Assembly: GCF_002211765.1 (NCBI RefSeq)
Contig: NZ_CP022133.1
Coordinates: forward strand, 1,364,001 to 1,428,000
Direction of reading: 5' to 3'
From: Idiomarina piscisalsi
Lineage (GTDB): Bacteria; Pseudomonadota; Gammaproteobacteria; Enterobacterales; Alteromonadaceae
DNA length: 64,000 bases
Shown here: positions 1-64,000 of the stretch, piece after piece
Position numbering within the stretch: the stretch's first letter is position 1
Layout of the letters: the number at the start of each line of letters is the position of its first letter
Made by a program: the position numbers and the translations under genes
Notes under the pieces: generated by a model
The model's input: the letters and a program-made list of their open reading frames with translations, nothing else
Told to the model about the DNA's origin: nothing
The model's database searches: none

Positions 1-69
1 CACGAAATTTACGTCAAAGTCGACAAAGCACTCGACAACGTTATTTCAGAATCGAGCGGTTTATTTTAA
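1..69 (+). CDS. YnbE-like lipoprotein, C-terminal end only (partial)
   Basis: The frame is open from the first base and stops at TAA (67-69). It encodes about 22 residues ending in SESSGLF. The string HEIYVKVDKALD resembles the C-terminus of YnbE-type small lipoproteins, and the downstream gene is a YdbL-family protein, the usual partner of YnbE in the ydbH-ynbE-ydbL operon. In enterobacteria this operon acts with AsmA-like proteins in outer-membrane lipid homeostasis. The start and signal peptide lie outside the window, so the call rests on the tail and the context. Confidence 0.6.
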   Translation, partial: HEIYVKVDKALDNVISESSGLF

Positions 70-87
70 TTTTCAAAGGATTGTGAC

Positions 88-453
88 ATGAAAAAACTAA
101 CAATTAGCGCATTTGTCGCCCTACTCTCTATTTCGGGTATGACTGTGTCGACAGCAAGTTACGCGCAGGAAATGACCTTACAAGAAGCGATGGAACAGCT
201 GTCAGCAGCCAAAGATAAAGGTTGGGTTGGCGAACAACCTAATGGTTATTTGGGTGTTGTGGCGTCTTCATTACAGGCAAAGCAAATAGCAGAACAAATA
301 AATGAAGCCAGACGTCAGGAGTACGCCCGCATAGCAGAAGAAAACGACATTGCCGTTGCTGATGTTGAGCTACTGGCTGGCAAACGCGCCATTGAACGCA
401 CACAGTCAGGACATTACGTGAAAGTTGATGGCCAGTGGAAGAAGAAGCCTTAG
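88..453 (+). CDS. ydbL: YdbL family periplasmic protein (DUF1318)
   Basis: This 121-residue protein has a clear Sec signal peptide: KK start, hydrophobic stretch, and a cleavage site near ASYA-QE at residues 24-27. The mature part has the DUF1318 layout: a helical segment, then KGWVGEQPNGYLG, then a conserved end with GHYVKVDGQWKKK. An AAAGGA ribosome site lies 9 bases before the ATG. It follows the YnbE-like tail by 18 bases, so the two are probably one operon with an upstream ydbH. It probably acts in the periplasm as an accessory to an AsmA-like lipid-transport protein; the precise role is inference. Confidence 0.8.
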   Translation: MKKLTISAFVALLSISGMTVSTASYAQEMTLQEAMEQLSAAKDKGWVGEQPNGYLGVVASSLQAKQIAEQINEARRQEYARIAEENDIAVADVELLAGKRAIERTQSGHYVKVDGQWKKKP

Positions 454-487
454 TGCTTCTTTTTTCAGCTAAGATATAAATCGGAAT

Positions 488-574
488 TGGTGCCCGGGGC
501 CGGACTTGAACCGGCACGCTGTTACCAGCGAGGGATTTTAAATCCCTTGTGTCTACCAATTCCACCACCCGGGC
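488..574 (-). tRNA. tRNA-Leu (anticodon TAA)
   Basis: The 87-nt minus-strand sequence folds as a class II tRNA with a long variable arm. It has a GCCCGGG acceptor stem and an encoded CCA. The anticodon stem AGGGA/TCCCT encloses a loop with TAA at positions 34-36. It resembles E. coli leuZ and is last in a Gly-Cys-Leu cluster downstream of pgsA, the same order as in E. coli. Confidence 0.95.
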
Positions 575-599
575 ACTACATAGAAGTGTTCTCGAATAA

Positions 600-673
600 T
601 GGAGGCGGGTCCCGGAGTCGAACCGAGATCCACGGATTTGCAATCCGCTGCATAGCCATTCTGCCAACCCGCC
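600..673 (-). tRNA. tRNA-Cys (anticodon GCA)
   Basis: This 74-nt minus-strand cloverleaf has acceptor GGCGGGT/ACCCGCC, a GCA anticodon in the loop TTGCAAA, a T-arm GGTTCGACTCC and an encoded TCCA end. It is the middle gene of the tRNA-Gly-Cys-Leu cluster after pgsA. Confidence 0.95.
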
Positions 674-679
674 AGAATT

Positions 680-755
680 TGGAGCGGGAAACGAGATTCG
701 AACTCGCGACCCCAACCTTGGCAAGGTTGTGCTCTACCAGCTGAGCTATTCCCGC
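680..755 (-). tRNA. tRNA-Gly (anticodon GCC)
   Basis: This 76-nt minus-strand cloverleaf has acceptor GCGGGAA, D-arm AGCTCAGCTGGTAGAGC, anticodon GCC in the loop TTGCCAA and an encoded TCCA end. It is first of the three tRNAs and lies about 100 bases downstream of pgsA, so it may be cotranscribed with pgsA. Confidence 0.95.
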
Positions 756-851
756 ACCGTCATCTGCCGAGGCATTCTACTGTTTAATCTTTTTCAGTCA
801 ATGACTTTTTATCAAATTTATGACTGTTTGCGCAAATTTACGGCAAAGCTG

Positions 852-1400
852 CTAATTTCTAGTCAATTCCTTGCTGGCGCCACGCAAATATTCCCACATT
901 GACCACACAGTCAAAACGAAAGCGCCATAGAATAAAACAATAGAAATCCAGAAAATATAGATATTCGCGTTCCAAATTAAACCAATAAGCGCAACCATTT
1001 GCGCAATGGTTTTCAACTTACCCAAATTTGATACGGCCACTTTCCCACGATTGCCACTTTGTGCCATCCACTCGCGCAATGCACTAACAATTAACTCTCG
1101 GCAAATCATAGTCAACGCAGGTATCGTTATATAAGCGGCGTTAAAGTCTTCAACTATCACCACCAACGCAGCCACCACCATGGCTTTATCGGCTACGGGA
1201 TCTAAAAACTCACCGAATTTAGTGAACTGATTAAAACGACGCGCAATAAAGCCATCCAACGCATCCGTAATAGCCGCCAACCAGAAAATAAACGCTGCCC
1301 AAAAGCGTGCATCTTCAAAGGGCAAGTAAAACACCACCAGAAACACCGGAATTAAAAGAATCCGGAAGCTGGTCAAAATATTAGGGATATTCCACTTCAT
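852..1400 (-). CDS. pgsA: CDP-diacylglycerol--glycerol-3-phosphate 3-phosphatidyltransferase
   Basis: This inner-membrane enzyme joins CDP-diacylglycerol and glycerol 3-phosphate to make phosphatidylglycerophosphate, the committed step to phosphatidylglycerol and cardiolipin. The 182 residues carry the CDP-alcohol phosphotransferase signature at about residues 43-68: DALDG, AR, G, then DPVAD with the catalytic aspartates. There are about five hydrophobic segments, and the length matches E. coli PgsA (182). It starts 24 bases after uvrC stops, on the same strand, and is followed by three tRNA genes, the order seen in E. coli. Confidence 0.95.
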   Translation of the reverse strand: MKWNIPNILTSFRILLIPVFLVVFYLPFEDARFWAAFIFWLAAITDALDGFIARRFNQFTKFGEFLDPVADKAMVVAALVVIVEDFNAAYITIPALTMICRELIVSALREWMAQSGNRGKVAVSNLGKLKTIAQMVALIGLIWNANIYIFWISIVLFYGAFVLTVWSMWEYLRGASKELTRN

Positions 1401-1424
1401 TATCCGCTGTTTCCTTATTTGGTT

Positions 1425-3260
1425 TTACTCATCCCGGAACGAGTAATAAATTTTTTCCGCCATGGCCTGGCTAATACCAGGTACGCTAGAAAGTTTACTA
1501 ATACTAGCGTTTTTTACCTCTTGTAATCCACCCAGATTTTTCAAAAGCGTTTGTCGACGTTTAGCACCAATACCTTCTATTTGCTCCAATGTCGATGTTT
1601 TCTGTACTTTCGCCCGTTTCTGACGGTGTCCGGTTATTGCAAAACGGTGAGACTCGTCACGAATATGCTGAATTAAATGCAACGCACTGGCGTCTTTATT
1701 CAGCGCAATGGTCTCGTGGCTGCCGGCCATAATGAGCGTCTCGAGCCCCGGCTTGCGAGACTCGCCTTTAGCAACCCCTATCAGCATGGGGGCGTCACTG
1801 CCCCAATCTTCAAAGTACTTTTCAGCTTGGGATAGCTGCCCTTTGCCACCGTCAATAAAGAGAATATCGGGTATGTTGCCCTGCTCTCGGGCTTTGTCAT
1901 AGCGCTTCGCCAATGCTTTCGCCATCGCTGCATAGTCATCGCCTGGCGTAATTCCAGTAATGTTGTAGCGCCTGTAGTCAGACTTTTTCGGTCCGTTTTG
2001 GTCAAACACCACGCAAGAAGCGACCGTTTGCTGGCCCATGGTATGGCTGATATCAAAACACTCCATACGCTGAATCGGAACGCCAAAATCCAGCACCTGC
2101 TGTAACGCCGACGTACGTCGGTTCATGGTGCTTTGCTGGTTCAGACGGCTTTCCAACGCATTCACGGCATTTTTAGCGGCAAGCTGTTGATACTGCTTGC
2201 GTTCACCACGAACCTTGTTCTGCATTTTAACCGAGCGATTCAGCGCCTGACCCATCACTTGGGCTAATACTTCATCAGGCTCTACCGTATCTGGCAAGAT
2301 AATTTCGCGTGGTGTTTTTCGACCCGCATTGTCGGAAAGGTAAAACTGCAGTAAGAATGCACGCAAAACTTCCTCGTCACTCGTATCCGCTGGCACTTTA
2401 GGAAAGTAACTGCGACTCCCTTGCAAATGATTGTCCCGAATGAACATCATTTGAATAGTTGTCATGCCGTTACCACGAGCCATACCGATAACGTCAAGCT
2501 CTTGTTGGGCCCCAGTAACCGAGTTTCGCTCCTGAGTTTTACGAAGTGCCGCTATTTGATCTCGAAAGCGAGCCGCTTTTTCAAACTCCAGCGCTTCACT
2601 GGCCTGCTCCATCTTAGTTACGAGCTCATCAATAACCTGCTGGTTCTTGCCATTGAGAAAATGCTTAGCCAGTTGAACTTGCTCGTTGTACTCGTCATTG
2701 GTGCACTTGCTTACGCAAGGCGCCAGGCAGCGCTTAAGCTGATACTGCAGACATGGCCTCGTACGAGCACGATAATAGGAGTCCTGACATTGACGAATGG
2801 GAAACAGCTTCTGCATTAAGTTCAGGCTTTCGCGAACCGCGCTGCCATTCGGAAAAGGCCCGAAGTAATCGCCCTTCTCGCGCCGCGCACCGCGGTGGAA
2901 CCCTAACCTTGGGTGCTCATGGGAGGTCAAAATAATATAAGGGTAAGACTTGTCGTCACGCAATAAAACGTTGTAACGCGGGTGGTACTTTTTAATGAAA
3001 CTGTTTTCAAGAATCAGTGCGTCAGCTTCCGTGTCGGTGACAGTAACATCCATTGACACTATTTGCTTCACCAGCACTTGCGTTTTAACAGCATCGACCT
3101 TTTCGCGGAAGTAACTGGACACCCGCTTTTTAAGATCCTTCGCTTTACCAACATAAATAACGTCACCCGACTCATCATACATGCGGTAAACACCCGGTTG
3201 ATGAGTCAGGTTCCGAAGAAAGTCTTTGTAATTAAAGGTTATTGAATTGCTGTCTGTCAT
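1425..3260 (-). CDS. uvrC: UvrABC system protein C (excinuclease subunit)
   Basis: UvrC makes both incisions in nucleotide excision repair once UvrB is loaded at the lesion. Domains in order: GIY-YIG nuclease at about residues 20-95 (GVYRMYD, VIYVGKAKDLKKR), a cysteine-rich region near 150-190 (CLQYQLKRCLAPC), a UVR motif near 205-240 that binds UvrB, the RNase H-like 3' nuclease (FDISHTMG, FIDGGKGQL), and a C-terminal double helix-hairpin-helix. The start chosen is ATG of MTDSN, giving 611 residues; an upstream in-frame TTG would add three residues. The first codons overlap the end of the uvrY-like gene, implying translational coupling as at the E. coli uvrY-uvrC locus. Confidence 0.95.
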   Translation of the reverse strand: MTDSNSITFNYKDFLRNLTHQPGVYRMYDESGDVIYVGKAKDLKKRVSSYFREKVDAVKTQVLVKQIVSMDVTVTDTEADALILENSFIKKYHPRYNVLLRDDKSYPYIILTSHEHPRLGFHRGARREKGDYFGPFPNGSAVRESLNLMQKLFPIRQCQDSYYRARTRPCLQYQLKRCLAPCVSKCTNDEYNEQVQLAKHFLNGKNQQVIDELVTKMEQASEALEFEKAARFRDQIAALRKTQERNSVTGAQQELDVIGMARGNGMTTIQMMFIRDNHLQGSRSYFPKVPADTSDEEVLRAFLLQFYLSDNAGRKTPREIILPDTVEPDEVLAQVMGQALNRSVKMQNKVRGERKQYQQLAAKNAVNALESRLNQQSTMNRRTSALQQVLDFGVPIQRMECFDISHTMGQQTVASCVVFDQNGPKKSDYRRYNITGITPGDDYAAMAKALAKRYDKAREQGNIPDILFIDGGKGQLSQAEKYFEDWGSDAPMLIGVAKGESRKPGLETLIMAGSHETIALNKDASALHLIQHIRDESHRFAITGHRQKRAKVQKTSTLEQIEGIGAKRRQTLLKNLGGLQEVKNASISKLSSVPGISQAMAEKIYYSFRDE

Positions 3261-3906
3261 TACCTTCAAACTGGATTAGGTCAACAAGACCCGATTGAAT
3301 TGCCATATGTGACAATTGTACATCACCATCAATGCCAAGTTTAGAGAAAATGCGGTAACGAAAGGTATTAATTGTTTTACTGCTGATGCATAAATGCTTC
3401 GCTATTTCTCGAACGCGAATACCTCGACTCAGCATTTGCGCGACTTGCAGCTCTCTTTCCGATAGAGAGTCAACCATATCTTGTTTGTGGCGACTGCGAG
3501 GGTTTCTCGCTAAGTATTCAGCAACGGGAGCTGCCACATAAATACTACCGGTTTTCAGCATCTTGAGCGCTTGCACTAACTCTTTACTGTTCGATGACTC
3601 CAGTAAATAGCCATCGACCTGGCTCACACTGCATTGAAAATTGAGAATGTCCTGCTGGCTCCTGCCCCACACAATGAGCTGTAAGTCGACATGACGCCTT
3701 TTTATGCGCCGCCAGTGCTCAACCGTTGCAACGCCTGATAGCTGACTACTGAGAATAACCAGTGCATCGTCGTACTTATAGCAGCATTGTCTCAGCTCGT
3801 TCATAGAACTAACCACTTCAATTTGTGTATGAAAATGCTGCTGTATTACCGTTTCCATACCGGCACTGGTAATCGGGTTGGGTATTGCCAAAATAATACG
3901 GTTCAT
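3232..3906 (-). CDS. uvrY: UvrY/GacA-type LuxR-family regulator with a degenerate receiver domain
   Basis: The C-terminal 65 or so residues are a canonical LuxR/GerE helix-turn-helix (LSERELQ, ISSKTINTFRYRIFSKLGI, GDVQLSHMAI) closely matching UvrY/GacA. The gene occupies the uvrY position, overlapping uvrC. The N-terminal receiver is unusual: the acidic pair after the first strand is replaced (AIPNP where DDH is normal), the phospho-acceptor region reads VILSSQLSG, and the switch lysine position reads LLESS. It therefore probably cannot be phosphorylated by a BarA-like kinase in the usual way. It may act constitutively, through another ligand or through protein contacts. Length (224) is close to UvrY (218). 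Function beyond DNA binding is inference. Confidence 0.8.
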   Translation of the reverse strand: MNRIILAIPNPITSAGMETVIQQHFHTQIEVVSSMNELRQCCYKYDDALVILSSQLSGVATVEHWRRIKRRHVDLQLIVWGRSQQDILNFQCSVSQVDGYLLESSNSKELVQALKMLKTGSIYVAAPVAEYLARNPRSRHKQDMVDSLSERELQVAQMLSRGIRVREIAKHLCISSKTINTFRYRIFSKLGIDGDVQLSHMAIQSGLVDLIQFEGNDRQQFNNL

Positions 3907-4118
3907 TAGCCACGTTCCTTATCGCGTATTGGTAATATGATTGTCCTTAAATTGATGAACTCGTACCGCTTTATCCGAATTCGGGAGCGAATATTCAACA
4001 GTTTGTTAACGATTGGCAAATGGCTTTTACAAACCTTTACGGTAACGCGTAAATTTGCACGGTTCCTACGTCAACAACTTTAACTCTGAGTTTATACACA
4101 ACACGGTTGGCGTGGGCT

Positions 4119-4724
4119 TTATCTGCGTGACTGGTCTAATATGTCCCACAAATAACAGGCTAAATAAGTCCGGTAAGGCGAGGCTCTTTCGGGAATAATC
4201 AATACATCTTGCTCTTTAAGCTGACCTATGGCTTTTCTTAGCGAGGAGTCCTGAATAGGAAATAAGTCTTCATGTGCAAAATGAAACATCGCGAGTATTG
4301 ACGCTGTCCAGGGACCAATCCCTTTTAACTTCGTCACATCTTTCAATAATTCTTCTGAGGACATACTCGCCCAGCTTGCAATTCTTTCCGGCTCGGTTTG
4401 CTGACAGTGAGCAACGCTTTGAATTGCGGCAGCTTTCGTGCGACTCACTCCGCAATTTAGTAGGTTATCGGCTGGTAAATAAGCAATCGACTGTAAGCCT
4501 AACGACTTTGCTTCTTTCTCAGTGCGTTCAATGATTGTTGCAGACGCTTTCAATGACAGCATTTGCCGAATAATAATTCTCGGTAAAGCGTCAATGACTG
4601 GAGTATTTGAAGGCTTAAGCGGCGCTCTTTCCGTCAATTGTAACAACACCAAATCGAAGCCTGGTTGAGTATCGATAAGGTGTTGCTTGATAGACTGAGC
4701 AGTTGTTTGCATAGAGTTAAGCAA
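4119..4724 (-). CDS. HhH-GPD family DNA glycosylase (AlkA-like)
   Basis: This 201-residue protein belongs to the helix-hairpin-helix/GPD base-excision glycosylases that remove damaged, often alkylated, purines. The hairpin is LKGIGPWTASILAMF at about residues 133-147, followed by FPIQDSSLRKA, whose aspartate is the catalytic residue of the family. It lacks the N-terminal domain of E. coli AlkA (282 aa), so it resembles the shorter AlkA/MpgII-type enzymes. Its first codons overlap the stop of the thioesterase gene by 8 bases, so the two are probably cotranscribed. Substrate specificity is not decidable from sequence. Confidence 0.75.
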   Translation of the reverse strand: MLNSMQTTAQSIKQHLIDTQPGFDLVLLQLTERAPLKPSNTPVIDALPRIIIRQMLSLKASATIIERTEKEAKSLGLQSIAYLPADNLLNCGVSRTKAAAIQSVAHCQQTEPERIASWASMSSEELLKDVTKLKGIGPWTASILAMFHFAHEDLFPIQDSSLRKAIGQLKEQDVLIIPERASPYRTYLACYLWDILDQSRR

Positions 4725-5511
4725 ATACAGTGAAGGTTTGACGGCTTATGGCTAGGAGTTCGCCTTTTTCTGACCAGAGGCCTGCTCGACTGTGCCCGTA
4801 ACCATTTTCAGCATGCTCAATAAACGCTTCGTACTGATACCAGTTGTGAGTATTGAAGTTTTCCAGTGGCTTATCCGGAAACTCTATAGTCCAGGTCAAT
4901 GAAGACGCCGGTGCCGGCTGCTTTAAGTGCGGCAATACAGCTGGTGGCCAGGCATCGACTAAAGCGAGAATAGCGGCAATGGTCAGCTGTTGTTGCTCTT
5001 GTCTAAAACGCACCCACCCGCCAAAGGTTCTGCCCGGTTGCCCACTAAACGGCATGCCACCGGAGGTAATGCGGTAGTCAAAGTTCTTAGCAAACTCAGG
5101 AACAATATCGGCTTCCGGCAGGCCGGGCCCATCGTTAGTCGTCTTTAAGTCAGGCGGATTTTCTCCGCTGACAGACACTGACGATTCGCGCCCCTTACCC
5201 AGGCTCGCTAACCCTGCAAGCATGACGTCATCGTTTTGCGTTAACTCAACGACCACTTGCAAAACTGAGGACCCCTGGCGCAACACCCGATAATTTAGCG
5301 TTGCATCTCCCGGTGCTGCCGGGGCAACAAAAGAAATAGCAAAGCTACGCAGGTGATAATCCTTCGGGAATTGCTGCAATAAGAACTGTGCTGCTATTGC
5401 TGCACTAAAACCACCAAAAAGCGCTCGCCCTTGTGCCCAACCTTCAGGCAGACTTATCGTTTGGTTGTTCTTGTCACTTTCTATTAACGCTAACGTCTCA
5501 TGAAATTGCAT
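4717..5511 (-). CDS. Acyl-CoA thioesterase family protein (TesB-like double hot-dog)
   Basis: The 264 residues show a tandem hot-dog thioesterase layout. The N-terminal half has GWAQGRALFGGFSAAIAAQ and the strand LRSFAISFVAPAAPG; the C-terminal half has ALVDAWPPAVLPHL and LTWTIEF. These are typical of the TesB/4HBT_3 group that hydrolyses acyl-CoA. The real substrate cannot be read from sequence. It lies first in a two-gene unit with the DNA glycosylase. No signal peptide is seen, so it should be cytoplasmic. Confidence 0.75.
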   Translation of the reverse strand: MQFHETLALIESDKNNQTISLPEGWAQGRALFGGFSAAIAAQFLLQQFPKDYHLRSFAISFVAPAAPGDATLNYRVLRQGSSVLQVVVELTQNDDVMLAGLASLGKGRESSVSVSGENPPDLKTTNDGPGLPEADIVPEFAKNFDYRITSGGMPFSGQPGRTFGGWVRFRQEQQQLTIAAILALVDAWPPAVLPHLKQPAPASSLTWTIEFPDKPLENFNTHNWYQYEAFIEHAENGYGHSRAGLWSEKGELLAISRQTFTVFA

Positions 5512-5540
5512 GGTGCTTCCCTGTTAAACAGCTGTTTGAA

Positions 5541-6494
5541 TTAACTATTAAGAATACCAATTATCACCATAATGACAAAGGATGATGTTAATAGCACAAA
5601 ATAAACCATGCCAGATATGAGGTATTTTACCGCGGTGAGGGGCCAGCTCTGCTGATAAAAGCGCTTCTGAGTAATAAATAGGTAGACAAAAATCCAAATA
5701 ATGAACAAATCAGTGACCCAATCACCGATGGTCGCAACCCAGTTCCAACCAGCAACGCCAATAAGCGGTGATACGGCCTGACTTATGATGGTAACTAGTG
5801 TTAACGTCAACAGCATAAAGGCATGCGTATGAAGCGCCACCGTCAAATGTTCGAGGTAATAGCGGTGCCCAAATAGGTAAATAAGTTTTAAGAACAACGC
5901 CCAGAACGGCAGCATAAGTAACATCATTTGAGGGGTCATCGAAATGATCTTTTTCGTAAACTGTGCTGGGTTATCAGCTAATTGCCTTAGCTTTATTTCC
6001 AGTTCAACTTCTTCAGCCTCACTGAGAAAGGGAATGTCGGTGTCATCTAAAGAAAGCCGTAAAGGTTCAGAAGGCTCTGCGCTGCTTACTACCAATCCTT
6101 TTGCCTCATCCGGCAACGATGCCTGCACATCTTGCTGAACTTGGTTAACGCGCTCGATGTCTTCTGGTGTCGGTGGTCTGATATCGATATCAATTAACGA
6201 CGTCATCACCATAAAAGCAATTAATGAGATAAAGAAATAGAGTCTTAATGGTGGTACGTAAGAGGCGTGGCGACCTTGAACGAATTCCAGTGACAAAAAG
6301 CCCGGATTAAGAAAAAGCCCGCGAAGCGTTCGGTAAAAGCGTGAATCCCAGTGACCTATTTCACCAAACAAGTCGCCGACAACAGCAAAAATACTCCGCA
6401 TATATTGCTTATCTTGCTGACCGCATCGGTGGCAATACTCTCCCTGGAGTTCTGTATCGCAATTCTTACAAAGGTTTTGGGTCGAGATGTTCAT
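5541..6494 (-). CDS. DUF3667 membrane protein with N-terminal zinc ribbon
   Basis: This protein of about 317 residues begins with a short zinc ribbon (CKNCDTELQGEYCHRCGQQ, two CxxC pairs) typical of DUF3667 proteins. It then has a conserved GHWDSRFYRTLRGLFLNPG segment, a first membrane helix (LRLYFFISLIAFMVM), a long acidic periplasmic loop, and about four C-terminal helices. The start chosen is the ATG of MNISTQ; the open frame extends 11 codons further upstream without a better ribosome site. Function is unknown for the family; the ribbon would be cytoplasmic. Confidence 0.7.
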   Translation of the reverse strand: MNISTQNLCKNCDTELQGEYCHRCGQQDKQYMRSIFAVVGDLFGEIGHWDSRFYRTLRGLFLNPGFLSLEFVQGRHASYVPPLRLYFFISLIAFMVMTSLIDIDIRPPTPEDIERVNQVQQDVQASLPDEAKGLVVSSAEPSEPLRLSLDDTDIPFLSEAEEVELEIKLRQLADNPAQFTKKIISMTPQMMLLMLPFWALFLKLIYLFGHRYYLEHLTVALHTHAFMLLTLTLVTIISQAVSPLIGVAGWNWVATIGDWVTDLFIIWIFVYLFITQKRFYQQSWPLTAVKYLISGMVYFVLLTSSFVIMVIIGILNS

Positions 6495-6566
6495 GACAAA
6501 TTCCGTTTTTGATAAATATATCAGCAATTAAGGAATTGTCGAATGAAGCACTTACTGACGAGAAAC

Positions 6567-6599
6567 AAAAAAGCCCAACTCGATGAGCTGGGCTTTTTT
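6567..6599 (-). terminator. Intrinsic terminator downstream of tRNA-Ser
   Basis: The stem GCCCAaCTC/GAGcTGGGC closes a three-base loop and is flanked by A-runs on the left and T-runs on the right, so it can work on both strands. It lies 9 bases after the 3' end of tRNA-Ser and upstream of the DUF3667 gene. Confidence 0.85.
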
Positions 6600-6608
6600 G
6601 TTTAAATT

Positions 6609-6700
6609 TGGCGGAGAGGGAGGGATTCGAACCCCCGGTGGGTATGAACCCACGCCTGATTTCAAGTCAGGTGCATTCAACCGAGCTCTGCCACCTCTCC
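6609..6700 (-). tRNA. tRNA-Ser (anticodon TGA)
   Basis: This 92-nt class II tRNA on the minus strand has acceptor GGAGAGG/CCTCTCC, a TGA anticodon in loop CTTGAAA closed by CCTGA/TCAGG, a long variable arm, T-arm GGGTTCGAATCCC and encoded GCCA. It is followed directly by an intrinsic terminator. Confidence 0.95.
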
Positions 6701-6932
6701 GAATTGTTGTTTTCAATGACTGTGTCGTTGAGAACGATGCGAATATTAAAGACCTAAATTCCGCTTGTAAAGTAAAAATTTAAATAAAGGTACTGTTTGG
6801 GCGTTTATTAGACAAACTGTCTACTTTTTACTGGAAATTACTGCCCTAACCCCCCATTTATGCTGTAGTATTCAGGAAACTTTTTTAATAATAAAGCGTC
6901 TTAACAGACAGTCGTTCAACACGGAGAAATCT

Positions 6933-7601
6933 ATGAACAATCGCAGTCAGGTATATGTCGGTCAGAATGAATCGGCTCTGGCCGTCAATAAGGTACTACG
7001 TAACACTTACACGTTATTAGCAATGACATTAGCCTTTAGTGCTGTTGTTGCCGCTATTAGCAGTGCAATGAACTGGCCACACCCAGGGTTGATTTTAACT
7101 CTGGTTGGTTATTTTGGTCTGCTGTTTGGTGTTTATAAAACCAAAGACAGCGCTATGGGCTTGGTTTTCACCTTCGCTCTGACAGGCTTCCTGGGATACA
7201 CCTTAGGTCCAATTATTAATATGGCTCTATCAATGCCAGGCGGCGGCGAAATGGTTGCTACGGCCCTAGGCGGTACCGCACTTACTTTCTTTGCGACCTC
7301 AGCTTATGTTCTGACGACGAAGAAAGACATGTCAAAACTGGGCGGTTTAGTCACAGCTGGTATTATCATGGTTATCGTTGCGGCTATCGCTAACCTGTTC
7401 TTCCAAATGCCAGCACTGCACTTAGCATTGTCAGCCATCATGATTCCGCTAATGGCTATGCTGATTATGTGGCAAACCAGCGACATTATTAACGGTGGCG
7501 AACGCAACTACATACTGGCGACCGTTACCTTGTATGTGTCTATTTATAACTTATTCGTCAATTTGCTAACATTACTGATGGCATTTGGCGGCGACGAGTA
7601 A
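6933..7601 (+). CDS. yccA: Bax inhibitor-1/YccA family inner-membrane protein
   Basis: The 222 residues contain seven hydrophobic segments after a polar N-terminus of about 25 residues, the layout of YccA/BI-1. The sequence NRSQ at the N-terminus and the central GPIINMAL segment match YccA-type members. In E. coli YccA is a substrate and modulator of the FtsH membrane protease. An ACGGAG ribosome site precedes the ATG. The gene stands alone between tRNA-Ser and the tus operon and has its own terminator. Confidence 0.85.
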   Translation: MNNRSQVYVGQNESALAVNKVLRNTYTLLAMTLAFSAVVAAISSAMNWPHPGLILTLVGYFGLLFGVYKTKDSAMGLVFTFALTGFLGYTLGPIINMALSMPGGGEMVATALGGTALTFFATSAYVLTTKKDMSKLGGLVTAGIIMVIVAAIANLFFQMPALHLALSAIMIPLMAMLIMWQTSDIINGGERNYILATVTLYVSIYNLFVNLLTLLMAFGGDE

Positions 7602-7625
7602 TCGTCATTTACACATAATGTAATG

Positions 7626-7649
7626 CGCCCCGCAATGCGGGGCGTTTTT
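7626..7649 (+). terminator. Intrinsic terminator after yccA
   Basis: The 8-bp perfect stem CGCCCCGC/GCGGGGCG with an AAT loop is followed by TTTTT, 24 bases after the yccA stop codon and just upstream of tusD. Confidence 0.9.
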
Positions 7650-7677
7650 GTATCTAAGCTATTAACGGGTGGAAAGT

Positions 7678-8022
7678 GTGGCTAAATTCACTCTTATTGT
7701 TCAAAGCTCGGCATCGAATCAGAAGCGTTCATTGGATGCTCTGACCTTTGCAAAAAGCGCCCTTAAGAAAGGACATGAAATAGCGTGCCTATTCTTCTAT
7801 CGCCAAGCGGTTGATCACGCTATTGCGCAAACATCCGCAGAAAATGAGGCGTTGATTCAGCAATGGAGTGATTTTAAAAACCAGTCAGGCATTCCCTTGG
7901 TCGTTTGCCATACCGTGGCTGAGCGTATGGGTATCGATAAGTTTCATCCTAGCTTTGAAGCGACAGGACTCACCGCCCTATCCAAAGCCATAGCCACTAG
8001 TGACCGGACGTTACAATTTTAG
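7678..8022 (+). CDS. tusD: Sulfurtransferase complex subunit TusD
   Basis: TusD is the DsrE-like subunit of the TusBCD complex. It takes persulfide sulfur from TusA and passes it to TusE for 2-thiouridine synthesis at the wobble base of Lys, Glu and Gln tRNAs. The catalytic cysteine is in PLVVCHTVAERMGI. The start chosen is GTG followed by AKFTLIV, 4 bases after GGAAA; an in-frame GTG three codons earlier is possible. It is first of four genes (tusD, C, B, E) with very short spacers or overlaps. Confidence 0.9.
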   Translation: MAKFTLIVQSSASNQKRSLDALTFAKSALKKGHEIACLFFYRQAVDHAIAQTSAENEALIQQWSDFKNQSGIPLVVCHTVAERMGIDKFHPSFEATGLTALSKAIATSDRTLQF

Positions 8023-8026
8023 CCCC

Positions 8027-8344
8027 ATGAAAAAAATAGCCATAGTACAAAGCAGTAATAATCCAGATACAGCTACCGAAGCGCTAGATGTGGCCCTCGC
8101 ACTGGCAAGCTTTGATACTCCAGTGCAGCTTATTCTTATTGATGATGCTGCCGACGTGTTACTAAGCTCACCATCAAAACGCTACGCCATGTTGGACTTA
8201 TTAGACGCTGAGCCTATTGCGATATGTGCAAGCCAAGAGTTTGATGTTGACGCCCTACCAGTCAATATTGAGGCTATCGGGATTACCGAGGAAGAGTTAA
8301 AACAATACCTGAATCAGTTCGACGAGGTACTGCAGTTCTCATGA
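8027..8344 (+). CDS. tusC: Sulfurtransferase complex subunit TusC
   Basis: This 105-residue DsrF-like subunit of TusBCD is slightly shorter than E. coli TusC (119). It opens with the beta strand KKIAIVQSSN followed by ALDVALALASFDTPVQLILIDDA, the DsrE/F-fold core. The start used is the ATG at MKKIAIV, not an earlier in-frame codon inside tusD. It overlaps tusB by four bases (ATGA), implying translational coupling. TusC is structural in the hexamer; TusD carries the active cysteine. Confidence 0.85.
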   Translation: MKKIAIVQSSNNPDTATEALDVALALASFDTPVQLILIDDAADVLLSSPSKRYAMLDLLDAEPIAICASQEFDVDALPVNIEAIGITEEELKQYLNQFDEVLQFS

Positions 8345-8607
8345 AAACTTTGCATTGGATACGGGACAATTCACTGTCAGCATGGTTAGAAATGCATAGC
8401 CACCTGCTTGAGCAAGAAGATGCTTTTTTAGTGTCAGAAAGCGCTTTAGGAACCCTTCCTGACAGTTCCCCTGTATTGCAGACTATTTATGCGCGTAAAA
8501 GTGATATTGAAAACTCAAAAGCGACCGTACCTAATTACCTTGTGTTAAAATCCGACGCAGAGTGGGTTGAGCTGGTACTCAGCTTTCAACAACAAGTTAC
8601 CTGGTAA
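8341..8607 (+). CDS. tusB: Sulfurtransferase complex subunit TusB
   Basis: This 88-residue DsrH-like protein lies exactly between tusC and tusE. The sequence is weakly conserved, as usual for TusB, but length (E. coli 95), DsrH-type pattern and the invariant operon position support the call. Its start overlaps the tusC stop (ATGA). Confidence 0.8.
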
Positions 8608-8611
8608 TAGC

Positions 8612-8941
8612 ATGATTGAATTTAACGGTAAAACATACGAAACCGACAAGCACGAGTATTTAGCCAATATTGATGACTGGAATGAAGAGCTGGCTCTGCA
8701 TATTGCGGAGCTTGAAAGCATTGATATGACACCGGCACACTGGGAAGTTGTCAATTTTGTACAAGACTTTTACCGAGAATTCGATACCAGTCCGGCTATG
8801 CGTGTTCTGGTAAAAGCCATGAAGAAGCAACTGGGAGAAGAGAAAGGCAACAGTCGCTATTTGTATAAACTATTCCCCAAAGGCCCAGCTAAGCAGGCCA
8901 CACGCATTGCGGGCCTGCCGAAACCAGCTAAATGTATTTAG
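8612..8941 (+). CDS. tusE: Sulfur relay protein TusE/DsrC-type
   Basis: TusE accepts sulfur from TusD and works with MnmA in tRNA 2-thiouridine formation. The 109 residues end in GLPKPAKCI, with the conserved penultimate cysteine that carries the persulfide. The DsrC core is visible as [24 protein letters not shown] and [22 protein letters not shown]. The start is the ATG at MIEFNG, four bases after tusB. It converges on serS with only four bases between the stop codons. Confidence 0.95.
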
Positions 8942-8945
8942 GGCT

Positions 8946-10627
<1,682 letters not shown>

Positions 10628-10635
<8 letters not shown>

Positions 10636-11968
10636 CGGGTTCTCTTTTCCAGTCTGACTTAGCGTCCATATCCTGCAGCCAGCGCAATTTTTCCTGCAAC
10701 TTAATTTCTAAGCCTCGAGGTTCGGGTTGATAAAACGTCATTTCCGCGAGTTCTGACGGTAAATAACGCTCACCGGGTACATACGCATTCGGGTAGTTGT
10801 GCGCATATTGATAGTCAGCCCCGTAGCCTTGCTCTTTATGCACTTTAGTGGGTGCATTGCGTAAATGCTCAGGTACCGGAGCGTCGCTGTGTTCTTTTGC
10901 TGTCCGCATCGCGCTTTTAAAGGCATTGTACACCGCGTTACTTTTAGCAGCACAAGCACAATAAATAACGGCCTGAGCTATGGCTCTTTCGCCTTCTGCC
11001 GGGCCTACTCTGTGATACGTATCCCAGGCATTTAACGCTAACTGCAAGGCTCTTGGGTCGGCATTACCAATATCTTCAGAGGCTATGGCCAGTAGCCTGC
11101 GCGCAATCACCAGAGCATCACCACCACCCGTTAATAACCGAGCGTACCAATATAAAGCGCCATCGGGAGAAGAGCCTCGTACCGATTTATGAAACGCCGA
11201 TAGAATATCGTAATAATGGTCACCTTGATGATCGAATGCGGTGGCCTTTTCGCCAATAGCGGCGGTAATTAACTCAGGCGTAATAGGCTGACTGCTACTT
11301 TCAACAAAGTCGGCCACTACTTCAAGGTAATTCAGCAACCGGCGAGCGTCACCACCCGCTAAGTCCAACAGCTTTGCCCGAGCTTCACCTTCTAACCTTA
11401 ATCCACGCTGACCCAGGCCTCGCTCTGTATCTTCCAGCGCTCGTTTTAAGGCCAGCTCAAGGTCTGCTTTTGAAAGCCCCTGCAAGCGATACACCCGTGC
11501 ACGTGATAACAACGCATTGTTTAATTCAAAGCCGGGGTTTTCTGTCGTCGCACCAACAAACACAATGGTGCCGTCTTCAATATGTGGTAAAAATGCGTCC
11601 TGCTGGCTTTTATTAAAACGGTGCACCTCGTCGACAAACAAAATCGTTCGGCGCCCCTGCTGTTGGGCAACCTGCTTTGCTTCCTCAATGGCTTTTCTTA
11701 TATCTTTTACACCGGAAGTAACCGCACTTATGCGACTAACAGTGGCATTGGCGGTGGTAGCAATGAGCTCAGCTAAGGTGGTTTTACCGGTCCCCGGAGG
11801 CCCCCAGAGAATCATTGAGTGCAAATGACCTTGTTCAACCGCAACTCGCAGCGGCTTCCCCGGTGCTAATAAATGCTGTTGCCCGACATACTCTTCAATG
11901 GTTTGCGGACGCATGCGCGCCGCAAGAGGTTTGAAATCTGGCTGAAAATCTAGATCAAGACTGGCCAC
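10628..11968 (-). CDS. rarA: Replication-associated recombination protein A (MgsA/RarA)
   Basis: This AAA+ ATPase of the RarA/WRNIP1 family acts at stalled replication forks and interacts with SSB. In its 446 residues the Walker A is GPPGTGKTT near 56, Walker B is [19 protein letters not shown], the sensor region is [12 protein letters not shown], and the C-terminal tetramerisation domain contains [13 protein letters not shown] and the family-specific [13 protein letters not shown]. It lies between lolA and crcB as in enteric genomes. Confidence 0.95.
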
Positions 11969-11973
11969 AACAA

Positions 11974-12576
11974 TTAGCTTTGATCGTCCACATCGACACC
12001 AGCTGGCACTTTGAATGTGAATTGCTGGTCGTCAATTTGAGTATTTAATGCCACGTCGTTCAATATCAGTTCAGTACGCTCGCCATGCGCCTGTATCATT
12101 GTTATTTCTTTAAGCTTATTGCCATCGAAAGCCAACTCTAACTGGCTGTTATCGTTGTTATGTTTAACAAGATAGCGCTCATCAGTATAAGTTACCGAGT
12201 AGTTCTGCCATTGGTTGGTGTTACTGTCCAATACTAACAGCAACGGACTGTTATCAACCATGTCCTGTTGCGCATAAATAGTGACCTGATCAACGAACGG
12301 GTTGTAATACCAAACCTTCTCTCCGTTTGCGACCATCACCGTTTCATCGGGGCGCATTGTGTGCCAATACAAGTTCGCCGGGCGCTTTAACGTCATAGTA
12401 CCACTTAAACTTTGCAGTACATTGCCCTGCTCGTCTTTCACTTGCTGTTCGAACTCTGCCGATAAACTTTGAGTTTGCTCTAATAGCTGCTGCAGCTCTT
12501 GTTTATCCGAGTTATTGTCGCTGGCAAATACATTCATTGATACCGCCATAACGGCGGCGAACCATACTGCTTTCAT
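11974..12576 (-). CDS. lolA: Outer-membrane lipoprotein carrier protein LolA
   Basis: LolA is the periplasmic chaperone that carries lipoproteins from LolCDE to LolB. The 200 residues start with a signal peptide ([17 protein letters not shown], cleavage near residue 18). They then show the LolA core: [30 protein letters not shown] and [17 protein letters not shown]. It follows ftsK by three bases and precedes rarA by five, so it is part of one transcription unit. Confidence 0.95.
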
Positions 12577-12579
12577 GAA

Positions 12580-14961
12580 TTAATCCCTTGGTGGTTTAGG
12601 TGCCAGAACATCGCGCTGGCCGTTATTACCTGCACTACTTACGACACCGCTCATTTCCATTTGTTCTACAATGCGTGCAGCGCGGTTATAACCAATACGG
12701 AATTTTCGCTGAACACTCGACACCGACACTCGTTGCGTCTCTGTAACGAAAGCAACAGCTTCGTCATAAAGCGGGTCTGACTCGGCGTCGTCCATTTCCT
12801 GTTGCTCGCCCGGCAATAACGCCTCTTCGCCTTGATCACCTGAGAGGATTTCTTCCAGGTAGTTAGGACGACCGCGCTTCTTCCAGTCTTTCACCACGGC
12901 ATGCACTTCATGGTCATCAACAAAAGCGCCGTGCACTCGTATTGGTGAACCACTGCCTGGTGGTAAGTAAAGCATATCACCCTGCCCTAACAATTGGTCA
13001 GCGCCGGGCTGATCCAGAATAGTACGAGAGTCGACTTTTGATGACACCTGAAACGCAATACGCGTTGGAATATTCGCTTTAATTAAACCGGTAATAACGT
13101 CAACCGACGGACGCTGCGTTGCCAAAATAAGATGAATGCCTGCTGCACGTGCTTTTTGTGCTATACGGGCAATAAGCTCTTCGACTTTTTTACCGACAAT
13201 CATCATCATGTCGGCAAATTCATCGATAACCACAACAATGTTAGGTAATTTCTCTAACACCGGGGGGAGCTCATCCATCGAATCGCCCGGTTTCCAAATA
13301 GGGTCACGCAGCGGCTCCCCTGCTTCCTCTGCCGCTTTTACCTTCGCGTTATAGCCTTTTAGGTTACGTACCCCTAGGGCTGACATCAGCTTATAGCGGC
13401 GTTCCATTTCTCCGACACACCAACGCAGCGCATTGGCCGCATCTTTCATATCAGTAACCACTTCCGTCAATAAGTGTGGAATGCCTTCATAAACTGACAG
13501 TTCCAGCATCTTGGGGTCTATCATAATCAGACGAACGTCTTCCGGTGTGCTCTTGTAAAGCAAGCTTAGAATCATGACGTTCACACCCACCGATTTACCC
13601 GAACCGGTCGTACCCGCAACCAATAAGTGCGGCATTTTAGCCAAGTCGACAACCACGGACTTGCCGGCAATGTCTTTACCGAGAATCATTGTCAGCGGCG
13701 ACTGACTATTACCAAATTGGTCACTATTGATAACTTCGCTCAGCTGCACAATTTCACGGTGCTTATTCGGTAACTCCAGCCCCACGTATGACTTCCCGGG
13801 GATAACCTCAACCACGCGCACAGCAACAGCCGACAAGGTACGAGCAATGTCTTTAGCCAGGTTAGAAATTTTTGATACTTTAACGCCTGGTGCTAAGTCG
13901 AGCTCAAAACGAGTAATGACCGGTCCCGGCTGAACATGCGCTACGCGAACATCGACACCAAAGTCTTTTAAAACGGTTTCAACCGTTCGTGATACTTGGT
14001 CAAGTTCGTCCTGCGTAATAGGGTTTTCTTTTTTATTAGGACGGTCCAGCAACTCAATTGACGGCAACGGTGGTAACACCTCGGGGTCAACATCGCTTTC
14101 TGCCACTTCTGGCTCGTCACTTTTATCGTCCTGCTTTACGGCTTTCGACTGACGCTTACGTTCGGCGGCCTCTTTGCTAAAACGTGGTGCTTTTTCTTCT
14201 TCCACCGGTTCTTCTTCGTCGACCGCACTAATTGACGGCAAGCTTAATACAGGCTCTTGCTTATCTGCGCCGAATAAATCACTGGTGAGCGATTTTGTCT
14301 CGTTGTCTTCGTTATCAGTTAAAGCCTCCGTGGTGTTCTCTTCTGACTCACTCTCATCATCGTTATTGTCGCGCTTTTGCCAGGTCTGTTTAATTCTGTC
14401 GACCAACCACAAAACGCCGACAATGGCCCATTCGCCCAGTTTATCCGCTACGTGTAACCAACTAATGCCGGTAACCAACGTAATACCGGTAAAGAAGAAC
14501 GTCAGTAACAATAAAGTACTGCCCACAAAATTCAGATATGGCAGCAGAGACGCAGCGATGACATCGCCGATAACGCCACCGGCAGAAAAATAATAAATAT
14601 CATCAAAGTTAATGGAAGAAAGCGCAGAAGCGCCAATAAGCGCTAATAACGCACCTATCATCCGAAGGCTGACCGCCAAATAATCCATTTCCAGTAAATG
14701 GTAGGTTTTGCGGAACAACAAATAACCTAAGCCCGCAAAGCCAAAGGGAATAAGGTATGCAACAAAACCAAATGCAAACAACAGGACATCAGACACCCAG
14801 GCACCAACCGCACCACCGGCATTATGAATACTGCCCTCATAGCCTGTTTGCGACCAACTAGGGTCGGCCGGGTTAAAGCTAACTAAGGACAAGAAAATAA
14901 AAATAGCTAAAGCACCGCTAATAAGCAGTCCGGCTTCTAGAACTCTCTGTACACCTGTCAT
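12580..14961 (-). CDS. ftsK: DNA translocase FtsK
   Basis: FtsK is anchored at the septum and pumps DNA toward dif to resolve chromosome dimers with XerCD. In its 793 residues there are four or five N-terminal membrane helices (to about residue 170), a short acidic linker (about 185-300), and the RecA-like motor with Walker [10 protein letters not shown] and Walker [12 protein letters not shown]. The C-terminal gamma winged helix that reads KOPS (about 725-785) includes [16 protein letters not shown]. It is much shorter than E. coli FtsK (1329) because the linker is short, as in many marine gammaproteobacteria. It is the first gene of the minus-strand operon and is preceded by lrp. Confidence 0.97.
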
Positions 14962-15033
14962 TATTCTGTTGTAGCGCCTTCGTTAGTTATTGTTTTAATA
15001 ATCGCATGATTGTAGCGAATGTCAGCCCTAATG

Positions 15034-15525
15034 TTACCCCTTTACTAATACTTTATTTTCTTGTTTGACCTCTTCCATCACCACATAAGTGCGGGATTCA
15101 TCAACCCCCGGCATCATTAGCAACGTTTCACCGAGTAGCTTTCTGTAGGCCCGCATATCGGGCACACGAGCTTTAATCAGGAAGTCGAAGTCTCCGGCCA
15201 CCAAATGACATTCCAATATTTCATCGGTTTTACGTGCCGCTTCACTAAACTCGGCAAAGGCATCGGCCGACGTTCGAGTGAGTGTGATTTCCACGAACAC
15301 CATCAGGTTAGCCCCTAATTTAGCAGGGTTTATTTTGGCATGATAGCTTTCAATGACCTGCTCACGCTCCAGCTTGCGAACTCGTTCCAAACACGCGGTT
15401 TGACTGAGCCCGACCCGCTTCGCCAATTCCACATTAGACATGCGCCCGTCCTCTTGCAGCAAGCGCAGGATCTTCCTGTCTATTTTATCAACAGTGATTT
15501 CTGTGGGGATTTCAGCATTAAACAT
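15034..15525 (-). CDS. lrp: Leucine-responsive regulatory protein (Lrp/AsnC family)
   Basis: This 163-residue global regulator is the size of E. coli Lrp (164). The N-terminal helix-turn-helix spans about residues 10-60 (LLQEDGRMSNVELAKRVGLSQTACLERVRKLE), followed by the RAM ligand-binding domain with CHLVAGDFDFLIKARVPDM. It is next to ftsK as in E. coli and divergent from ald. Since Lrp-type proteins commonly control alanine dehydrogenase, it may regulate both itself and ald from the shared intergenic region (inference). Confidence 0.95.
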   Translation of the reverse strand: MFNAEIPTEITVDKIDRKILRLLQEDGRMSNVELAKRVGLSQTACLERVRKLEREQVIESYHAKINPAKLGANLMVFVEITLTRTSADAFAEFSEAARKTDEILECHLVAGDFDFLIKARVPDMRAYRKLLGETLLMMPGVDESRTYVVMEEVKQENKVLVKG

Positions 15526-15668
15526 AATAAATCTCGAAAAATTAGCTTATTTATAGAATATCACACTAAAAAATAACTTAAAAAAAGTAACTCATGCACT
15601 TAGTTTTACGTCTATAATTTGCGCCAAATTATTTCACCGAAAACCGTTAACTAAGTAAGAGGCAGACA
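15526..15668. promoter_or_regulatory. Divergent lrp/ald promoter region
   Basis: This 143-bp AT-rich intergenic segment carries both divergent promoters. A-tracts and the T-rich stretch around 15,560-15,630 suit Lrp binding, but I cannot identify individual sites. Control of ald by Lrp is inferred from the arrangement. Confidence 0.45.
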
Positions 15669-16796
15669 ATGCTAATTGGTGTACCAAAAGAGATTAAAAA
15701 CCACGAATATCGCATCGGCTTAACCCCAGCTGCGGTTCGCGAATACGTTGAGAACGGTCACGACGTTATTATTGAAAATAATGGTGGCGCTGCAATCGGT
15801 TTTACTAACGAACAATATACTGAGGCAGGCGCAAGCATTGTCGATACGCCTGAAGAAATTTTTGAACGCGCTGACATGATTGTTAAGGTAAAAGAACCTC
15901 AGCCAAATGAGTGCAAAATGCTGCGCGAAGGCCAAATTCTTTATACCTTCTTGCACTTAGCCCCTGATCCAACTCAAACCGAGTTATTAGGTAAGGCTGG
16001 CTGTACGGCTATTGCTTATGAAACAGTTACTGACAACCGCAATGGTTTACCGCTGTTAGCACCAATGAGCGAAGTTGCTGGCCGTATGTCTATTCAGGCG
16101 GGTGCACACTACTTAGAAAAAGCACACGGCGGCAGCGGTACTTTGTTAGGCGGCGTACCAGGCGTTGCTCCGGGTAAAGTATTAATTATTGGCGGTGGTG
16201 TTGTCGGTACTAACGCAGCCAAAATGGCGATTGGTCTTGGCGCAGAAGTCACTATTTTGGACCGTTCACTGCCTCGTCTGCGTGAACTGGACGATATTTT
16301 CGCCGGTCGCGTACAAACCGTTTATTCAACCGTTGATGCTATCGACAAATATTCACGTGAAGCAGATTTAGTCGTTGGCGCGGTACTGATTCCAGGCGCG
16401 GCGGCTCCTAAGCTACTCACTCGTGAGAACATCAAAAACATGAAGCCAGGCTCTGTATTGGTTGATGTGGCTATCGATCAGGGCGGTTGTTTTGAAACGT
16501 CAAAAGCGACGACTCACCAAGACCCAGTTTATGTCATTGATGATGTGGTTCACTACTGTGTTGCAAACATGCCGGGCGGCGTGGCTCGTACCTCAACTAT
16601 CGCGCTGAATAATGCGACCTTGCCTTATGGTATTGCGTTAGCCAACAAGGGCGTGAAAGCAATGCTGGAGAACGATCACTTGCTGAAGGGCCTGAACATG
16701 CACAAAGGTAAAATCACCTACAAAGCGATTCACGATGACTTAGGTGAACAGCTAGGCCTTGACTATCAAGATCCGCGTGAAGCGTTACAGGGTTAA
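15669..16796 (+). CDS. ald: Alanine dehydrogenase
   Basis: Ald interconverts L-alanine and pyruvate plus ammonia with NAD(H). The 375 residues carry the PNT-type N-terminal signature ([20 protein letters not shown]) and the LHLAP motif with the active-site histidine at about 95. The Rossmann motif is [13 protein letters not shown] near 173. The C-terminal catalytic segment [17 protein letters not shown] leads into the region [29 protein letters not shown] ribosome site precedes the ATG. It is divergent from lrp and monocistronic, with its own terminator. Confidence 0.96.
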
Positions 16797-16823
16797 CAGA
16801 TCCCAAACGACTCAGAGGCTTCT

Positions 16824-16860
16824 AAAAAGCCCTGGTGAATGCGTTCACCGGGGCTTTTTT
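16824..16860 (+). terminator. Bidirectional terminator between ald and the CPXCG gene
   Basis: AAAAAGCCC and GGGCTTTTT flank a near-perfect inner stem GGTGAA/TTCACC with a four-base loop, 28 bases after the ald stop. The A-run and T-run allow function for the convergent minus-strand gene as well. Confidence 0.9.
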
Positions 16861-16865
16861 ATAAC

Positions 16866-17060
16866 TTATTCATCATCGGTCTGCGCCTGAATTTCAAACT
16901 CACCATTGCCTGTTTCCTGAATCCATAATTCAATCGGCTGACAACAGACTTGGCAATCAACAATTTGGTGTTGCCCAAGATCATTAATCGGATCAACCTC
17001 TAAAGAGTTCGGTGCCATGCAGTATGGACAACCAAAAGTAGTTTCATGTGTTAACGACAT
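16866..17060 (-). CDS. CPXCG motif-containing small cysteine-rich protein
   Basis: This 64-residue protein has two zinc-binding pairs: CPYC near residue 12 and CQVCCQP near 38. The C-terminus is acidic. It matches the uncharacterised CPXCG-motif proteins common in gammaproteobacteria. The fold should be a single zinc ribbon; the function is unknown. It converges on ald across a shared terminator and is followed upstream by a small membrane-protein gene on the same strand. Confidence 0.75.
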   Translation of the reverse strand: MSLTHETTFGCPYCMAPNSLEVDPINDLGQHQIVDCQVCCQPIELWIQETGNGEFEIQAQTDDE

Positions 17061-17076
17061 AAGACTCTCTTTATGA

Positions 17077-17508
17077 CTAAATAATCAAATCAACATGCGG
17101 GTAGTTCGTTTTAAAAAATTCGCGAACCGAATCCACCTGCTGAATGGGAAAGATATGAGAATGACTGATGTGATAATTAAATGGAAATTGCAAAATCCCA
17201 TAATGTTTGTTGTATTCACCCAACGCCACACGTTTTAATTTGCATGCTGGCACCTGTTCCAGACCCACTTGCAAGTTCTCCCCTCGCACAGCTAGCAGCG
17301 ACATAATGTTTTTAACCTCATTATGCTCATCTGATACGAGTAAAAATTTTTCCGGTGCATACAAAAAGCTGCATAACATAATTGCCGCCCCCAAATAATA
17401 GGGCCATGATTCCCAAAAGTAGAAAACAGCTGTAATGATTACAGTAATTAACGCAGCGCGATAACCTAACGGTACGTTTGCGGTCCATCGCCTTATACTC
17501 TCGAACAT
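17077..17508 (-). CDS. Hypothetical two-TM membrane protein
   Basis: I do not recognise this 143-residue protein. Two hydrophobic segments near residues 17-50 (AALITVIITAVFYFW, YYLGAAIMLCSFLY) form a hairpin, followed by a soluble domain of about 90 residues including VKNIMSLLAVRGENLQVG and HISHSHIFPIQQVDSVREFF. The architecture suggests a small inner-membrane protein with a cytoplasmic domain. It sits 16 bases upstream of the CPXCG gene on the same strand and may be cotranscribed with it. Confidence 0.6.
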   Translation of the reverse strand: MFESIRRWTANVPLGYRAALITVIITAVFYFWESWPYYLGAAIMLCSFLYAPEKFLLVSDEHNEVKNIMSLLAVRGENLQVGLEQVPACKLKRVALGEYNKHYGILQFPFNYHISHSHIFPIQQVDSVREFFKTNYPHVDLII

Positions 17509-17600
17509 GTTTAACTTACCCTCGCTTTTTTATTTTTGACTTGTTCCACAGGCTTGCAAACCCTACAATCAGTCCCCATACACTACTTATCTTACATTAA

Positions 17601-18587
<987 letters not shown>

Positions 18588-18594
18588 TACAACA

Positions 18595-19320
18595 GTGATC
18601 GTTCAGCTTGATCCATTATCGATAAGCTTCCCTCCTGCAGCGACAGCACTTCACGAGCCAAACGGGCTGCTCGCTGTCGGAGGTGACTTATCGGCTGAAC
18701 GGTTACTGTACGCTTATCAAAACGGTATTTTCCCGTGGTTTTCAAACAACGACCCGATTTTATGGTGGTCACCCAACCCCCGCGCTGTATTTTATCCTGA
18801 CCAAATTCACGTTAGCCGCTCATTAGCTAAGGCCGCTCGCCAAAAACCCTGGCGGGTGACTATAAACAACCGCTTCGCTGACGTTATCGATGCTTGTGCT
18901 CGCCTACGCGCAGACAAAGAGGGCACCTGGATAACCGACGAAATGATGAACGCTTATCTAAATCTGCACAACTTGGGTCACGCTCATTCTGTCGAGGTGT
19001 GGTTGGACGAACACTTGGTTGGCGGTTTGTACGGCGTTTCAATTGGCCAAACATTCTGCGGAGAAAGTATGTTTCATACCGCCACCAACGCGTCAAAAAT
19101 TGCGTTAATGCGGTTTGCAAACGCTTTTCATCGTGACGGCGGACAGCTCATTGACTGCCAGGTCGGGAACCCTCATTTATTCTCACTAGGTGCACATGAG
19201 CTTTCTCGTGAGCGCTTCTTGGTAAAATTACACTCCTCGCAGACATCGGCGATGCCTAGTCAGTTCTGGATACCAAGACAGCTAGAATCCTCCGGGAGCC
19301 CCACATGCAGTTCGGATTAA
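18595..19320 (+). CDS. aat: Leucyl/phenylalanyl-tRNA--protein transferase
   Basis: Aat adds Leu or Phe from tRNA to proteins with N-terminal Arg or Lys, making ClpS/ClpAP degrons. The 241 residues (GTG start) include the conserved FPPAATAL, GLLAVGGDLSAERLLYAYQNGIFPW and LWWSPNPRAV near residues 12-60, and IDCQVGNPHLFSLGAHELSRE near 190. It overlaps bpt by 16 bases. ClpS and ClpA are encoded 1-3 kb downstream, so most of the N-end rule pathway lies together here. Confidence 0.95.
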   Translation: MIVQLDPLSISFPPAATALHEPNGLLAVGGDLSAERLLYAYQNGIFPWFSNNDPILWWSPNPRAVFYPDQIHVSRSLAKAARQKPWRVTINNRFADVIDACARLRADKEGTWITDEMMNAYLNLHNLGHAHSVEVWLDEHLVGGLYGVSIGQTFCGESMFHTATNASKIALMRFANAFHRDGGQLIDCQVGNPHLFSLGAHELSRERFLVKLHSSQTSAMPSQFWIPRQLESSGSPTCSSD

Positions 19321-20015
19321 CCCATGAGTCAAACTGCAACTATCTTAAGGACAAGCAAGAACGCCTGATTGTTGCGGTTCCTGAAGAACAACAACGGCTA
19401 AACCCTGAAGCTTACGAGTACTTTATGGCAAACGGCTTCAGACGCAGCCATAACGATGTCTACCGTCCGCATTGTCGATTATGCAGTGCGTGTGAGTCAC
19501 TGCGAGTCATCGTGAACGAGTTTACGGCCAGTAAAAACCAGAAACGCATCGCGAACAAAAATAAAGACTTGTTCTTTACGATAGTGACAGAGCCAACCGA
19601 CGAACACAGTCGTTTATTTTGCGAGTTTATCGAGCAGCGTCATGCTGACGGAGAGATGTACCCGCCTGATCCTGACAACTTCTGGCGGTGGGTATCCTGT
19701 GACTGGATGACACCACTTATTTTTGAGTGGCGAGACCACGAAGGAAAATTGTTGGCGGTCTCAGTGGCCGATCAAACTCCGAATGCGCTGTCAGCTGTTT
19801 ACACGTTTTTTGATCCAACCGCTCACAAGCGTTCATTAGGTACCTATGCCATTTTACAGTTAATTGAATACAGTCGTCAGCAAGAGCTTGAGTATTTGTA
19901 TCTGGGGTATCAAATCGATGCCTGCAATAAGATGAATTACAAAACTCGTTTTGCCCCATATGAACGACTGGTTGGCAATCATTGGAAAAAAGCGCTAAAA
20001 TCGCACACACTTTAG
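19305..20015 (+). CDS. bpt: Bacterial leucyl-tRNA--protein transferase (arginyltransferase family)
   Basis: Bpt (Ate family) adds Leu to N-terminal Asp or Glu, feeding acidic N-termini to ClpS. The 236 residues carry the N-terminal cysteine set CRLCSACESLRV near residue 57, preceded by GFRRSHNDVYRPHC. The C-terminal GNAT-like domain has YTFFDP, SLGTYAILQLIEYS and YLGYQIDACNKMNYK. It starts within the end of aat and runs 27 bases before infA. Confidence 0.93.
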   Translation: MQFGLTHESNCNYLKDKQERLIVAVPEEQQRLNPEAYEYFMANGFRRSHNDVYRPHCRLCSACESLRVIVNEFTASKNQKRIANKNKDLFFTIVTEPTDEHSRLFCEFIEQRHADGEMYPPDPDNFWRWVSCDWMTPLIFEWRDHEGKLLAVSVADQTPNALSAVYTFFDPTAHKRSLGTYAILQLIEYSRQQELEYLYLGYQIDACNKMNYKTRFAPYERLVGNHWKKALKSHTL

Positions 20016-20261
<246 letters not shown>

Positions 20262-20272
20262 TCCGTTCGGGG

Positions 20273-20302
20273 TTAAGGCCGGTTCAACCGAACCGGCCTT
20301 AA
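20273..20302. terminator. Bidirectional terminator between infA and clpA
   Basis: A perfect 13-bp inverted repeat TTAAGGCCGGTTC/GAACCGGCCTTAA with a four-base loop lies between the convergent infA and clpA stops. The T-runs are short, so efficiency is uncertain. Confidence 0.75.
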
Positions 20303-20311
20303 GCACTGCTT

Positions 20312-22579
20312 CTAACTCTCCACCGTTTCGCTGTTGCTGTCGTAATCAAACTTCAGCTCGCCTTTATCAGACACACTCACTTTGACACTGCCGCCTTTGG
20401 ACAGCTGACCAAACAGAATTTCGTTCGCTAACGGCTTCTTCAAGTGCTCTTGAATTACGCGGCTCATTGGACGCGCGCCCATTTCCTTATCGTAACCTTT
20501 TTCAGCTATCCAGGCATGCGCACTCGGATCGACTTCCAACGACACGCCTTTTTTATCTAGCTGAGCCTGTAATTCGCAAATAAACTTGTCGACGACTTGC
20601 TCCAATACTTCCGGTGTTAGATGGTTAAACCAAACAACACCATCTAAGCGGTTACGAAACTCTGGCGTGAACGTTTTATTAATTTCCGCCATGGCATCGT
20701 GGCTGTGATCCTGTTGTTTAAAGCCAATGGATTTTCTGACGGTTTCGCGAACACCGGCGTTGGTCGTCATGACAATAATGACATTTCGGAAGTCCGCTTT
20801 ACGGCCGTTATTATCAGTCAACGTACCATTGTCCATCACCTGAAGCAGAATATTAAAGACATCCGGATGTGCTTTTTCCAACTCGTCCAGTAACAGAACA
20901 CAATGCGGGTTCTTAATAACCGCGTCGGTCAACAATCCACCCTGCTCATAACCCACATAACCTGGAGGAGCGCCAATTAAACGACTGACCGCATGGCGTT
21001 CCATGTACTCGGACATATCGAAACGAAGTAACTCTATACCCATAGCTTTCGCTAATTGTTGAGTGACCTCAGTCTTACCGACGCCAGTAGGCCCTGCAAA
21101 TAAGAACGAACCAATAGGCTGATTCTCGTTCGCCAAACCGGATCGGGACAAGCGAATAGACGCCGTTAACTTATCAATGGCTTCATCTTGGCCGAACACG
21201 ACCATCTTCAAGTTACGATCCAACTGTTTCAGTGTTTCCTGATCAGACTGAGAGACCGATTGCTCGGGTACACGAGCAATTTTTGCAATAATCGTCTCAA
21301 TGTCAGAAACGCCCACCGTTTTACGGCGTTTTGATGGCGGCAACAAACGTTGGGAAGCACCCGCCTCGTCCATTACATCAATGGCTTTGTCTGGCAGATG
21401 ACGTTCATTAATATATTTAGCCGACAGCTCTGCCGCCGCTTTTATCGCTGGCTGCGTATAACGAATGCCATGATGGCTTTCGTAACGATCTTTCAAGCCC
21501 ATCAGAATTTTAGTCGTGTCTTCAACCGACGGCTCTACTACGTCCACTTTCTGGAATCGGCGCACCAACGCCCGATCTTTCTCGAAGACATTCTTAAACT
21601 CGTTATACGTTGTCGAACCAATACATTTCAGCTGACCACTCGATAATAACGGTTTAATGAGGTTTGACGCATCCAGTACACCGCCGCTGGCGGCACCTGC
21701 GCCAATAATGGTATGAATTTCATCAATAAACAGAATAGCGTGCTCTTGCTTTTGCAGCTCTTTCAATAAGAGCTTAAAGCGTTTTTCAAAATCGCCCCGG
21801 TATTTAGTACCGGCCAGCAAGTCGCCCATATCCAATGAGTAAATTTTTGCGTCCAGCAAAATCTCCGGCACATCACCTTTGACAATACGATACGCCAAAC
21901 CTTCAGCAATGGCCGTTTTACCCACCCCCGCTTCACCAACCAATAAAGGGTTATTCTTGCGACGACGGCAAAGTATTTGCGCACAGCGTTCTACTTCAAA
22001 GTCACGACCAATTAACGGATCAATCTTGCCTTCTTTGGCTTGCTCATTCAGGTTAGTACAGAACTTTTGTAAATAACTCTGCTGTTCTTCCTGCTGAGTT
22101 TCAATAGTTTCGTCTTCCAGCGACTCTTCCGCAGGCTCTTCGTCAATTCGTGAAATGCCGTGCGAGATATAATTCACAATATCCAGACGAGTAATGTCGT
22201 GTTTGTTCAGTAAATACACCGCCTGCGACTCTTGCTCACTGAAAATGGCGACTAATACGTTAGCCCCGGTAACTTCCGCGTTACCCGATGACTGCACATG
22301 AAAAACCGCACGCTGCAGAACACGTTGAAAGCCTAACGTCGGCTGTGTGTCCGGTTCTTCTTCGTCAGGTCCAAATAGCGGAGTGCTGCGGTCAATATAG
22401 CTCAACAGCTCTTCTTTAAGCTGCTGGAAATTAGCCCCACAAGCACGCAGCGCTTTCGACGCATCGGGGTTATCCAGAAGCGCCACCAATAAATGTTCAA
22501 CAGTCATAAGCTCATGACTGCGCTCTCGTGCCAGCCGAAACGCATCATTCAACGTCAGTTCAAGGGCCTTGTTCAACAT
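20312..22579 (-). CDS. clpA: ATP-dependent Clp protease ATP-binding subunit ClpA
   Basis: ClpA unfolds substrates and feeds them to ClpP. In its 755 residues the N-domain (1-145) binds ClpS. The first AAA module has Walker [10 protein letters not shown] near 215 and Walker [10 protein letters not shown]; the second has Walker [10 protein letters not shown] near 495 and [13 protein letters not shown]. The ClpP-docking IGF tripeptide is in [11 protein letters not shown] near 618. It is 26 bases downstream of clpS on the same strand, the normal operon order. Confidence 0.97.
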
Positions 22580-22605
22580 ACACCACTCCTTACCGTCTCA
22601 CTCAC

Positions 22606-22914
22606 TTACTCTTGCTCCATTGTGCATAACAATGGGTGTTGATTTTCGCGAGCGTACTGGTTGACTTGTACTACTTTTGTTTCGGCGATTTCCGCAGAAT
22701 AAACACCGCAAACGGCCTTTCCTTTATAATGTACCTGCAACATCGTATCTGTTGCTCTTTCCTGATCCATCTTAAAAAATTTCATCAACACTTCAATCAC
22801 AAAATCCATGGGTGTGTAGTCATCATTATTTAAAATGACTTTATACATGGACGGTGGCTTGAGCTCTTGCTTTTCCTCTGTGTCGCTAAGATGTTGTTGG
22901 TCAAATTGACTCAT
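22606..22914 (-). CDS. clpS: ATP-dependent Clp protease adaptor ClpS
   Basis: This 102-residue N-recognin has the core [20 protein letters not shown], in which NNDD and the adjacent pocket bind Leu, Phe, Trp or Tyr N-termini. The segment [20 protein letters not shown] follows. It hands substrates to ClpA, encoded immediately downstream, and is divergent from cspD, as in E. coli. Confidence 0.97.
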
Positions 22915-23131
22915 TTGTTAACAACCTATCATAAATTGTAGTCTAAAAATTCGTAATTACTTGCAAAAACCCACTCAAAATTTTAACAACAGAGCGCATT
23001 TTTTAACCAAAAAAGCTTGACTATTAACTCATGTCACCTAGAGTTAAAGATGGTGTTTGAACAGCTTAATTTCAAGTTAACACCTTTAATAATAATAAAC
23101 ATAGTCTGTTGCAAAAGAAGGAAGTAGATGT

Positions 23132-23347
23132 ATGGCTACCGGAAAAGTCAAATGGTTCAATAATTCGAAGGGCTTCGGCTTTATCGAGAGCGAAGACCGC
23201 GAAGGCGATATCTTTGCACATTACTCAACCATTGAAATGGAAGGTTATCGCACTCTGAAAGCTGGACAGCCTGTCGAGTTCGAACTAGAGGAAGGCCCTA
23301 AAGGTTTGCACGCCTCCAACATTGTTCCCGGTTCCACAGAAAAATAA
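23132..23347 (+). CDS. cspD: Cold-shock-like protein CspD
   Basis: The 71 residues form one cold-shock domain: GKVKWFNNSKGFGFI (RNP1) near the N-terminus and DIFAHYS (RNP2). Its position divergent from clpS-clpA and its C-terminal extension match CspD, the stationary-phase replication inhibitor of E. coli. A GAAGGAAG site precedes the start; I use the ATG of ATGGCTACC because an ATG five bases upstream is out of frame. Confidence 0.9.
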   Translation: MATGKVKWFNNSKGFGFIESEDREGDIFAHYSTIEMEGYRTLKAGQPVEFELEEGPKGLHASNIVPGSTEK

Positions 23348-23364
23348 CCGAGGTAACTTTAACA

Positions 23365-23402
23365 AAATAAAGGCGCGGACTCTTCATCTGCGCCTTTATT
23401 TT
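23365..23402 (+). terminator. Terminator after cspD
   Basis: The stem AAATAAAGGCGC/GCGCCTTTATTT with flanking A and T runs lies 18 bases after cspD. It also faces the convergent yejK gene. Confidence 0.85.
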
Positions 23403-23433
23403 TAGTTCTCACTATCCCTAACTATTAATGAAC

Positions 23434-24477
23434 TTAACTATCAATACCAAAGTAGCGCCGTAATTGATCACGCAAATTTGGCGGTGTTCCATTAATAGTC
23501 AACGTATCGGTTGCTGGATCATAATGAACTCGCTCTCCCAGAACCGTGTGATCAAAACCGACACTGACACCACCACCTTGGCCCTGAAACTTAACCAGCT
23601 TTCTCAGCGTCGATTTATCAGCTGGAAAGTCATCGGCAATTTCCTTTTCTCGCTGCTCAGCAAACTCTTTAGAAAACATTTCAAAAGAGTTGTCTGACGG
23701 GTACTGCTCAGCGAATTGCTCCGACAAGTCCTTAATTTTGACCGAGTCACCCTGCTTCCATTGTTCATCACAATATTCATACGCCGTTTTACTCAAAGCC
23801 TGACGCTGCTCAGCTTCCAGACCCGATTGTTTCGCGTATTCCTGAACGGTATCCACCAGCTGCTGAGTCTGTTCTTTGGTATTCACACGCTCAGTACAAC
23901 CTAAAAAGTCCAGGAAAAAGTCAGATACTTTGCGTCCTGCGCGCCCTTTTATGAAAGAAATATAGCGCTCGGCATCTGGAGCAGTTCGCCATTCGGTCAA
24001 ATCAATGCGGGCCGCCAACTGCACTTTACTTATGTCTAACTGTGAGGAGCGATCGACCCCTAAGTCCGGGCTGATAGTCACGCCTTCTTTTACCGGCAGA
24101 AAACAAACCAACAAGTACTCTGAACTCAAATGCTGATAACGGGTAATCAGTAAAAATCCGGCTTCCAGCAGGTTATAACTTTGCAGCTGCTCTAATAGTA
24201 GCTTGGCCGACTGCTGACTGAACTCGACAAAGTCGAGCGCTTTGTCATACCAGGACTTCAGTTGCTCAGGAAACGGGCTGGCATCGCCCTCGTCGTTTTC
24301 GGTCAGAAAACTGGCGTAACCTTTAGCTGGTTTACTGGTATAAACGTCAGTTAGCTCGACCAGTAAATCATGCAATTGCTCATCTTCGTTCAGCGCTGAA
24401 GGTGCTAGCCGCAACCCAACCTGACCGTCATTTTGATAAAACTGGTGAATAATACTTTCTTCAATTCGCAATTGCAT
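23434..24477 (-). CDS. yejK: Nucleoid-associated protein YejK/NdpA
   Basis: This 347-residue member of the NdpA/YejK family binds the nucleoid (E. coli YejK is 335). Recognisable segments include the region ending GRAGRKVSDFFLDFLGCTE near residue 190 and the C-terminal KLVKFQGQGGGVSVGFDH. It is divergent from yejM, the conserved yejK-yejL-yejM neighbourhood. No yejL-like gene is visible between them here. The start is supported by a divergent promoter gap of 67 bases. Confidence 0.9.
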   Translation of the reverse strand: MQLRIEESIIHQFYQNDGQVGLRLAPSALNEDEQLHDLLVELTDVYTSKPAKGYASFLTENDEGDASPFPEQLKSWYDKALDFVEFSQQSAKLLLEQLQSYNLLEAGFLLITRYQHLSSEYLLVCFLPVKEGVTISPDLGVDRSSQLDISKVQLAARIDLTEWRTAPDAERYISFIKGRAGRKVSDFFLDFLGCTERVNTKEQTQQLVDTVQEYAKQSGLEAEQRQALSKTAYEYCDEQWKQGDSVKIKDLSEQFAEQYPSDNSFEMFSKEFAEQREKEIADDFPADKSTLRKLVKFQGQGGGVSVGFDHTVLGERVHYDPATDTLTINGTPPNLRDQLRRYFGIDS

Positions 24478-24544
24478 ATCAGGGACTATCCTTGCTGTTT
24501 TGCTGTGTTACTATAAGCGGATTGTAACACGAGACTGGTAAACA

Positions 24545-26185
24545 ATGGGAAAGGACCAACGCGGAAAATACCAACGCCGGGACAAAATAGCGCGACTGAT
24601 TAGCTGGGGGCATTGGTTCACATTTGCCAACATTATTCTGTGTTTATTTGTTGGTTTACTCTATGTCGAAGCGTCACCAGAGTCATCTACCGCTATTGGT
24701 ACTTTGTATATGCTGGTCAGCTGGTTGGGGCATTTCGCTTTCCTGCCATTCGTATTCTTCATTATTCTCATATTCCCATTCTGTCTTATTATTCCTTACT
24801 CCAAGGTATTGCGCGGCTTAGCTGCGTTAGTCGCCTCGTTTGGACTTATCGCACTTATTGCCGACGCCTTATTTTTCAGACAGTACGGTTACCACTTAAA
24901 CACCTACTCTCTGGCTCAAATGACCAAAGACGCTGAAGCGGTATTTACCGGTGCTAGCTTTGTCATTATTTCCGCCGTGCTTTTAGGCTTCTTGCTCATT
25001 GTCGGTATCGAATTGCTGCTTGCTAACCTTGCCTGGAAACGCTTGAGTGACTTGCAGCGGAAAAAAATAGGTGCGCCGGCAACGGCGGTATTTGTTCTGT
25101 GCTTTTTTGTGAGTCATAGCGTTCACGTATGGGCAGACGCCTCCTTATATACCCCCATTACTCAACAGGACGATATGTTTCCTTTGTCTTACCCCACAAC
25201 CGCCAAGACATTAATGGCCAAACACGGGGTTATTGACGTAGAAAGCTATCAGGCACGCCAACAAATGCTTATGGCGACCGATAAAATTAAATTGAAGTAT
25301 CCTAAGCAACCGCTTTTATGCTCTAAGAAAGACTTTGAACAAACAGCGACTATTATTCTGTTTGAAGAGTACGCGCAAGACATTAGCGCAGTATTGGCTA
25401 CCACTTCTTTACGAGAAACTGAGGTCAGCATGTTAGCTCACCCGAAACAAGAAGGTGGCTTATTCCAGTTTTTATACGGACTTCCTGACTTTTATCAAGA
25501 CACAATAGAGCGTCAGAAAGTCGCCCCTGCGTATTTAAAACCATTGAATGACTTTAATATCGAAATGAATTGGTACACCAGTGACAGTTGGCAAGAAAGT
25601 CTTTCATTGTCACAGTTTGCCAGCGAATTTGAACCACAAAGCCTCAACAGCTTTAATGGCCGCGATAATCAACGTATCAATGTCATATTACTGACCGCTA
25701 ATGATACCAAGCAGTTAACCCACATTCTGAAGAAAGCAAAACAGCATCAGGTGCTCGTAAGTTACCTGTCACCTGAAAATAAAACCGAGTTACTGGGGAA
25801 AGAACAGTTCGCGCTAGAAAATATGACAGTGCCTTTATGGCAATTGAACATGCCGTTACCGACGCAACCTATTGCCGGTCTTATGGATATTATTCCAACC
25901 GTTTTGGATGACAGAATCTCGTGCGCCGGCTCGTTTAATAACTACACAAACGGCGAAAGTTTACGCGAACAAAAAGACAGATGGCCACTGATAGAAACCT
26001 ACAGCCCTTATATTGTCATATACGACAAAGCTGAAATAACCATTTTGGATAACAGCGGACAGTTTAACGTATACAGCAGCCCTGAATTCGTTTTGAAGAA
26101 AGGTGACGAGCCACCGGTTCCGGTATTAATTGATGCGTTAAAAGATCTCAAACGCTTTACTGAAACACCAGATACAGCAAATTGA
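24545..26185 (+). CDS. yejM: Inner-membrane protein YejM/PbgA (DUF3413, sulfatase-like)
   Basis: YejM senses lipopolysaccharide at the inner membrane and controls LpxC turnover through LapB/FtsH. In its 546 residues five membrane helices occupy about 1-190, ahead of a periplasmic hydrolase-fold domain. RGKYQRRDKIARLISWGHWFTFANI at the start is DUF3413-like. The periplasmic domain is shorter and more divergent than in E. coli (586 total). It lacks obvious metal-binding sulfatase motifs, as expected for this non-catalytic family. It is the last core gene before the tRNA-Pro integration site. Confidence 0.85.
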   Translation: MGKDQRGKYQRRDKIARLISWGHWFTFANIILCLFVGLLYVEASPESSTAIGTLYMLVSWLGHFAFLPFVFFIILIFPFCLIIPYSKVLRGLAALVASFGLIALIADALFFRQYGYHLNTYSLAQMTKDAEAVFTGASFVIISAVLLGFLLIVGIELLLANLAWKRLSDLQRKKIGAPATAVFVLCFFVSHSVHVWADASLYTPITQQDDMFPLSYPTTAKTLMAKHGVIDVESYQARQQMLMATDKIKLKYPKQPLLCSKKDFEQTATIILFEEYAQDISAVLATTSLRETEVSMLAHPKQEGGLFQFLYGLPDFYQDTIERQKVAPAYLKPLNDFNIEMNWYTSDSWQESLSLSQFASEFEPQSLNSFNGRDNQRINVILLTANDTKQLTHILKKAKQHQVLVSYLSPENKTELLGKEQFALENMTVPLWQLNMPLPTQPIAGLMDIIPTVLDDRISCAGSFNNYTNGESLREQKDRWPLIETYSPYIVIYDKAEITILDNSGQFNVYSSPEFVLKKGDEPPVPVLIDALKDLKRFTETPDTAN

Positions 26186-26267
26186 TGAAAATAGAAGCAG
26201 TTGAGCACCAAACAGACCGCTGAGGCTTGCGTAATACGTCAAATACAGTAAGATAGCTTCCCTCGGT

Positions 26268-26344
26268 CGGCGTGTAGCGCAGCCTGGTAGCGCACTGTCA
26301 TGGGGTGTCAGGGGTCGGAGGTTCAAATCCTCTCACGCCGACCA
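26268..26344 (+). tRNA. tRNA-Pro (anticodon GGG), island integration site
   Basis: This 77-nt cloverleaf has acceptor CGGCGTG/CACGCCG, D-arm GCGCAGCCTGGTAGCGC, anticodon loop ATGGGGT with GGG at 34-36, T-arm GGAGGTTCAAATCCTCT and encoded ACCA. It is close to E. coli proL. Its 3' half is repeated at 61,089, marking it as the attachment gene for the island. Confidence 0.96.
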
Positions 26345-26351
26345 ATTCTTC
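26296..26351 (+). repeat. attL: 56-bp direct repeat in tRNA-Pro 3' half
   Basis: Identical to 61,089-61,144. It starts in the anticodon stem (TGTCATGGGG) and ends seven bases past the CCA. The tRNA remains complete at this end, so the copy here is the functional one. Confidence 0.95.
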
Positions 26352-26721
26352 TTAGTTTAATCTCTTTTATATCAGAACCTTACAAACTCTCTTTTAAAAT
26401 TCCATGTTTCACTAATATTGTCTCTCAGAGTGAAATGTTGCTCTCGTGTCGCGTTTTAAAAGTTACTTCAGATTAGAATTTATCGTGTATAAAGTTACTT
26501 GGATGTGTTTCCCCTGTATTGTCAGTATCGTCACTAAGATTCTCTACTAGCTCTTAAATTGAAAGGGTTATAGACTGATTCGTTGCTAATTATGAAAGTA
26601 TTATTGGGTATTAATCCCCTCCCCCCACTATAAGGCAACTGGATTTGGCTTTTTCTCAGAACTACATATTTTAGAATTTTTAAGGTAAGGTATCTTTAGT
26701 CTAGGAGACTGAGAGGATTTT
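26352..26721. other. AT-rich intergenic segment just inside attL
   Basis: 370 bases without a credible gene, RNA or repeat. It probably contains the promoter of the small membrane-protein gene that follows and possible recombination arm sites, but I see no convincing motif. Confidence 0.5.
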
Positions 26722-26856
26722 ATGGAACTTGACTTTACCTTGTTTGAAATTGGTTACGGTGCCTTCTTTATTGCTGTTGGTATTCTGTGTATCGGGTTAA
26801 CCTCGTTATGGTTTCTCGCTGCAAAGCTTGACAGAAAAGAAGCGGATAAAAGTTAA
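26722..26856 (+). CDS. Small single-TM membrane protein (44 aa)
   Basis: An ATG with a good GAGAGGA ribosome site eight bases upstream opens a 44-residue frame. It has a short acidic N-terminus, one hydrophobic helix of about 24 residues (AFFIAVGILCIGLTSLWFLAA) and a charged tail (KLDRKEADKS). Composition, ribosome site and topology support a real small membrane protein at the left edge of the island. No function is recognisable. Confidence 0.5.
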   Translation: MELDFTLFEIGYGAFFIAVGILCIGLTSLWFLAAKLDRKEADKS

Positions 26857-26915
26857 TCCTGTTGGCTGACCAAGCATTTGCTCGACACCTCATCGTTTTC
26901 TCAAACACAACTACT

Positions 26916-28442
26916 TTAAGTTTTAGCATTAGATATTTGTCTAATTCTATAGTAACCAGATTTCATCACAGTGATCTCAATATCACAAACCTTATGAGCC
27001 TTTGTTGAGGGGTTACAAATCAAATACCAAACCCAGATGTTAGACTTCTTTAGACCTAGGTTTCTTAATGTTTGGTTCGCCAATCCAGAAGCCTCAGAAA
27101 CATTTTTTAATCGTACCTTATGAACAGGAATACCTTGCTTTTGAATGCTAGATATAGCTTCAACAACCTTATGCATTGATTCTTTTCTAATTTTCTTTGA
27201 TACATACCGAGCATGTTCCGCTCTATTCCTTTTACTTGGTTTTCTCTTTTTTACTAAGTGCCCAGTAGATACACCTGTACCTTTAGTGAAGTTCTTAATG
27301 AACTCCCCTGAGCTTGCCTGATAACGCTTAATCATAACCGTAGACATGTAGTTTAAAAGCGTTCCCGGTGGTAGCTTAATTGAACTCCTATTGATCTTAA
27401 TAATAAGCTCTTTAATTAAGTTACGTGGGCATGCCAGCTGTTTTAAGCAAACAACAACCGAGTAAGCAACTAGATCTCGAAAACCAACTTTTACTCTTTT
27501 TCCTTTCAGAAGAATAGGAATTACAAAGTTCGCATATTTCAAGCACCATTTCTGGTGGTTACTTAAGCTCTCAGGAACATGAAAATAGTTTCGGCAGAAG
27601 TCCTCAGACGAAATTAGCGAAGGTTTGAAGTTCTTGTTGTAGACTCTAGGTACGGTCTTTTGAGTATCTTTTATACCTAACTGCGCTATCAAGCTCCCAA
27701 GCGTTCTTCTCTCTCTTCTTTTATTATTACGATATGCCTTGCATGCTGTGTGATATTTAATGTTTATCGTCCCAGGAAGACGCATCACTCCTCTAGGGCT
27801 TTTATTAGCTTTATCATCGACAAACAGCTCTCTATCAATACATAGAGCGAAAAATAGGCTATTAAGTCGCTCTTTTAACATAAACCAAAGTTTTACATTT
27901 TTGGAAGTTGCCTCTTCTGTTTTGAAAAGCCAGTAAAAATGTAATCCTCCGGAGCCAGACTCCACAGTTAAATCTGGTTCAGGTATGTTTTCATCTCTAC
28001 CTAAAGCAGTATAGAGAGAGTTGTGTATACGAGCCGTTTCAATTAACGTGAGTCTCCTTTCCAACTTTTTATCTCGAACATCGAGGTCAACCCAAACGCA
28101 ACATAGCTCAGACAACCTCGCAATCCTTGAAATAGGAGCGCTAAAAAAACCATTAGGAGTGAAGAAAACTTCTTCTCCTAAAAAATCATCATCTTCTACG
28201 TCTAGATTTCCATAAACCGCTTCACGGAATGATTTTTTAGTCAAAGACCTAATGTTTTTCGAGTTCACCGAACCGAACAAAGTGCTATTTTTAACTTTAA
28301 AGCTTATCTCTTTTTCTACATGTTTCTTTAATTTGTCAGCGTATAAACTCCTCACGTCCCTGTGAGCTTTGGTTTCGTAACCAACTACCGAACTAAAGAA
28401 GTCCGGCAGAGAGACCTCTGAAAAAGTTGAGTTAATTCTCAT
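26916..28442 (-). CDS. RepB/AEP-type primase-like replication protein
   Basis: This 508-residue protein shows three short motifs in order typical of archaeo-eukaryotic-type primases of the RepB_primase group. These are a metal-binding hhDhD (CVWVDLDVRD near 123), an SGSGGLHFYWLF segment near 162 with the nucleotide-binding histidine, and RGVMRLPGTINIKYH near 213. The C-terminal half is basic and includes a segment near 420-460 (VRLKNVSEASGLANQTLRNLGL) that looks like a helix-turn-helix. It is coupled to an upstream HTH gene (four-base overlap), and hairpins and palindromes lie behind both. This suggests a plasmid-like replication block inside the island. Function is inferred from motifs only. 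Confidence 0.55.
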   Translation of the reverse strand: MRINSTFSEVSLPDFFSSVVGYETKAHRDVRSLYADKLKKHVEKEISFKVKNSTLFGSVNSKNIRSLTKKSFREAVYGNLDVEDDDFLGEEVFFTPNGFFSAPISRIARLSELCCVWVDLDVRDKKLERRLTLIETARIHNSLYTALGRDENIPEPDLTVESGSGGLHFYWLFKTEEATSKNVKLWFMLKERLNSLFFALCIDRELFVDDKANKSPRGVMRLPGTINIKYHTACKAYRNNKRRERRTLGSLIAQLGIKDTQKTVPRVYNKNFKPSLISSEDFCRNYFHVPESLSNHQKWCLKYANFVIPILLKGKRVKVGFRDLVAYSVVVCLKQLACPRNLIKELIIKINRSSIKLPPGTLLNYMSTVMIKRYQASSGEFIKNFTKGTGVSTGHLVKKRKPSKRNRAEHARYVSKKIRKESMHKVVEAISSIQKQGIPVHKVRLKNVSEASGLANQTLRNLGLKKSNIWVWYLICNPSTKAHKVCDIEITVMKSGYYRIRQISNAKT

Positions 28443-28681
28443 GCTCGCTTGTTCTTTGCAATGAAGTCTCTGAGATCATCCAGTAAAAAGAAAGTCTTAG
28501 AGCTTCCCGGTATGCGTTTAGCAGGGGGCAATACCTTATCTGCTTCTTCAACCCGACCCGCATCTAAGTGCATTTCACGAACTTTTTGCCAGCGCCTCAA
28601 GGTCTTACGGCTTATATTGAAGTACTTCTCACATACGTCTTGTGCGCTTATTAGCTGCATTGAATTTTTAGCTTTGCTCAT
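28439..28681 (-). CDS. Small helix-turn-helix DNA-binding protein
   Basis: The 80 residues include an N-terminal winged or MerR/AlpA-like helix-turn-helix (LISAQDVCEKYFNISRKTLRRWQKVREMH) and a C-terminal helix. Its stop overlaps the start of the primase-like gene by four bases, so the two are translationally coupled. It could be an excisionase, a copy-control regulator or an origin-binding protein; sequence alone does not decide. Confidence 0.6.
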   Translation of the reverse strand: MSKAKNSMQLISAQDVCEKYFNISRKTLRRWQKVREMHLDAGRVEEADKVLPPAKRIPGSSKTFFLLDDLRDFIAKNKRA

Positions 28682-28690
28682 GACTATCTC

Positions 28691-28927
28691 CTATAGAATT
28701 TCAACGTCGTCTAAATGATTTAAAAAGTGACTAATATCTTGAACACTAAACCTTACTGTCCCTCCTCCGTATAAATAAATTGGTGATGGGCAACATCTCT
28801 TGGCATCAGATTTATGCCCAATACGATATAGCCTGTTGTAATCCCTCATCATTCGCTCTACTGACGAAACCGATGTGTTTAACCTTTCAGCTAACTGAAC
28901 TTTTTTGAGTAATGTAATGTCTTCCAT
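28691..28927 (-). CDS. AlpA-like helix-turn-helix regulator
   Basis: This protein of about 78 residues has LLKKVQLAERLNTSVSSVERMMRDYNRLY as a helix-turn-helix and GGGTVRFSVQDISHFLNHL as the wing and final helix, the pattern of AlpA/excisionase-type proteins. The start chosen is the second ATG: GGAGG lies five bases before it and overlaps the first in-frame ATG. It is first of three minus-strand genes leading into the primase-like gene. Confidence 0.6.
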   Translation of the reverse strand: MEDITLLKKVQLAERLNTSVSSVERMMRDYNRLYRIGHKSDAKRCCPSPIYLYGGGTVRFSVQDISHFLNHLDDVEIL

Positions 28928-29054
28928 TCTTTCCTCCATTTGTTGGACGGATATATCTTATCCAGAAGATCTATGCCCTCCAAAAATCGGAGAAATTTTT
29001 GGTGCGGGTTTTTTTATGAGTTTTTTAAGCGAAAAAATAGAACTATTTTTAATT

Positions 29055-29088
29055 CGCATCGTCCCTACTTTTCGGTAGGGACGATGCG
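29055..29088. other. Large perfect hairpin I (14-bp stem)
   Basis: CGCATCGTCCCTAC and GTAGGGACGATGCG form a perfect 14-bp stem with a TTTTCG loop. No U-run follows on either strand, so it is not an ordinary terminator. It lies about 130 bases upstream of the AlpA-like gene, seven bases from a second large hairpin. Confidence 0.7.
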
Positions 29089-29095
29089 CAGCATA

Positions 29096-29130
29096 TTCGT
29101 GAAAGCCGCTTCAACAGCGGGTTTCACGAA
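29096..29130. other. Large hairpin II (14 bp with one G-G mismatch)
   Basis: TTCGTGAAA-g-CCGCT, loop TCAAC, AGCGG-g-TTTCACGAA: 9 plus 5 base pairs interrupted by a single symmetric G-G mismatch. It is directly adjacent to hairpin I. The pair resembles folded single-strand sites such as origins, nick sites or recombination sites; the role is unknown. Confidence 0.65.
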
Positions 29131-29276
29131 AAATAATTAAGGGGATGGGCAAGTGATCAGAGAGGTTTATAGTTCTTATTGACACTTTTTTGATGTCACA
29201 GGTTAAAACTACGAGTAAGGGAAACTCGATAAAATTATGGTGAAAATTGGGAGAAAGCCTAAATATTTATAAAATA

Positions 29277-29292
29277 TGCGGACATGTCCGCA
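29277..29292. promoter_or_regulatory. 16-bp palindrome copy 1 (TGCGGACATGTCCGCA)
   Basis: Perfect 16-bp palindrome, extended to 18 bp by flanking A and T. One of four exact copies found in the island, all intergenic. It lies in a 400-bp gene-free stretch between the replication-like genes and a small acidic-protein gene. Confidence 0.8.
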
Positions 29293-29384
29293 TTTGAAAT
29301 CTTAGTAACTCGTTTCAAGTTCTTGCATCAAGAAAACTATCAAGCGGGCTACAAATATCGCAGCTAATGAGGCAACAAGATCGA

Positions 29385-29400
29385 TGCGGACATGTCCGCA
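29385..29400. promoter_or_regulatory. 16-bp palindrome copy 2 (TGCGGACATGTCCGCA)
   Basis: Exact copy, 108 bases from copy 1. The sequence between them is AT-rich with no gene. It could be an operator, a recombinase core site or an iteron-like origin element. Confidence 0.8.
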
Positions 29401-29566
29401 ACCTTTTTATATTGAAAAGCTTCCTGGTACCTATCATCTAACTCAATCCAACCAACCTGATAAACACTATTCCTGCTGTTCTTTTAACCGACATAAAAAA
29501 CAATGAAAGGTTTTCTATCAAAATTTTTCAGTAAATAATCAAAGGGCTCTTCTTGAGCTCTCTTTT

Positions 29567-29749
29567 TTAATCCAAACCAGAGTCAACCCCCTCTCCAATC
29601 GGAACCCATTCTATCTCCCCGTCAGCGGAGACTCTTCTGACCATTTCAGGAGACGAATCTGAGAGCGATTCATTATCCTCAACTTCCGGGGCATCATCCA
29701 TTACAAACGTTTCAAAAACCGCGGCTAAAAACTTACCAAAAAGCTCCAT
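29567..29749 (-). CDS. Small acidic hypothetical protein
   Basis: This 60-residue acidic protein (MDDAPEVEDNESL, DGEIEWVPIGEG) has a GGAG ribosome site upstream and palindrome copy 3 beginning 15 bases before its start codon. That spacing fits operator control. Function is unknown; it might be a DNA mimic or an antirepressor, but nothing proves it. Confidence 0.45.
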   Translation of the reverse strand: MELFGKFLAAVFETFVMDDAPEVEDNESLSDSSPEMVRRVSADGEIEWVPIGEGVDSGLD

Positions 29750-29763
29750 TCCTATTCTCCTTT

Positions 29764-29779
29764 TGCGGACATGTCCGCA
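29764..29779. promoter_or_regulatory. 16-bp palindrome copy 3, at the promoter of the acidic-protein gene
   Basis: Exact copy of TGCGGACATGTCCGCA, 15 bases upstream of the minus-strand gene ending at 29,567. This is the copy that most looks like an operator. Confidence 0.8.
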
Positions 29780-29836
29780 TACTTTTATGTTTTCAACCTA
29801 CTTCGCAACAGCTGGTTATTCAAGTCGAATTAACTG

Positions 29837-30034
29837 TTAAACGCTTTTTTCAATGACCGTTAGTGAAGTACCTCCTTCTGTATCAATTGACCGTGTAATA
29901 ATCTCTCGTGCCGCTCGCCTATCATTTACGTCAGCAAATAATAAAGAATACTCGACATGCAAAGCTTTATTCTGAGTGATTGTTACTAGCGCTTGATCAA
30001 GAACTCCCTTTGTCTTCGACGGTAATTTTAACAA
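29837..30034 (-). CDS. Small hypothetical protein, start uncertain
   Basis: An open frame encodes VLDQALVTITQNKALHVEY and ends with DTEGGTSLTVIEKSV; composition looks protein-like. The only start in the frame as given is TTG. The reading continues upstream (YIIQLYIDSKELTATYHKKY) with no ATG before a stop, so it may begin with a rare codon or be a remnant. It is divergent from the recombinase module. Function unknown. Confidence 0.35.
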   Translation of the reverse strand: MLKLPSKTKGVLDQALVTITQNKALHVEYSLLFADVNDRRAAREIITRSIDTEGGTSLTVIEKSV

Positions 30035-30088
30035 CTCTTTCTTTTGATATTTTTTATGATATGTAGCTGTTAATTCCTTACTATCAAT

Positions 30089-30117
30089 GTATAGTTGAAT
30101 TATATACTTAACTATAC
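30089..30117. promoter_or_regulatory. Dyad at the head of the recombinase operon
   Basis: GTATAGTT and AACTATAC form an inverted repeat with 13 bases between the arms, ending eight bases before the likely start of the first recombinase. It could be an autoregulatory operator or the terminal site of the recombinase module. Confidence 0.5.
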
Positions 30118-30124
30118 GTTCTTT

Positions 30125-31291
30125 ATGAGATTAATTAAGGCAACAACAGACTTCCGACTACACGGGCACTCCTACGAAGACTTCCCTTTGATTGTTGACT
30201 CTGAAATGAATCTGGTGAGAGAAGCTCATCAGTTTTTAATCTACTTTTGCATTACGAGAGGAAGGGTCGAAAGTAAAAATACATGGTGGCGGTACGGACA
30301 GGATCTCTATGACTACTTTGGTTACCTGGAAGGAAGCGGCTTAGATTGGCGTTCACGATTAGCTACTTCTCAGCACTCGGTAATTGCTGCTTATCGAGAC
30401 TGGTCGGTAAGCCTCGGACTATCGTCTAAAACTATCAATGGACGTTTAAGAACTATTATTCAATTTTATCAGTTTGCTTATAGAAAGCACTGGGTTGAGT
30501 GTGTGCCTTATGACATTGAAACGGTTGTTATTAATAAGCAAAAAGGTTTTTGGGCTCATACCGATAAGTCAGGTAATCAGAAGAGCACTGCCAATGTGAT
30601 GCTGAAAGAGAAAGTAGCTGCTTTGCAGATTTTGACGAAACAAGAAGTCAAGACTTTAATGAATCACCCTTGTTTTATCTCTCAGCATTTAATTTATAGG
30701 TTAGCCCTTCAAACCGGAATGCGTAAAGAAGAGCTGCTCACTTTTCCGGATAGCTATATTCAAGACCCAAAGGCAAAGCGTGGCAAGGCGATAGTGCCCG
30801 TGGTTCTGCGCTCTAAAGACATGGTAGTTAAAAGTGGCCAAGGCGGTACAAAAGGCAATAAAGAGCGCACCATACATATCCCGATAGGTTTGTATGAGCA
30901 ACTTTGGCAATACAAGCTTCATGAGCGAAATCATCTGCTTATGATAAATGAAGTCAGCGACCAGAAGGCTTTACTATTGAACCGGTTTGGTCAACCGTAT
31001 TCGGTTAAAGGCACAATACTTAATAACGAATTGAAAAAGATTGTTGGGCGGAAAGAGGTTAGCTTGCACAAGCTACGTCACACCTACGCTACGTTTAAGC
31101 TGTATGGATTAGGAAACAACCCGAATTATCGTGGAGACCCGCTGGTTTATGTTCAAGACCGCTTAGGGCACTCAAGTATTATCACCACCCAAGTTTATCT
31201 GCATTACCTTGAAGATCTAGAAGGTGACTTGATGACTGAATATGAGCAGGATATTGACCTAATCTGTGAAGAAGCGAAGGCTTTAGCATGA
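30125..31291 (+). CDS. Tyrosine recombinase 1 of a three-recombinase module
   Basis: This protein of about 388 residues has a full catalytic set: Arg in TGMRKEELL, the H-x-x-R box in LHKLRHTYATF, then GHSSIITTQVYLHY with the second His and the nucleophilic Tyr. The N-terminal half resembles a SAM-like core-binding domain (TWWRYGQDLYDYFGYLEG). I start at ATG 30,125 (MRLIKATT); an upstream TTG would add ten residues with no better ribosome site. It overlaps recombinase 2 by four bases (ATGA). The order suggests the TnpA-like member of a Tn554, RIT or gamma-mobile-trio type system. Confidence 0.8.
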   Translation: MRLIKATTDFRLHGHSYEDFPLIVDSEMNLVREAHQFLIYFCITRGRVESKNTWWRYGQDLYDYFGYLEGSGLDWRSRLATSQHSVIAAYRDWSVSLGLSSKTINGRLRTIIQFYQFAYRKHWVECVPYDIETVVINKQKGFWAHTDKSGNQKSTANVMLKEKVAALQILTKQEVKTLMNHPCFISQHLIYRLALQTGMRKEELLTFPDSYIQDPKAKRGKAIVPVVLRSKDMVVKSGQGGTKGNKERTIHIPIGLYEQLWQYKLHERNHLLMINEVSDQKALLLNRFGQPYSVKGTILNNELKKIVGRKEVSLHKLRHTYATFKLYGLGNNPNYRGDPLVYVQDRLGHSSIITTQVYLHYLEDLEGDLMTEYEQDIDLICEEAKALA

Positions 31292-32886
31292 AAAAGCGCA
31301 AAAACTTTAAACAAGCCCTATCAGCACCGGTCAAAGACCAAGATGGTGTATTGATGACGATGCCTATTTTAAAGTCCGGTATCCCTGAAAATAAAGTCCT
31401 ATCCTTGCCGAAAAATTATAGTTCTCTTAGAAGTTACGACTTTACCAAGTACTATGGGCGAGGCTTTGACGCCATTACCAACGCCATGCAGCAAACCATT
31501 GACATCATGTTGTCTGAGTCAGTCGTAGAGCCGAGCACGATATCAGGTTATTGCAGAAGTGGATTCAAATACTTTGCCGACTATTTAAAGATTTATACTC
31601 AGGCACTAGGTCGGGATTTAACACTGTCAGATGTGAACGTTGAGTTGATTGAGTGTTACATTCAACATATGAAGTTGCATACCCCTAACAGTGTGAGTGC
31701 TAGAACCCAATACACCCACATAAAATCTATTTTAGTCAAAATGCAGCAAATAGGGTGGCTTGAACGTTTCGATTTCCCCAAAAACCCCTTTCCGAACTCC
31801 AATCGAAAGAAAAAGGGACAACCTGCTTTTTCTAAAGCTGAGCGTAAACGTTTGGTTCACGCGCTTCGCGTCGATGTGAACCATATCCTTGAAAAAAGTC
31901 AGCCACTGACGAGTTATGAGCTAACCATTTTTATAATGGCAATTGCGCTTCGCAGCGGAATGAACACCACCCCGCTTTTGGAGATGACCACCGACTCAAT
32001 CCAAGCACATCCACTCAAGGATAACCGCAAACTACTGGTTCTTTATAAGCGTCGTGGAAATGCGACTCACATCCAGAGTATTCGTCGCTCATCTAGTGTA
32101 GAGAACGTGCAAACGGTTCTGGCAGATGTTGCGGTTATGGTTCAGCATATTATTGAAATGAACCAATCGGTGCGAGTGCAAAGCGGTACGGATTTAGTGT
32201 TTACTTATCGTCCAGACGCGAACAGTAATTATGTTGAAATCACCACTTTAGAAGCTACTAGACTATCTCATAATATCCTAAAGTGGGTCAAAAAAAAGGG
32301 ACTTAAAAACGACAATGGAGACCCACTGAAAGTCAATGTTTCACGCTTTAGAAAGACCTTTGAAAACCGAATATGGGAGCTCTCCGGTGGTGACCCTTTT
32401 GTGACCGCCGCACTGTCTAACCATACAGTTAAAGTGTCGCAAACCCACTATCTCAAAGCCCCAAAAGAAGCAGAAAAAAACTTCAACTATATGGGCAAGG
32501 TGCGTACCGAAGAGTTACTTATTAATGTTGAGGTTGTTGAAAACAACACGCCCGTGTCCAAATGCTCAGACTCCTCAAAGCGTTTAGACGAGCATGGAAA
32601 AAAAATCTACTGCACCAACTTTCTCAGCTGTGTTCGCTGTCGAAATATGGTGGTAACAAAAGAAGACTTATATCGCCTGTTCTCGTTCTACTGGTTAATT
32701 GTGCATGAGCGTGACCAAGTTGGAGCGAAGCGTTGGAGTCGATATTTTGCGCATATAATTCGTATCATTGACAGAGACATTGCCTCCCAGTTTGATGAAG
32801 TGTATGTGCAAACCATCAAAGCTGAAGCACACGTCAATCCTCATTCGGCATGGAAGCATCGCAGTCAGTTAGAGGAGGTCGCATGA
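31288..32886 (+). CDS. Tyrosine recombinase 2 of a three-recombinase module
   Basis: This 532-residue protein has the C-terminal integrase fold. Its catalytic set is recognisable but modified: IALRSGMNTTPLLEM (Arg), NVSRFRKTFENRI (first His replaced by Ser, Arg kept), and ALSNHTVKVSQTHYLKA (His and Tyr). A cysteine cluster near the end (CTNFLSCVRCRNMVV) may bind metal. Its start overlaps recombinase 1 and its stop overlaps recombinase 3 (both ATGA), so the three are made in fixed ratio. Specific role unknown. Confidence 0.75.
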   Translation: MKKRKNFKQALSAPVKDQDGVLMTMPILKSGIPENKVLSLPKNYSSLRSYDFTKYYGRGFDAITNAMQQTIDIMLSESVVEPSTISGYCRSGFKYFADYLKIYTQALGRDLTLSDVNVELIECYIQHMKLHTPNSVSARTQYTHIKSILVKMQQIGWLERFDFPKNPFPNSNRKKKGQPAFSKAERKRLVHALRVDVNHILEKSQPLTSYELTIFIMAIALRSGMNTTPLLEMTTDSIQAHPLKDNRKLLVLYKRRGNATHIQSIRRSSSVENVQTVLADVAVMVQHIIEMNQSVRVQSGTDLVFTYRPDANSNYVEITTLEATRLSHNILKWVKKKGLKNDNGDPLKVNVSRFRKTFENRIWELSGGDPFVTAALSNHTVKVSQTHYLKAPKEAEKNFNYMGKVRTEELLINVEVVENNTPVSKCSDSSKRLDEHGKKIYCTNFLSCVRCRNMVVTKEDLYRLFSFYWLIVHERDQVGAKRWSRYFAHIIRIIDRDIASQFDEVYVQTIKAEAHVNPHSAWKHRSQLEEVA

Positions 32887-34757
32887 GCCAAGTCCTGGCT
32901 ATCAGTGCTATCGATTATTGTCGACCTAAAAAATTGCATGAAATGGATAATGCCCAGCTTCTGGCCTTGCCTGTATCGTCTTACCAGCTTCCCGATGGGA
33001 CGTATCAGGTTATCAGTCAATATCGAGATAATACCTGGCGGTTAGAAGATGGGCGCTTTCCATCGAATGTAAAAGATTGCCGAAAAAAACTCCGTTTCTA
33101 TACCCTACCGAGTCAGTTTGTCGATGCAGTAAAATTCGCCCTAAAGCACTATGATATTAAGCACAGCCCATCAGGGTTTACTTTGTGTAATGCTTTCATA
33201 TTTTTAGAACCCTTTCTGAATTATTTATCCATCATTAATGTGAAAAGCACCGCAGCGATAACCGCTCTGCATTGTGCAAACTATGTTCATCAATGCAAGC
33301 AAACCATCTCTAAAAAGACCCAAAAGCCTCTGTCTAAAAGTGCACTAATGCAGAGGTTTTCAGCGGTTGAACGTCTTTATCACAATCTCAATGGCACGCA
33401 ATGGGCATTTGAGCACCCCTGGGTTGATAGTTCAGCAGGTTACCTCGCCGGCACAATGGGGCAAGGTAAGCGAATTGCCAAAACCAAAATCATACCTGAT
33501 GGTGAGCTAAAGGTTTTAATTAACCATTGCAATAAGGTTTTAAATCAGGCGAGTGACCTGATAAAGCTTCAAGCAGAAATAGCGCGCGAAAGAGGTGTGT
33601 TGGTTAAGACCATTAATTCGGAAACGAGTATAATGAATGCCATCAGCAATCGTTTTCTCAAACCCAAAGGCTACACCGGGCTGAGAGAATTTAACAGCTC
33701 ACACGAAAGTATTCCCGATGCAACAGCCATCATTATTCTGACATTCAGTGGTATTCGCGCTCACGAACTATGCGCTATTGAAACCGATGCGTATCGAATT
33801 GAAGATAATGACGAGGATATCTATTATTGGTTGAAGTCCCACTCCAGAAAAACCGGTGAAGGCTATACCGAGTGGCTGGTGCCGGAGATTGTGATCAAAG
33901 CGATTGAAGTACAAAAGGCCTATGTCAAACCATTTCAGGAGCGGTTATTACACGAGCAATCGACATTATTAAAAGAAGACCCGCATGACCCACGTGGATT
34001 AAAAATTGAACGGTTCAAACATCATCTTTTTTTAACTAGTTCACCGAGCCAGGGCAACCAGGTGAATGTGATTACTGGCAGTGCTCTTTATAAGCGTTTA
34101 AAAGCTCTTGGTAATGTATTAAAAGTGAAGGGATTGACCGCTCACCGCTTTAGACGCACCTTTGCTGTCTATGTGGCCCGATCGGCTTATGGGGACTTAC
34201 GCTACCTTAAGCAACATTTTAAGCATTGGGGAATGGATATGACCTTACTCTATTCTGCAAATAATAGCCAAGACGAAGAGCTCTATGATGAGATTGCGAT
34301 ACAGATAAAAAATTACAAAGTCGCTCGCGTTGAAGAATTTTTAGATGAGGATACGATCATTACAGGCGGGCTTGCTAATAAGCTCATTTCATATCGTTCA
34401 AGCAATGAAGCGGTGAAAACCTTTGATAGCCGTGCAAAAATGGCAGAGCATATTTCAGATACCGTTCATTTACGTTCAACGGGACATTCGTGGTGTACAT
34501 CTGATAACGCAGGATGCGGTGGCCGGTCGTTAATAGAGGGAACTGCCTGTGTCGATTGTTCGGAGTCCATTATTGAGAAAAATCGCCATGGTGCGTATTT
34601 CAAAGGTGTCTACATGCAACAAATAGAGCTAAGGCAGATAGATGATATAGGTGAGGCAGGAAAACAACGTGTAGAGCGAGACATTGAGCGTTGTGAACGT
34701 GTGTTAAAGGATATTGGTCTGTGGGATGAAGTGAAAAAGGTATTGTCTAATGGTTAG
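32883..34757 (+). CDS. Tyrosine recombinase 3 of a three-recombinase module
   Basis: This 624-residue protein starts at the ATG overlapping the previous stop, with GAGGAGG eight bases upstream. The catalytic set is FSGIRAHELCAIE (Arg), LTAHRFRRTFAVYV (His, Arg) and LKQHFKHWGMDMTLLYSA (His/Trp and Tyr). A C-terminal cysteine group (CTSDNAGCGGRS, ACVDCSESI) matches the tail seen in large TnpB-like recombinases. In length and position it corresponds to Tn554 TnpB (630). It overlaps the small fourth gene by eight bases. Confidence 0.78.
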   Translation: MSQVLAISAIDYCRPKKLHEMDNAQLLALPVSSYQLPDGTYQVISQYRDNTWRLEDGRFPSNVKDCRKKLRFYTLPSQFVDAVKFALKHYDIKHSPSGFTLCNAFIFLEPFLNYLSIINVKSTAAITALHCANYVHQCKQTISKKTQKPLSKSALMQRFSAVERLYHNLNGTQWAFEHPWVDSSAGYLAGTMGQGKRIAKTKIIPDGELKVLINHCNKVLNQASDLIKLQAEIARERGVLVKTINSETSIMNAISNRFLKPKGYTGLREFNSSHESIPDATAIIILTFSGIRAHELCAIETDAYRIEDNDEDIYYWLKSHSRKTGEGYTEWLVPEIVIKAIEVQKAYVKPFQERLLHEQSTLLKEDPHDPRGLKIERFKHHLFLTSSPSQGNQVNVITGSALYKRLKALGNVLKVKGLTAHRFRRTFAVYVARSAYGDLRYLKQHFKHWGMDMTLLYSANNSQDEELYDEIAIQIKNYKVARVEEFLDEDTIITGGLANKLISYRSSNEAVKTFDSRAKMAEHISDTVHLRSTGHSWCTSDNAGCGGRSLIEGTACVDCSESIIEKNRHGAYFKGVYMQQIELRQIDDIGEAGKQRVERDIERCERVLKDIGLWDEVKKVLSNG

Positions 34758-35145
34758 TTCAACCGAAAAAGAACTCCAGAACGCTCTAAAGCGCCTCAAA
34801 CATGGCAGACCTAAGGTGGTCGATAAAAAACGCAAAATTAGCATCTCTGCGCTTGCAGAAGAAGCAGGCGTCTCGGACTCTGCTATTCATAACCGTTATC
34901 CAGAAATAGCAGCAAAGGTACGCGAAATCACCGGTAAAGCGCATAAGGTTCAACGGGATGAAAAAAATGAAAAGCTAAAGTCTGAGAAAACGAAGAACAG
35001 AGAGCTTAGAGAATACATAGAGCAGCTTGAATCAGACATATGTAAATTGACTTCTATTAACGCCACGCTGAATAATGAAAATGCTCAGTTAAAAGCTGAA
35101 TTGAGAAGCGGTAACGTTGTAAAAATTGGCAACGGAGTAAGTTAA
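34750..35145 (+). CDS. TnpC-like small HTH and coiled-coil protein
   Basis: The 131 residues have a basic helix-turn-helix (KISISALAEEAGVSDSAIHNRYPEI near 30-55) followed by a coiled coil (LREYIEQLESDICKLTSINATLNNENAQLKAEL). This is the size and layout of Tn554 TnpC-type accessory proteins and of the small GmtX-like partner in gamma-mobile-trio modules (family recollection, not searched). It is the last gene of the coupled recombinase operon. It probably assists DNA binding or orientation choice. Confidence 0.65.
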   Translation: MVSSTEKELQNALKRLKHGRPKVVDKKRKISISALAEEAGVSDSAIHNRYPEIAAKVREITGKAHKVQRDEKNEKLKSEKTKNRELREYIEQLESDICKLTSINATLNNENAQLKAELRSGNVVKIGNGVS

Positions 35146-36272
35146 ATTATTTTGTCTATTTGCTGATTAAAGCCGCCGTCATCTGTTTTAAGCGCCAAGT
35201 TAAATACGACCTGACTGATGATTGATTGTGGCATATTATAATTGCGACTAAACGCTTTTACATCCCAACCGTTTGCAAGCGCTCGTTCGTATTGTTTTTG
35301 GATATTCCCAACAATTGTATTTGCAGCATGAATTCGGGTTACACCAGATCGCAGATAGAATGCAGCAGCATCCTTTGCCGCGCGCCATATGAAATTATAG
35401 ACTTGAGCGACTGAAAATTTTTCGAGAGCACTATTCAAAACTAACTTCGTCTTCTCCCCCACTTTAAAGCTTAGATAATGCTCTTCTATAACGTGGTCTA
35501 GATATTCCAAGCATTCTAGTAGACAAAGCTCTTGGCAGATTTCTTTTACTGACTCGTACTCGCTGTCTATGTATTCCATTTCCTCAAACTTTTTCTCAAT
35601 CCTAGTTATAACCTTTGAGAGTGAATCATCATCTTTGAGCGGTACTTCCCATGCGACTTGATCGAGGTAAAATTCGAGCCCTCCATCTTCATTTAGCTCT
35701 AATGCATCTAAAGGCGAAAGAGGGCTAATAGCTATAACTCCTTCTCGATACAGGTGCTTGACTATTTTGATGTCGAAATCAAATTGAGGACTAAGTAAGC
35801 CCTTTTGACGAACGCTGAGGGGACTAATCTCTGTTAAGTTTTCATTTGCTGAATATCTGACTAAAGCCAAGAAAAAAGTAGCACTCATAAATCCGATTTC
35901 ATCAGTATTTAGCGGATTTAATAAGGCTGTTTTAAGAGATCTCCCAAGCAGTTCACGTTTCTTTTCATCTAATGAAAGTTCTCTTTCCACACTACAGTAA
36001 CTGCATTCCCAACTGAGATTAGGTTTACTTGCTTGATACTCACTTCGGGATGCAAACTTCCTTGGTTTTTTGCATACGCAGCATAGAGTTTTGGGTGAGT
36101 ACGTTACACAGGAACTTTTGACTATCTTTGTTATATCTGATTGTTTGACTCCGAACATTTTGGCTACTTCAGAAACTTTGAGCAAAAATTTACCCTCGTC
36201 GGTAACCTCCCAGTAAAGTCTGCATAGCTCTTCATGGTTAGAGTCGTAAATGTCTAAGTGAAGGTGCTCCAT
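35142..36272 (-). CDS. Hypothetical protein with zinc ribbon, at cargo edge of recombinase module
   Basis: I do not recognise this protein of about 376 residues. Near the N-terminus there is a helix-turn-helix-like segment (VSEVAKMFGVKQSDITKIV), then a four-cysteine ribbon (CCVCKKP and CSYCSVE, about 70-100). The remainder is a long alpha-helical region with a second HTH-like end (WDVKAFSRNYNMPQSIISQVV). The start is set at the ATG five bases after GGAAG. Its stop overlaps the TnpC-like stop tail-to-tail. A DNA-binding or defence-related role is possible but unproven. Confidence 0.5.
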   Translation of the reverse strand: MEHLHLDIYDSNHEELCRLYWEVTDEGKFLLKVSEVAKMFGVKQSDITKIVKSSCVTYSPKTLCCVCKKPRKFASRSEYQASKPNLSWECSYCSVERELSLDEKKRELLGRSLKTALLNPLNTDEIGFMSATFFLALVRYSANENLTEISPLSVRQKGLLSPQFDFDIKIVKHLYREGVIAISPLSPLDALELNEDGGLEFYLDQVAWEVPLKDDDSLSKVITRIEKKFEEMEYIDSEYESVKEICQELCLLECLEYLDHVIEEHYLSFKVGEKTKLVLNSALEKFSVAQVYNFIWRAAKDAAAFYLRSGVTRIHAANTIVGNIQKQYERALANGWDVKAFSRNYNMPQSIISQVVFNLALKTDDGGFNQQIDKII

Positions 36273-36351
36273 GTCGCTTCCAAGGTAATTTAACAATGTT
36301 TTAGCTGGACCTCGTCAGGCTTTGAGCTATGAAAACTAGATTACCGTGTAA

Positions 36352-36422
36352 TGCCAACAAATCCAACAGCCGCTTTCGGGCGTTGCTGAACTTCGGTTTC
36401 GTGCCAACAGCGGACGTTAACG
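36352..36422 (+). repeat. attC-like cassette site A
   Basis: Starts with a GCCAACAAAT R''-like box and ends with GACGTTAACG (R'). The 3' half (CTTCGGTTTCGTGCCAACAG then GACGTTA) closely matches the 3' half of site D, supporting a shared attC origin. The internal inverted repeat is weak, so the site may be decayed. Confidence 0.55.
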
Positions 36423-36435
36423 TTTGAACCATGCA

Positions 36436-36666
36436 TCAGAGCTTATTCCATTCGTTTGACTCAGGAAGTTTATCAAGCGCTTTTTTACTGGCGAAGAAAC
36501 GAGTAAGTCCGCAGTCGACACACACAACCACTCTGAACTTGGCGCTCGAAAGAAAAGAGCCCAGTCCTGGCAGATAGTTGGGGGCATAGCCGCCTCCAGA
36601 CGAGATATCCTTGCTGAGGTACAAGTTTGAGCGTCCACATTCCGGACAAGTAGAATCATTACTCAT
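36436..36666 (-). CDS. Small two-ribbon zinc protein
   Basis: This 76-residue protein has CPECGRSNLYLSKD at the N-terminus and VVCVDCGLTRFFA near the middle, two CxxC pairs forming one zinc-binding site. The start is the ATG of MSNDST with GAGGAG eight bases upstream; a longer in-frame start has no such site. It is directly beside attC-like site A and is plausibly a cassette gene. Function unknown. Confidence 0.55.
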   Translation of the reverse strand: MSNDSTCPECGRSNLYLSKDISSGGGYAPNYLPGLGSFLSSAKFRVVVCVDCGLTRFFASKKALDKLPESNEWNKL

Positions 36667-36890
36667 GAATACTCCTCGATGGTAAAACGTGATATTCGTC
36701 AACACTTTCCCTGCGTCAGACCTACCATAGCAATCTTTAACCTAGTATGCGATTTAGTAAATCGAACTTCTGCTCCTCGCTCAAAGCGGACAGACTTTAA
36801 AACGTTTCCTGACTGAAGTTTGTTTGCTTGGCTCTGGGTTTTATAGCAATCTAGAAGTCATAAAAATCAGTTAGGACTTAGACGGCACCC

Positions 36891-38522
36891 ATGAGCTTCA
36901 CGAATAAAGTCAATGCGATAAAGCGTAGGCTATCAAAATTTACTAGGTCCTCTCTCATCGAAAATTTAATGAAGAGGTTGCACTCGCCAGATTCATCATT
37001 TGTAGAGGAAGCGAGCCTCCCTTGGTTAAGCTGTATCATGCTGGAGTTCATATTAGAAGTAGATGAAGCGCGAGGCGCCCGAAACGCAGACTCCAGGAAG
37101 GTATCAGAGTTGCTAAACGACTTATGGGAGCTTCAAAATGAGGCTCTCCAATTTCAAGATGATAAAAACATACTGCTCACAATGCGTCCTTTCATGATTC
37201 AGCAATTGCGGTTTCAATCAGGTCAGGTTACTCACCTCTATTTTCTATCTCGAATGCGACTTATCTTAATGGATTACAACACAAGTCCGAAACCGATTCA
37301 GGCTTTCGAAAAAAATACAGGTATAAAGCTTAAGGATTTCTTCACGCTCTCCCTATTTTTCGCTGTAATTTTCAGCAACATTTTAGAAAAAAAACAAAGC
37401 AAAATTACGTATGAGTTCATTTTAACTAAGCTTTACCCAAGCTATAGCTTGGATACCCTTGCTAGATTTCTAAGTATGGTGGGAGGTGATTTTGAGACAT
37501 TGTCAAAAATAGTGAGGTCTAGAAAAGCACATGCTGGGCCTGCGCGCCCCGAAAGGTATTTCTCGGAGTCATTACTTTTTGATAAGCCGCTTTTACTACT
37601 TCCGTCAGGAATATCAACAACTCATTCCTACATTGCATGTATTGGTTTATGTGAGTTTGTCCTGCGAACTTTAAAGAGTTGTGATAACAGCGGTAATGTC
37701 TTTAGAAAACCGTTTAGTATGGCGTTTGAAAAGTACATCAACCAACTGTTTATTGAATACGACCTTAACGTAGTTCCAGAGCACGTATTGAAAGGTAAGT
37801 ATGACGAGGATATGAAAAACAATAAAGTCGTTGATTTTTTTTACAGTACTGATGATAAAAATCTATTCGTCGACGCAAAGTCCGTTGAACCCAAACAAGA
37901 AGTTTTATCGACACAAGAGCCTAGGCGCATAAAGGAGAGGCTAAGAGATCACCTGATAGGGGCTTTAGTTCAAGCTCAAGTTTGTGCCTCTACTCTAGAG
38001 CAGTCAGGCTACGAAAACATAGTTTCAAGGTCACGTCGCTACATACTAGTTATCAGCCATCAAGACTTTTTTGTTGGAAGCGGTCTACGTCTTCGCAACT
38101 TACTTGGAAATGATTATGGACCGACAATTGATGAAGCGATCGGCGATGAATTTGAATTAGAGAATGTGTTCTATATTGCTATAGCAGAGTTTGAAGGTCT
38201 CATGAAATTGTTGCAAAACAGTCAAAAGACAATTTTCGACTTTTTAGATTTTTGCAAAGAGCGTGAGGCTGAGCAGTTTTTATTCGATATGAGGCAGTAT
38301 ATCAGTGAGTTTGGGCAAGTACTGGAACTAGAAAATCCCTCGCCGATAGGTAGCGAACAAGTACAAGAGTCGTTTGATTTTACATATGAAGACCTAAAAT
38401 CAGTTTGGAAATACAGCTCTGACTACTGGCGTAAGAAGGGAAAGGTAGATCCTTTACTAGCAACAAACGAATTCATTAGTGTAAGCAGATATTTTAGAAA
38501 TGTACTTTTGATGTCCAAATGA
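36891..38522 (+). CDS. Hypothetical protein with PD-(D/E)XK nuclease-like motif
   Basis: This 543-residue protein is unrecognised as a whole. Around residues 300-330 the sequence NKVVDFFYS followed by LFVDAKSVEP gives the D ... D-A-K arrangement typical of PD-(D/E)XK nucleases, preceded by a candidate helix with Glu (SMAFEKYINQLFIEYD). The N-terminal half is helical and may sense or contact DNA. No methylase is adjacent. It sits in the cassette block and ends about 300 bases before attC-like site B. A defence nuclease is a reasonable guess, not a demonstrated function. Confidence 0.5.
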   Translation: MSFTNKVNAIKRRLSKFTRSSLIENLMKRLHSPDSSFVEEASLPWLSCIMLEFILEVDEARGARNADSRKVSELLNDLWELQNEALQFQDDKNILLTMRPFMIQQLRFQSGQVTHLYFLSRMRLILMDYNTSPKPIQAFEKNTGIKLKDFFTLSLFFAVIFSNILEKKQSKITYEFILTKLYPSYSLDTLARFLSMVGGDFETLSKIVRSRKAHAGPARPERYFSESLLFDKPLLLLPSGISTTHSYIACIGLCEFVLRTLKSCDNSGNVFRKPFSMAFEKYINQLFIEYDLNVVPEHVLKGKYDEDMKNNKVVDFFYSTDDKNLFVDAKSVEPKQEVLSTQEPRRIKERLRDHLIGALVQAQVCASTLEQSGYENIVSRSRRYILVISHQDFFVGSGLRLRNLLGNDYGPTIDEAIGDEFELENVFYIAIAEFEGLMKLLQNSQKTIFDFLDFCKEREAEQFLFDMRQYISEFGQVLELENPSPIGSEQVQESFDFTYEDLKSVWKYSSDYWRKKGKVDPLLATNEFISVSRYFRNVLLMSK

Positions 38523-38732
38523 CATGAAAAATAATAAGGTATAAAACTAAACTTTGATTACTCTTAAGCTGATGTATCAAATAACATTTAGCATGAAGTG
38601 GGCAGTCTGCTATGAGCGAGGATCGGACCGTAGGATTTTTGACTAACTGAACTGGCTACTCGCCTTCCTGTCATTAGTAAGTGCGGGCGCGAATCAACCA
38701 CGAAACAATTATCCTATCCCTGCGTTATTGTA

Positions 38733-38780
38733 CGTTTTGTTATTGAGCTGTGTATTTAAGTAGTTTACTGTCAATGACAT
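38733..38780 (+). repeat. 48-bp inverted repeat, left copy
   Basis: The same 48 bases occur in inverted orientation at 51,286-51,333 with three mismatches. The two copies face inward around the cassette block (12.5 kb apart). The copy begins CGTTTTGTTATTG and ends ACTGTCAATGACAT. It lies 45 bases upstream of attC-like site B in a 380-base gene-free stretch. Confidence 0.8.
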
Positions 38781-38824
38781 AACGAAAACAAAAGTTAGCT
38801 CAGTTGGTTAGCGAGCCGGGTAAT

Positions 38825-38883
38825 TCATAACAAATCAAGGCACTGGAACACAGCAAGCTGTACCTCTGTTTCAGACGTTAGGC
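38825..38883 (+). repeat. attC-like cassette site B
   Basis: R'' box TCATAAC followed by AAATC and R' box GTTAGGC, 59 bases. The R' box starts the next cassette, whose own R'' (GCCTAAC at 39,276) is its exact complement, the rule for integron cassettes. Confidence 0.65.
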
Positions 38884-38905
38884 ATATCAAACGAGGGAAT
38901 CATAG

Positions 38906-39271
38906 ATGGCAAAAGTTGGTTGGAACGATTTTGTCGGAAAACACTCAAAGAGAATTACTTTCATAGCTAGGGTTTCGGCTAGCCTCCCGAAAGGTCAAGA
39001 GCTTGATAAAAATGGTAGAAAGCTTCCTACACCATACGCCCTATTTGTTGAGTGGTGCAAAGCCTATCTGACCGGAGAGTGGGCAGCAACGAAGGTTAGT
39101 GGTGGGTTTTTATTAAGCGTTTCTACAAATGAAGACGCTAAAGCCATACAGGATGAATTTAAAATAATTGGGGAAGCTAAGCGCACTCCAGCAGGGAAAA
39201 GTACTTACCCAATTGGGTATAGAGATTCACAATATGGAGCCCTTGCAGGTGACCTAGGGTATGTCTTGTGA
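38906..39271 (+). CDS. Hypothetical cassette-encoded protein (121 aa)
   Basis: This 121-residue protein has no recognised domain and a mixed alpha/beta appearance (TPYALFVEWCKAYLTGEW, KSTYPIGYRDSQYGALAGDLGY). The ATG follows an R' box by 29 bases, with GAGGGAA upstream. The TGA stop is five bases before the next R'' box, so gene and attC-C form one textbook single-gene cassette. Function unknown. Confidence 0.6.
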   Translation: MAKVGWNDFVGKHSKRITFIARVSASLPKGQELDKNGRKLPTPYALFVEWCKAYLTGEWAATKVSGGFLLSVSTNEDAKAIQDEFKIIGEAKRTPAGKSTYPIGYRDSQYGALAGDLGYVL

Positions 39272-39275
39272 GCAT

Positions 39276-39353
39276 GCCTAACAAAGTCATTACATTCATT
39301 CCCTTCGGTCACCGGACCTCGTTTCGCTCGGCCGTTTATGGCGGGCGTTAGAA
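39276..39353 (+). repeat. attC-like cassette site C (best example)
   Basis: 78 bases from GCCTAAC(AAA) to GGGCGTTAGAA. The inner part contains CTTCGGTCACCGGACC and TCGCTCGGCCGTTTATGGC, a pattern typical of chromosomal-integron attC sites in marine bacteria. Orientation is plus. Confidence 0.8.
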
Positions 39354-39357
39354 GTAT

Positions 39358-40521
39358 ATGAACACTGAAGAACTTATTGACAGCCTTCTATATGAAGAAG
39401 AAAGCACCACTCTTGATTTCAAGTCTGAGCAATATAAGTTTGTGAAGGCTCAGGACTCGGAAAAGGCTGAATTCCTAAAAGATATTGTTGCGTTCGCAAA
39501 TGCCTGGAGGCGTTCAGATGCGTATATACTTATCGGAGTCAAAGAGATAAAAGGAGGAAAATCTTTAGTTGAGGGGATTTCTGATGATCTTGATGATGCT
39601 CAATTGCAGCAGTTTGTTCAGTCAAAAATCAATAAGCCAGTACATTTTTCCTACCTAACCACAGAAGTGGAAGGTAAGAAAGTAGCCCTCATTACGATAC
39701 CCGTTCAAGGCAGGCCAATTTTTCTTAAAAAGGATTTTTCTAGTCTCAAGGCTAACACTGTTTATGTCAGGAGGGGATCATCCACTTCGATTGCACTTCC
39801 AGACGAAATAGCAAGTATGGGCTCAAGCGACAATAGTGAGGTAAAAAAATCACCGAAACTAGAGGCTTTTATTGTTAGTGGTGAGCATGATGAAATACAA
39901 CTAGATAGTATCGAACAGTCAGTAATACTTGCAAACATTCCAGGAAAAGACGAGTTTCCGAAATATGGAGAGCCCGCTTATCCAACCCAATTTCGCCCAC
40001 TTGCGATAACGTCTTCTCTTTTAGGAGGTAAAAACAAAGGGTATTACTCTGAATTCGCAGAGTACTTCAGGCAGATGCAATCGTTTTTTGCCCTAAAAAT
40101 CGGGGTGAAAAATGACGGGAATTTGGTTGCTCGAGATGTAAGAGTAGTAGTGGACTTCCAAGGATTACCAGAAGGCAGTGCTGTTTTTCATGAGCGTCAA
40201 TTACCGGATCGCCCAAAAGCAGAAACTGACATTCCATATTTACATAATTTAAATATGTCGCCTGCCATTTATTATTTAAGCATAAAGACTATCCCTGAAG
40301 GTTATCGTGCCAATTTTGACTTTGGGAAGCTGCAGTCTAAAGATTCTCTAGTATGCTCTGAACATCTATGCCTTAAGATCTCGCGGTCATGCCAAATATC
40401 AGCAAGTGTAACTATATATTCTGATGATCTTGAAATTCCTGAAAAGTTGAATTTGATGATTAATGTTAATGCTGAAGCGAAGAACTACTCAGTTAGTGAA
40501 CTAATGGAGTTGGCCGAGTGA
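39358..40521 (+). CDS. AlbA_2 (Schlafen-like) ATP/nucleic-acid-binding domain protein, cassette gene
   Basis: Residues 1-150 form an AlbA_2 domain: EEESTTLDFKSEQYKF, DIVAFANAWRRSDAYILIGV, and VYVRRGSSTSIALPDEIASM at its end. Such domains occur in transcription regulators and in several antiphage proteins. Residues 220-385 are a beta-rich, unidentified C-terminal domain. The start codon is 11 bases after the R' box GTTAGAA and the stop abuts the R'' box TTCTAAC, its exact complement. This is a clean cassette boundary pair. Catalytic activity is not established. Confidence 0.7.
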   Translation: MNTEELIDSLLYEEESTTLDFKSEQYKFVKAQDSEKAEFLKDIVAFANAWRRSDAYILIGVKEIKGGKSLVEGISDDLDDAQLQQFVQSKINKPVHFSYLTTEVEGKKVALITIPVQGRPIFLKKDFSSLKANTVYVRRGSSTSIALPDEIASMGSSDNSEVKKSPKLEAFIVSGEHDEIQLDSIEQSVILANIPGKDEFPKYGEPAYPTQFRPLAITSSLLGGKNKGYYSEFAEYFRQMQSFFALKIGVKNDGNLVARDVRVVVDFQGLPEGSAVFHERQLPDRPKAETDIPYLHNLNMSPAIYYLSIKTIPEGYRANFDFGKLQSKDSLVCSEHLCLKISRSCQISASVTIYSDDLEIPEKLNLMINVNAEAKNYSVSELMELAE

Positions 40522-40522
40522 T

Positions 40523-40611
40523 TTCTAACAAGGCGCTTAGCTTAGGTTTTCGGGTCTCTGCTGTTCGCTCATTGCTGACCTTCGGCTTTGTGCCAAGAAG
40601 GGACGTTAGCA
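40523..40611 (+). repeat. attC-like cassette site D
   Basis: 89 bases from TTCTAAC(AAGGCGC) to GGGACGTTAGCA. The 3' half shares CTTCGGCTTTGTGCCAA with site A. The R'' complement matches the R' of site C. Confidence 0.75.
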
Positions 40612-40617
40612 CAGCAT

Positions 40618-41361
40618 TCAGCGGCTTTTCCGCTGCAATGATTTGTAATGCACCTTGTCTATGTAAAAGGCGCCTGAGTTATAGGTAATCCCTACTGCCC
40701 TTGCTTCGGAGTACTTGGCTTTATCAAAATAAAGAGGCTCACTATCTACGCATATTTTAATCACCGCATCGCCGTTATAGTTTCCACTCCCCACATAGGC
40801 TGCCACGCGATTTCGAAGGTGTATAGTGCCCTGGTGATCTAGCACAGCGGTTCGGGAATATAACTTTATCGGTAACGTTTCTGTAATCCATTTTACTTGT
40901 TCTGGATAAAACATTATCTCTACGTCTACGGGTGAACCGTCGGCAGGAACATCCAAGGATTTTTCAAAAACAAATGACGCCTTGTTTTCATTGTGGAATT
41001 CGAAGCCCATTTTTTCCCAAAAAGGAATAGACGATTCGGGGTTACACTCGATGGAAACAGCCACTTTGCCATTGCTGATAGCACATTGCATTGCATATTC
41101 TACAAGCCCTTTTCCAATCCCCTTCTTTCTAAAGTCTTCACGAACCTCGAGTATGCCAAAATTTCCCCATATATAGGCAACCGGCTCATCCTCGATAGTG
41201 GCGACGAAGAGCTGATGGTCGTCATGAACTTGCTGCGTTAATTCCCAATTGCATAAAAATGAGCCATGCACATCCCGGTGGGCGTGCTCTAAAAGCCATG
41301 AATATATTGCTTCCAAATCATGTTCAGTCGCCAATCTAAATGATAAACCTGACTCTCTCAT
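40618..41361 (-). CDS. GNAT-family N-acetyltransferase
   Basis: In this 247-residue protein the first 145 residues are a GNAT fold with the acetyl-CoA loop VREDFRKKGIGKGLVEYAM (R/Q-x-x-G-x-G) and SIPFWEKMGFEFHNE. The C-terminal 100 residues are an extra unidentified domain. It follows the SIR2-like gene on the same strand by about 40 bases, so both may share a cassette and a transcript. Substrate unknown. Confidence 0.75.
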   Translation of the reverse strand: MRESGLSFRLATEHDLEAIYSWLLEHAHRDVHGSFLCNWELTQQVHDDHQLFVATIEDEPVAYIWGNFGILEVREDFRKKGIGKGLVEYAMQCAISNGKVAVSIECNPESSIPFWEKMGFEFHNENKASFVFEKSLDVPADGSPVDVEIMFYPEQVKWITETLPIKLYSRTAVLDHQGTIHLRNRVAAYVGSGNYNGDAVIKICVDSEPLYFDKAKYSEARAVGITYNSGAFYIDKVHYKSLQRKSR

Positions 41362-41401
41362 TTTCCAGCCTCAATGGTTCTAAGTTTCATTGCATAACCT
41401 C

Positions 41402-42544
41402 TCAATCATCCGACACGGTATCGTTTAACTGCATTGGGTTGTTAGCTTCATTCATTAATGTTTTTACGAAAGACTTTGCGCCACCAAAACTGAAGGTAAT
41501 GTTTCTATTACCGAAAAACTTTTTCCAATGACTCTCTAATTCCTCTCTTTCTTCTGATTCACGGTAGTCAACAATGTGAATCTTTGCGTTTTTCCTTGTC
41601 ATCCTTGACAGAAGCTGTCGCATTTCAAAGTCCGCGTAAGGCAGTGAATAACCGATAAAAACTATCTCATCAGCTTCAGAAAGCTCTATACCAGCATTTT
41701 GCCAAATAATTCGATATTGAGGATTAGATAAATCCTTTAAATATGTAGGCATTATCAAGTTGGCAGCTAGGGTATGGTTGCCTCCTTCTTCTGGAAAGTT
41801 TCTATCGCAATGTCGGCATGAAGTTGGGTTATCATAATTTATCATTGCCTCCTTGCTTGAGAACTTTGAATAAAGCCTAGAGCATCGAGGACATTGCAAC
41901 CAATTCAGTGAACCATGCAGCTTTAGCAATTTAACATTAAATCCTCCTTGCCCCAGTTTTTCTAACCCTGGCTTTACCGTACCATCATTCTCATCTTTCG
42001 AGCTTATGTAACAACAGTAATCGACTACGCCGTCATATTCCGGGTTACTCTGAAGAGTCTTATAAATTGAATTATCAAGAAGAATGTCCCAATTAGTACT
42101 TATCACACTTACTGGATCTTTTCTTCTATAGTTAACGTCTGCGCGCACTGAAGATTTCTTGGTTAAGAATTCGGCAAATTCATTTATATAATCTTTCGAT
42201 TTATCAGTTTTATTCAATAATATTTGAATCGTCTTTCCAACAACATAGAAAACCGATTCACGGACTTTCATTATTTTATCTAAACCAATTCCTCTGAATT
42301 GAGAGCTTTCACCTAAGCACCTATCTAAAGGGGTAAAAATATCTTCCAAATCTACGCTAGCGAATTTATCTTCGGATATATTAAGCTGCTCCTTGAGGAA
42401 GCCGGTAAATTCCGAGAATTTAGCATCATCATAGTAATTTCGATGTTCCTGACGCAGCTTAAAGGCTTCACGGATAATTTCAGCTTGAGTAGGACCGCCT
42501 GCATCAATCGAAAACCCCGCACCTAAGACATATACAGTTTTCAT
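41402..42544 (-). CDS. SIR2-like NAD-binding protein with zinc ribbon
   Basis: In this 380-residue protein the SIR2-type Rossmann core shows VLGAGFSIDAGGPTQ at the N-terminus, VISTNWDILLDNSIY near 145, and LKLHGSLNW near 205. A four-cysteine ribbon follows (CPRCSRL, CRHCDRN), with the final IVFIGYSLPYADFEM near 310. SIR2-like proteins of this type act as NAD-depleting effectors in several antiphage systems. No partner sensor gene is obvious except the GNAT. The start lies 30 bases after the attC-like R' box. NADase function is inference. Confidence 0.75.
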   Translation of the reverse strand: MKTVYVLGAGFSIDAGGPTQAEIIREAFKLRQEHRNYYDDAKFSEFTGFLKEQLNISEDKFASVDLEDIFTPLDRCLGESSQFRGIGLDKIMKVRESVFYVVGKTIQILLNKTDKSKDYINEFAEFLTKKSSVRADVNYRRKDPVSVISTNWDILLDNSIYKTLQSNPEYDGVVDYCCYISSKDENDGTVKPGLEKLGQGGFNVKLLKLHGSLNWLQCPRCSRLYSKFSSKEAMINYDNPTSCRHCDRNFPEEGGNHTLAANLIMPTYLKDLSNPQYRIIWQNAGIELSEADEIVFIGYSLPYADFEMRQLLSRMTRKNAKIHIVDYRESEEREELESHWKKFFGNRNITFSFGGAKSFVKTLMNEANNPMQLNDTVSDD

Positions 42545-42573
42545 AATTTCCCTTAACGCTATCTACAGTAGAG

Positions 42574-42636
42574 AGCCAACGCTCAGCCAGCAAATGGGGC
42601 GCAGCGAAATTTCTCCGCTGCAGCAGCTTGTTGGCG
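42574..42636 (-). repeat. attC-like cassette site E (minus orientation)
   Basis: On the minus strand it reads CGCCAACAAGC, a stem GCAGCGG/CGCTGC, and GAGCGTTGGCT. The R' box sits 30 bases before the SIR2-like start codon. It is partly symmetrical, so orientation is less certain. Confidence 0.55.
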
Positions 42637-42920
42637 ACGCCCACTTATCTTGCTTAACTATCACTATTCGCGTCCCTACCTTCGGGCACTACACCCCCCA
42701 AAAAAAATCAACGACTGTGCCAGGAAAAAGAACCCTGAGGCTATTGTTAGCTTTGTTCCTGCCTAAGTCGCGTTGCGGCATGAAAATCTCTACCTGTTCC
42801 CGAATTTTGGGCTGAATCCCAGACAATACATACTCAATGAAATCCTCTAACACTGAAATGTCTTGAGACACTTTGTGAATACCGGATGATTCAATTTATA
42901 CATTCACAGACTGCGCCCAC
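42637..42920. other. Cassette junction region with a weak small ORF
   Basis: 284 bases between sites E and K. A 60-codon minus-strand frame (42,689-42,871, GTG start, no ribosome site) ends in a sequence resembling translated attC (AGCTAACAATAGCC on the minus strand). I regard it as a possible decayed cassette rather than a confident gene. Confidence 0.35.
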
Positions 42921-42985
42921 ATTGAACGGTACTCCCTGAAAACAGGGACCTTACCGTTGAAGAAGACTTCATTGAATGGTTAGGC
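42921..42985 (-). repeat. attC-like cassette site K (minus orientation)
   Basis: The R'' box GCCTAAC (minus strand) lies right after the stop of the HEPN-like gene. A strong hairpin follows (AACGGTA/TACCGTT with inner CCCTG/CAGGG, 42,925-42,958). The R' side is poor (GTTCAAT), so this is an imperfect site. Confidence 0.4.
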
Positions 42986-42986
42986 C

Positions 42987-43415
42987 TTACTTTTTCACGA
43001 AGCCCAAGTGTAGGGCTTTTGTTTCCTCAACAACAAGCTGTAGACATTCGGATAGTTCATCTTCAAGGTAGAAAAACTCGCCATGCTTCTCCTGAACGAC
43101 TTCTTTGTTGTATTCAGAGCCTGTTACGATGATGAGAGACTCATGCGCCACATGGTTCCTTTGCGCTCTGAGCTTGTTCAAGCGCTTCAGGAGTTCTTTG
43201 TTGCCGTTTAGCTTGCCGAAAACATTTAACAGCCTTTCGAGGGGAAAGTTCTCAACGTCTGATATCGAATAATCAAAGTGCATACGACCATTCAGAGATA
43301 AGTCGATAAACTCATAGGCTCGCCCTATATAGAGCTTAAGCGTCAGCTCCAGTAACTGGAAATTACTGAGAATACGCAATGTCATTTCTTTGTATGATTC
43401 GCGCACATCAATCAT
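42987..43415 (-). CDS. HEPN-like protein, probable cassette gene
   Basis: This 142-residue all-helical protein has the motif RAQRNHVAHES near residues 84-94. Its R-N-H-V-A-H is the R-x4-H arrangement of HEPN ribonucleases. The N-terminus (YKEMTLRILSNFQLLELTLKLYIG) is a typical HEPN first helix. No adjacent MNT antitoxin is present. AGGAACC precedes the ATG. The stop abuts an R'' box. RNase activity is possible but untested; a structural HEPN dimer is the alternative. Confidence 0.55.
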   Translation of the reverse strand: MIDVRESYKEMTLRILSNFQLLELTLKLYIGRAYEFIDLSLNGRMHFDYSISDVENFPLERLLNVFGKLNGNKELLKRLNKLRAQRNHVAHESLIIVTGSEYNKEVVQEKHGEFFYLEDELSECLQLVVEETKALHLGFVKK

Positions 43416-43764
43416 TTCGGTTCCTAAGAGTGTATTGTACCGATCGTGTGAGATCAGCTCCCTTGCAAGCTACATTACCTTGTAAGGTCAGAAAATCCAA
43501 TGTCCTCTTTTGGCACATAGCAGGCTTTCGACTTTCATTAGATGCGTACATTTGATCTGTAATCCTCGGTTCCAACTGAACTCTTACAACACGATATCTA
43601 GCAAGTCGGTGGCGACTCAGTCGAGCGGAAATTAAGTTAATGAAGAAGCAAAAAAATAGAGGTTCTTAAAGTCATGAAAAAACAAGTAAAGTCTTACTTT
43701 AATCAGAAGTCAAATATTTCAATGACTTACATAAAAGTAAGTCTTACAATGATTGTATAATTTG
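43416..43764. promoter_or_regulatory. Gene-free region with two operator-like dyads upstream of the recombinase leader
   Basis: About 350 bases without a gene. Two related dyads occur: AAGTAA-agtc-TTACTT at 43,684-43,699 and GTAAG-t-CTTAC at 43,737-43,747, both containing AGTCTTAC. They precede palindrome copy 4 by 18-81 bases and may bind a regulator of the recombinase transcript. Confidence 0.5.
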
Positions 43765-43780
43765 TGCGGACATGTCCGCA
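43765..43780. promoter_or_regulatory. 16-bp palindrome copy 4 (TGCGGACATGTCCGCA), upstream of the structured leader
   Basis: Exact copy of the palindromes at 29.3-29.8 kb, found 14 kb away. It lies about 60 bases before the start of the structured leader and 285 bases before the recombinase ATG. It probably overlaps or borders the promoter. Confidence 0.8.
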
Positions 43781-43840
43781 TAAAAAAGGTTGATGCTCTT
43801 AAGTCAATAAGCTAAGTTAATAGCATAATCACAAAAGACG

Positions 43841-44050
43841 CTCGGGCTGTCGCAATCACCACAAGGAGAAACAAATACTAAAAAACGCCCGAACCTTCCA
43901 AATAATATCGTTAAGATATTTCGGCTAGCTAGCCGCTTGAGTAATTACCCCTGTTTATCTTAGATAGCTTTAAAGGTGCGCCTTTATAGCGGGGTTTAAA
44001 ACTCACCTACTACTGACATTACTCAATATTCGGGCTTTTCTTTCTTTTTT
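43841..44050 (+). ncRNA. Candidate structured leader RNA with switchable terminator
   Basis: Three mutually exclusive segments are visible: CTCGGGC (43,841-43,847), GCCCGAA (43,887-43,893) and TTCGGGC (44,029-44,035), the last followed by a T-rich run. Segment 2 can pair with 1 (antitermination) or 3 (termination). Between 2 and 3 are nested elements: ATATC/GATAT, a perfect 14-base palindrome CGGCTAGCTAGCCG, a long-range stem TTGAGTAAT/ATTACTCAA, and inside it ACCCC/GGGGT enclosing TAAAGG-tgcg-CCTTTA. An AAGGAG with no start codon lies between 1 and 2. It ends 15 bases before the recombinase ATG. The fold is by eye; a cis-regulatory, trans-acting or DNA-level recombination role is open. Confidence 0.6.
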
Positions 44051-44064
44051 ATTTAGGAGCCCAT

Positions 44065-44928
44065 ATGAGCAAACTTGGATATACACTGAATCAACTAATA
44101 AAAAAGCAGCGAGGCGGATCGTTCGCTACTCGTTCAGCTTCAAAGAGAATTCTAAACTTAGTAGCTAAAGAGCTTATTGAAAAAGGATACAAGATAAAAA
44201 GTCCTGATCAGCTCAAACCAAAGCACATAGAATACTTGGTGACTAAGTGGCGTCAAAATGAGCTCTCAGCAGCCACCATAAAAAACAGAATGGCTGAGCT
44301 TCGCTGGCTCAGTGCACAAATAGGTAAACCTAATATCGTCCATCGCACGAATGACGCATACTCAATAAGTCGTAGGGTCTTCGTTGGGGCGAATAAAGCG
44401 CACAACCTGGACATGTCCAAGCTTCAAAGTATTCAGGATATACCAACAAGATACTCCTTACTGCTCCAATCACACTTTGGACTTCGAAAAGCTGAATGCA
44501 TCCACTTTAATGCAGCATACGCTGATAAAGAGGAGCACATTTATCTAAAAAGCACATGGACTAAAGGAGGCAAAGCCCGTTCTGTTCCTATAAAAACTCA
44601 AGGGCAGCGAGATTTGCTCAACGAAATTAAGGCAAAGTTCGGCTCTAAGTCGCTAATAGCTGACAACCGTAACTTTAAAGAACAAATGAAAGTTTATGAG
44701 TACGAAACATGTCGTGTAGGTTTAAATAGAAACCACGGATTACGACACCATTACGCCCAAAATCGATTTGAAGACATTAGCGGCTACAGTTGTCCCCACC
44801 GAGGTGGAAAATCCAGACGAGAAATGTCACCGGATGAGAAAGGGGTTGATAACAAATTTCGCAGGCAATTAAGCAGAGAGCTAGGACATGAGCGAATACA
44901 GATTACAGCTATGTATATTGGATCGTAA
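44065..44928 (+). CDS. Small tyrosine recombinase (phage-integrase family, Integrase_1-like)
   Basis: This 287-residue protein has an N-terminal DNA-binding domain (about 1-100, ending NRMAELRWLSAQIGKPN) and a catalytic domain. The latter has Arg in HFGLRKAECIHF, His-x-x-Arg in NRNHGLRHHYAQNRF, and LGHERIQITAMYIGS with His and Tyr. An insertion before the last helix contains CPHRGGKSRREMSPDEKG. It resembles the N-plus-Integrase_1 recombinases common on gammaproteobacterial mobile elements. AGGAGCCCAT precedes the ATG, directly after the terminator of the leader, so expression needs readthrough or an internal start. It is not an integron IntI by any feature I can see. Confidence 0.75.
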   Translation: MSKLGYTLNQLIKKQRGGSFATRSASKRILNLVAKELIEKGYKIKSPDQLKPKHIEYLVTKWRQNELSAATIKNRMAELRWLSAQIGKPNIVHRTNDAYSISRRVFVGANKAHNLDMSKLQSIQDIPTRYSLLLQSHFGLRKAECIHFNAAYADKEEHIYLKSTWTKGGKARSVPIKTQGQRDLLNEIKAKFGSKSLIADNRNFKEQMKVYEYETCRVGLNRNHGLRHHYAQNRFEDISGYSCPHRGGKSRREMSPDEKGVDNKFRRQLSRELGHERIQITAMYIGS

Positions 44929-45031
44929 AGCTAAATGAACTTTCAGATTTTTCTCAAAAATTTTTTGTTTCAAAAGGCAGGCAGCTAAAAATAGCTCCCC
45001 CTCAAAAAGGTCGTTTTGTGCCACGAACAGA

Positions 45032-45103
45032 CGTTAACGTCTAGCTCACCGGAAAAATTGCTCGCTAAGCGCCAAGTTTTTCCGGTGCAGTTATTTGTTA
45101 GGT
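45032..45103 (-). repeat. attC-like cassette site F (minus orientation)
   Basis: On the minus strand it reads ACCTAAC(AAATAAC), an 11-bp perfect stem CACCGGAAAAA/TTTTTCCGGTG, and GACGTTAACG. The R' core GACGTTAACGTC is itself a 12-bp palindrome. It is preceded on the plus strand by a half-site TTTTGTGCCACGAACA, as if two attC sites meet head to head. Confidence 0.75.
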
Positions 45104-46053
45104 GATATAGCTTCATAAAAGCTATCTGACATTTGGTTACTATTGTCTACCAGCATCACTCCTGAGTCATCTTTTTTAAGAGCATATTCGATCAAACGAA
45201 TTCTCTTTGGGCCAACTTTTCCACTGTTAGTTATGTAAGCCCGATATTCTTCATGAAGTTCAACACAAACTGAACGAATATTTTTTTCGTAAAAGTACTT
45301 ATACTTCGTATGCTTATCAGAGGGGAAGTTATCCCGATAGTGAACATTAAACTCAGGGTAAAAATATTTAATCAAGGTTCCTTCAATTACTGTTTTCCAA
45401 TCTTCTTTTGGAACGTCCTCTAACAGCCCATTTCCGGGCATCCAGTCACTCCTAGAATCATCACTTGCTATTTCCGGGAGCATCATCACCCTAGCAAACG
45501 GTGGCTGAAATGACATTAACTTAACAATTACTTCTTTTTCCGGTCTATTTGATATTATGTCATTTGCGACTTTGCTGATTTTTTCATGCACGTCAAATCT
45601 CAGATAAGGTCCGTCTGTAATTTCTGTTTGTCCTATATACATAACTTTAATATTAAGAAGGTCCTCAAGATGTTTGTGCCACCCCATTTCGGAACCAACC
45701 ATTTCAAGAAATATAAAAACAGTTTCAAACCCTTGTTCACTGCCATTACTATCGTGAATAACAACAGACTTCCCACGGATTTCCATCGAAACTGTGACAC
45801 CCTCATGAGTAGCCTGCATGAATAGCTCGTATTCTTTCCAATCAAATTCATTTATCTGCTTGGAGACAACAAACCTAATATAGTCCTTTGTGTTAACAAC
45901 TGATTCTGGCTTTATTCTTAAACGATTAAACTCACACACTTGATAGTGTGTGAAAGGCTTAACTTTATTTATTTCAACTATTTCTTTACGTTTAAGCTGA
46001 TTGGGCTCGGCCAAACAAATGAAATCCAATACTGTGTTAAATGAAACTAACAT
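45091..46053 (-). CDS. GIY-YIG-like cassette protein 1
   Basis: In this 320-residue protein the segment VMYIGQTEI near 140 and the later IKYFYPEFNVHYRDNFPSDK with YFYEKN resemble the Y-I-G and terminal E/N elements of GIY-YIG nucleases. They align with the neighbouring protein at 46,147-47,070. I start at the ATG with AAGGAAAAAC upstream (MLVSFNTV); an earlier TTG lies in the attC. The last codons (CCT AAC AAA TAA) are part of the attC R'' box, a signature of cassette genes. Nuclease activity is speculative because the catalytic region is divergent. Confidence 0.55.
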   Translation of the reverse strand: MLVSFNTVLDFICLAEPNQLKRKEIVEINKVKPFTHYQVCEFNRLRIKPESVVNTKDYIRFVVSKQINEFDWKEYELFMQATHEGVTVSMEIRGKSVVIHDSNGSEQGFETVFIFLEMVGSEMGWHKHLEDLLNIKVMYIGQTEITDGPYLRFDVHEKISKVANDIISNRPEKEVIVKLMSFQPPFARVMMLPEIASDDSRSDWMPGNGLLEDVPKEDWKTVIEGTLIKYFYPEFNVHYRDNFPSDKHTKYKYFYEKNIRSVCVELHEEYRAYITNSGKVGPKRIRLIEYALKKDDSGVMLVDNSNQMSDSFYEAISPNK

Positions 46054-46080
46054 GTTTTTCCTTGTTTCAAGTAGATAGCC

Positions 46081-46152
46081 GTCTAGCGTCTGGCTCAAGC
46101 GCTCGTTCTGAGCCAGCGGAACAAACAGGCCCCGCTAACATATTCGTTAAAT
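46081..46152 (-). repeat. attC-like cassette site G (minus orientation)
   Basis: The minus-strand R'' ATTTAAC is the exact complement of the R' GTTAAAT at site H, the expected pair for the cassette between them. Inner stem TGGCTC/GAGCCA. The R' of this site reads GCTAGAC, one base off the G-TT rule, so it may be damaged. Confidence 0.65.
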
Positions 46153-47070
46153 TGAAAAAAATGATTTCCTATCGCTGGTTTTATGCAAATCGAAATACGC
46201 AATATGATGAACTTTGCTTTCCACTTTTTCTGAACATAACTGAAAGGGAAACGGTTCCAAATAAAATTCACCTACAACTCCTGTGAAATCTTTTTCATAA
46301 CAATCTTGGAGTACCTTTAGGTTCGTGGAAGGGAAGCTGTTTTTGAATTCTTTGTTAAACTCAGGTTGAAAATAACGGATCATAGCTGCCTCATATAGAG
46401 AGACCCTTTCCTTCTCATCAGTACCGAAAAGTTTGTCTAATCCTGACCGTATACGCAGGCCTCCGGAATCCTTGATTTCCGCTCTGGGATTGAACTGAGT
46501 AACAATTTGATTGTTGGGCTGTACCTGCACTAGCAAAGCCCGCAACTGATATCCATCAGGAACACCGCGTAGCGATATTTTTTGAAGTGTTTCGTGGCTT
46601 AATAGTCGATCGAGAGCATTTCTTGAACCGTCTTTTCCGTATGCTTGGCCTATATACTTGACGTTAAATTCCATATTCCTTAGGTGCCCCAATTGAAGCA
46701 CCACTTGCTCATCGTTAGGCCAAAAAGTGTTTCCTTCTGCGTCCTGAAGAAAAACACGGTCACCATCTTCTTTCAGCTCTGCTCCATGTGGTGCTTGCCA
46801 TTTTAACTCGTGGTTTTCTCCAAGGACTGAGTAGCTAGTTGTCAAAATATTATCTTCAAGCGACTCTGCCAGCAGGCTTATGGAAGGTGCATAACCGATC
46901 ATGTAGATGTGGCAAGCGTCGATGATTTCTTTATGCTGTTCGAGCATATCGGACTCATAGATTGCCCATGCAGGAAGGCTAACGTAGCTATATGCGTACA
47001 TGCTAATGGCATGCTCGACATCAAACTTTCTGTTAGAAAATGGATCGCGTGAGGAGTTTTTATCGGACAC
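46147..47070 (-). CDS. GIY-YIG-like cassette protein 2 (relative of protein 1)
   Basis: This 307-residue protein contains VKYIGQAYGKDGSRNALDRLLSHETLQKI, a good GIY-YIG start with Arg and His spacing. The block AAMIRYFQPEFNKEFKNSFPS with YEKDF aligns with protein 1 (KYF-PEFN---SFPS---YEK). The N-terminal 130 residues are a separate domain. GTG start with AAGG eight bases upstream. The TAA stop lies inside the R'' box ATTTAAC. Together with site H this is a clean cassette. Probably a nuclease-like domain with a different sensor half; function unknown. Confidence 0.55.
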   Translation of the reverse strand: MSDKNSSRDPFSNRKFDVEHAISMYAYSYVSLPAWAIYESDMLEQHKEIIDACHIYMIGYAPSISLLAESLEDNILTTSYSVLGENHELKWQAPHGAELKEDGDRVFLQDAEGNTFWPNDEQVVLQLGHLRNMEFNVKYIGQAYGKDGSRNALDRLLSHETLQKISLRGVPDGYQLRALLVQVQPNNQIVTQFNPRAEIKDSGGLRIRSGLDKLFGTDEKERVSLYEAAMIRYFQPEFNKEFKNSFPSTNLKVLQDCYEKDFTGVVGEFYLEPFPFQLCSEKVESKVHHIAYFDLHKTSDRKSFFSI

Positions 47071-47118
47071 TTGCGGACCTTCCTTTCAGAGTTTCTTTTA
47101 GAATCCAGTGTATGTTCA

Positions 47119-47212
47119 ATTTAACGCTTGCAGCACACGCGCCCACGGAATGGAACCGAAGACGCAATGTAGTGGGCGTCGCAATGCCTGTACTTGTGAT
47201 AGCTGCTCAAGG
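47119..47212 (-). repeat. attC-like cassette site H (minus orientation)
   Basis: The R' box GTTAAAT (minus strand, preceded by AAGC) is a perfect GTTRRRY. The site contains a long stem: CGCCCAC/GTGGGCG inside GCAGC/GCTGC. I cannot find a clear R'' on the right, so the outer end is approximate. Confidence 0.6.
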
Positions 47213-47229
47213 CGAAACCATTTTACAAG

Positions 47230-47823
47230 TCAGCTTCCCCAACTCAAAAACCATATACTGATTCCCAAACAGATTCCGATCACGAAGACTGATAAGGTCA
47301 GGGGAATTTTGTCTCTAAAAAAACTAAATTGTTTTTGCTCATTTACCCAATCTATCTGGTGCTGCCAAAAAAACTTATAATGAGCATACCAATCGCTAAG
47401 CATTATTTGTTTACTTTGGCACAATGAATAATATTCAGCCTGAAACGCAGATAATTGATTTTCCAGCTCCGTGATATCTTTTTCATCAGCGCTCTTTGCT
47501 TTTCGATAAAGATTTCCAAGTTTATTGTATAGCTTTGTCAATGCTATTCCAGATACCTCATACTCTAACTTATTGCTATCATAAAGTGATATATACAACC
47601 CAACGATGCCTAGAATTATAAAAGAAGCGGAAAGAAATTTGGTCGACAAACCATCAAACGCAAGTGCATAAATGCCAAAAGCCATTGAAAAAAAACTTAT
47701 AAATCCAGGAGTTTTCTCGACTATGTCATATGTGGAAAAATGCTTTTTTGCACCAAACCCAACATTATAACCAGTCTCAGCGATAGCTTTTAATAATTCA
47801 TCTTTTTTCATAGTTTTTTTCAC
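47230..47823 (-). CDS. SLATT-domain membrane effector (CBASS effector)
   Basis: This 197-residue protein has two hydrophobic helices near 38-85 (FISFFSMAFGIYALAF, FIILGIVGLYISLYD), an amphipathic coiled segment (DEKDITELENQLSAFQAEYYSL) and a C-terminal helix. This is the SLATT architecture predicted to form membrane pores in nucleotide-second-messenger defence. Its start overlaps the CD-NTase stop by four bases (ATGA), so it is translationally coupled. It probably kills or arrests the cell when the nucleotide signal is made. No ligand-sensing domain beyond SLATT is visible. Confidence 0.75.
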   Translation of the reverse strand: MKKTMKKDELLKAIAETGYNVGFGAKKHFSTYDIVEKTPGFISFFSMAFGIYALAFDGLSTKFLSASFIILGIVGLYISLYDSNKLEYEVSGIALTKLYNKLGNLYRKAKSADEKDITELENQLSAFQAEYYSLCQSKQIMLSDWYAHYKFFWQHQIDWVNEQKQFSFFRDKIPLTLSVFVIGICLGISIWFLSWGS

Positions 47824-49109
47824 TGAATGGGAACATCAATTCTGTCTTTGGCTACAACAACACCATTTTTAATAGCATAACACTCTACAACGTGCTCACC
47901 TCTAAAGTCTGTACTTTCCTTCCTCTTATTGTAGCCTTCGTCCGAAAAAATTTGACCACGGATGCAATCTTTTCTCTTAGCCTCAGCCCCTCTATTCAAA
48001 ACCTTCCATTTTATTAAATATGGCTCTGGCACACTACAATACTTCACTGTGAATAGTAATTTTTTATTTGCCAGTAGTGGTATCGCCTTTGCTAGCATGT
48101 GTGTTAAATAGTGCTCTCTGAAACCGCGCTGTGAAACTTCGCACTCCAAAGTCATTGAATACCGAATATCGACGGGATATTGGTCTTCAATAAACTGCTC
48201 GGTATCACGCCAAGCTTTTTGACTTTTCGCTGCAGATTCTTGAACCTTCTGGGTCTTGCCGGGGAAGGGACGGCCATAAACTTTCTTCCATTTGTTATTG
48301 GCGCTATCCGAATCACCGGCTTCGATAGCGCTTAAGCAAAGCTGATATGCTTTTTTAGCTTTCCTTTGAAATTTACTTTTTACTTTGACGTTCTGGCCGC
48401 TGCCAAGAGCTTTATAATGGCTTTGATCAGGCAAATCGGACAGGTATTTGAAAAAGTCTCGGCCCATCCAATCATAATACAAGTAACTTCTACCATCGTA
48501 GTCAGATGTAGAGTTAAGAAAATTATGTGCTAAAGTATCAATAAGCAGGCCCCCTATTCCTACTCCGTGCTTGTTTTTCCATGCCCTAGCCATCTTACAC
48601 AATCGCCGTAGATTTCTATTTTTTTGCTCGACGAACTCTTTCATTGCTCGTATTTCTTCGCGAGGCTTGGTGATCGACCAGCGACCACCGTTATACGTAT
48701 CTGGGTACTTAAAACTTCCATCTTCCTGTTCGAAAACTGGCTGCACTTCTATGTGAAAGTTTTGGTAAGTTGCAGTTACTACCAGCCTATCGACGCGTAC
48801 ATCTGTTTTCGGGTATCTAGCCTTGATCGCATCCTTTGCGTCGGTCAGTAATTTTGATTGGCCGCCACTCTTATATTTATCCCATTGACCTGCTGGCATA
48901 ATATACAACATATCTAAATCGGAAACGCCTTTAATGGCTGTCCAGCGGCCGTAAGAGCCTACCTGTAAGCTATTGTTGGTCTTTGATTCTGAGTCCCTAA
49001 ACTTTTTATTGAGACTGGATGTAATTTCACCGTAACGTGAACTGATAGTGTCAGCATTATCAACTCTCAGATTATTCAGAAAATCAGAAAACATTTCAGC
49101 TACAGCCAT
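47820..49109 (-). CDS. CD-NTase (SMODS) with C-terminal AGS-C domain, CBASS signal synthase
   Basis: In this 429-residue protein the nucleotidyltransferase signature GSYGR is at 51-55, with SDLDML at 63-68 (catalytic Asp pair) and FHIEVQPVF near 118-126 (third acid). A nucleotidyltransferase second lobe follows, with the region ending RLCKMARAWKNKHG near 175. Residues 335-429 match the AGS-C domain (RGQIFSDEGYNKR, RGEHVVECYAIKNGVVVAKDRI). Such enzymes make cyclic or linear oligonucleotides on phage infection. It forms a minimal two-gene CBASS with the coupled SLATT protein; no Cap2/Cap3 or HORMA/TRIP13 genes are present. The start is 63 bases inside an attC R' box. Confidence 0.88.
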   Translation of the reverse strand: MAVAEMFSDFLNNLRVDNADTISSRYGEITSSLNKKFRDSESKTNNSLQVGSYGRWTAIKGVSDLDMLYIMPAGQWDKYKSGGQSKLLTDAKDAIKARYPKTDVRVDRLVVTATYQNFHIEVQPVFEQEDGSFKYPDTYNGGRWSITKPREEIRAMKEFVEQKNRNLRRLCKMARAWKNKHGVGIGGLLIDTLAHNFLNSTSDYDGRSYLYYDWMGRDFFKYLSDLPDQSHYKALGSGQNVKVKSKFQRKAKKAYQLCLSAIEAGDSDSANNKWKKVYGRPFPGKTQKVQESAAKSQKAWRDTEQFIEDQYPVDIRYSMTLECEVSQRGFREHYLTHMLAKAIPLLANKKLLFTVKYCSVPEPYLIKWKVLNRGAEAKRKDCIRGQIFSDEGYNKRKESTDFRGEHVVECYAIKNGVVVAKDRIDVPIQ

Positions 49110-49165
49110 AGAGAACTCTACATTGATATTTAAGAAATTGTTTGGGTCTGACGCTTACATTGAGC

Positions 49166-49266
49166 CTATAACGCCCCAAACAGAGGCAAATAATTGTTGA
49201 CTAAAATTAGCGACGCAGGAGCAAAAAGCCAACAATTACTTGCCCTGCTGGTTTGGCTTGTTAACG
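49166..49266 (-). repeat. attC-like cassette site I (minus orientation)
   Basis: 101 bases. On the minus strand R'' is CGTTAAC(AAGCC) and R' is GGCGTTATAG. The nested stem has CAAACAG/CTGGTTTGG outside and GGCAAaTAATTGTTG/CAACAATTAcTTGCC inside. The 2TM gene stops inside this site. Confidence 0.75.
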
Positions 49267-49757
49267 GTACTACCTGAAGCCTTTGCATTATCTAATAACT
49301 TACCTACCAACAGCGCCGACAGGTCAGAAGTAGGATAACCAGGCAACGGACTCTGAACCGAACCGTTATTTGAAGCTCCACTTTTAACATTGAAGGCATC
49401 AACAGTTAGTGAAGAAATAATTTGGTCTATAGCTCTTTCATCAAAAGACTGAGCGATATTTAAACGAGCAAATGCCAATTTATAGTGCTCATACTTTGAT
49501 ATTTCGGTTAAATGATACCTGTGAAGAGCCATTAGCACTCCAAAAGCTACAACACAGAATGCAGATAGAGTTAAAGTAGAACTTGTTGATGCCGCATCAG
49601 GGCCAACCCCATAGCTGGGGTATATAACCATTCCACCAAAAATTAATGCTGCTAAGGAAAACATGAAGTGCAATTGTGATCTCATTTGATGGTGCTTGAG
49701 TCGCTCAGAGCAAAAACCTAAAGCACCATCTATTCCTGATATATTTCCGTTACTCAT
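49236..49757 (-). CDS. 2TM cassette-encoded membrane protein
   Basis: This 173-residue protein has two hydrophobic helices at about 28-46 and 62-80 (FMFSLAALIFGGMVIY and LSAFCVVAFGVLMAL), with the remainder soluble. Its C-terminus STVNKPNQQGK is encoded by the attC R'' region. The start is 17 bases after the R' box GTTAGCA. The layout recalls SLATT/2TM effector-like proteins but no family is certain. Function unknown. Confidence 0.6.
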   Translation of the reverse strand: MSNGNISGIDGALGFCSERLKHHQMRSQLHFMFSLAALIFGGMVIYPSYGVGPDAASTSSTLTLSAFCVVAFGVLMALHRYHLTEISKYEHYKLAFARLNIAQSFDERAIDQIISSLTVDAFNVKSGASNNGSVQSPLPGYPTSDLSALLVGKLLDNAKASGSTVNKPNQQGK

Positions 49758-49784
49758 TTGTACTCCATGGTACTGCTAACATCT

Positions 49785-51106
49785 ATGGACGCTCCCAATT
49801 GTGCAAGTAAAATATCGAAGCCAAAAGAGTGTGTTGCAGCCATCTATCCGGGCTCTTGATGTCGATTATTCGACGGCCCCTGACGGTATTCGCGAACTGG
49901 GGCCTAATCATTTGAACGCTCTTTTTAGAGCTATGTTAGGTTCAGGTTTACCCAGTGACGATGTCATCTCTTTGCCTTCTACTTTTTACCTGCGCAACAC
50001 GGTTGCGAGCTGTTTAACAGGAGTATGACTCCTGATACTTTGTTCCTTTACTTAATAACGCCCACACAATTCTTGCTAATTTATTGGCCAGCGCCACTAT
50101 CACAACATTCTTATGTCGTCGGCAGAGTAAATCTCTGAGCCACCGGCTTACTGTGCGTTTCGGGTTCAAGTGACGGATAACCGCTCTGGCACCGTGTATC
50201 AACATACTGCGTAGGTAACTATCACCGCGCTTACTGATGCCCTGTAGTTTGCTTTTACCACCACTCGAATGCTGTTTAGGTACAAGACCTAACCAGGCAG
50301 CGAACGCTCTGCCGTTACTAAAACTCTTAATATCACCGAAACTGGCCACCAGCGCGGACGCCGTTAACGGGCCGATACCCGGCACTTCACCCAGTCTTTT
50401 ACAATCTTCCGCGCTACTGGAGTTTCCGTGAATTTCTGACTCCAGAAGCGCTATGTGCTCGTCCGTTTCCCAAAGCCTAGAAACCATCACATGAATATGC
50501 CGTCGCAATAGCTCGGGGAGTTGTGATTCAACGGCGCCATATTCTTCTTTAAGCCAACTCCTGAACTTATGAAGACCGACTGGTGCTATCACGCCGAACT
50601 CACCCATCATTGCACGTAGCCGGTTAACCAGCGATGTTCGATCCCGAACCAATCCTCTTCTGTCACGATGCAGAAGCATAAGAGCTTGCTGCTCAACTGA
50701 TTTTATCGCGACAAAACGCATGCTGGGTCGCACGACCGCTTCACAAATAGCATCCGCATCAGTTGCGTCGTTTTTATTCGTCTTCACATAAGGCTTAACG
50801 TACTGCGGCGGCATAAGTTTAACTTCATGCCCTAACTGCTCTATCTCTCTCGCCCAATAGTGAGAACTACTGCATGCTTCCATTCCTACAATACATTTGG
50901 GAATATTAGCCAGCATAGGTAAAATCTTAGCTCTACTAACCGAACGGTTGAACAAGCGCTTACCCGAATTATTAGCGGCGCAGACCTGAAACACGTTCTT
51001 AGCTAAATCAATTCCAATTACCGATATAACTTTGTCCATTTCGCTCTCCTCAAAACCCTGTTCTTAACGGAACAAGTTTAGTGGACTTTTAGAGGGGAGC
51101 GTCCAT
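49785..51106 (-). mobile_element. IS110-family insertion sequence (IS1111 group)
   Basis: About 1,322 bases with 12-bp perfect inverted repeats ATGGACGCTCCC/GGGAGCGTCCAT and one transposase. The longer non-coding end (about 229 bases) is on the 3' side of the transposase, typical of the IS1111 group, whose bridge RNA is encoded there. It abuts a minus-strand GTTAGCA R' box at 49,774, in line with IS1111 members that target attC sites. Confidence 0.8.
50014..51039 (-). CDS. IS110-family transposase
   Basis: This 341-residue DEDD transposase has an N-terminal RuvC-like fold with IGIDLAKNVFQVCA and later MEACSSSHYWARE. The segment NKNDATDADAICEAVVRPSMRF supplies further acidic residues. The C-terminal Transposase_20 region has EVPGIGPLTASALVASFGDI and the conserved serine region SKLQGISKRGDSYLRSMLIHGARAV. 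It appears intact. It works with a bridge RNA that pairs with donor and target DNA. Confidence 0.92.
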   Translation of the reverse strand: MDKVISVIGIDLAKNVFQVCAANNSGKRLFNRSVSRAKILPMLANIPKCIVGMEACSSSHYWAREIEQLGHEVKLMPPQYVKPYVKTNKNDATDADAICEAVVRPSMRFVAIKSVEQQALMLLHRDRRGLVRDRTSLVNRLRAMMGEFGVIAPVGLHKFRSWLKEEYGAVESQLPELLRRHIHVMVSRLWETDEHIALLESEIHGNSSSAEDCKRLGEVPGIGPLTASALVASFGDIKSFSNGRAFAAWLGLVPKQHSSGGKSKLQGISKRGDSYLRSMLIHGARAVIRHLNPKRTVSRWLRDLLCRRHKNVVIVALANKLARIVWALLSKGTKYQESYSC

Positions 51107-51550
51107 ACCATTATTTGTATATTGCGCGTGCCCACTTTGTCACCCATTAAATTGGTCGGTACCTAGCTTTAAGTTACTGAGCTAAAAAGATTCCAACCAT
51201 GAAACGCCATAAATCAGCAAAACTAATTTGAGCATGATCAACTAAACTCTAACAAGCGCAGACTACCCAACTGTGATTTTTTATAATGTCATTGACAGTA
51301 AACGACTTAAATACATAGCACAATAACAAAACGCGCAATATTGCAGAGATAAGTATGCCATTCCTGATTCTCACCTCCCGCTCTTACTAATAAGAGAGAG
51401 GTGAATAAACAGTTGAGTTAGGCAAAAATCCTAACCCTAGCTCATCGCGGTCTGACTGCCTAATCCCAAAAGTGAAGGTTATCGCCCGAAATAACCGGTA
51501 TGGTTCAGCTAATCCGGCGGCATAGGCACTTAGTTTATTGACTTGTTCGA
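51107..51550. other. Gene-free region right of the IS, with hairpin
   Basis: 444 bases without a credible gene. It contains the right 48-bp inverted repeat copy, an attC-like R'' string CTCTAACAAGCGC at 51,246, and a hairpin CACCTC...GAGGTG with inner CTCTT/AAGAG (51,372-51,402). Confidence 0.6.
51286..51333 (-). repeat. 48-bp inverted repeat, right copy
   Basis: Reverse complement of 38,733-38,780 with three mismatches in 48. Beyond the core the sequences diverge at once on both sides. Confidence 0.8.
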
Positions 51551-52159
51551 TTATGTAAAAACATAGACTAGCCAAACAATTTCCATAATTAGAAGAATAA
51601 AATAAATAAAGTACTCAAGGAAGCTGTGGAAAAGCGCTACAGGGACCCTATACCATCGTTTTTGAAATGAATCAGTCCATTGCGCTTTAACATGGTAGTA
51701 ATCAACTGGCTTGTGGTTATCGTATTTAGCCAGCACACGCTCATACATAGCTTGAAGGTCATCGTAATTCTGTTCGGTATGGAGAGTGGTGTTATCTAAG
51801 TTCTTTTTAACCTTCATGAGCAAGCTGTGAAGCTCTCTTCCGCAATCATGGAACTTTTCGGATCGAATACCGAAATCGCTTTTACTTAAAGCTGTGGAAA
51901 CTACCAAAATAGTAATACTGAAAAATATAGACATGAGATCTAGAGACTGTCCGTTAATGGAAGTGTTTATCTCTAAGGCCCTCACTAATGATACGAAAAT
52001 AAGTCCCAGCGAAAAAAATATAACAATCGCGAGAGATAAAATATTATGGCGCCGCATGCGATTGCTAGCATTGAATCTACAACTAGCCGTTTTATCTATA
52101 CGCTTATAAATTTCTTCAAAAGTGTCTTTCAACTGTTTTCCTAAAATATCTAATGACAA
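51551..52159 (-). CDS. SLATT-like membrane protein without a partner
   Basis: This 202-residue protein has two hydrophobic helices at about 41-60 and 73-88 (ILSLAIVIFFSLGLIFVSL, LMSIFFSITILVVST), a coiled region, and a third hydrophobic segment near 180-200. The run RFNASNRMRRHN before the first helix is typical of SLATT families. No nucleotidyltransferase or other sensor is adjacent. A gene of unknown function lies about 130 bases upstream on the same strand. It could be an orphan effector or work with that gene. Confidence 0.55.
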   Translation of the reverse strand: MSLDILGKQLKDTFEEIYKRIDKTASCRFNASNRMRRHNILSLAIVIFFSLGLIFVSLVRALEINTSINGQSLDLMSIFFSITILVVSTALSKSDFGIRSEKFHDCGRELHSLLMKVKKNLDNTTLHTEQNYDDLQAMYERVLAKYDNHKPVDYYHVKAQWTDSFQKRWYRVPVALFHSFLEYFIYFILLIMEIVWLVYVFT

Positions 52160-52286
52160 AGTACACCCGCGGGTTTGGCATTTTGTGATCTCCAGTTAAC
52201 CCATTTTAATGGAAACCTAACCTAAGTCATGGTTCCATGACTGGGGGAGAGCTCATGCAGTATAAATCCTAAGAATTTAATTAACG

Positions 52287-52805
52287 CTATTTCAGCAAAT
52301 CAGGCCACTTAGATTTATCACTCCCAAAAATTCTCTTAAGTTCTTTTTCCGACTCTTCACTTTGAACTGCCTCGCCTCTCTCTAAAGAGCTTAGATAAAA
52401 CTCATAGTGCTCGTTCGACTTCCTACTGTAAAGTGCTTCTAGATCAGCAACTTTTTCCCTCTTGGCACACAACCGAACCTTATCAAATATCTCTGAAAGT
52501 AAAAGGTGGCAATAAGCGTCTTGAATCATGTCGTTTTGGTGCGAAAATGCCTTTTGACGAACAGCAATAGCCACAGGAATGAGCTTACTTGAAATATACG
52601 TTTCTAATTCAGGAAAACGTCCTGCCTTTTGAAAGTAAGGTATGATTTTCACACATATGGCAGAATGATCTAGATTGTAATTGGGTAAATCACCAATCAA
52701 TTCATCTAAGATCCTAATGGCATTATCAAATTTCTTGTGTCGCGCGAACTCGCTGGCTTCTTTTACTTTAGCCGATAGTTCGATATCCTTTTTACTGTGT
52801 TCCAT
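52287..52805 (-). CDS. Hypothetical protein (helical, TPR-like)
   Basis: This 172-residue, mostly helical protein has repeats resembling tetratricopeptide helices (VKEASEFARHKKFDNAIRILDELI, AICVKIIPYFQKAGRFPELETYI). It ends in a charged tail (EKELKRIFGSDKSKWPDLL). No catalytic motif. It lies upstream of the SLATT-like gene on the same strand. Function unknown. Confidence 0.5.
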   Translation of the reverse strand: MEHSKKDIELSAKVKEASEFARHKKFDNAIRILDELIGDLPNYNLDHSAICVKIIPYFQKAGRFPELETYISSKLIPVAIAVRQKAFSHQNDMIQDAYCHLLLSEIFDKVRLCAKREKVADLEALYSRKSNEHYEFYLSSLERGEAVQSEESEKELKRIFGSDKSKWPDLLK

Positions 52806-53179
52806 TCAGTAGTATCCTATCGCTGATATTACCATCCGAGTAAAATTAGCCCTCTTGTGCCTGTTAAATAACTTTAATTGAGTTGTTTAACTCTCGCAAC
52901 AACACTCCATTAAAAGTCCGCCTTGAGCGAGCAGCAGGCTACTCATAGAATCTCAATTTTCTCGGCCCTCCCCTCAAGGGAAACCTTCGATTTTCTTTGT
53001 CAGTGTAATTTTTAGCTAAAAATATCGCCCAACTCTTTCCATACGGTCGAAACACTCAACAGGCAATTCAGTTAAATAGTGGGCTGCCCTATCTTTATAT
53101 TGATTGGAATATCATCTATAGCCTGACTATATTTAATTCACCAGTAAACCTATCGCTATTTGACTGTGGGGAAACTGCC
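52806..53179. other. Intergenic region before the signalling cluster
   Basis: 374 bases. It separates the defence-like cargo (minus strand) from four plus-strand signalling genes and must contain the divergent promoters. I see no repeat, RNA or operator that I can support. Confidence 0.45.
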
Positions 53180-54121
53180 GTGGATAAAATTAATACGCCC
53201 GACATAGAGTCTAAACTCAAAGAGGAAATCGATGAAAGTACAGTTTTAGTTGTCGAAGATAATGATGTTGATTTTTCAGTCGTAGACAGGGCGTTAACTG
53301 ATTACTGCAAGATAGAGCGCTGTCACTCGACCGAGGAGGCTATAAAGAAGGTTTTTAACATTGAACCTCATATAATAATTATCGACTACCACCTTCCCAA
53401 CAAGAATGGTATCGAGCTGTGTACTGAACTTCGTGACTACAACCGTTTTGAGTCAACTCCTATCCTCATGGTTACAGGTGACGAGCACGCTACTCTCGAG
53501 TTGGACTTTTGGAACGCAGGTTGCAGTGACTTTGTGAAAAAACCGTTTAACCCAACAACCTTAATCAAGCGTGTAGAGCATCACCTAAAATATCAAAAAA
53601 TGCTCGACCGTTATCGCAATGAAGCAATGATTGACTCCCTGACAAAGGTATTCAACCGGCGATACTTAGAATCAGTGACAAAGCAACTTTATGCTCGCCT
53701 CGAAAGCCCTCAGGTTTCTGCGTTGATGGTGGATGTGGATTGGTTCAAACGATACAACGATACATACGGTCACCTCGCCGGAGATTCGGTATTGGTGAGA
53801 GTGGCCGATGCCCTAACAAAGTGCTTGGAGCGCTCGACAGACTTTGTCACAAGACTCGGCGGAGAGGAGTTTGCCATTGTCCTCCCAAACACTGACGACG
53901 TAGGAGCGAATGTGATAGCGAATAGAGTGATAAAATCGGTGGAAAGTTTGAATATAGCTCATAACGAGTCTCCATTTGAAAAAGTAACCGTGTCCGTCGG
54001 CGGTGTGACACATCAGCACCCTCCCAAAGACTGGCAAGCGTTAGTTGACGAAGCCGACTCAAATTTATATTTAGCGAAAGGCAATGGACGAAATCAGTTT
54101 GTATGTAGTTCATCCATTTGA
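53180..54121 (+). CDS. Response regulator with GGDEF output (diguanylate cyclase)
   Basis: In this 313-residue protein (GTG start) the receiver occupies about 20-140, with the acidic pair in VVEDNDVDF and the phospho-Asp in IIIDYHLPNKNG. The GGDEF domain spans about 150-310 with DSLTKVFNRRYLE and an active-site loop RLGGEEFAIVL, so it should make cyclic di-GMP. No RxxD inhibitory site precedes the loop (the position reads FVTRLGG). First of four same-strand signalling genes; its kinase may be one of the two downstream. Confidence 0.9.
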   Translation: MDKINTPDIESKLKEEIDESTVLVVEDNDVDFSVVDRALTDYCKIERCHSTEEAIKKVFNIEPHIIIIDYHLPNKNGIELCTELRDYNRFESTPILMVTGDEHATLELDFWNAGCSDFVKKPFNPTTLIKRVEHHLKYQKMLDRYRNEAMIDSLTKVFNRRYLESVTKQLYARLESPQVSALMVDVDWFKRYNDTYGHLAGDSVLVRVADALTKCLERSTDFVTRLGGEEFAIVLPNTDDVGANVIANRVIKSVESLNIAHNESPFEKVTVSVGGVTHQHPPKDWQALVDEADSNLYLAKGNGRNQFVCSSSI

Positions 54122-54386
54122 TAGCGGAGGGCTAAGTTTGGAAACTAATTAAGGGTATTGAGGCGCTGCTGATTTGCTAATTTTGACTAAGGAGCGGATA
54201 AATCACAGTGAGTGTAAGAACACAAGAATATGAATGAACGCTCATAGAGCGGCGCTCTAGAATGAGACAAGTACTTCTTAAAAATACGTCCTCAGTTTAA
54301 AGAGCTTAATTTAATTTTTGATTGCCTAGAAATCTGAGCTTGCTAGATTAGAGCTTTAATCAAATGATTTTCCGATTGAGTCTGCA

Positions 54387-56144
54387 ATGAAAAAGAATAT
54401 TTTACGTTATCTAGAATGGTACCACTGGTTAGTTGTAGCTCTATCGTTGGCCCTGACTCTCACAGCATGGCAGGTGACAAAAATACAAGCCGAAGAAAAG
54501 GCCTATAATCGATTTAAGTTTCAATCAGATCAAGTTATCGAGCTCATAAATGAGCGCATGGCTAAGTATGAAGAAGCCTTGTGGGCAGGTGTCGCCATGT
54601 TACACGTAATGCCTGACTCGGTAACACGAGCACAGTGGAACACCTTCGCCGCGTCTTTAAATATTGAGCAGCGGTTTCCTGGCATTAATGGTATTGGCGT
54701 TATTCACTATGTTCCCCTAGATAAGCAAGATAGCTATATATCTTGGCAAACACAAAGCTTCGAGGGATTTGCACCGTATCCCGACCATAATCAAAGTGAA
54801 TGGTGGCCGATATCCTATATTGAGCCAGAGTCAGCAAACTCTAAAGCTGTAGGGCTCGATATGGCACATGAAGAAAACCGCTATACCGCGGCTTTGAAAG
54901 CACGATATGAGCGAGTGACTCAGATGACAGGCCCGATAACACTCGTTCAAGACCAAAGAAAAACGCCTGGTTTTTTGCTGTTCGCACCTTGGTATAGCGA
55001 CTCTATTCCTCCTTACTATGGAGACTCAGAGTCGGGCTTTGCTGGTTTGGTTTATGCTCCGTTTATCGTTGAGAGATTAATGGGGGGGACTTTAAGTAAC
55101 TTCAACGACTTAATTGGTTTCTCCATCTATGACGGGGAAGACAAGTTGTATGAGGATATCTCAGTCAAAGTTGGTGATTTCAGCCCCATGTTCAGTGAGT
55201 CAAGAAACATCGATATGTACGGTAGAACCTGGACATTTAACCTAAGGTCTTCCCCTGAATTTACTTCTCAAACAGAAACTTCAGAGCCCAAACTAATCTT
55301 AGTGACAGGTGTCGTTATCGATGTCCTATTAATCGCTTTATTTATTGCTTTATCCCGAACGAAAAATAAGGCAACGGAGTTAGCCGAGCGCACAACTCGA
55401 CACTTGAAAAAGCGCAAAGATGAGCTAGAAAAAACCAAGAGTAAATTGCTTAAACAAAATGAGGAGCTGGTGGAGGCAAACAAAGAGCTCGATAGATTTG
55501 CCTTTGTGGCATCACACGATCTCAAGGCTCCCCTTAGAGGAGTGGCGCAGTTAAGTGAGTGGATTGAAAGTGATAAAGAAAACAGTTTGTCAGCTACATC
55601 CAAGGAATACTTCTCTTTATTAAGAAGCCGCATATTGAGACTGGAACGCCTTCTTAATGCACTGCTTCAATATTCTCGGGTCGATAAGAAGCAACAACCT
55701 GAAGAGGTTATTGATTTCGAAGCGCTTGTTGAGGAAACATTCAACTTAAATTCGCCTCCGAAAGGTTTTCGACTCGAGCTTGATAGCAATATTGGTGAGC
55801 TAGTGACAGATAAAGAGTCATTGAGTCGTGTCTTAGGAAATATTATCAACAACTCGGTCAAACACCACGATAAAGAGAACGGTACCGTGTCGGTATCAAG
55901 CACTTATACTGACAAAGGAGTGGAGATTAGGGTGAGCGACGATGGACCTGGAGTTGCAGAAGAGTTTAAGGAAAAGGTATTTGAGCTTTTCCATACATTA
56001 AGGCCTAGAGATGAAGTAGAAGGAAGTGGTCTAGGATTAGCAATTGTACGTAAGATAGTGGAGAAAAGAGGCGGTAGCTGCCAAATAGAGCAGAATCTCC
56101 CGCGGGGGGTTACCTTCGTGATTCACTGGGTAATCGCTCGTTAA
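54387..56144 (+). CDS. CHASE-domain sensor histidine kinase
   Basis: In this 585-residue protein there is a membrane helix at about 13-30, an extracytoplasmic CHASE domain at about 45-250 (FPGINGIGVIHYVP, GLDMAHEENRYTAALKAR) and a second membrane helix near 305-320. A coiled coil follows, then a HisKA-type segment with FVASHDLKAPLRG and a HATPase domain (NNSVKHHD, VSDDGPGV, GSGLGLAIV). CHASE domains bind small extracellular ligands. It lacks a receiver, so it probably phosphorylates the REC-GGDEF or REC-GGDEF-EAL neighbours. Confidence 0.88.
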   Translation: MKKNILRYLEWYHWLVVALSLALTLTAWQVTKIQAEEKAYNRFKFQSDQVIELINERMAKYEEALWAGVAMLHVMPDSVTRAQWNTFAASLNIEQRFPGINGIGVIHYVPLDKQDSYISWQTQSFEGFAPYPDHNQSEWWPISYIEPESANSKAVGLDMAHEENRYTAALKARYERVTQMTGPITLVQDQRKTPGFLLFAPWYSDSIPPYYGDSESGFAGLVYAPFIVERLMGGTLSNFNDLIGFSIYDGEDKLYEDISVKVGDFSPMFSESRNIDMYGRTWTFNLRSSPEFTSQTETSEPKLILVTGVVIDVLLIALFIALSRTKNKATELAERTTRHLKKRKDELEKTKSKLLKQNEELVEANKELDRFAFVASHDLKAPLRGVAQLSEWIESDKENSLSATSKEYFSLLRSRILRLERLLNALLQYSRVDKKQQPEEVIDFEALVEETFNLNSPPKGFRLELDSNIGELVTDKESLSRVLGNIINNSVKHHDKENGTVSVSSTYTDKGVEIRVSDDGPGVAEEFKEKVFELFHTLRPRDEVEGSGLGLAIVRKIVEKRGGSCQIEQNLPRGVTFVIHWVIAR

Positions 56145-56194
56145 TAATCTGACAAAGCCTGTAAGGGATTAACAGAAACAAACAGGAAGAGCAC

Positions 56195-57895
56195 ATGAAC
56201 GTTTTAATCGTAGATGATGATGTCGTCGATCGCATGGCAACGAAAAGAGTTCTACAAGACTCTGCTTTGGCAATTGACTCGATAACTGAGGCGACGACCG
56301 CCACCGAGGGGTTGGACTATGCCACAACAGACAATTACGATTTGATACTTCTCGATTACCAACTTCCACCATCGAACGGAATCGAAGTTCTGCGTGAACT
56401 CAGGGGAAGCAATGAATCTTCCTCTGCGATTGTCATGGTAAGTCACAGTAACGATGAGGAGTTAGCAGTCCGTTGTGTCGAAGCAGGAGCGCAAGACTTC
56501 TTGATGAAGGGAGAGGTTACTGCGTCTCGGTTAAAGCGCTCTATATTGCTGGCTAAAGAGCGCTACGAACTCGAGCAGCAAGTAAAAAAAAGCCACAACC
56601 AGTTGAGAAAGCTAGCTGAAGAGGATTCTTTAACCGGGCTTAGTAATCGCTACTACTTTGATGAATCGCTCAAACATGCCATCCCGAGAGCGAAGAGAGA
56701 AAACTCTAATCTCGTCTTGATTATGATTGACCTTGATAGATTCAAAAGCATCAACGACACCTTAGGACACTTAGCTGGGGATGAGTTATTAAAGCAAGTT
56801 GCTCGAAGGCTCAAAACCCCATTGCGAGCCGATGACAGACTGTGTCGCCTCGGGGGAGATGAATTTGCAATTTTGGTTGAGTCCCTTACCCACGCAAGTC
56901 ACATTCGTTTGCTGGTCGACCGTCTGTTAGAAACCTTAGCTGAGCCTTTTGTTATTGAGGGGGAAACAATCCGCGTATCCGCGAGTATCGGAGTAGCGAC
57001 GTTTCCGCTATGTGGCGAAACCGCTGTCGAGCTCATGAAGGGAGCAGATGTTGCGATGTATCGTGCAAAGGAGGCTGGTCGCAACCAGGCTCAGTATTAT
57101 TCAAGAAACTTTCACGAGCAAATTGAAAAGCGAGCCCGTTTAGAAACAGACTTATCAAAAGCTATTGATGACGACCAATTTATTCTTCACTACCAACCTC
57201 AAGTCGATGTCGATGGGAAGCGGCTTGTCGGAATTGAAGCGTTGATTCGGTGGCAACATCCGCAGTTAGGGATGATTTCCCCGGATGAGTTCATTCCAAT
57301 CGCTGAAGAGTCGAATTTTATTAATGAGCTTGGCCGATGGGTTATCCGTACTGCCTGTGCGCAATTCAGCCATTGGTTGGAGCGTTTTAATACAGCAGAA
57401 ATTCATTTCTCAGTCGCGGTTAACCTATCAGCTAAGCAATTAAAGGATAAAGGGTTAATAGATTACTGCAGAGATTGTATTGAGCATTACAAGATCCCAC
57501 CAAAGCGATTTGAACTTGAGCTAACCGAGAGTAACTTAGTGAGCAGCCTTGATGCGGTGGATACGCTCAATGAACTAGCTGAGATAGGCGTCGAGCTTGC
57601 ATTAGATGACTTTGGTACTGGCTACTCTTCATTATCGCACTTGAAAGCTTACCCTTTCTCGATTTTAAAAATCGATAAGTCATTTGTTCAATCGGCTAAG
57701 CCAGGGCAAGATGAGTGCATGCTTAAAGCGGTTTGCGCTTTCGCGAAATCACTTAATTATAAAACGGTGGCTGAGGGCATTGAGACCGAGCAGCAGCACA
57801 AACTTTGCGCCGAACTAAATATTGATCGGCTTCAGGGGTATTATTTTGGACGGCCATCGGAAGTCGATGTGATTGAACAAAAATGGTTAGCGTAG
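56195..57895 (+). CDS. REC-GGDEF-EAL protein (cyclic-di-GMP turnover)
   Basis: In this 566-residue protein the receiver (1-120) has IVDDDVVDRMATKR and phospho-Asp in LLDYQLPPSNG. The GGDEF domain has DSLTGLSNRYYF and intact RLGGDEFAILVE. The EAL domain has GIEALIRWQHP, ELTESNL, ALDDFGTGYSSL and KIDKSFVQ, all catalytic positions present. So both synthesis and breakdown are possible. GGAAG precedes the ATG, 50 bases after the CHASE kinase. The net direction of activity cannot be judged from sequence. Confidence 0.9.
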   Translation: MNVLIVDDDVVDRMATKRVLQDSALAIDSITEATTATEGLDYATTDNYDLILLDYQLPPSNGIEVLRELRGSNESSSAIVMVSHSNDEELAVRCVEAGAQDFLMKGEVTASRLKRSILLAKERYELEQQVKKSHNQLRKLAEEDSLTGLSNRYYFDESLKHAIPRAKRENSNLVLIMIDLDRFKSINDTLGHLAGDELLKQVARRLKTPLRADDRLCRLGGDEFAILVESLTHASHIRLLVDRLLETLAEPFVIEGETIRVSASIGVATFPLCGETAVELMKGADVAMYRAKEAGRNQAQYYSRNFHEQIEKRARLETDLSKAIDDDQFILHYQPQVDVDGKRLVGIEALIRWQHPQLGMISPDEFIPIAEESNFINELGRWVIRTACAQFSHWLERFNTAEIHFSVAVNLSAKQLKDKGLIDYCRDCIEHYKIPPKRFELELTESNLVSSLDAVDTLNELAEIGVELALDDFGTGYSSLSHLKAYPFSILKIDKSFVQSAKPGQDECMLKAVCAFAKSLNYKTVAEGIETEQQHKLCAELNIDRLQGYYFGRPSEVDVIEQKWLA

Positions 57896-57934
57896 GTTGC
57901 TTTTAGTTTTCAGATTAAGTGGTGGGCGGCTAAT

Positions 57935-59011
57935 ATGGAAGATATTGATACTCTTAATGAGGATCTAGATAGCTCGTCATTTCTCTCTTTGGTGTTTAAC
58001 ACCATTCCGGGGCTGGCGTTCGTAAAAAATGAATCATTTGAAATCGTAAAAGCCAACACGGCTTTTTTGAACCTTTACCCAGACGATGTAAGAGACTCAG
58101 TGATTGGCTCAACGACGGTTGAGTCATACTCTAAAGAAGACAGGGACGCATTTCTTCATCATGACAAAATAGCCTTTAAAGATGGCTATAGCGAGACGGT
58201 GGAAACAATCTTTTTTCCTGATGGGAAAGTAAGAACACTTTTGACAAAGAAAAAACGATTTAGAGCCGACAGCGGAAAATTTTATATACTTGGCATTGCG
58301 ACCGATATTACTCGACAAGAAGAGGCCATTCGGCAATTAGAGGAATCTAACAAAGATCTCAAGAGTTTTACTCAAATTGCCTCTCATGATCTAAAAGCAC
58401 CACTGGCTGCTATAGAACAGGTGGTGACATGGATAAACAACGAATATGCCAGTTCATTTTCCCCCGAAGTAAAAGCGTACTTTGAAATTATCAAAGTTCG
58501 AGCAAAAAGACTTCAAAAACTGCTCAATGACTTACTAATGTATAGCACGATGAGCCAGGTATCTCATGACTATGAGACAATCAACCTCAAGGGTTTCGCG
58601 AAGGATATCTTGAACATGAGTGCGTCTAACGGGGCATTTACTCTTCATGTTGACGATGAAATTATAAGGATGCCAGTTAAGGAGTTTGAAATAGTGCTCC
58701 GCAATTTATTTTCTAATGCGGTGAAACATCATGATACTGGTCAAGGGAATATTTGGTTAACGGTTAAAGATAGTAATCACGGTTATCTATTCACTGTTGC
58801 CGACGATGGCCCGGGAATTCCTCAAAAGCATAGCCAGAATATATTTGAAATGTTTTCTCGATTGAAATCTCAGGATGAGGTTGAAGGAAGTGGTATCGGT
58901 TTATCAATCGTTAGAAGAATTCTAGAGAAGTTTGGAGGAAGTGTCGAGTTAGCTCCAAGTGACAAGGGAGCTAGATTCGAAATTTATTGGCCTAAAGAAA
59001 TGGCTGAGTAA
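57935..59011 (+). CDS. PAS-domain histidine kinase
   Basis: This 358-residue soluble protein has a PAS domain at about 18-130 (FNTIPGLAFVKNESFEIVKAN, YILGIATDITRQEEA). HisKA has ASHDLKAPLAAIEQVV, and HATPase has NLFSNAVKHHD, VADDGPGI and GSGIGLSIV. The kinase core is clearly related to the CHASE kinase two genes upstream (SHDLKAPL, SNAVKHHD versus NNSVKHHD), suggesting duplication. Last of the four-gene signalling group. Confidence 0.88.
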   Translation: MEDIDTLNEDLDSSSFLSLVFNTIPGLAFVKNESFEIVKANTAFLNLYPDDVRDSVIGSTTVESYSKEDRDAFLHHDKIAFKDGYSETVETIFFPDGKVRTLLTKKKRFRADSGKFYILGIATDITRQEEAIRQLEESNKDLKSFTQIASHDLKAPLAAIEQVVTWINNEYASSFSPEVKAYFEIIKVRAKRLQKLLNDLLMYSTMSQVSHDYETINLKGFAKDILNMSASNGAFTLHVDDEIIRMPVKEFEIVLRNLFSNAVKHHDTGQGNIWLTVKDSNHGYLFTVADDGPGIPQKHSQNIFEMFSRLKSQDEVEGSGIGLSIVRRILEKFGGSVELAPSDKGARFEIYWPKEMAE

Positions 59012-59321
59012 AGGAACTACTAGTGTGAACTGAATAGATAGACTAGTATCGACTTCCTAAAGGTGATCCCCATTCAAATACTTATGGTAGAGGCACGCCG
59101 ATTTTATTAGCGTTTGCAGTAGAGGATAAGGATCTTGCTTTAGTTGACCCAATTATTTATGAGTTTATATGTCCGCTCTTGGCACAAACCGGACTGCCAG
59201 ACCTAATTAGAGAATAAGAACACCACATAAAATTGAGTATAACCCAAACTTGTCCTATATAAGTTCATGGCATTCCGCCACCTCTTCTATTAGAAGATCA
59301 TTACTAGAAGGACTTATTCGA
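59012..59321. other. Gene-free segment after the signalling genes
   Basis: 310 bases with no credible gene, repeat or hairpin. An open frame continuing into the next small gene lacks a ribosome site in this part. Confidence 0.45.
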
Positions 59322-59444
59322 ATGAGCATAAAACCAGGACCTAAGCCACGGAAAGAGGACAGGACTCGAGATAAAAGGCGTCGTGTAACACCAGAAAATC
59401 AACCTAAACACCCTCCCCTGAAACCCCATAAGCATGAAAAATAG
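59322..59444 (+). CDS. Small basic hypothetical protein (40 aa)
   Basis: This 40-residue, Lys/Arg/Pro-rich protein (KPGPKPRKEDRTRDKRRR ... KPHKHEK) has AGAAGGA about nine bases before the ATG and a terminator just after it. It may be a nucleic-acid-binding or disordered regulatory peptide. The short size keeps confidence moderate; an in-frame start 24 codons upstream is less likely. Confidence 0.5.
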   Translation: MSIKPGPKPRKEDRTRDKRRRVTPENQPKHPPLKPHKHEK

Positions 59445-59454
59445 AAATAAGTTA

Positions 59455-59482
59455 AAAGGCTCTTAAACAGAGCCTTTCTCAT
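59455..59482 (+). terminator. Intrinsic terminator after the small basic-protein gene
   Basis: AAAGGCTCT/AGAGCCTTT, a 9-bp perfect stem with a five-base loop and flanking A/T runs, between the small gene and the convergent integrase. Confidence 0.8.
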
Positions 59483-59545
59483 CGACTTTGAATAGACAAT
59501 CCAAGTCTTTTGTTGAACCTGCAAAGCTTTTAGCCAAGATCTCAA

Positions 59546-60883
59546 TTAAACCAAATCACTAAAAAGAGATCCCCAATACGACAAAGCCTCTTTCATTTCA
59601 TCAAAGTAATCATGCTGATCGTACACCCTCTCCATACCACTTAAAGAATGCCCTAATATTTTTTCCGCGCAAGCAGGGCTAAAAGCATTATATCGACCTG
59701 ATGAACTATCGCTTTTCACTGAAATCAAATGACTACGAATGGAACGCCTTATGTCGTGAGGCTGAAATTCCGGTACCTGAACTTTTCCTTGCTTTCTAAT
59801 TCGGTTTAAACTTCTATTCAGCGTCTTAGTATCCATATGGCTAATGCTTTTAACCGCTGACACCGAATCTCTTTTTGCAGGGAATACAAATTCGCTTTTG
59901 AGTAAAGCACTATGACTTTCCTGATCTCGAAAAGCTTTCAATAGCTCGTCTGACATCGGGACTTTCTGGTAAACAACTTCATCTCTGGTACTGTGTTTTT
60001 CATTAACTGCGTACCAAACTCGCTTTTCAAAATCCACATCACTCCATTTAGCTGTTATGGCCGCCCCGCTCCTTACTCCACTTAATAGAATAACCTTAAA
60101 ACAATTGAAGTTCTGAATTGACATTCCTGCACTTAAAAAGACTTCTAAGGCTGTTCTAAGCTCATCTACGCTTGGCGTTCTGCGTCGCGGAGTGTATTTA
60201 GCGTAGGTTGATTTAGACGCACCCTCAAGAGGGTTAAAGTCCATACAGCCTATTGCAACGCCGTAACTAAACATCTGCTTCAACAACGCAAGTGTTTTGC
60301 CAGCTTGGCTTTTAGCGCCCCTATCTAATATTGGGCTAAAGACATCTTCATGAAGCTGGTGTCGGGTAATATTAGTAAGTAGTACATGCCCTACTCGTGG
60401 CAATATATCCTTATTGAAGCTAGCTTCAACAATCTCTGGACGCTTTCTCCCCAAAATCTTATTTCTGAAAAATTCGGAGTAAAGCTTTCCAACTGTCCAG
60501 GCATCACTTCCTGACGATAGCTTTTCTCGTTCAACCTGAATATCAATGCCATTCCTTACTTTCTCCAGGTTTTCTCTAGCCATGCTTTTAGCGGTTTCAA
60601 TATCAATTTCAGGCATTCCACCTATTCGATAATTAACCGACTTTACTGGTTTCGTTTTCGTTCTGTAGTAAAGGTAGAACGCTTTGGATCTAACACCGTG
60701 CTTATTTACTCTGCCGAGTCGAACATGAAATCCGGGGATTTCAGGGTCATTTATTCTGGTTACCTCTTCAGAAACTTTATTCAAAAGGTGCTTAGTCAGT
60801 TTCTTAGTTATTGTAGTGGTTTGCGCGGTTGCCGCTAATGACGGAGTAATTTGATTCTCGGAGCTTCTATGTTGCACACCCAT
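59546..60883 (-). CDS. P4-type tyrosine integrase of the island
   Basis: In this 445-residue protein the N-terminal arm-binding domain (25-110) includes EIPGFHVRLGRV and NYRIGGMPEIDIETAKSMARENLEKV, typical of P4-like integrases. The catalytic domain has LLSGVRSGAAITAKWSDV (Arg), EFQPHDIRRSIRSHL (His, Arg), KILGHSLSGMERVYDQHDY (His, Tyr). It is at the right end, with its 5' end 205 bases from attR, the normal layout for tRNA-integrating islands. It should catalyse site-specific recombination between attP and tRNA-Pro. Confidence 0.92.
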   Translation of the reverse strand: MGVQHRSSENQITPSLAATAQTTTITKKLTKHLLNKVSEEVTRINDPEIPGFHVRLGRVNKHGVRSKAFYLYYRTKTKPVKSVNYRIGGMPEIDIETAKSMARENLEKVRNGIDIQVEREKLSSGSDAWTVGKLYSEFFRNKILGRKRPEIVEASFNKDILPRVGHVLLTNITRHQLHEDVFSPILDRGAKSQAGKTLALLKQMFSYGVAIGCMDFNPLEGASKSTYAKYTPRRRTPSVDELRTALEVFLSAGMSIQNFNCFKVILLSGVRSGAAITAKWSDVDFEKRVWYAVNEKHSTRDEVVYQKVPMSDELLKAFRDQESHSALLKSEFVFPAKRDSVSAVKSISHMDTKTLNRSLNRIRKQGKVQVPEFQPHDIRRSIRSHLISVKSDSSSGRYNAFSPACAEKILGHSLSGMERVYDQHDYFDEMKEALSYWGSLFSDLV

Positions 60884-61088
60884 TTTAAAATCCTCAAGTT
60901 ATGTTTCACCTGTGTTGCAACAGTTAATGCGGAGCCTTTCTAAGGGACATTTACCTTAGAATAGAGACAACGTAAAAACCGTTGCAAAGCGAGCAAAAAC
61001 ACTAACTTAATCAGGAGGTTACTTGTAGAGGACAAACTTCTTTAAACTGGGACAATTGAAAAAATTTAATGGGTTTTCACTTGAGAAT
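60884..61088. promoter_or_regulatory. Integrase promoter and probable arm-site region
   Basis: 205 bases between the integrase start and attR. The string GTTGCAA occurs twice (near 60,913 and 60,978), once inside the palindrome TGTTGCAACA, and may be integrase or excisionase arm sites. No gene. Confidence 0.45.
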
Positions 61089-61144
61089 TGTCATGGGGTG
61101 TCAGGGGTCGGAGGTTCAAATCCTCTCACGCCGACCAATTCTTC
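61089..61144 (+). repeat. attR: 56-bp direct repeat of the tRNA-Pro 3' half
   Basis: Identical to 26,296-26,351. The 5' half of the tRNA is absent here, so it is an inert copy marking the right end of the island. Confidence 0.95.
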
Positions 61145-61146
61145 CT

Positions 61147-62184
61147 TTAACTGTCTCCCTGAAGCAAGCCCAATTGTTCATTCAATGGCGCAACCACTCG
61201 CCAGTATCCGCCTCGTGCTGAGCCAACTCGCTTTAATTGTCCACGAGACTTTAATTTGGCTAGGTGTTTTTCAACGGCACGATCAGAAATTCCGAGTATT
61301 TCCGATAATCGTGCGGCACTCCACTCCGGATGCTCCTGCAGTAGTACTAAAATATTTTCGCGTGTGGTGAAATAAGGCTTTATTCCCTTGAAATGCACAT
61401 TCACCGAACCAATAACCGAACTTAAATCCGAACTTTTTAGTGAACCTGATTGCTCACTTTGATCTTTCGCTGCTTTTTCAACCCCATCAAGAAGTTCATC
61501 AAAGGCTTCATCTAAGCGCTGTAATACGAACTCAACCATAATACTGAGATCATTATTACCAATTGACGCTCTCAAACAATCGTAATATTCACCACGCCGC
61601 TCTTTCAATTTACTTTCAAAGTTAAGCCAACGCAGCAGAACGTGCCACTGCCCCAGTATTAAACTGACCCAGAGATGACCAATACTGCTATTACCTACCG
61701 AAAATGGTTGAATGAATTCATACTGGCGTAAGAATACCGCCGCTTTGACCAGAGGGTGATCATTGGCTTGCTCCAGCCACGCCAATAACGCGCGAAGCTG
61801 TCTAGCAACCTGCCCAGCTGGGGCTGTGGTATGAACCAACTTGTTGTACTGGTAAATGCCCATACCTGCAGAGCGATAACGCCCAGCTTCAGGAGAGAAC
61901 GCGGCATAAATACTCCGGTGAGCGTCTTGAATACTTTCCTCCGAGCTCAGGCGCCAGCGCGAACAGGACTCATAAGCTTCATCTAAGGAAACCCCTGTCA
62001 ACTGTGAAGCATTCAGGTCCATACCAATAGACGCATTTAGCTTTTTCTGACACGTCGCTTTACTTAATTTTTTCTGTTCAGCACCTGAATACTCAAGCAA
62101 GCACTCCAAATACCCTAGTTTATGACTGACTTGCGCCACTAAATTAACGCTTTTTGTCGACAAGACACCTTCAGTATTTACCAT
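61147..62184 (-). CDS. Fic-family protein with degenerate active site and winged-helix C-terminus
   Basis: This 345-residue protein keeps the Fic scaffold (GRYRSAGMGIYQYNKLVHTTAP near 101-122, then HPLVKAAVFLRQYEFI). The catalytic motif, normally H-x-F-x-D/E-G-N-G-R-x-x-R, reads QPFSVGNSSIGH at about 159-170. The catalytic His is Gln and the anion-binding Gly-Arg is Ser-Ser, so AMPylation is unlikely. Residues 275-335 form a winged helix (RENILVLLQEHPEWSAARLSEILGISDRAVEKHLAKL). It may act as a DNA-binding regulator. Its start overlaps the phytochrome gene stop by one base (TAATG), so expression is coupled. Confidence 0.8.
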   Translation of the reverse strand: MVNTEGVLSTKSVNLVAQVSHKLGYLECLLEYSGAEQKKLSKATCQKKLNASIGMDLNASQLTGVSLDEAYESCSRWRLSSEESIQDAHRSIYAAFSPEAGRYRSAGMGIYQYNKLVHTTAPAGQVARQLRALLAWLEQANDHPLVKAAVFLRQYEFIQPFSVGNSSIGHLWVSLILGQWHVLLRWLNFESKLKERRGEYYDCLRASIGNNDLSIMVEFVLQRLDEAFDELLDGVEKAAKDQSEQSGSLKSSDLSSVIGSVNVHFKGIKPYFTTRENILVLLQEHPEWSAARLSEILGISDRAVEKHLAKLKSRGQLKRVGSARGGYWRVVAPLNEQLGLLQGDS

Positions 62185-63998
62185 TATTCTACCGCCACTA
62201 CCCTATTTCGCCCATTTTCTTTAGCGTCATACAGGGCATCATCAACGCGTTTAACCAGCGACGCTCTGGACTCGCCGCCTTTATAAAAAGTAACGCCAAA
62301 GCTTGCAGTCACGACACCAACATCATCAAAAGTTGCAGCCTCAAGGCGCTGTCGCAGTCGCTCAGCGAGCGCAACAGTGGCTTCTAAATCAGAATGCTTT
62401 GCGACAATCATGAATTCCTCACCACCCCAGCGACCAAAGTCATCGGTGTCCCTCAACTCTTTTTCAAGCAGCTTAGATAAGCCTATTAGCACGGCATCGC
62501 CGGCATCGTGACCATAATTGTCGTTAACGTCTTTAAAGTTGTCGATATCAAAAAGGATAACACCCAACTCATGGCTGTAACGTTTCGCCGCACTGATTTG
62601 CTCATCAAGCACATATTCCATGTGGTAGCGATTCCAAATTTGGGTCAGTGCGTCGGTATGAACCAAGTGCTCCAGTTTGTCATTGGCCGCGCTGAGCTGT
62701 TCATTCAATATTTCTACCTCGTAGGCGGATAAGGCGATAGCCAAGTCTTCGGCTAAACTAATGGCCGCTTTTCGTTCACTATCGAGCCACAGCGATGACT
62801 GCCCTTTTATGGTTTCTTTCCAGCTTTCAAAAGACGTACGCGGTGACATTACGGCCTTACCTTTATAATGTTCGATCGTGTCTTTATTGGGTCTTCCCGC
62901 CCATTCAAGCTCTTCTATTTGCTCTGGGCGAAAGAACATCAACCACCCCTGCTGACTGCTGGACCCAGCCGGCAAAGCGATAGCCATAACCCCTCTCAAA
63001 GCGGTTTCTTCAAAGTACTCGGCAACCTCTGAGTCCATTACGTTCCGGGAAACAAAAGTGCCTACCAGCCGACACTTCTTATTCAACCATTTTTTAAATG
63101 CCAGAATACGCTCATCCGGCAGTTCAGCACCGCACTTCAGTACGTTATTTCCATAGGCGAGCGCAACGAGGTTCCCCCTAAACAATTCCAGCCATTTGTT
63201 GCCTTCTCTTTCAAATAACGCCTTAGGCTCATTAATTTCCTGATTGTCACTAATTAAAGCGCCGCGCGTATTTTCAATGGCTTCGAAAAACGCAGCCGTC
63301 TCATATTGCTGCTGTAAAATCAGCCTCTGGCTCGCAAGCGTCACTAACGCCTGCGCTGCATGACGCTGTTGAATATTTAACGGGTGTGCTTCAAGTCCGT
63401 GGCAGGACAACAGTCCCCATAATTTTTCTTCCTGAAATATCGCAATCGACAACGAACTGTGAAGCCCCATATTTTGCATATACGTCAGGTGGATCGGTGA
63501 AACTGCTCGCAATACTCCTTTGGTTAGATCCAACGACCGTTTATCTTCGTGGGCTATAATACCAGCTGGCTTTTGAGTTGAATTAACAATGCTTCTCAAA
63601 GGGTTTTTGCTGTACAGCTCTCGTACCTGCTTGGGTATATCCGACGCAGGAAAGCGTTGATGCAAATAACGACGAATGGTGGACTGCTTGCACAGCTCAG
63701 CAATTACCTGACCATTCCACTCTTCATCGAACTTATACACCATCACACGCTCAAAACCGATAATCTCGCCGATACTTTTCGTCAACGCATTTAAAGTCTC
63801 ATCAAGAGAGTTTGAAAACCGAATTTGCTCCTGATGCGCTTGTAACTCTGACAAGAAACTTGAGCTAAGACGCCCAACTAAAGGCTCAACTTCAACGCAT
63901 ATAGAGTCACCAGAGGCATACATGGTGCAATAAACATCGTTATTATTGATTTCATCGTCAAAACCCACCGAGTCAGAAGCTAACTGACGCAACCTCAA
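62184..63998 (-). CDS. Bacteriophytochrome-like photoreceptor with GGDEF output (5' end outside window)
   Basis: About 604 residues are visible. The order is the end of a PAS domain, a GAF domain at about 65-230 with FERVMVYKFDEEWNGQV, FPASDIPKQVRELY and VSPIHLTYMQNMG (bilin-pocket Asp and His), and a PHY domain at about 245-430 with MFFRPE. A short linker helix precedes GGDEF at about 450-604 with DALTQIWNRYHME and RWGGEEFMIVA. The N-terminal PAS with the bilin-attachment cysteine would lie beyond 64,000, so chromophore binding cannot be confirmed. Likely a light-controlled diguanylate cyclase, coupled to the Fic-like gene. Confidence 0.88.
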   Translation of the reverse strand: MRLRQLASDSVGFDDEINNNDVYCTMYASGDSICVEVEPLVGRLSSSFLSELQAHQEQIRFSNSLDETLNALTKSIGEIIGFERVMVYKFDEEWNGQVIAELCKQSTIRRYLHQRFPASDIPKQVRELYSKNPLRSIVNSTQKPAGIIAHEDKRSLDLTKGVLRAVSPIHLTYMQNMGLHSSLSIAIFQEEKLWGLLSCHGLEAHPLNIQQRHAAQALVTLASQRLILQQQYETAAFFEAIENTRGALISDNQEINEPKALFEREGNKWLELFRGNLVALAYGNNVLKCGAELPDERILAFKKWLNKKCRLVGTFVSRNVMDSEVAEYFEETALRGVMAIALPAGSSSQQGWLMFFRPEQIEELEWAGRPNKDTIEHYKGKAVMSPRTSFESWKETIKGQSSLWLDSERKAAISLAEDLAIALSAYEVEILNEQLSAANDKLEHLVHTDALTQIWNRYHMEYVLDEQISAAKRYSHELGVILFDIDNFKDVNDNYGHDAGDAVLIGLSKLLEKELRDTDDFGRWGGEEFMIVAKHSDLEATVALAERLRQRLEAATFDDVGVVTASFGVTFYKGGESRASLVKRVDDALYDAKENGRNRVVAVE

Positions 63999-64000
63999 TA

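Follow-up and report, generated by a model that had tools for sequence, protein, structure and literature searches.

A conserved structured RNA in the leader of a tyrosine recombinase gene, most likely part of a mobilization module, in a genomic island of Idiomarina piscisalsi

Layout of the locus

We analysed a 64,000-nucleotide stretch of the Idiomarina piscisalsi genome (contig NZ_CP022133.1, positions 1,364,001 to 1,428,000; hereafter the window, whose own numbering is used throughout). The genome comprises 2.59 Mb in a single contig. An island region extends between a tRNA-Pro gene (26268) and an integrase with an arm-DNA-binding domain (59546–60883, minus strand), which is the island's own and stands besides a second, 287-aa tyrosine recombinase encoded on the plus strand at 44065–44928. 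The left part of the island carries a single-copy inverted repeat (29055–29088) and three copies of a perfect palindrome, followed by a transposon-like segment of 13.7 kb (about 30046 to 43764) with three tandem tyrosine recombinases and a small DUF6262-like protein. The right end of this segment falls within 43763–43766 and abuts a fourth palindrome at 43765, and a second copy, 99.97% identical, is located near 2.18 Mb of the same genome. Downstream of the recombinase, the cargo on the minus strand includes a SLATT effector (47230–47823) and a CBASS-type cyclase (47820–49109).

The leader and the recombinase gene form one unit. In another genome of the genus (G003), positions 43765 to 44942 are matched at 90%, and the flanks in G003 are unrelated on both sides; the 16-bp palindrome at 43765–43780 is the left edge of the unit common to both. 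These sharp boundaries were the pattern behind the idea of a simple insertion-sequence-like element, which we rejected, as relatives keep the upstream inverted repeat and no terminal repeats were seen. Ahead of the first cargo gene, at 45029–45087, the recombinase is followed by a 14-bp palindrome (AGACGTTAACGTCT) as well as an imperfect inverted repeat of 20 bp. These are attC-like at first sight, and no repeat of them was listed in 44900–59700.

A conserved folded RNA in the recombinase leader

The leader contains three complementary segments on the plus strand whose pairings exclude one another, CTCGGGC (43841–43847), GCCCGAA (43887–43893) and TTCGGGC (44029–44035), the last of which is directly followed by a T-run (TTTTCTTTCTTTTTT) that extends to 44050. 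A 14-bp palindrome (CGGCTAGCTAGCCG, 43922–43935) and a long-range 9-bp stem (TTGAGTAAT, 43937–43945, with ATTACTCAA, 44018–44026) that encloses nested hairpins are also present, so that all of the pairing elements listed in an earlier reading of the sequence alone were found. That sequence-only reading had also placed a terminator 15 nt before the ATG at 44065; the stem and T-run are indeed there (44029–44050, plus strand), and the spacing is 14 nt. A simple scan for hairpin terminators did not call this one, because it is composed of a long-range stem plus the T-run.

Folding of the region 43765–44064 gave a z-score of -2.13 (4/200 shuffles as good), and the core at 43880–44054 reached -3.47 (0/200 shuffles as good) with the nested structure that had been described before. 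We consider this core, on the plus strand, as a candidate sgm-sRNA-like RNA on the basis of covariation and fold z-score. Its outer stem pairs 43887–43893 with 44029–44035, its junction stem pairs CCCC (43948–43951) with GGGG (43991–43994), and the inner hairpins and the T-rich end also belong to it. The sequence AAAACTCACC (43998–44007), unpaired and positioned after the junction stem, is the window copy of a family motif, AA[AC][AG]CT.A[CTG]C (AAMACTNACC-like).

To place the leader among its homologues, genomes were scanned, at least 550 relatives of the recombinase were confirmed and 80 loci were kept, 76 of which were used in the counts below. Among the matches listed, the recombinase and its leader are found in many Gamma- and Betaproteobacteria. 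For the window clade we aligned 15 leaders and predicted their structure with RNAalifold, which returned 34 pairs, 15 of them with compensatory changes; an independent count showed that 93.3% of the cells pair. None of 500 shuffles reached the observed covariation on four of five measures, while the fifth, the number of pair types, was not above shuffles (296/500). The long-range stem, the inner hairpins and the outer stem are thus maintained through compensatory changes in homologues. The proposal that the leader holds a structured RNA, for which covariation among homologous leaders had been named as the check, is therefore borne out by covarying pairs as well as by a discrete terminator-like end.

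More distant leaders gave a comparable picture. In an alignment of 23 of these (out of 31 prepared), 12 of 20 pairs covaried in the automatic structure and 13 of 24 once the junction stem was added by hand; for the latter structure, 0/500 shuffles matched the observed value on four measures and 5/500 on the fifth. The two sides of the junction stem often change in step (GACC/GGTC, GATC/GATC, GAGC/GCTC and GTCC/GGAC among the 46/76 loci matching the hairpin pattern; AGCC/GGCT in the Alteromonas group; CCCC/GGGG in the window), and the stem is imperfect in some leaders, with 79.3% of cells paired in the distant alignment. The unpaired motif occurs no more than 330 nt upstream of the gene in 68/76 loci, against an expectation of 0.028 per 330 nt. 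On the gene's strand, G-U pairs far outnumber A-C pairs (41 versus 8, and 40 versus 7), which points to an RNA read in the direction of the gene. Judged from these comparisons, the leader encodes a conserved folded RNA that is common to many related recombinase genes.

A covariance model of the distant set (R2) was applied to 40 held-out recombinase sources. It recognised the leader at E < 1e-4 in 15 of them, each time immediately before the gene, and gave weak matches at the corresponding position in three others, while 22 had no match. In the 730 kb searched, no match at E <= 1 fell outside this position (18 matches in total). R2 recognised 0/12 window-clade sources at E <= 1. The window-clade model (R1) gave only four independent matches, all weak (L076, L118, L111 and L033; E 0.016–0.12) and all directly upstream of the gene, its other matches being loci used to build it or near copies thereof. 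When R1 was run on 295 genomes of the order, the share of which carrying the gene is uncounted, the one match was the window's own. Since R2 misses the window clade and the R1 matches are weak, the window-clade leaders can be linked to the distant ones through their architecture, motif and position and through the homology of the proteins. With respect to known RNA families, a search of the window and 16 sources against Rfam at the curated score matched only tRNAs and no family at the leader, and the matches of one distant leader all stayed below threshold, at E 0.32 or worse.

The recombinase

The 287-aa protein combines PF12834, its N-terminal domain, with PF12835. Six residues (R141, K167, H224, R227, H275 and Y284) are invariant in 28 aligned sequences and are taken, from the alignment, as the catalytic R-K-H-R-H residues and tyrosine; the protein ends three residues past this putative catalytic tyrosine. 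The AlphaFold2 model had a mean pLDDT of 91.4 and a pTM of 0.67, and the best Foldseek matches were two-domain tyrosine recombinases, with the integron integrase 2a3v first (E 1.2e-6, TM 0.53). By sequence, the family profile had no match among solved structures. The comparison with IS110 recombinases made in the sequence-only reading is hence not sustained, as the protein is a two-domain tyrosine recombinase and not IS110-type. In the comparison for an IntI integrase, the protein matched only recomb_XerC, far under the cut-off of that model. Its closest named relative is from Idiomarina loihiensis (91%), and one search with the protein family matched 1587 clustered proteins at E <= 0.001.

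Palindromes, gene units and cargo

The four palindromes of the window (29277–29292, TGCGGACATGTCCGCA; 29385–29400; 29764–29779; 43765–43780) mark unit boundaries. Elsewhere in the clade, the perfect palindromes at unit boundaries are ATTWGGCATGCCWAAT or ATTCGGCATGCCGAAT. In the window clade, GRCATGYC-centred palindromes divide the cargo, part of which is predicted to serve phage defence, into small units. Such units occur in both orientations, and their cargo includes a DRT2 reverse transcriptase (L070), PDC-S06 (G023) and, in G003, an AbiEii flanked by two palindromes. The 14-base palindrome core was also sought in 19 genomes of the genus: only G000 and G003 had exact copies, and three other genomes had one place each with one mismatch.

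Several further observations were made on these units. In two loci (L071, L072), some palindromes downstream of the recombinase continue as perfect inverted copies with arms specific to the unit, reaching total lengths of up to 44 bp. A recurring small protein that ends in ...DDGMGNIIADGEHMTRQEAEDAQARGELYDTYY or alike is found in the units of L064–L073, usually as its own palindrome-bounded unit. Pairing of an RNA loop with the palindromes was considered from a resemblance by eye in some leaders and rejected, as it was not kept in others.

The end of the recombinase gene is a frequent boundary between related loci. Specifically, in 24 of the 53 pairs at >=80% identity, homology stopped within a zone from 12 nt ahead of the gene end to 30 nt past it, with 14 pairs running further and 15 stopping inside the gene; for all 177 pairs, which are not independent, 61 stopped at the gene end, 34 further on and 82 inside. 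One locus carries a complete Thoeris ThsB/ThsA pair (L105, 10815–12301) between the recombinase stop codon and a convergent integrase, and this pair is absent from relatives L095, L108 and L114. In L132, when compared with L103, an insertion of ~4.8 kb with several tyrosine recombinases starts at the gene end, and its far side has a 15-nt stretch resembling the gene end of relatives; here other elements seem to target the gene end. Copies of the recombinase 3' end as cassette sites were rejected, with 8 near-copies in all versus 14 to 32 for six control 16-mers. We also rejected cassette gain as the explanation of the difference between two Glaesserella plasmids (pHS-Rec and pD74). This difference of 2.1 kb, which holds speD and radical-SAM genes, starts 236 bp behind the recombinase gene, and the P450 gene that comes next has a shorter annotation in pHS-Rec; it therefore has the appearance of an ordinary deletion.

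A single inverted repeat and a possible mobilization module

When the upstream flanks were compared, a perfect inverted repeat (GTCMCTRC...GYAGKGAC) emerged, in most cases 0.5 to 1 kb before the gene. It was found in 45/76 loci, upstream of the gene in all 45, and not in the remaining 31; reversed sequences gave 0. Among the 69 loci with 1 kb of room, 40 had it at -1000 to -250. The window copy, CGCATCGTCCCTAC-TTTTCG-GTAGGGACGATGCG (29055–29088), is a candidate oriT core. In G003 the repeat (L028, 6208) is likewise left of the units, and in the window its distance of 14.8 kb from the RNA is due to the cargo and the transposon-like segment that stand between them. Exactly one copy per genome was counted in 15/15 window-clade genomes, which were picked as carriers of the recombinase gene. 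With one copy per genome, an origin of transfer fits better than a pair of integration (att) sites, and the latter was rejected.

The order of these elements recalls Salmonella genomic island 1 (SGI1). As published, SGI1 transfer needs MpsA, MpsB, oriT and an sRNA whose gene stands between oriT and mpsA (PMC9299015, PMC6414798); this sgm-sRNA is essential for transfer (PMC9299015). MpsA belongs to the tyrosine recombinase family, is described as an atypical relaxase and depends on MpsB (PMC6414798, PMC9299015). As the succession of inverted repeat, RNA and recombinase matches that of oriT, sgm-sRNA and mpsA, we interpret the recombinase as a relaxase of the tyrosine-recombinase type with an RNA as its partner. 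By this analogy, the most probable reading is that the leader RNA and the recombinase belong to a DNA-transfer (mobilization) module resembling that of SGI1. Specifically, we estimate a probability of roughly 60% that 43765–44928 would be the trans-acting half of the mobilization module of an integrative mobilizable element.

In such a module, 43880–44054 would be transcribed in the direction of the gene, and the transcript would fold into the conserved RNA, ending at the stem and T-run just before the gene. The 287-aa protein, with DNA-binding and catalytic domains in one polypeptide, would nick the element through its tyrosine at the oriT-like inverted repeat. The RNA might then be a required partner of the nicking complex, or of the hand-over to the coupling protein and type IV secretion system of a helper, as suggested by oriT, sgm-sRNA and MpsA/MpsB of SGI1. 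The earlier suggestion that the leader RNA is a functional partner of the recombinase draws its support from this analogy. The data establish the structure, the order of the elements, their conservation and the copy number; transcription, nicking, the need for the RNA and transfer are deduced.

Two further aspects bear on this reading. The presence of the island's own integrase (59546–60883) counted in favour of a mobilization role for the second recombinase. In addition, relatives of the recombinase occur beside coupling-protein genes in plasmids, which fits a relaxase or transfer function. In Vibrio plasmid pSIO1, the recombinase gene is followed by a small-protein gene and then a coupling-protein gene (PF02534); three Acinetobacter plasmids show the same succession by annotation, and an Alteromonadaceae contig has the coupling-protein gene after the recombinase and small-protein genes with one more gene between. 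In all five of these loci (L150, L152–L154 and L032), recombinase, small-protein and type IV coupling-protein genes are close together. Within the stretches examined, a coupling-protein gene was present in only 2/76 genome loci.

Alternative explanations

It is possible, if unlikely, that the leader is an attenuator or riboregulator of the recombinase gene only, in which the outer stem and T-run would stop transcription unless CTCGGGC captures GCCCGAA, with no later role for the RNA. The T-run immediately precedes the ribosome-binding site and start codon, as would suit such a switch, and the competing segment is present in the window and partly kept, as CCTGGGC, in the nearest relative (G003). 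However, CTCGGGC is the least conserved piece of the leader and lies outside the well-aligned part in all leaders other than that of G003, while the inner junction and the unpaired motif are conserved beyond the needs of a switch. Many distant leaders, moreover, have the motif 24–34 nt before the gene with no T-run between. A second view, that the leader folds as single-stranded DNA during transfer and is part of oriT itself, would be in line with the three conserved stem-loops upstream of mpsA reported for SGI1-type oriT (PMC8409611). We regard it as highly improbable given the excess of G-U over A-C pairs on the gene's strand, the separate single-copy inverted repeat and the separation of sRNA core and oriT in SGI1 (PMC9299015).

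The palindromes raise a different question, namely whether the recombinase may be the agent of the unit exchanges. An integron-like cassette platform, in which it would exchange units at the GRCATGYC palindromes and the leader would be an attI-like site or a cofactor, agrees with the best fold match (2a3v) and with several features of the units. In 12 window-clade loci, all but one of the 45 palindromes with arms of at least 7 are downstream of the gene, and the first starts no more than 5 nt from the gene end in 6/12 loci. Many units contain a single gene, units carrying the same small genes turn up in more than one genus, and L064 differs from L065/L066 by one unit swapped between two palindromes. 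All four copies in the window genome are within the island, and 37 of 46 places of ATTYGGCATGCCRAAT (up to one mismatch, 14 other genomes, counted by hand) are on the contig of the locus. Nonetheless, 9/46 are on other contigs, the side on which the palindromes stand varies (5' in the window and G003, 3' elsewhere), and some palindromes reach a total of 44 bp through unit-specific arms, unlike a fixed core site. A palindrome repeated three or more times was found in 9/10 window-clade loci and in 0/46 distant loci of the family, although leader and gene are conserved there. We therefore hold a cassette platform to be quite unlikely as the function of the leader and gene, and favour the mobilization module modelled on SGI1.

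A possible wider class of RNA-associated relaxases

In the literature on the protein family, structured leaders, palindromic cassettes and tyrosine-type relaxases (mostly from outside subscription journals and bioRxiv), the family was not described as a mobilization module, nor was its RNA. In the available parts of two reports, an integrase of the family appears beside mcr-4.3 in a Shewanella plasmid (PMC9769806), and PF12834 is not named in a classification of tyrosine recombinases (PMC8138268). The authors of the SGI1 work noted that the module seems unique and discussed several roles of the RNA, none of them settled, in the part of the paper available (PMC9299015). Our tentative suggestion, for which the odds are slightly short of even, is that SGI1 sgm-sRNA belongs to a general class, in which the relaxases of a large tyrosine-recombinase family each work with a dedicated structured RNA and one inverted-repeat origin, and that the islands of one clade also gather defence genes as palindrome-bounded cassettes.

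If this were true, such modules would be RNA-dependent DNA-transfer machines, and many proteins annotated as 'integrase' would be reclassified as mobilization proteins. It would also suggest how islands without a recognised relaxase, several of which have anti-phage cargo, may move. The natural variants, the covariation-supported structure, the conserved unpaired motif and the single-copy cis site make the help that an RNA may give to a tyrosine-recombinase relaxase directly testable.

Comparison with known systems

Integrons consist of IntI, attI and attC. The recombinase shares their two-domain tyrosine recombinase fold (2a3v), and in the window's clade gene units are found beside it. In contrast to integrons, the boundaries in this clade are perfect palindromes, units occur in both orientations, and the genome has no match over the cut-off for integron integrases (TIGR02249, best 72.6 bits versus 265), so that a classical integron was rejected. 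In IS110/IS621 elements, a bridge RNA is a non-coding RNA encoded beside the recombinase gene, as in the window, although the enzyme family is unrelated; the RNA described here goes with a single-copy inverted repeat and not with insertion-sequence ends.

Closer parallels are found among tyrosine recombinase-like relaxases. MobK of plasmid pIGRK and TcpM of pCW3 resemble the recombinase in this respect, and MobK has relaxase activity and a cis site (oriT) just upstream on a small plasmid (PMC8152469). The available part of that report describes MpsA, MobK and TcpM as being without a core-binding domain and mentions no RNA partner for MobK and TcpM, both of which set these proteins apart from the locus described here (PMC8152469). 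The missing core-binding domain counts against the mobilization reading, as the 287-aa protein has one.

SGI1 is the published parallel to the locus as regards structure and order. The claim of the sequence-only reading that no named family has this layout stands insofar as no Rfam model matches; the layout itself is shared with SGI1, where oriT, sgm-sRNA and mpsA follow in the same order (PMC9299015). Both are integrative elements with a separate integrase, and in both an inverted-repeat site is followed by a structured RNA and a tyrosine recombinase-like gene. The SGI1 sRNA arises by processing of a transcript directed towards mpsA, whose end lies close to a hairpin at the start of that gene (PMC9299015, PMC6414798), and the RNA of the window would, if transcribed as we infer, likewise run towards its gene and end near a hairpin at the start codon. 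The main difference is in the protein: MpsA is described without a core-binding domain, which MpsB resembles, whereas in the window both domains are fused in a single protein of 287 aa.
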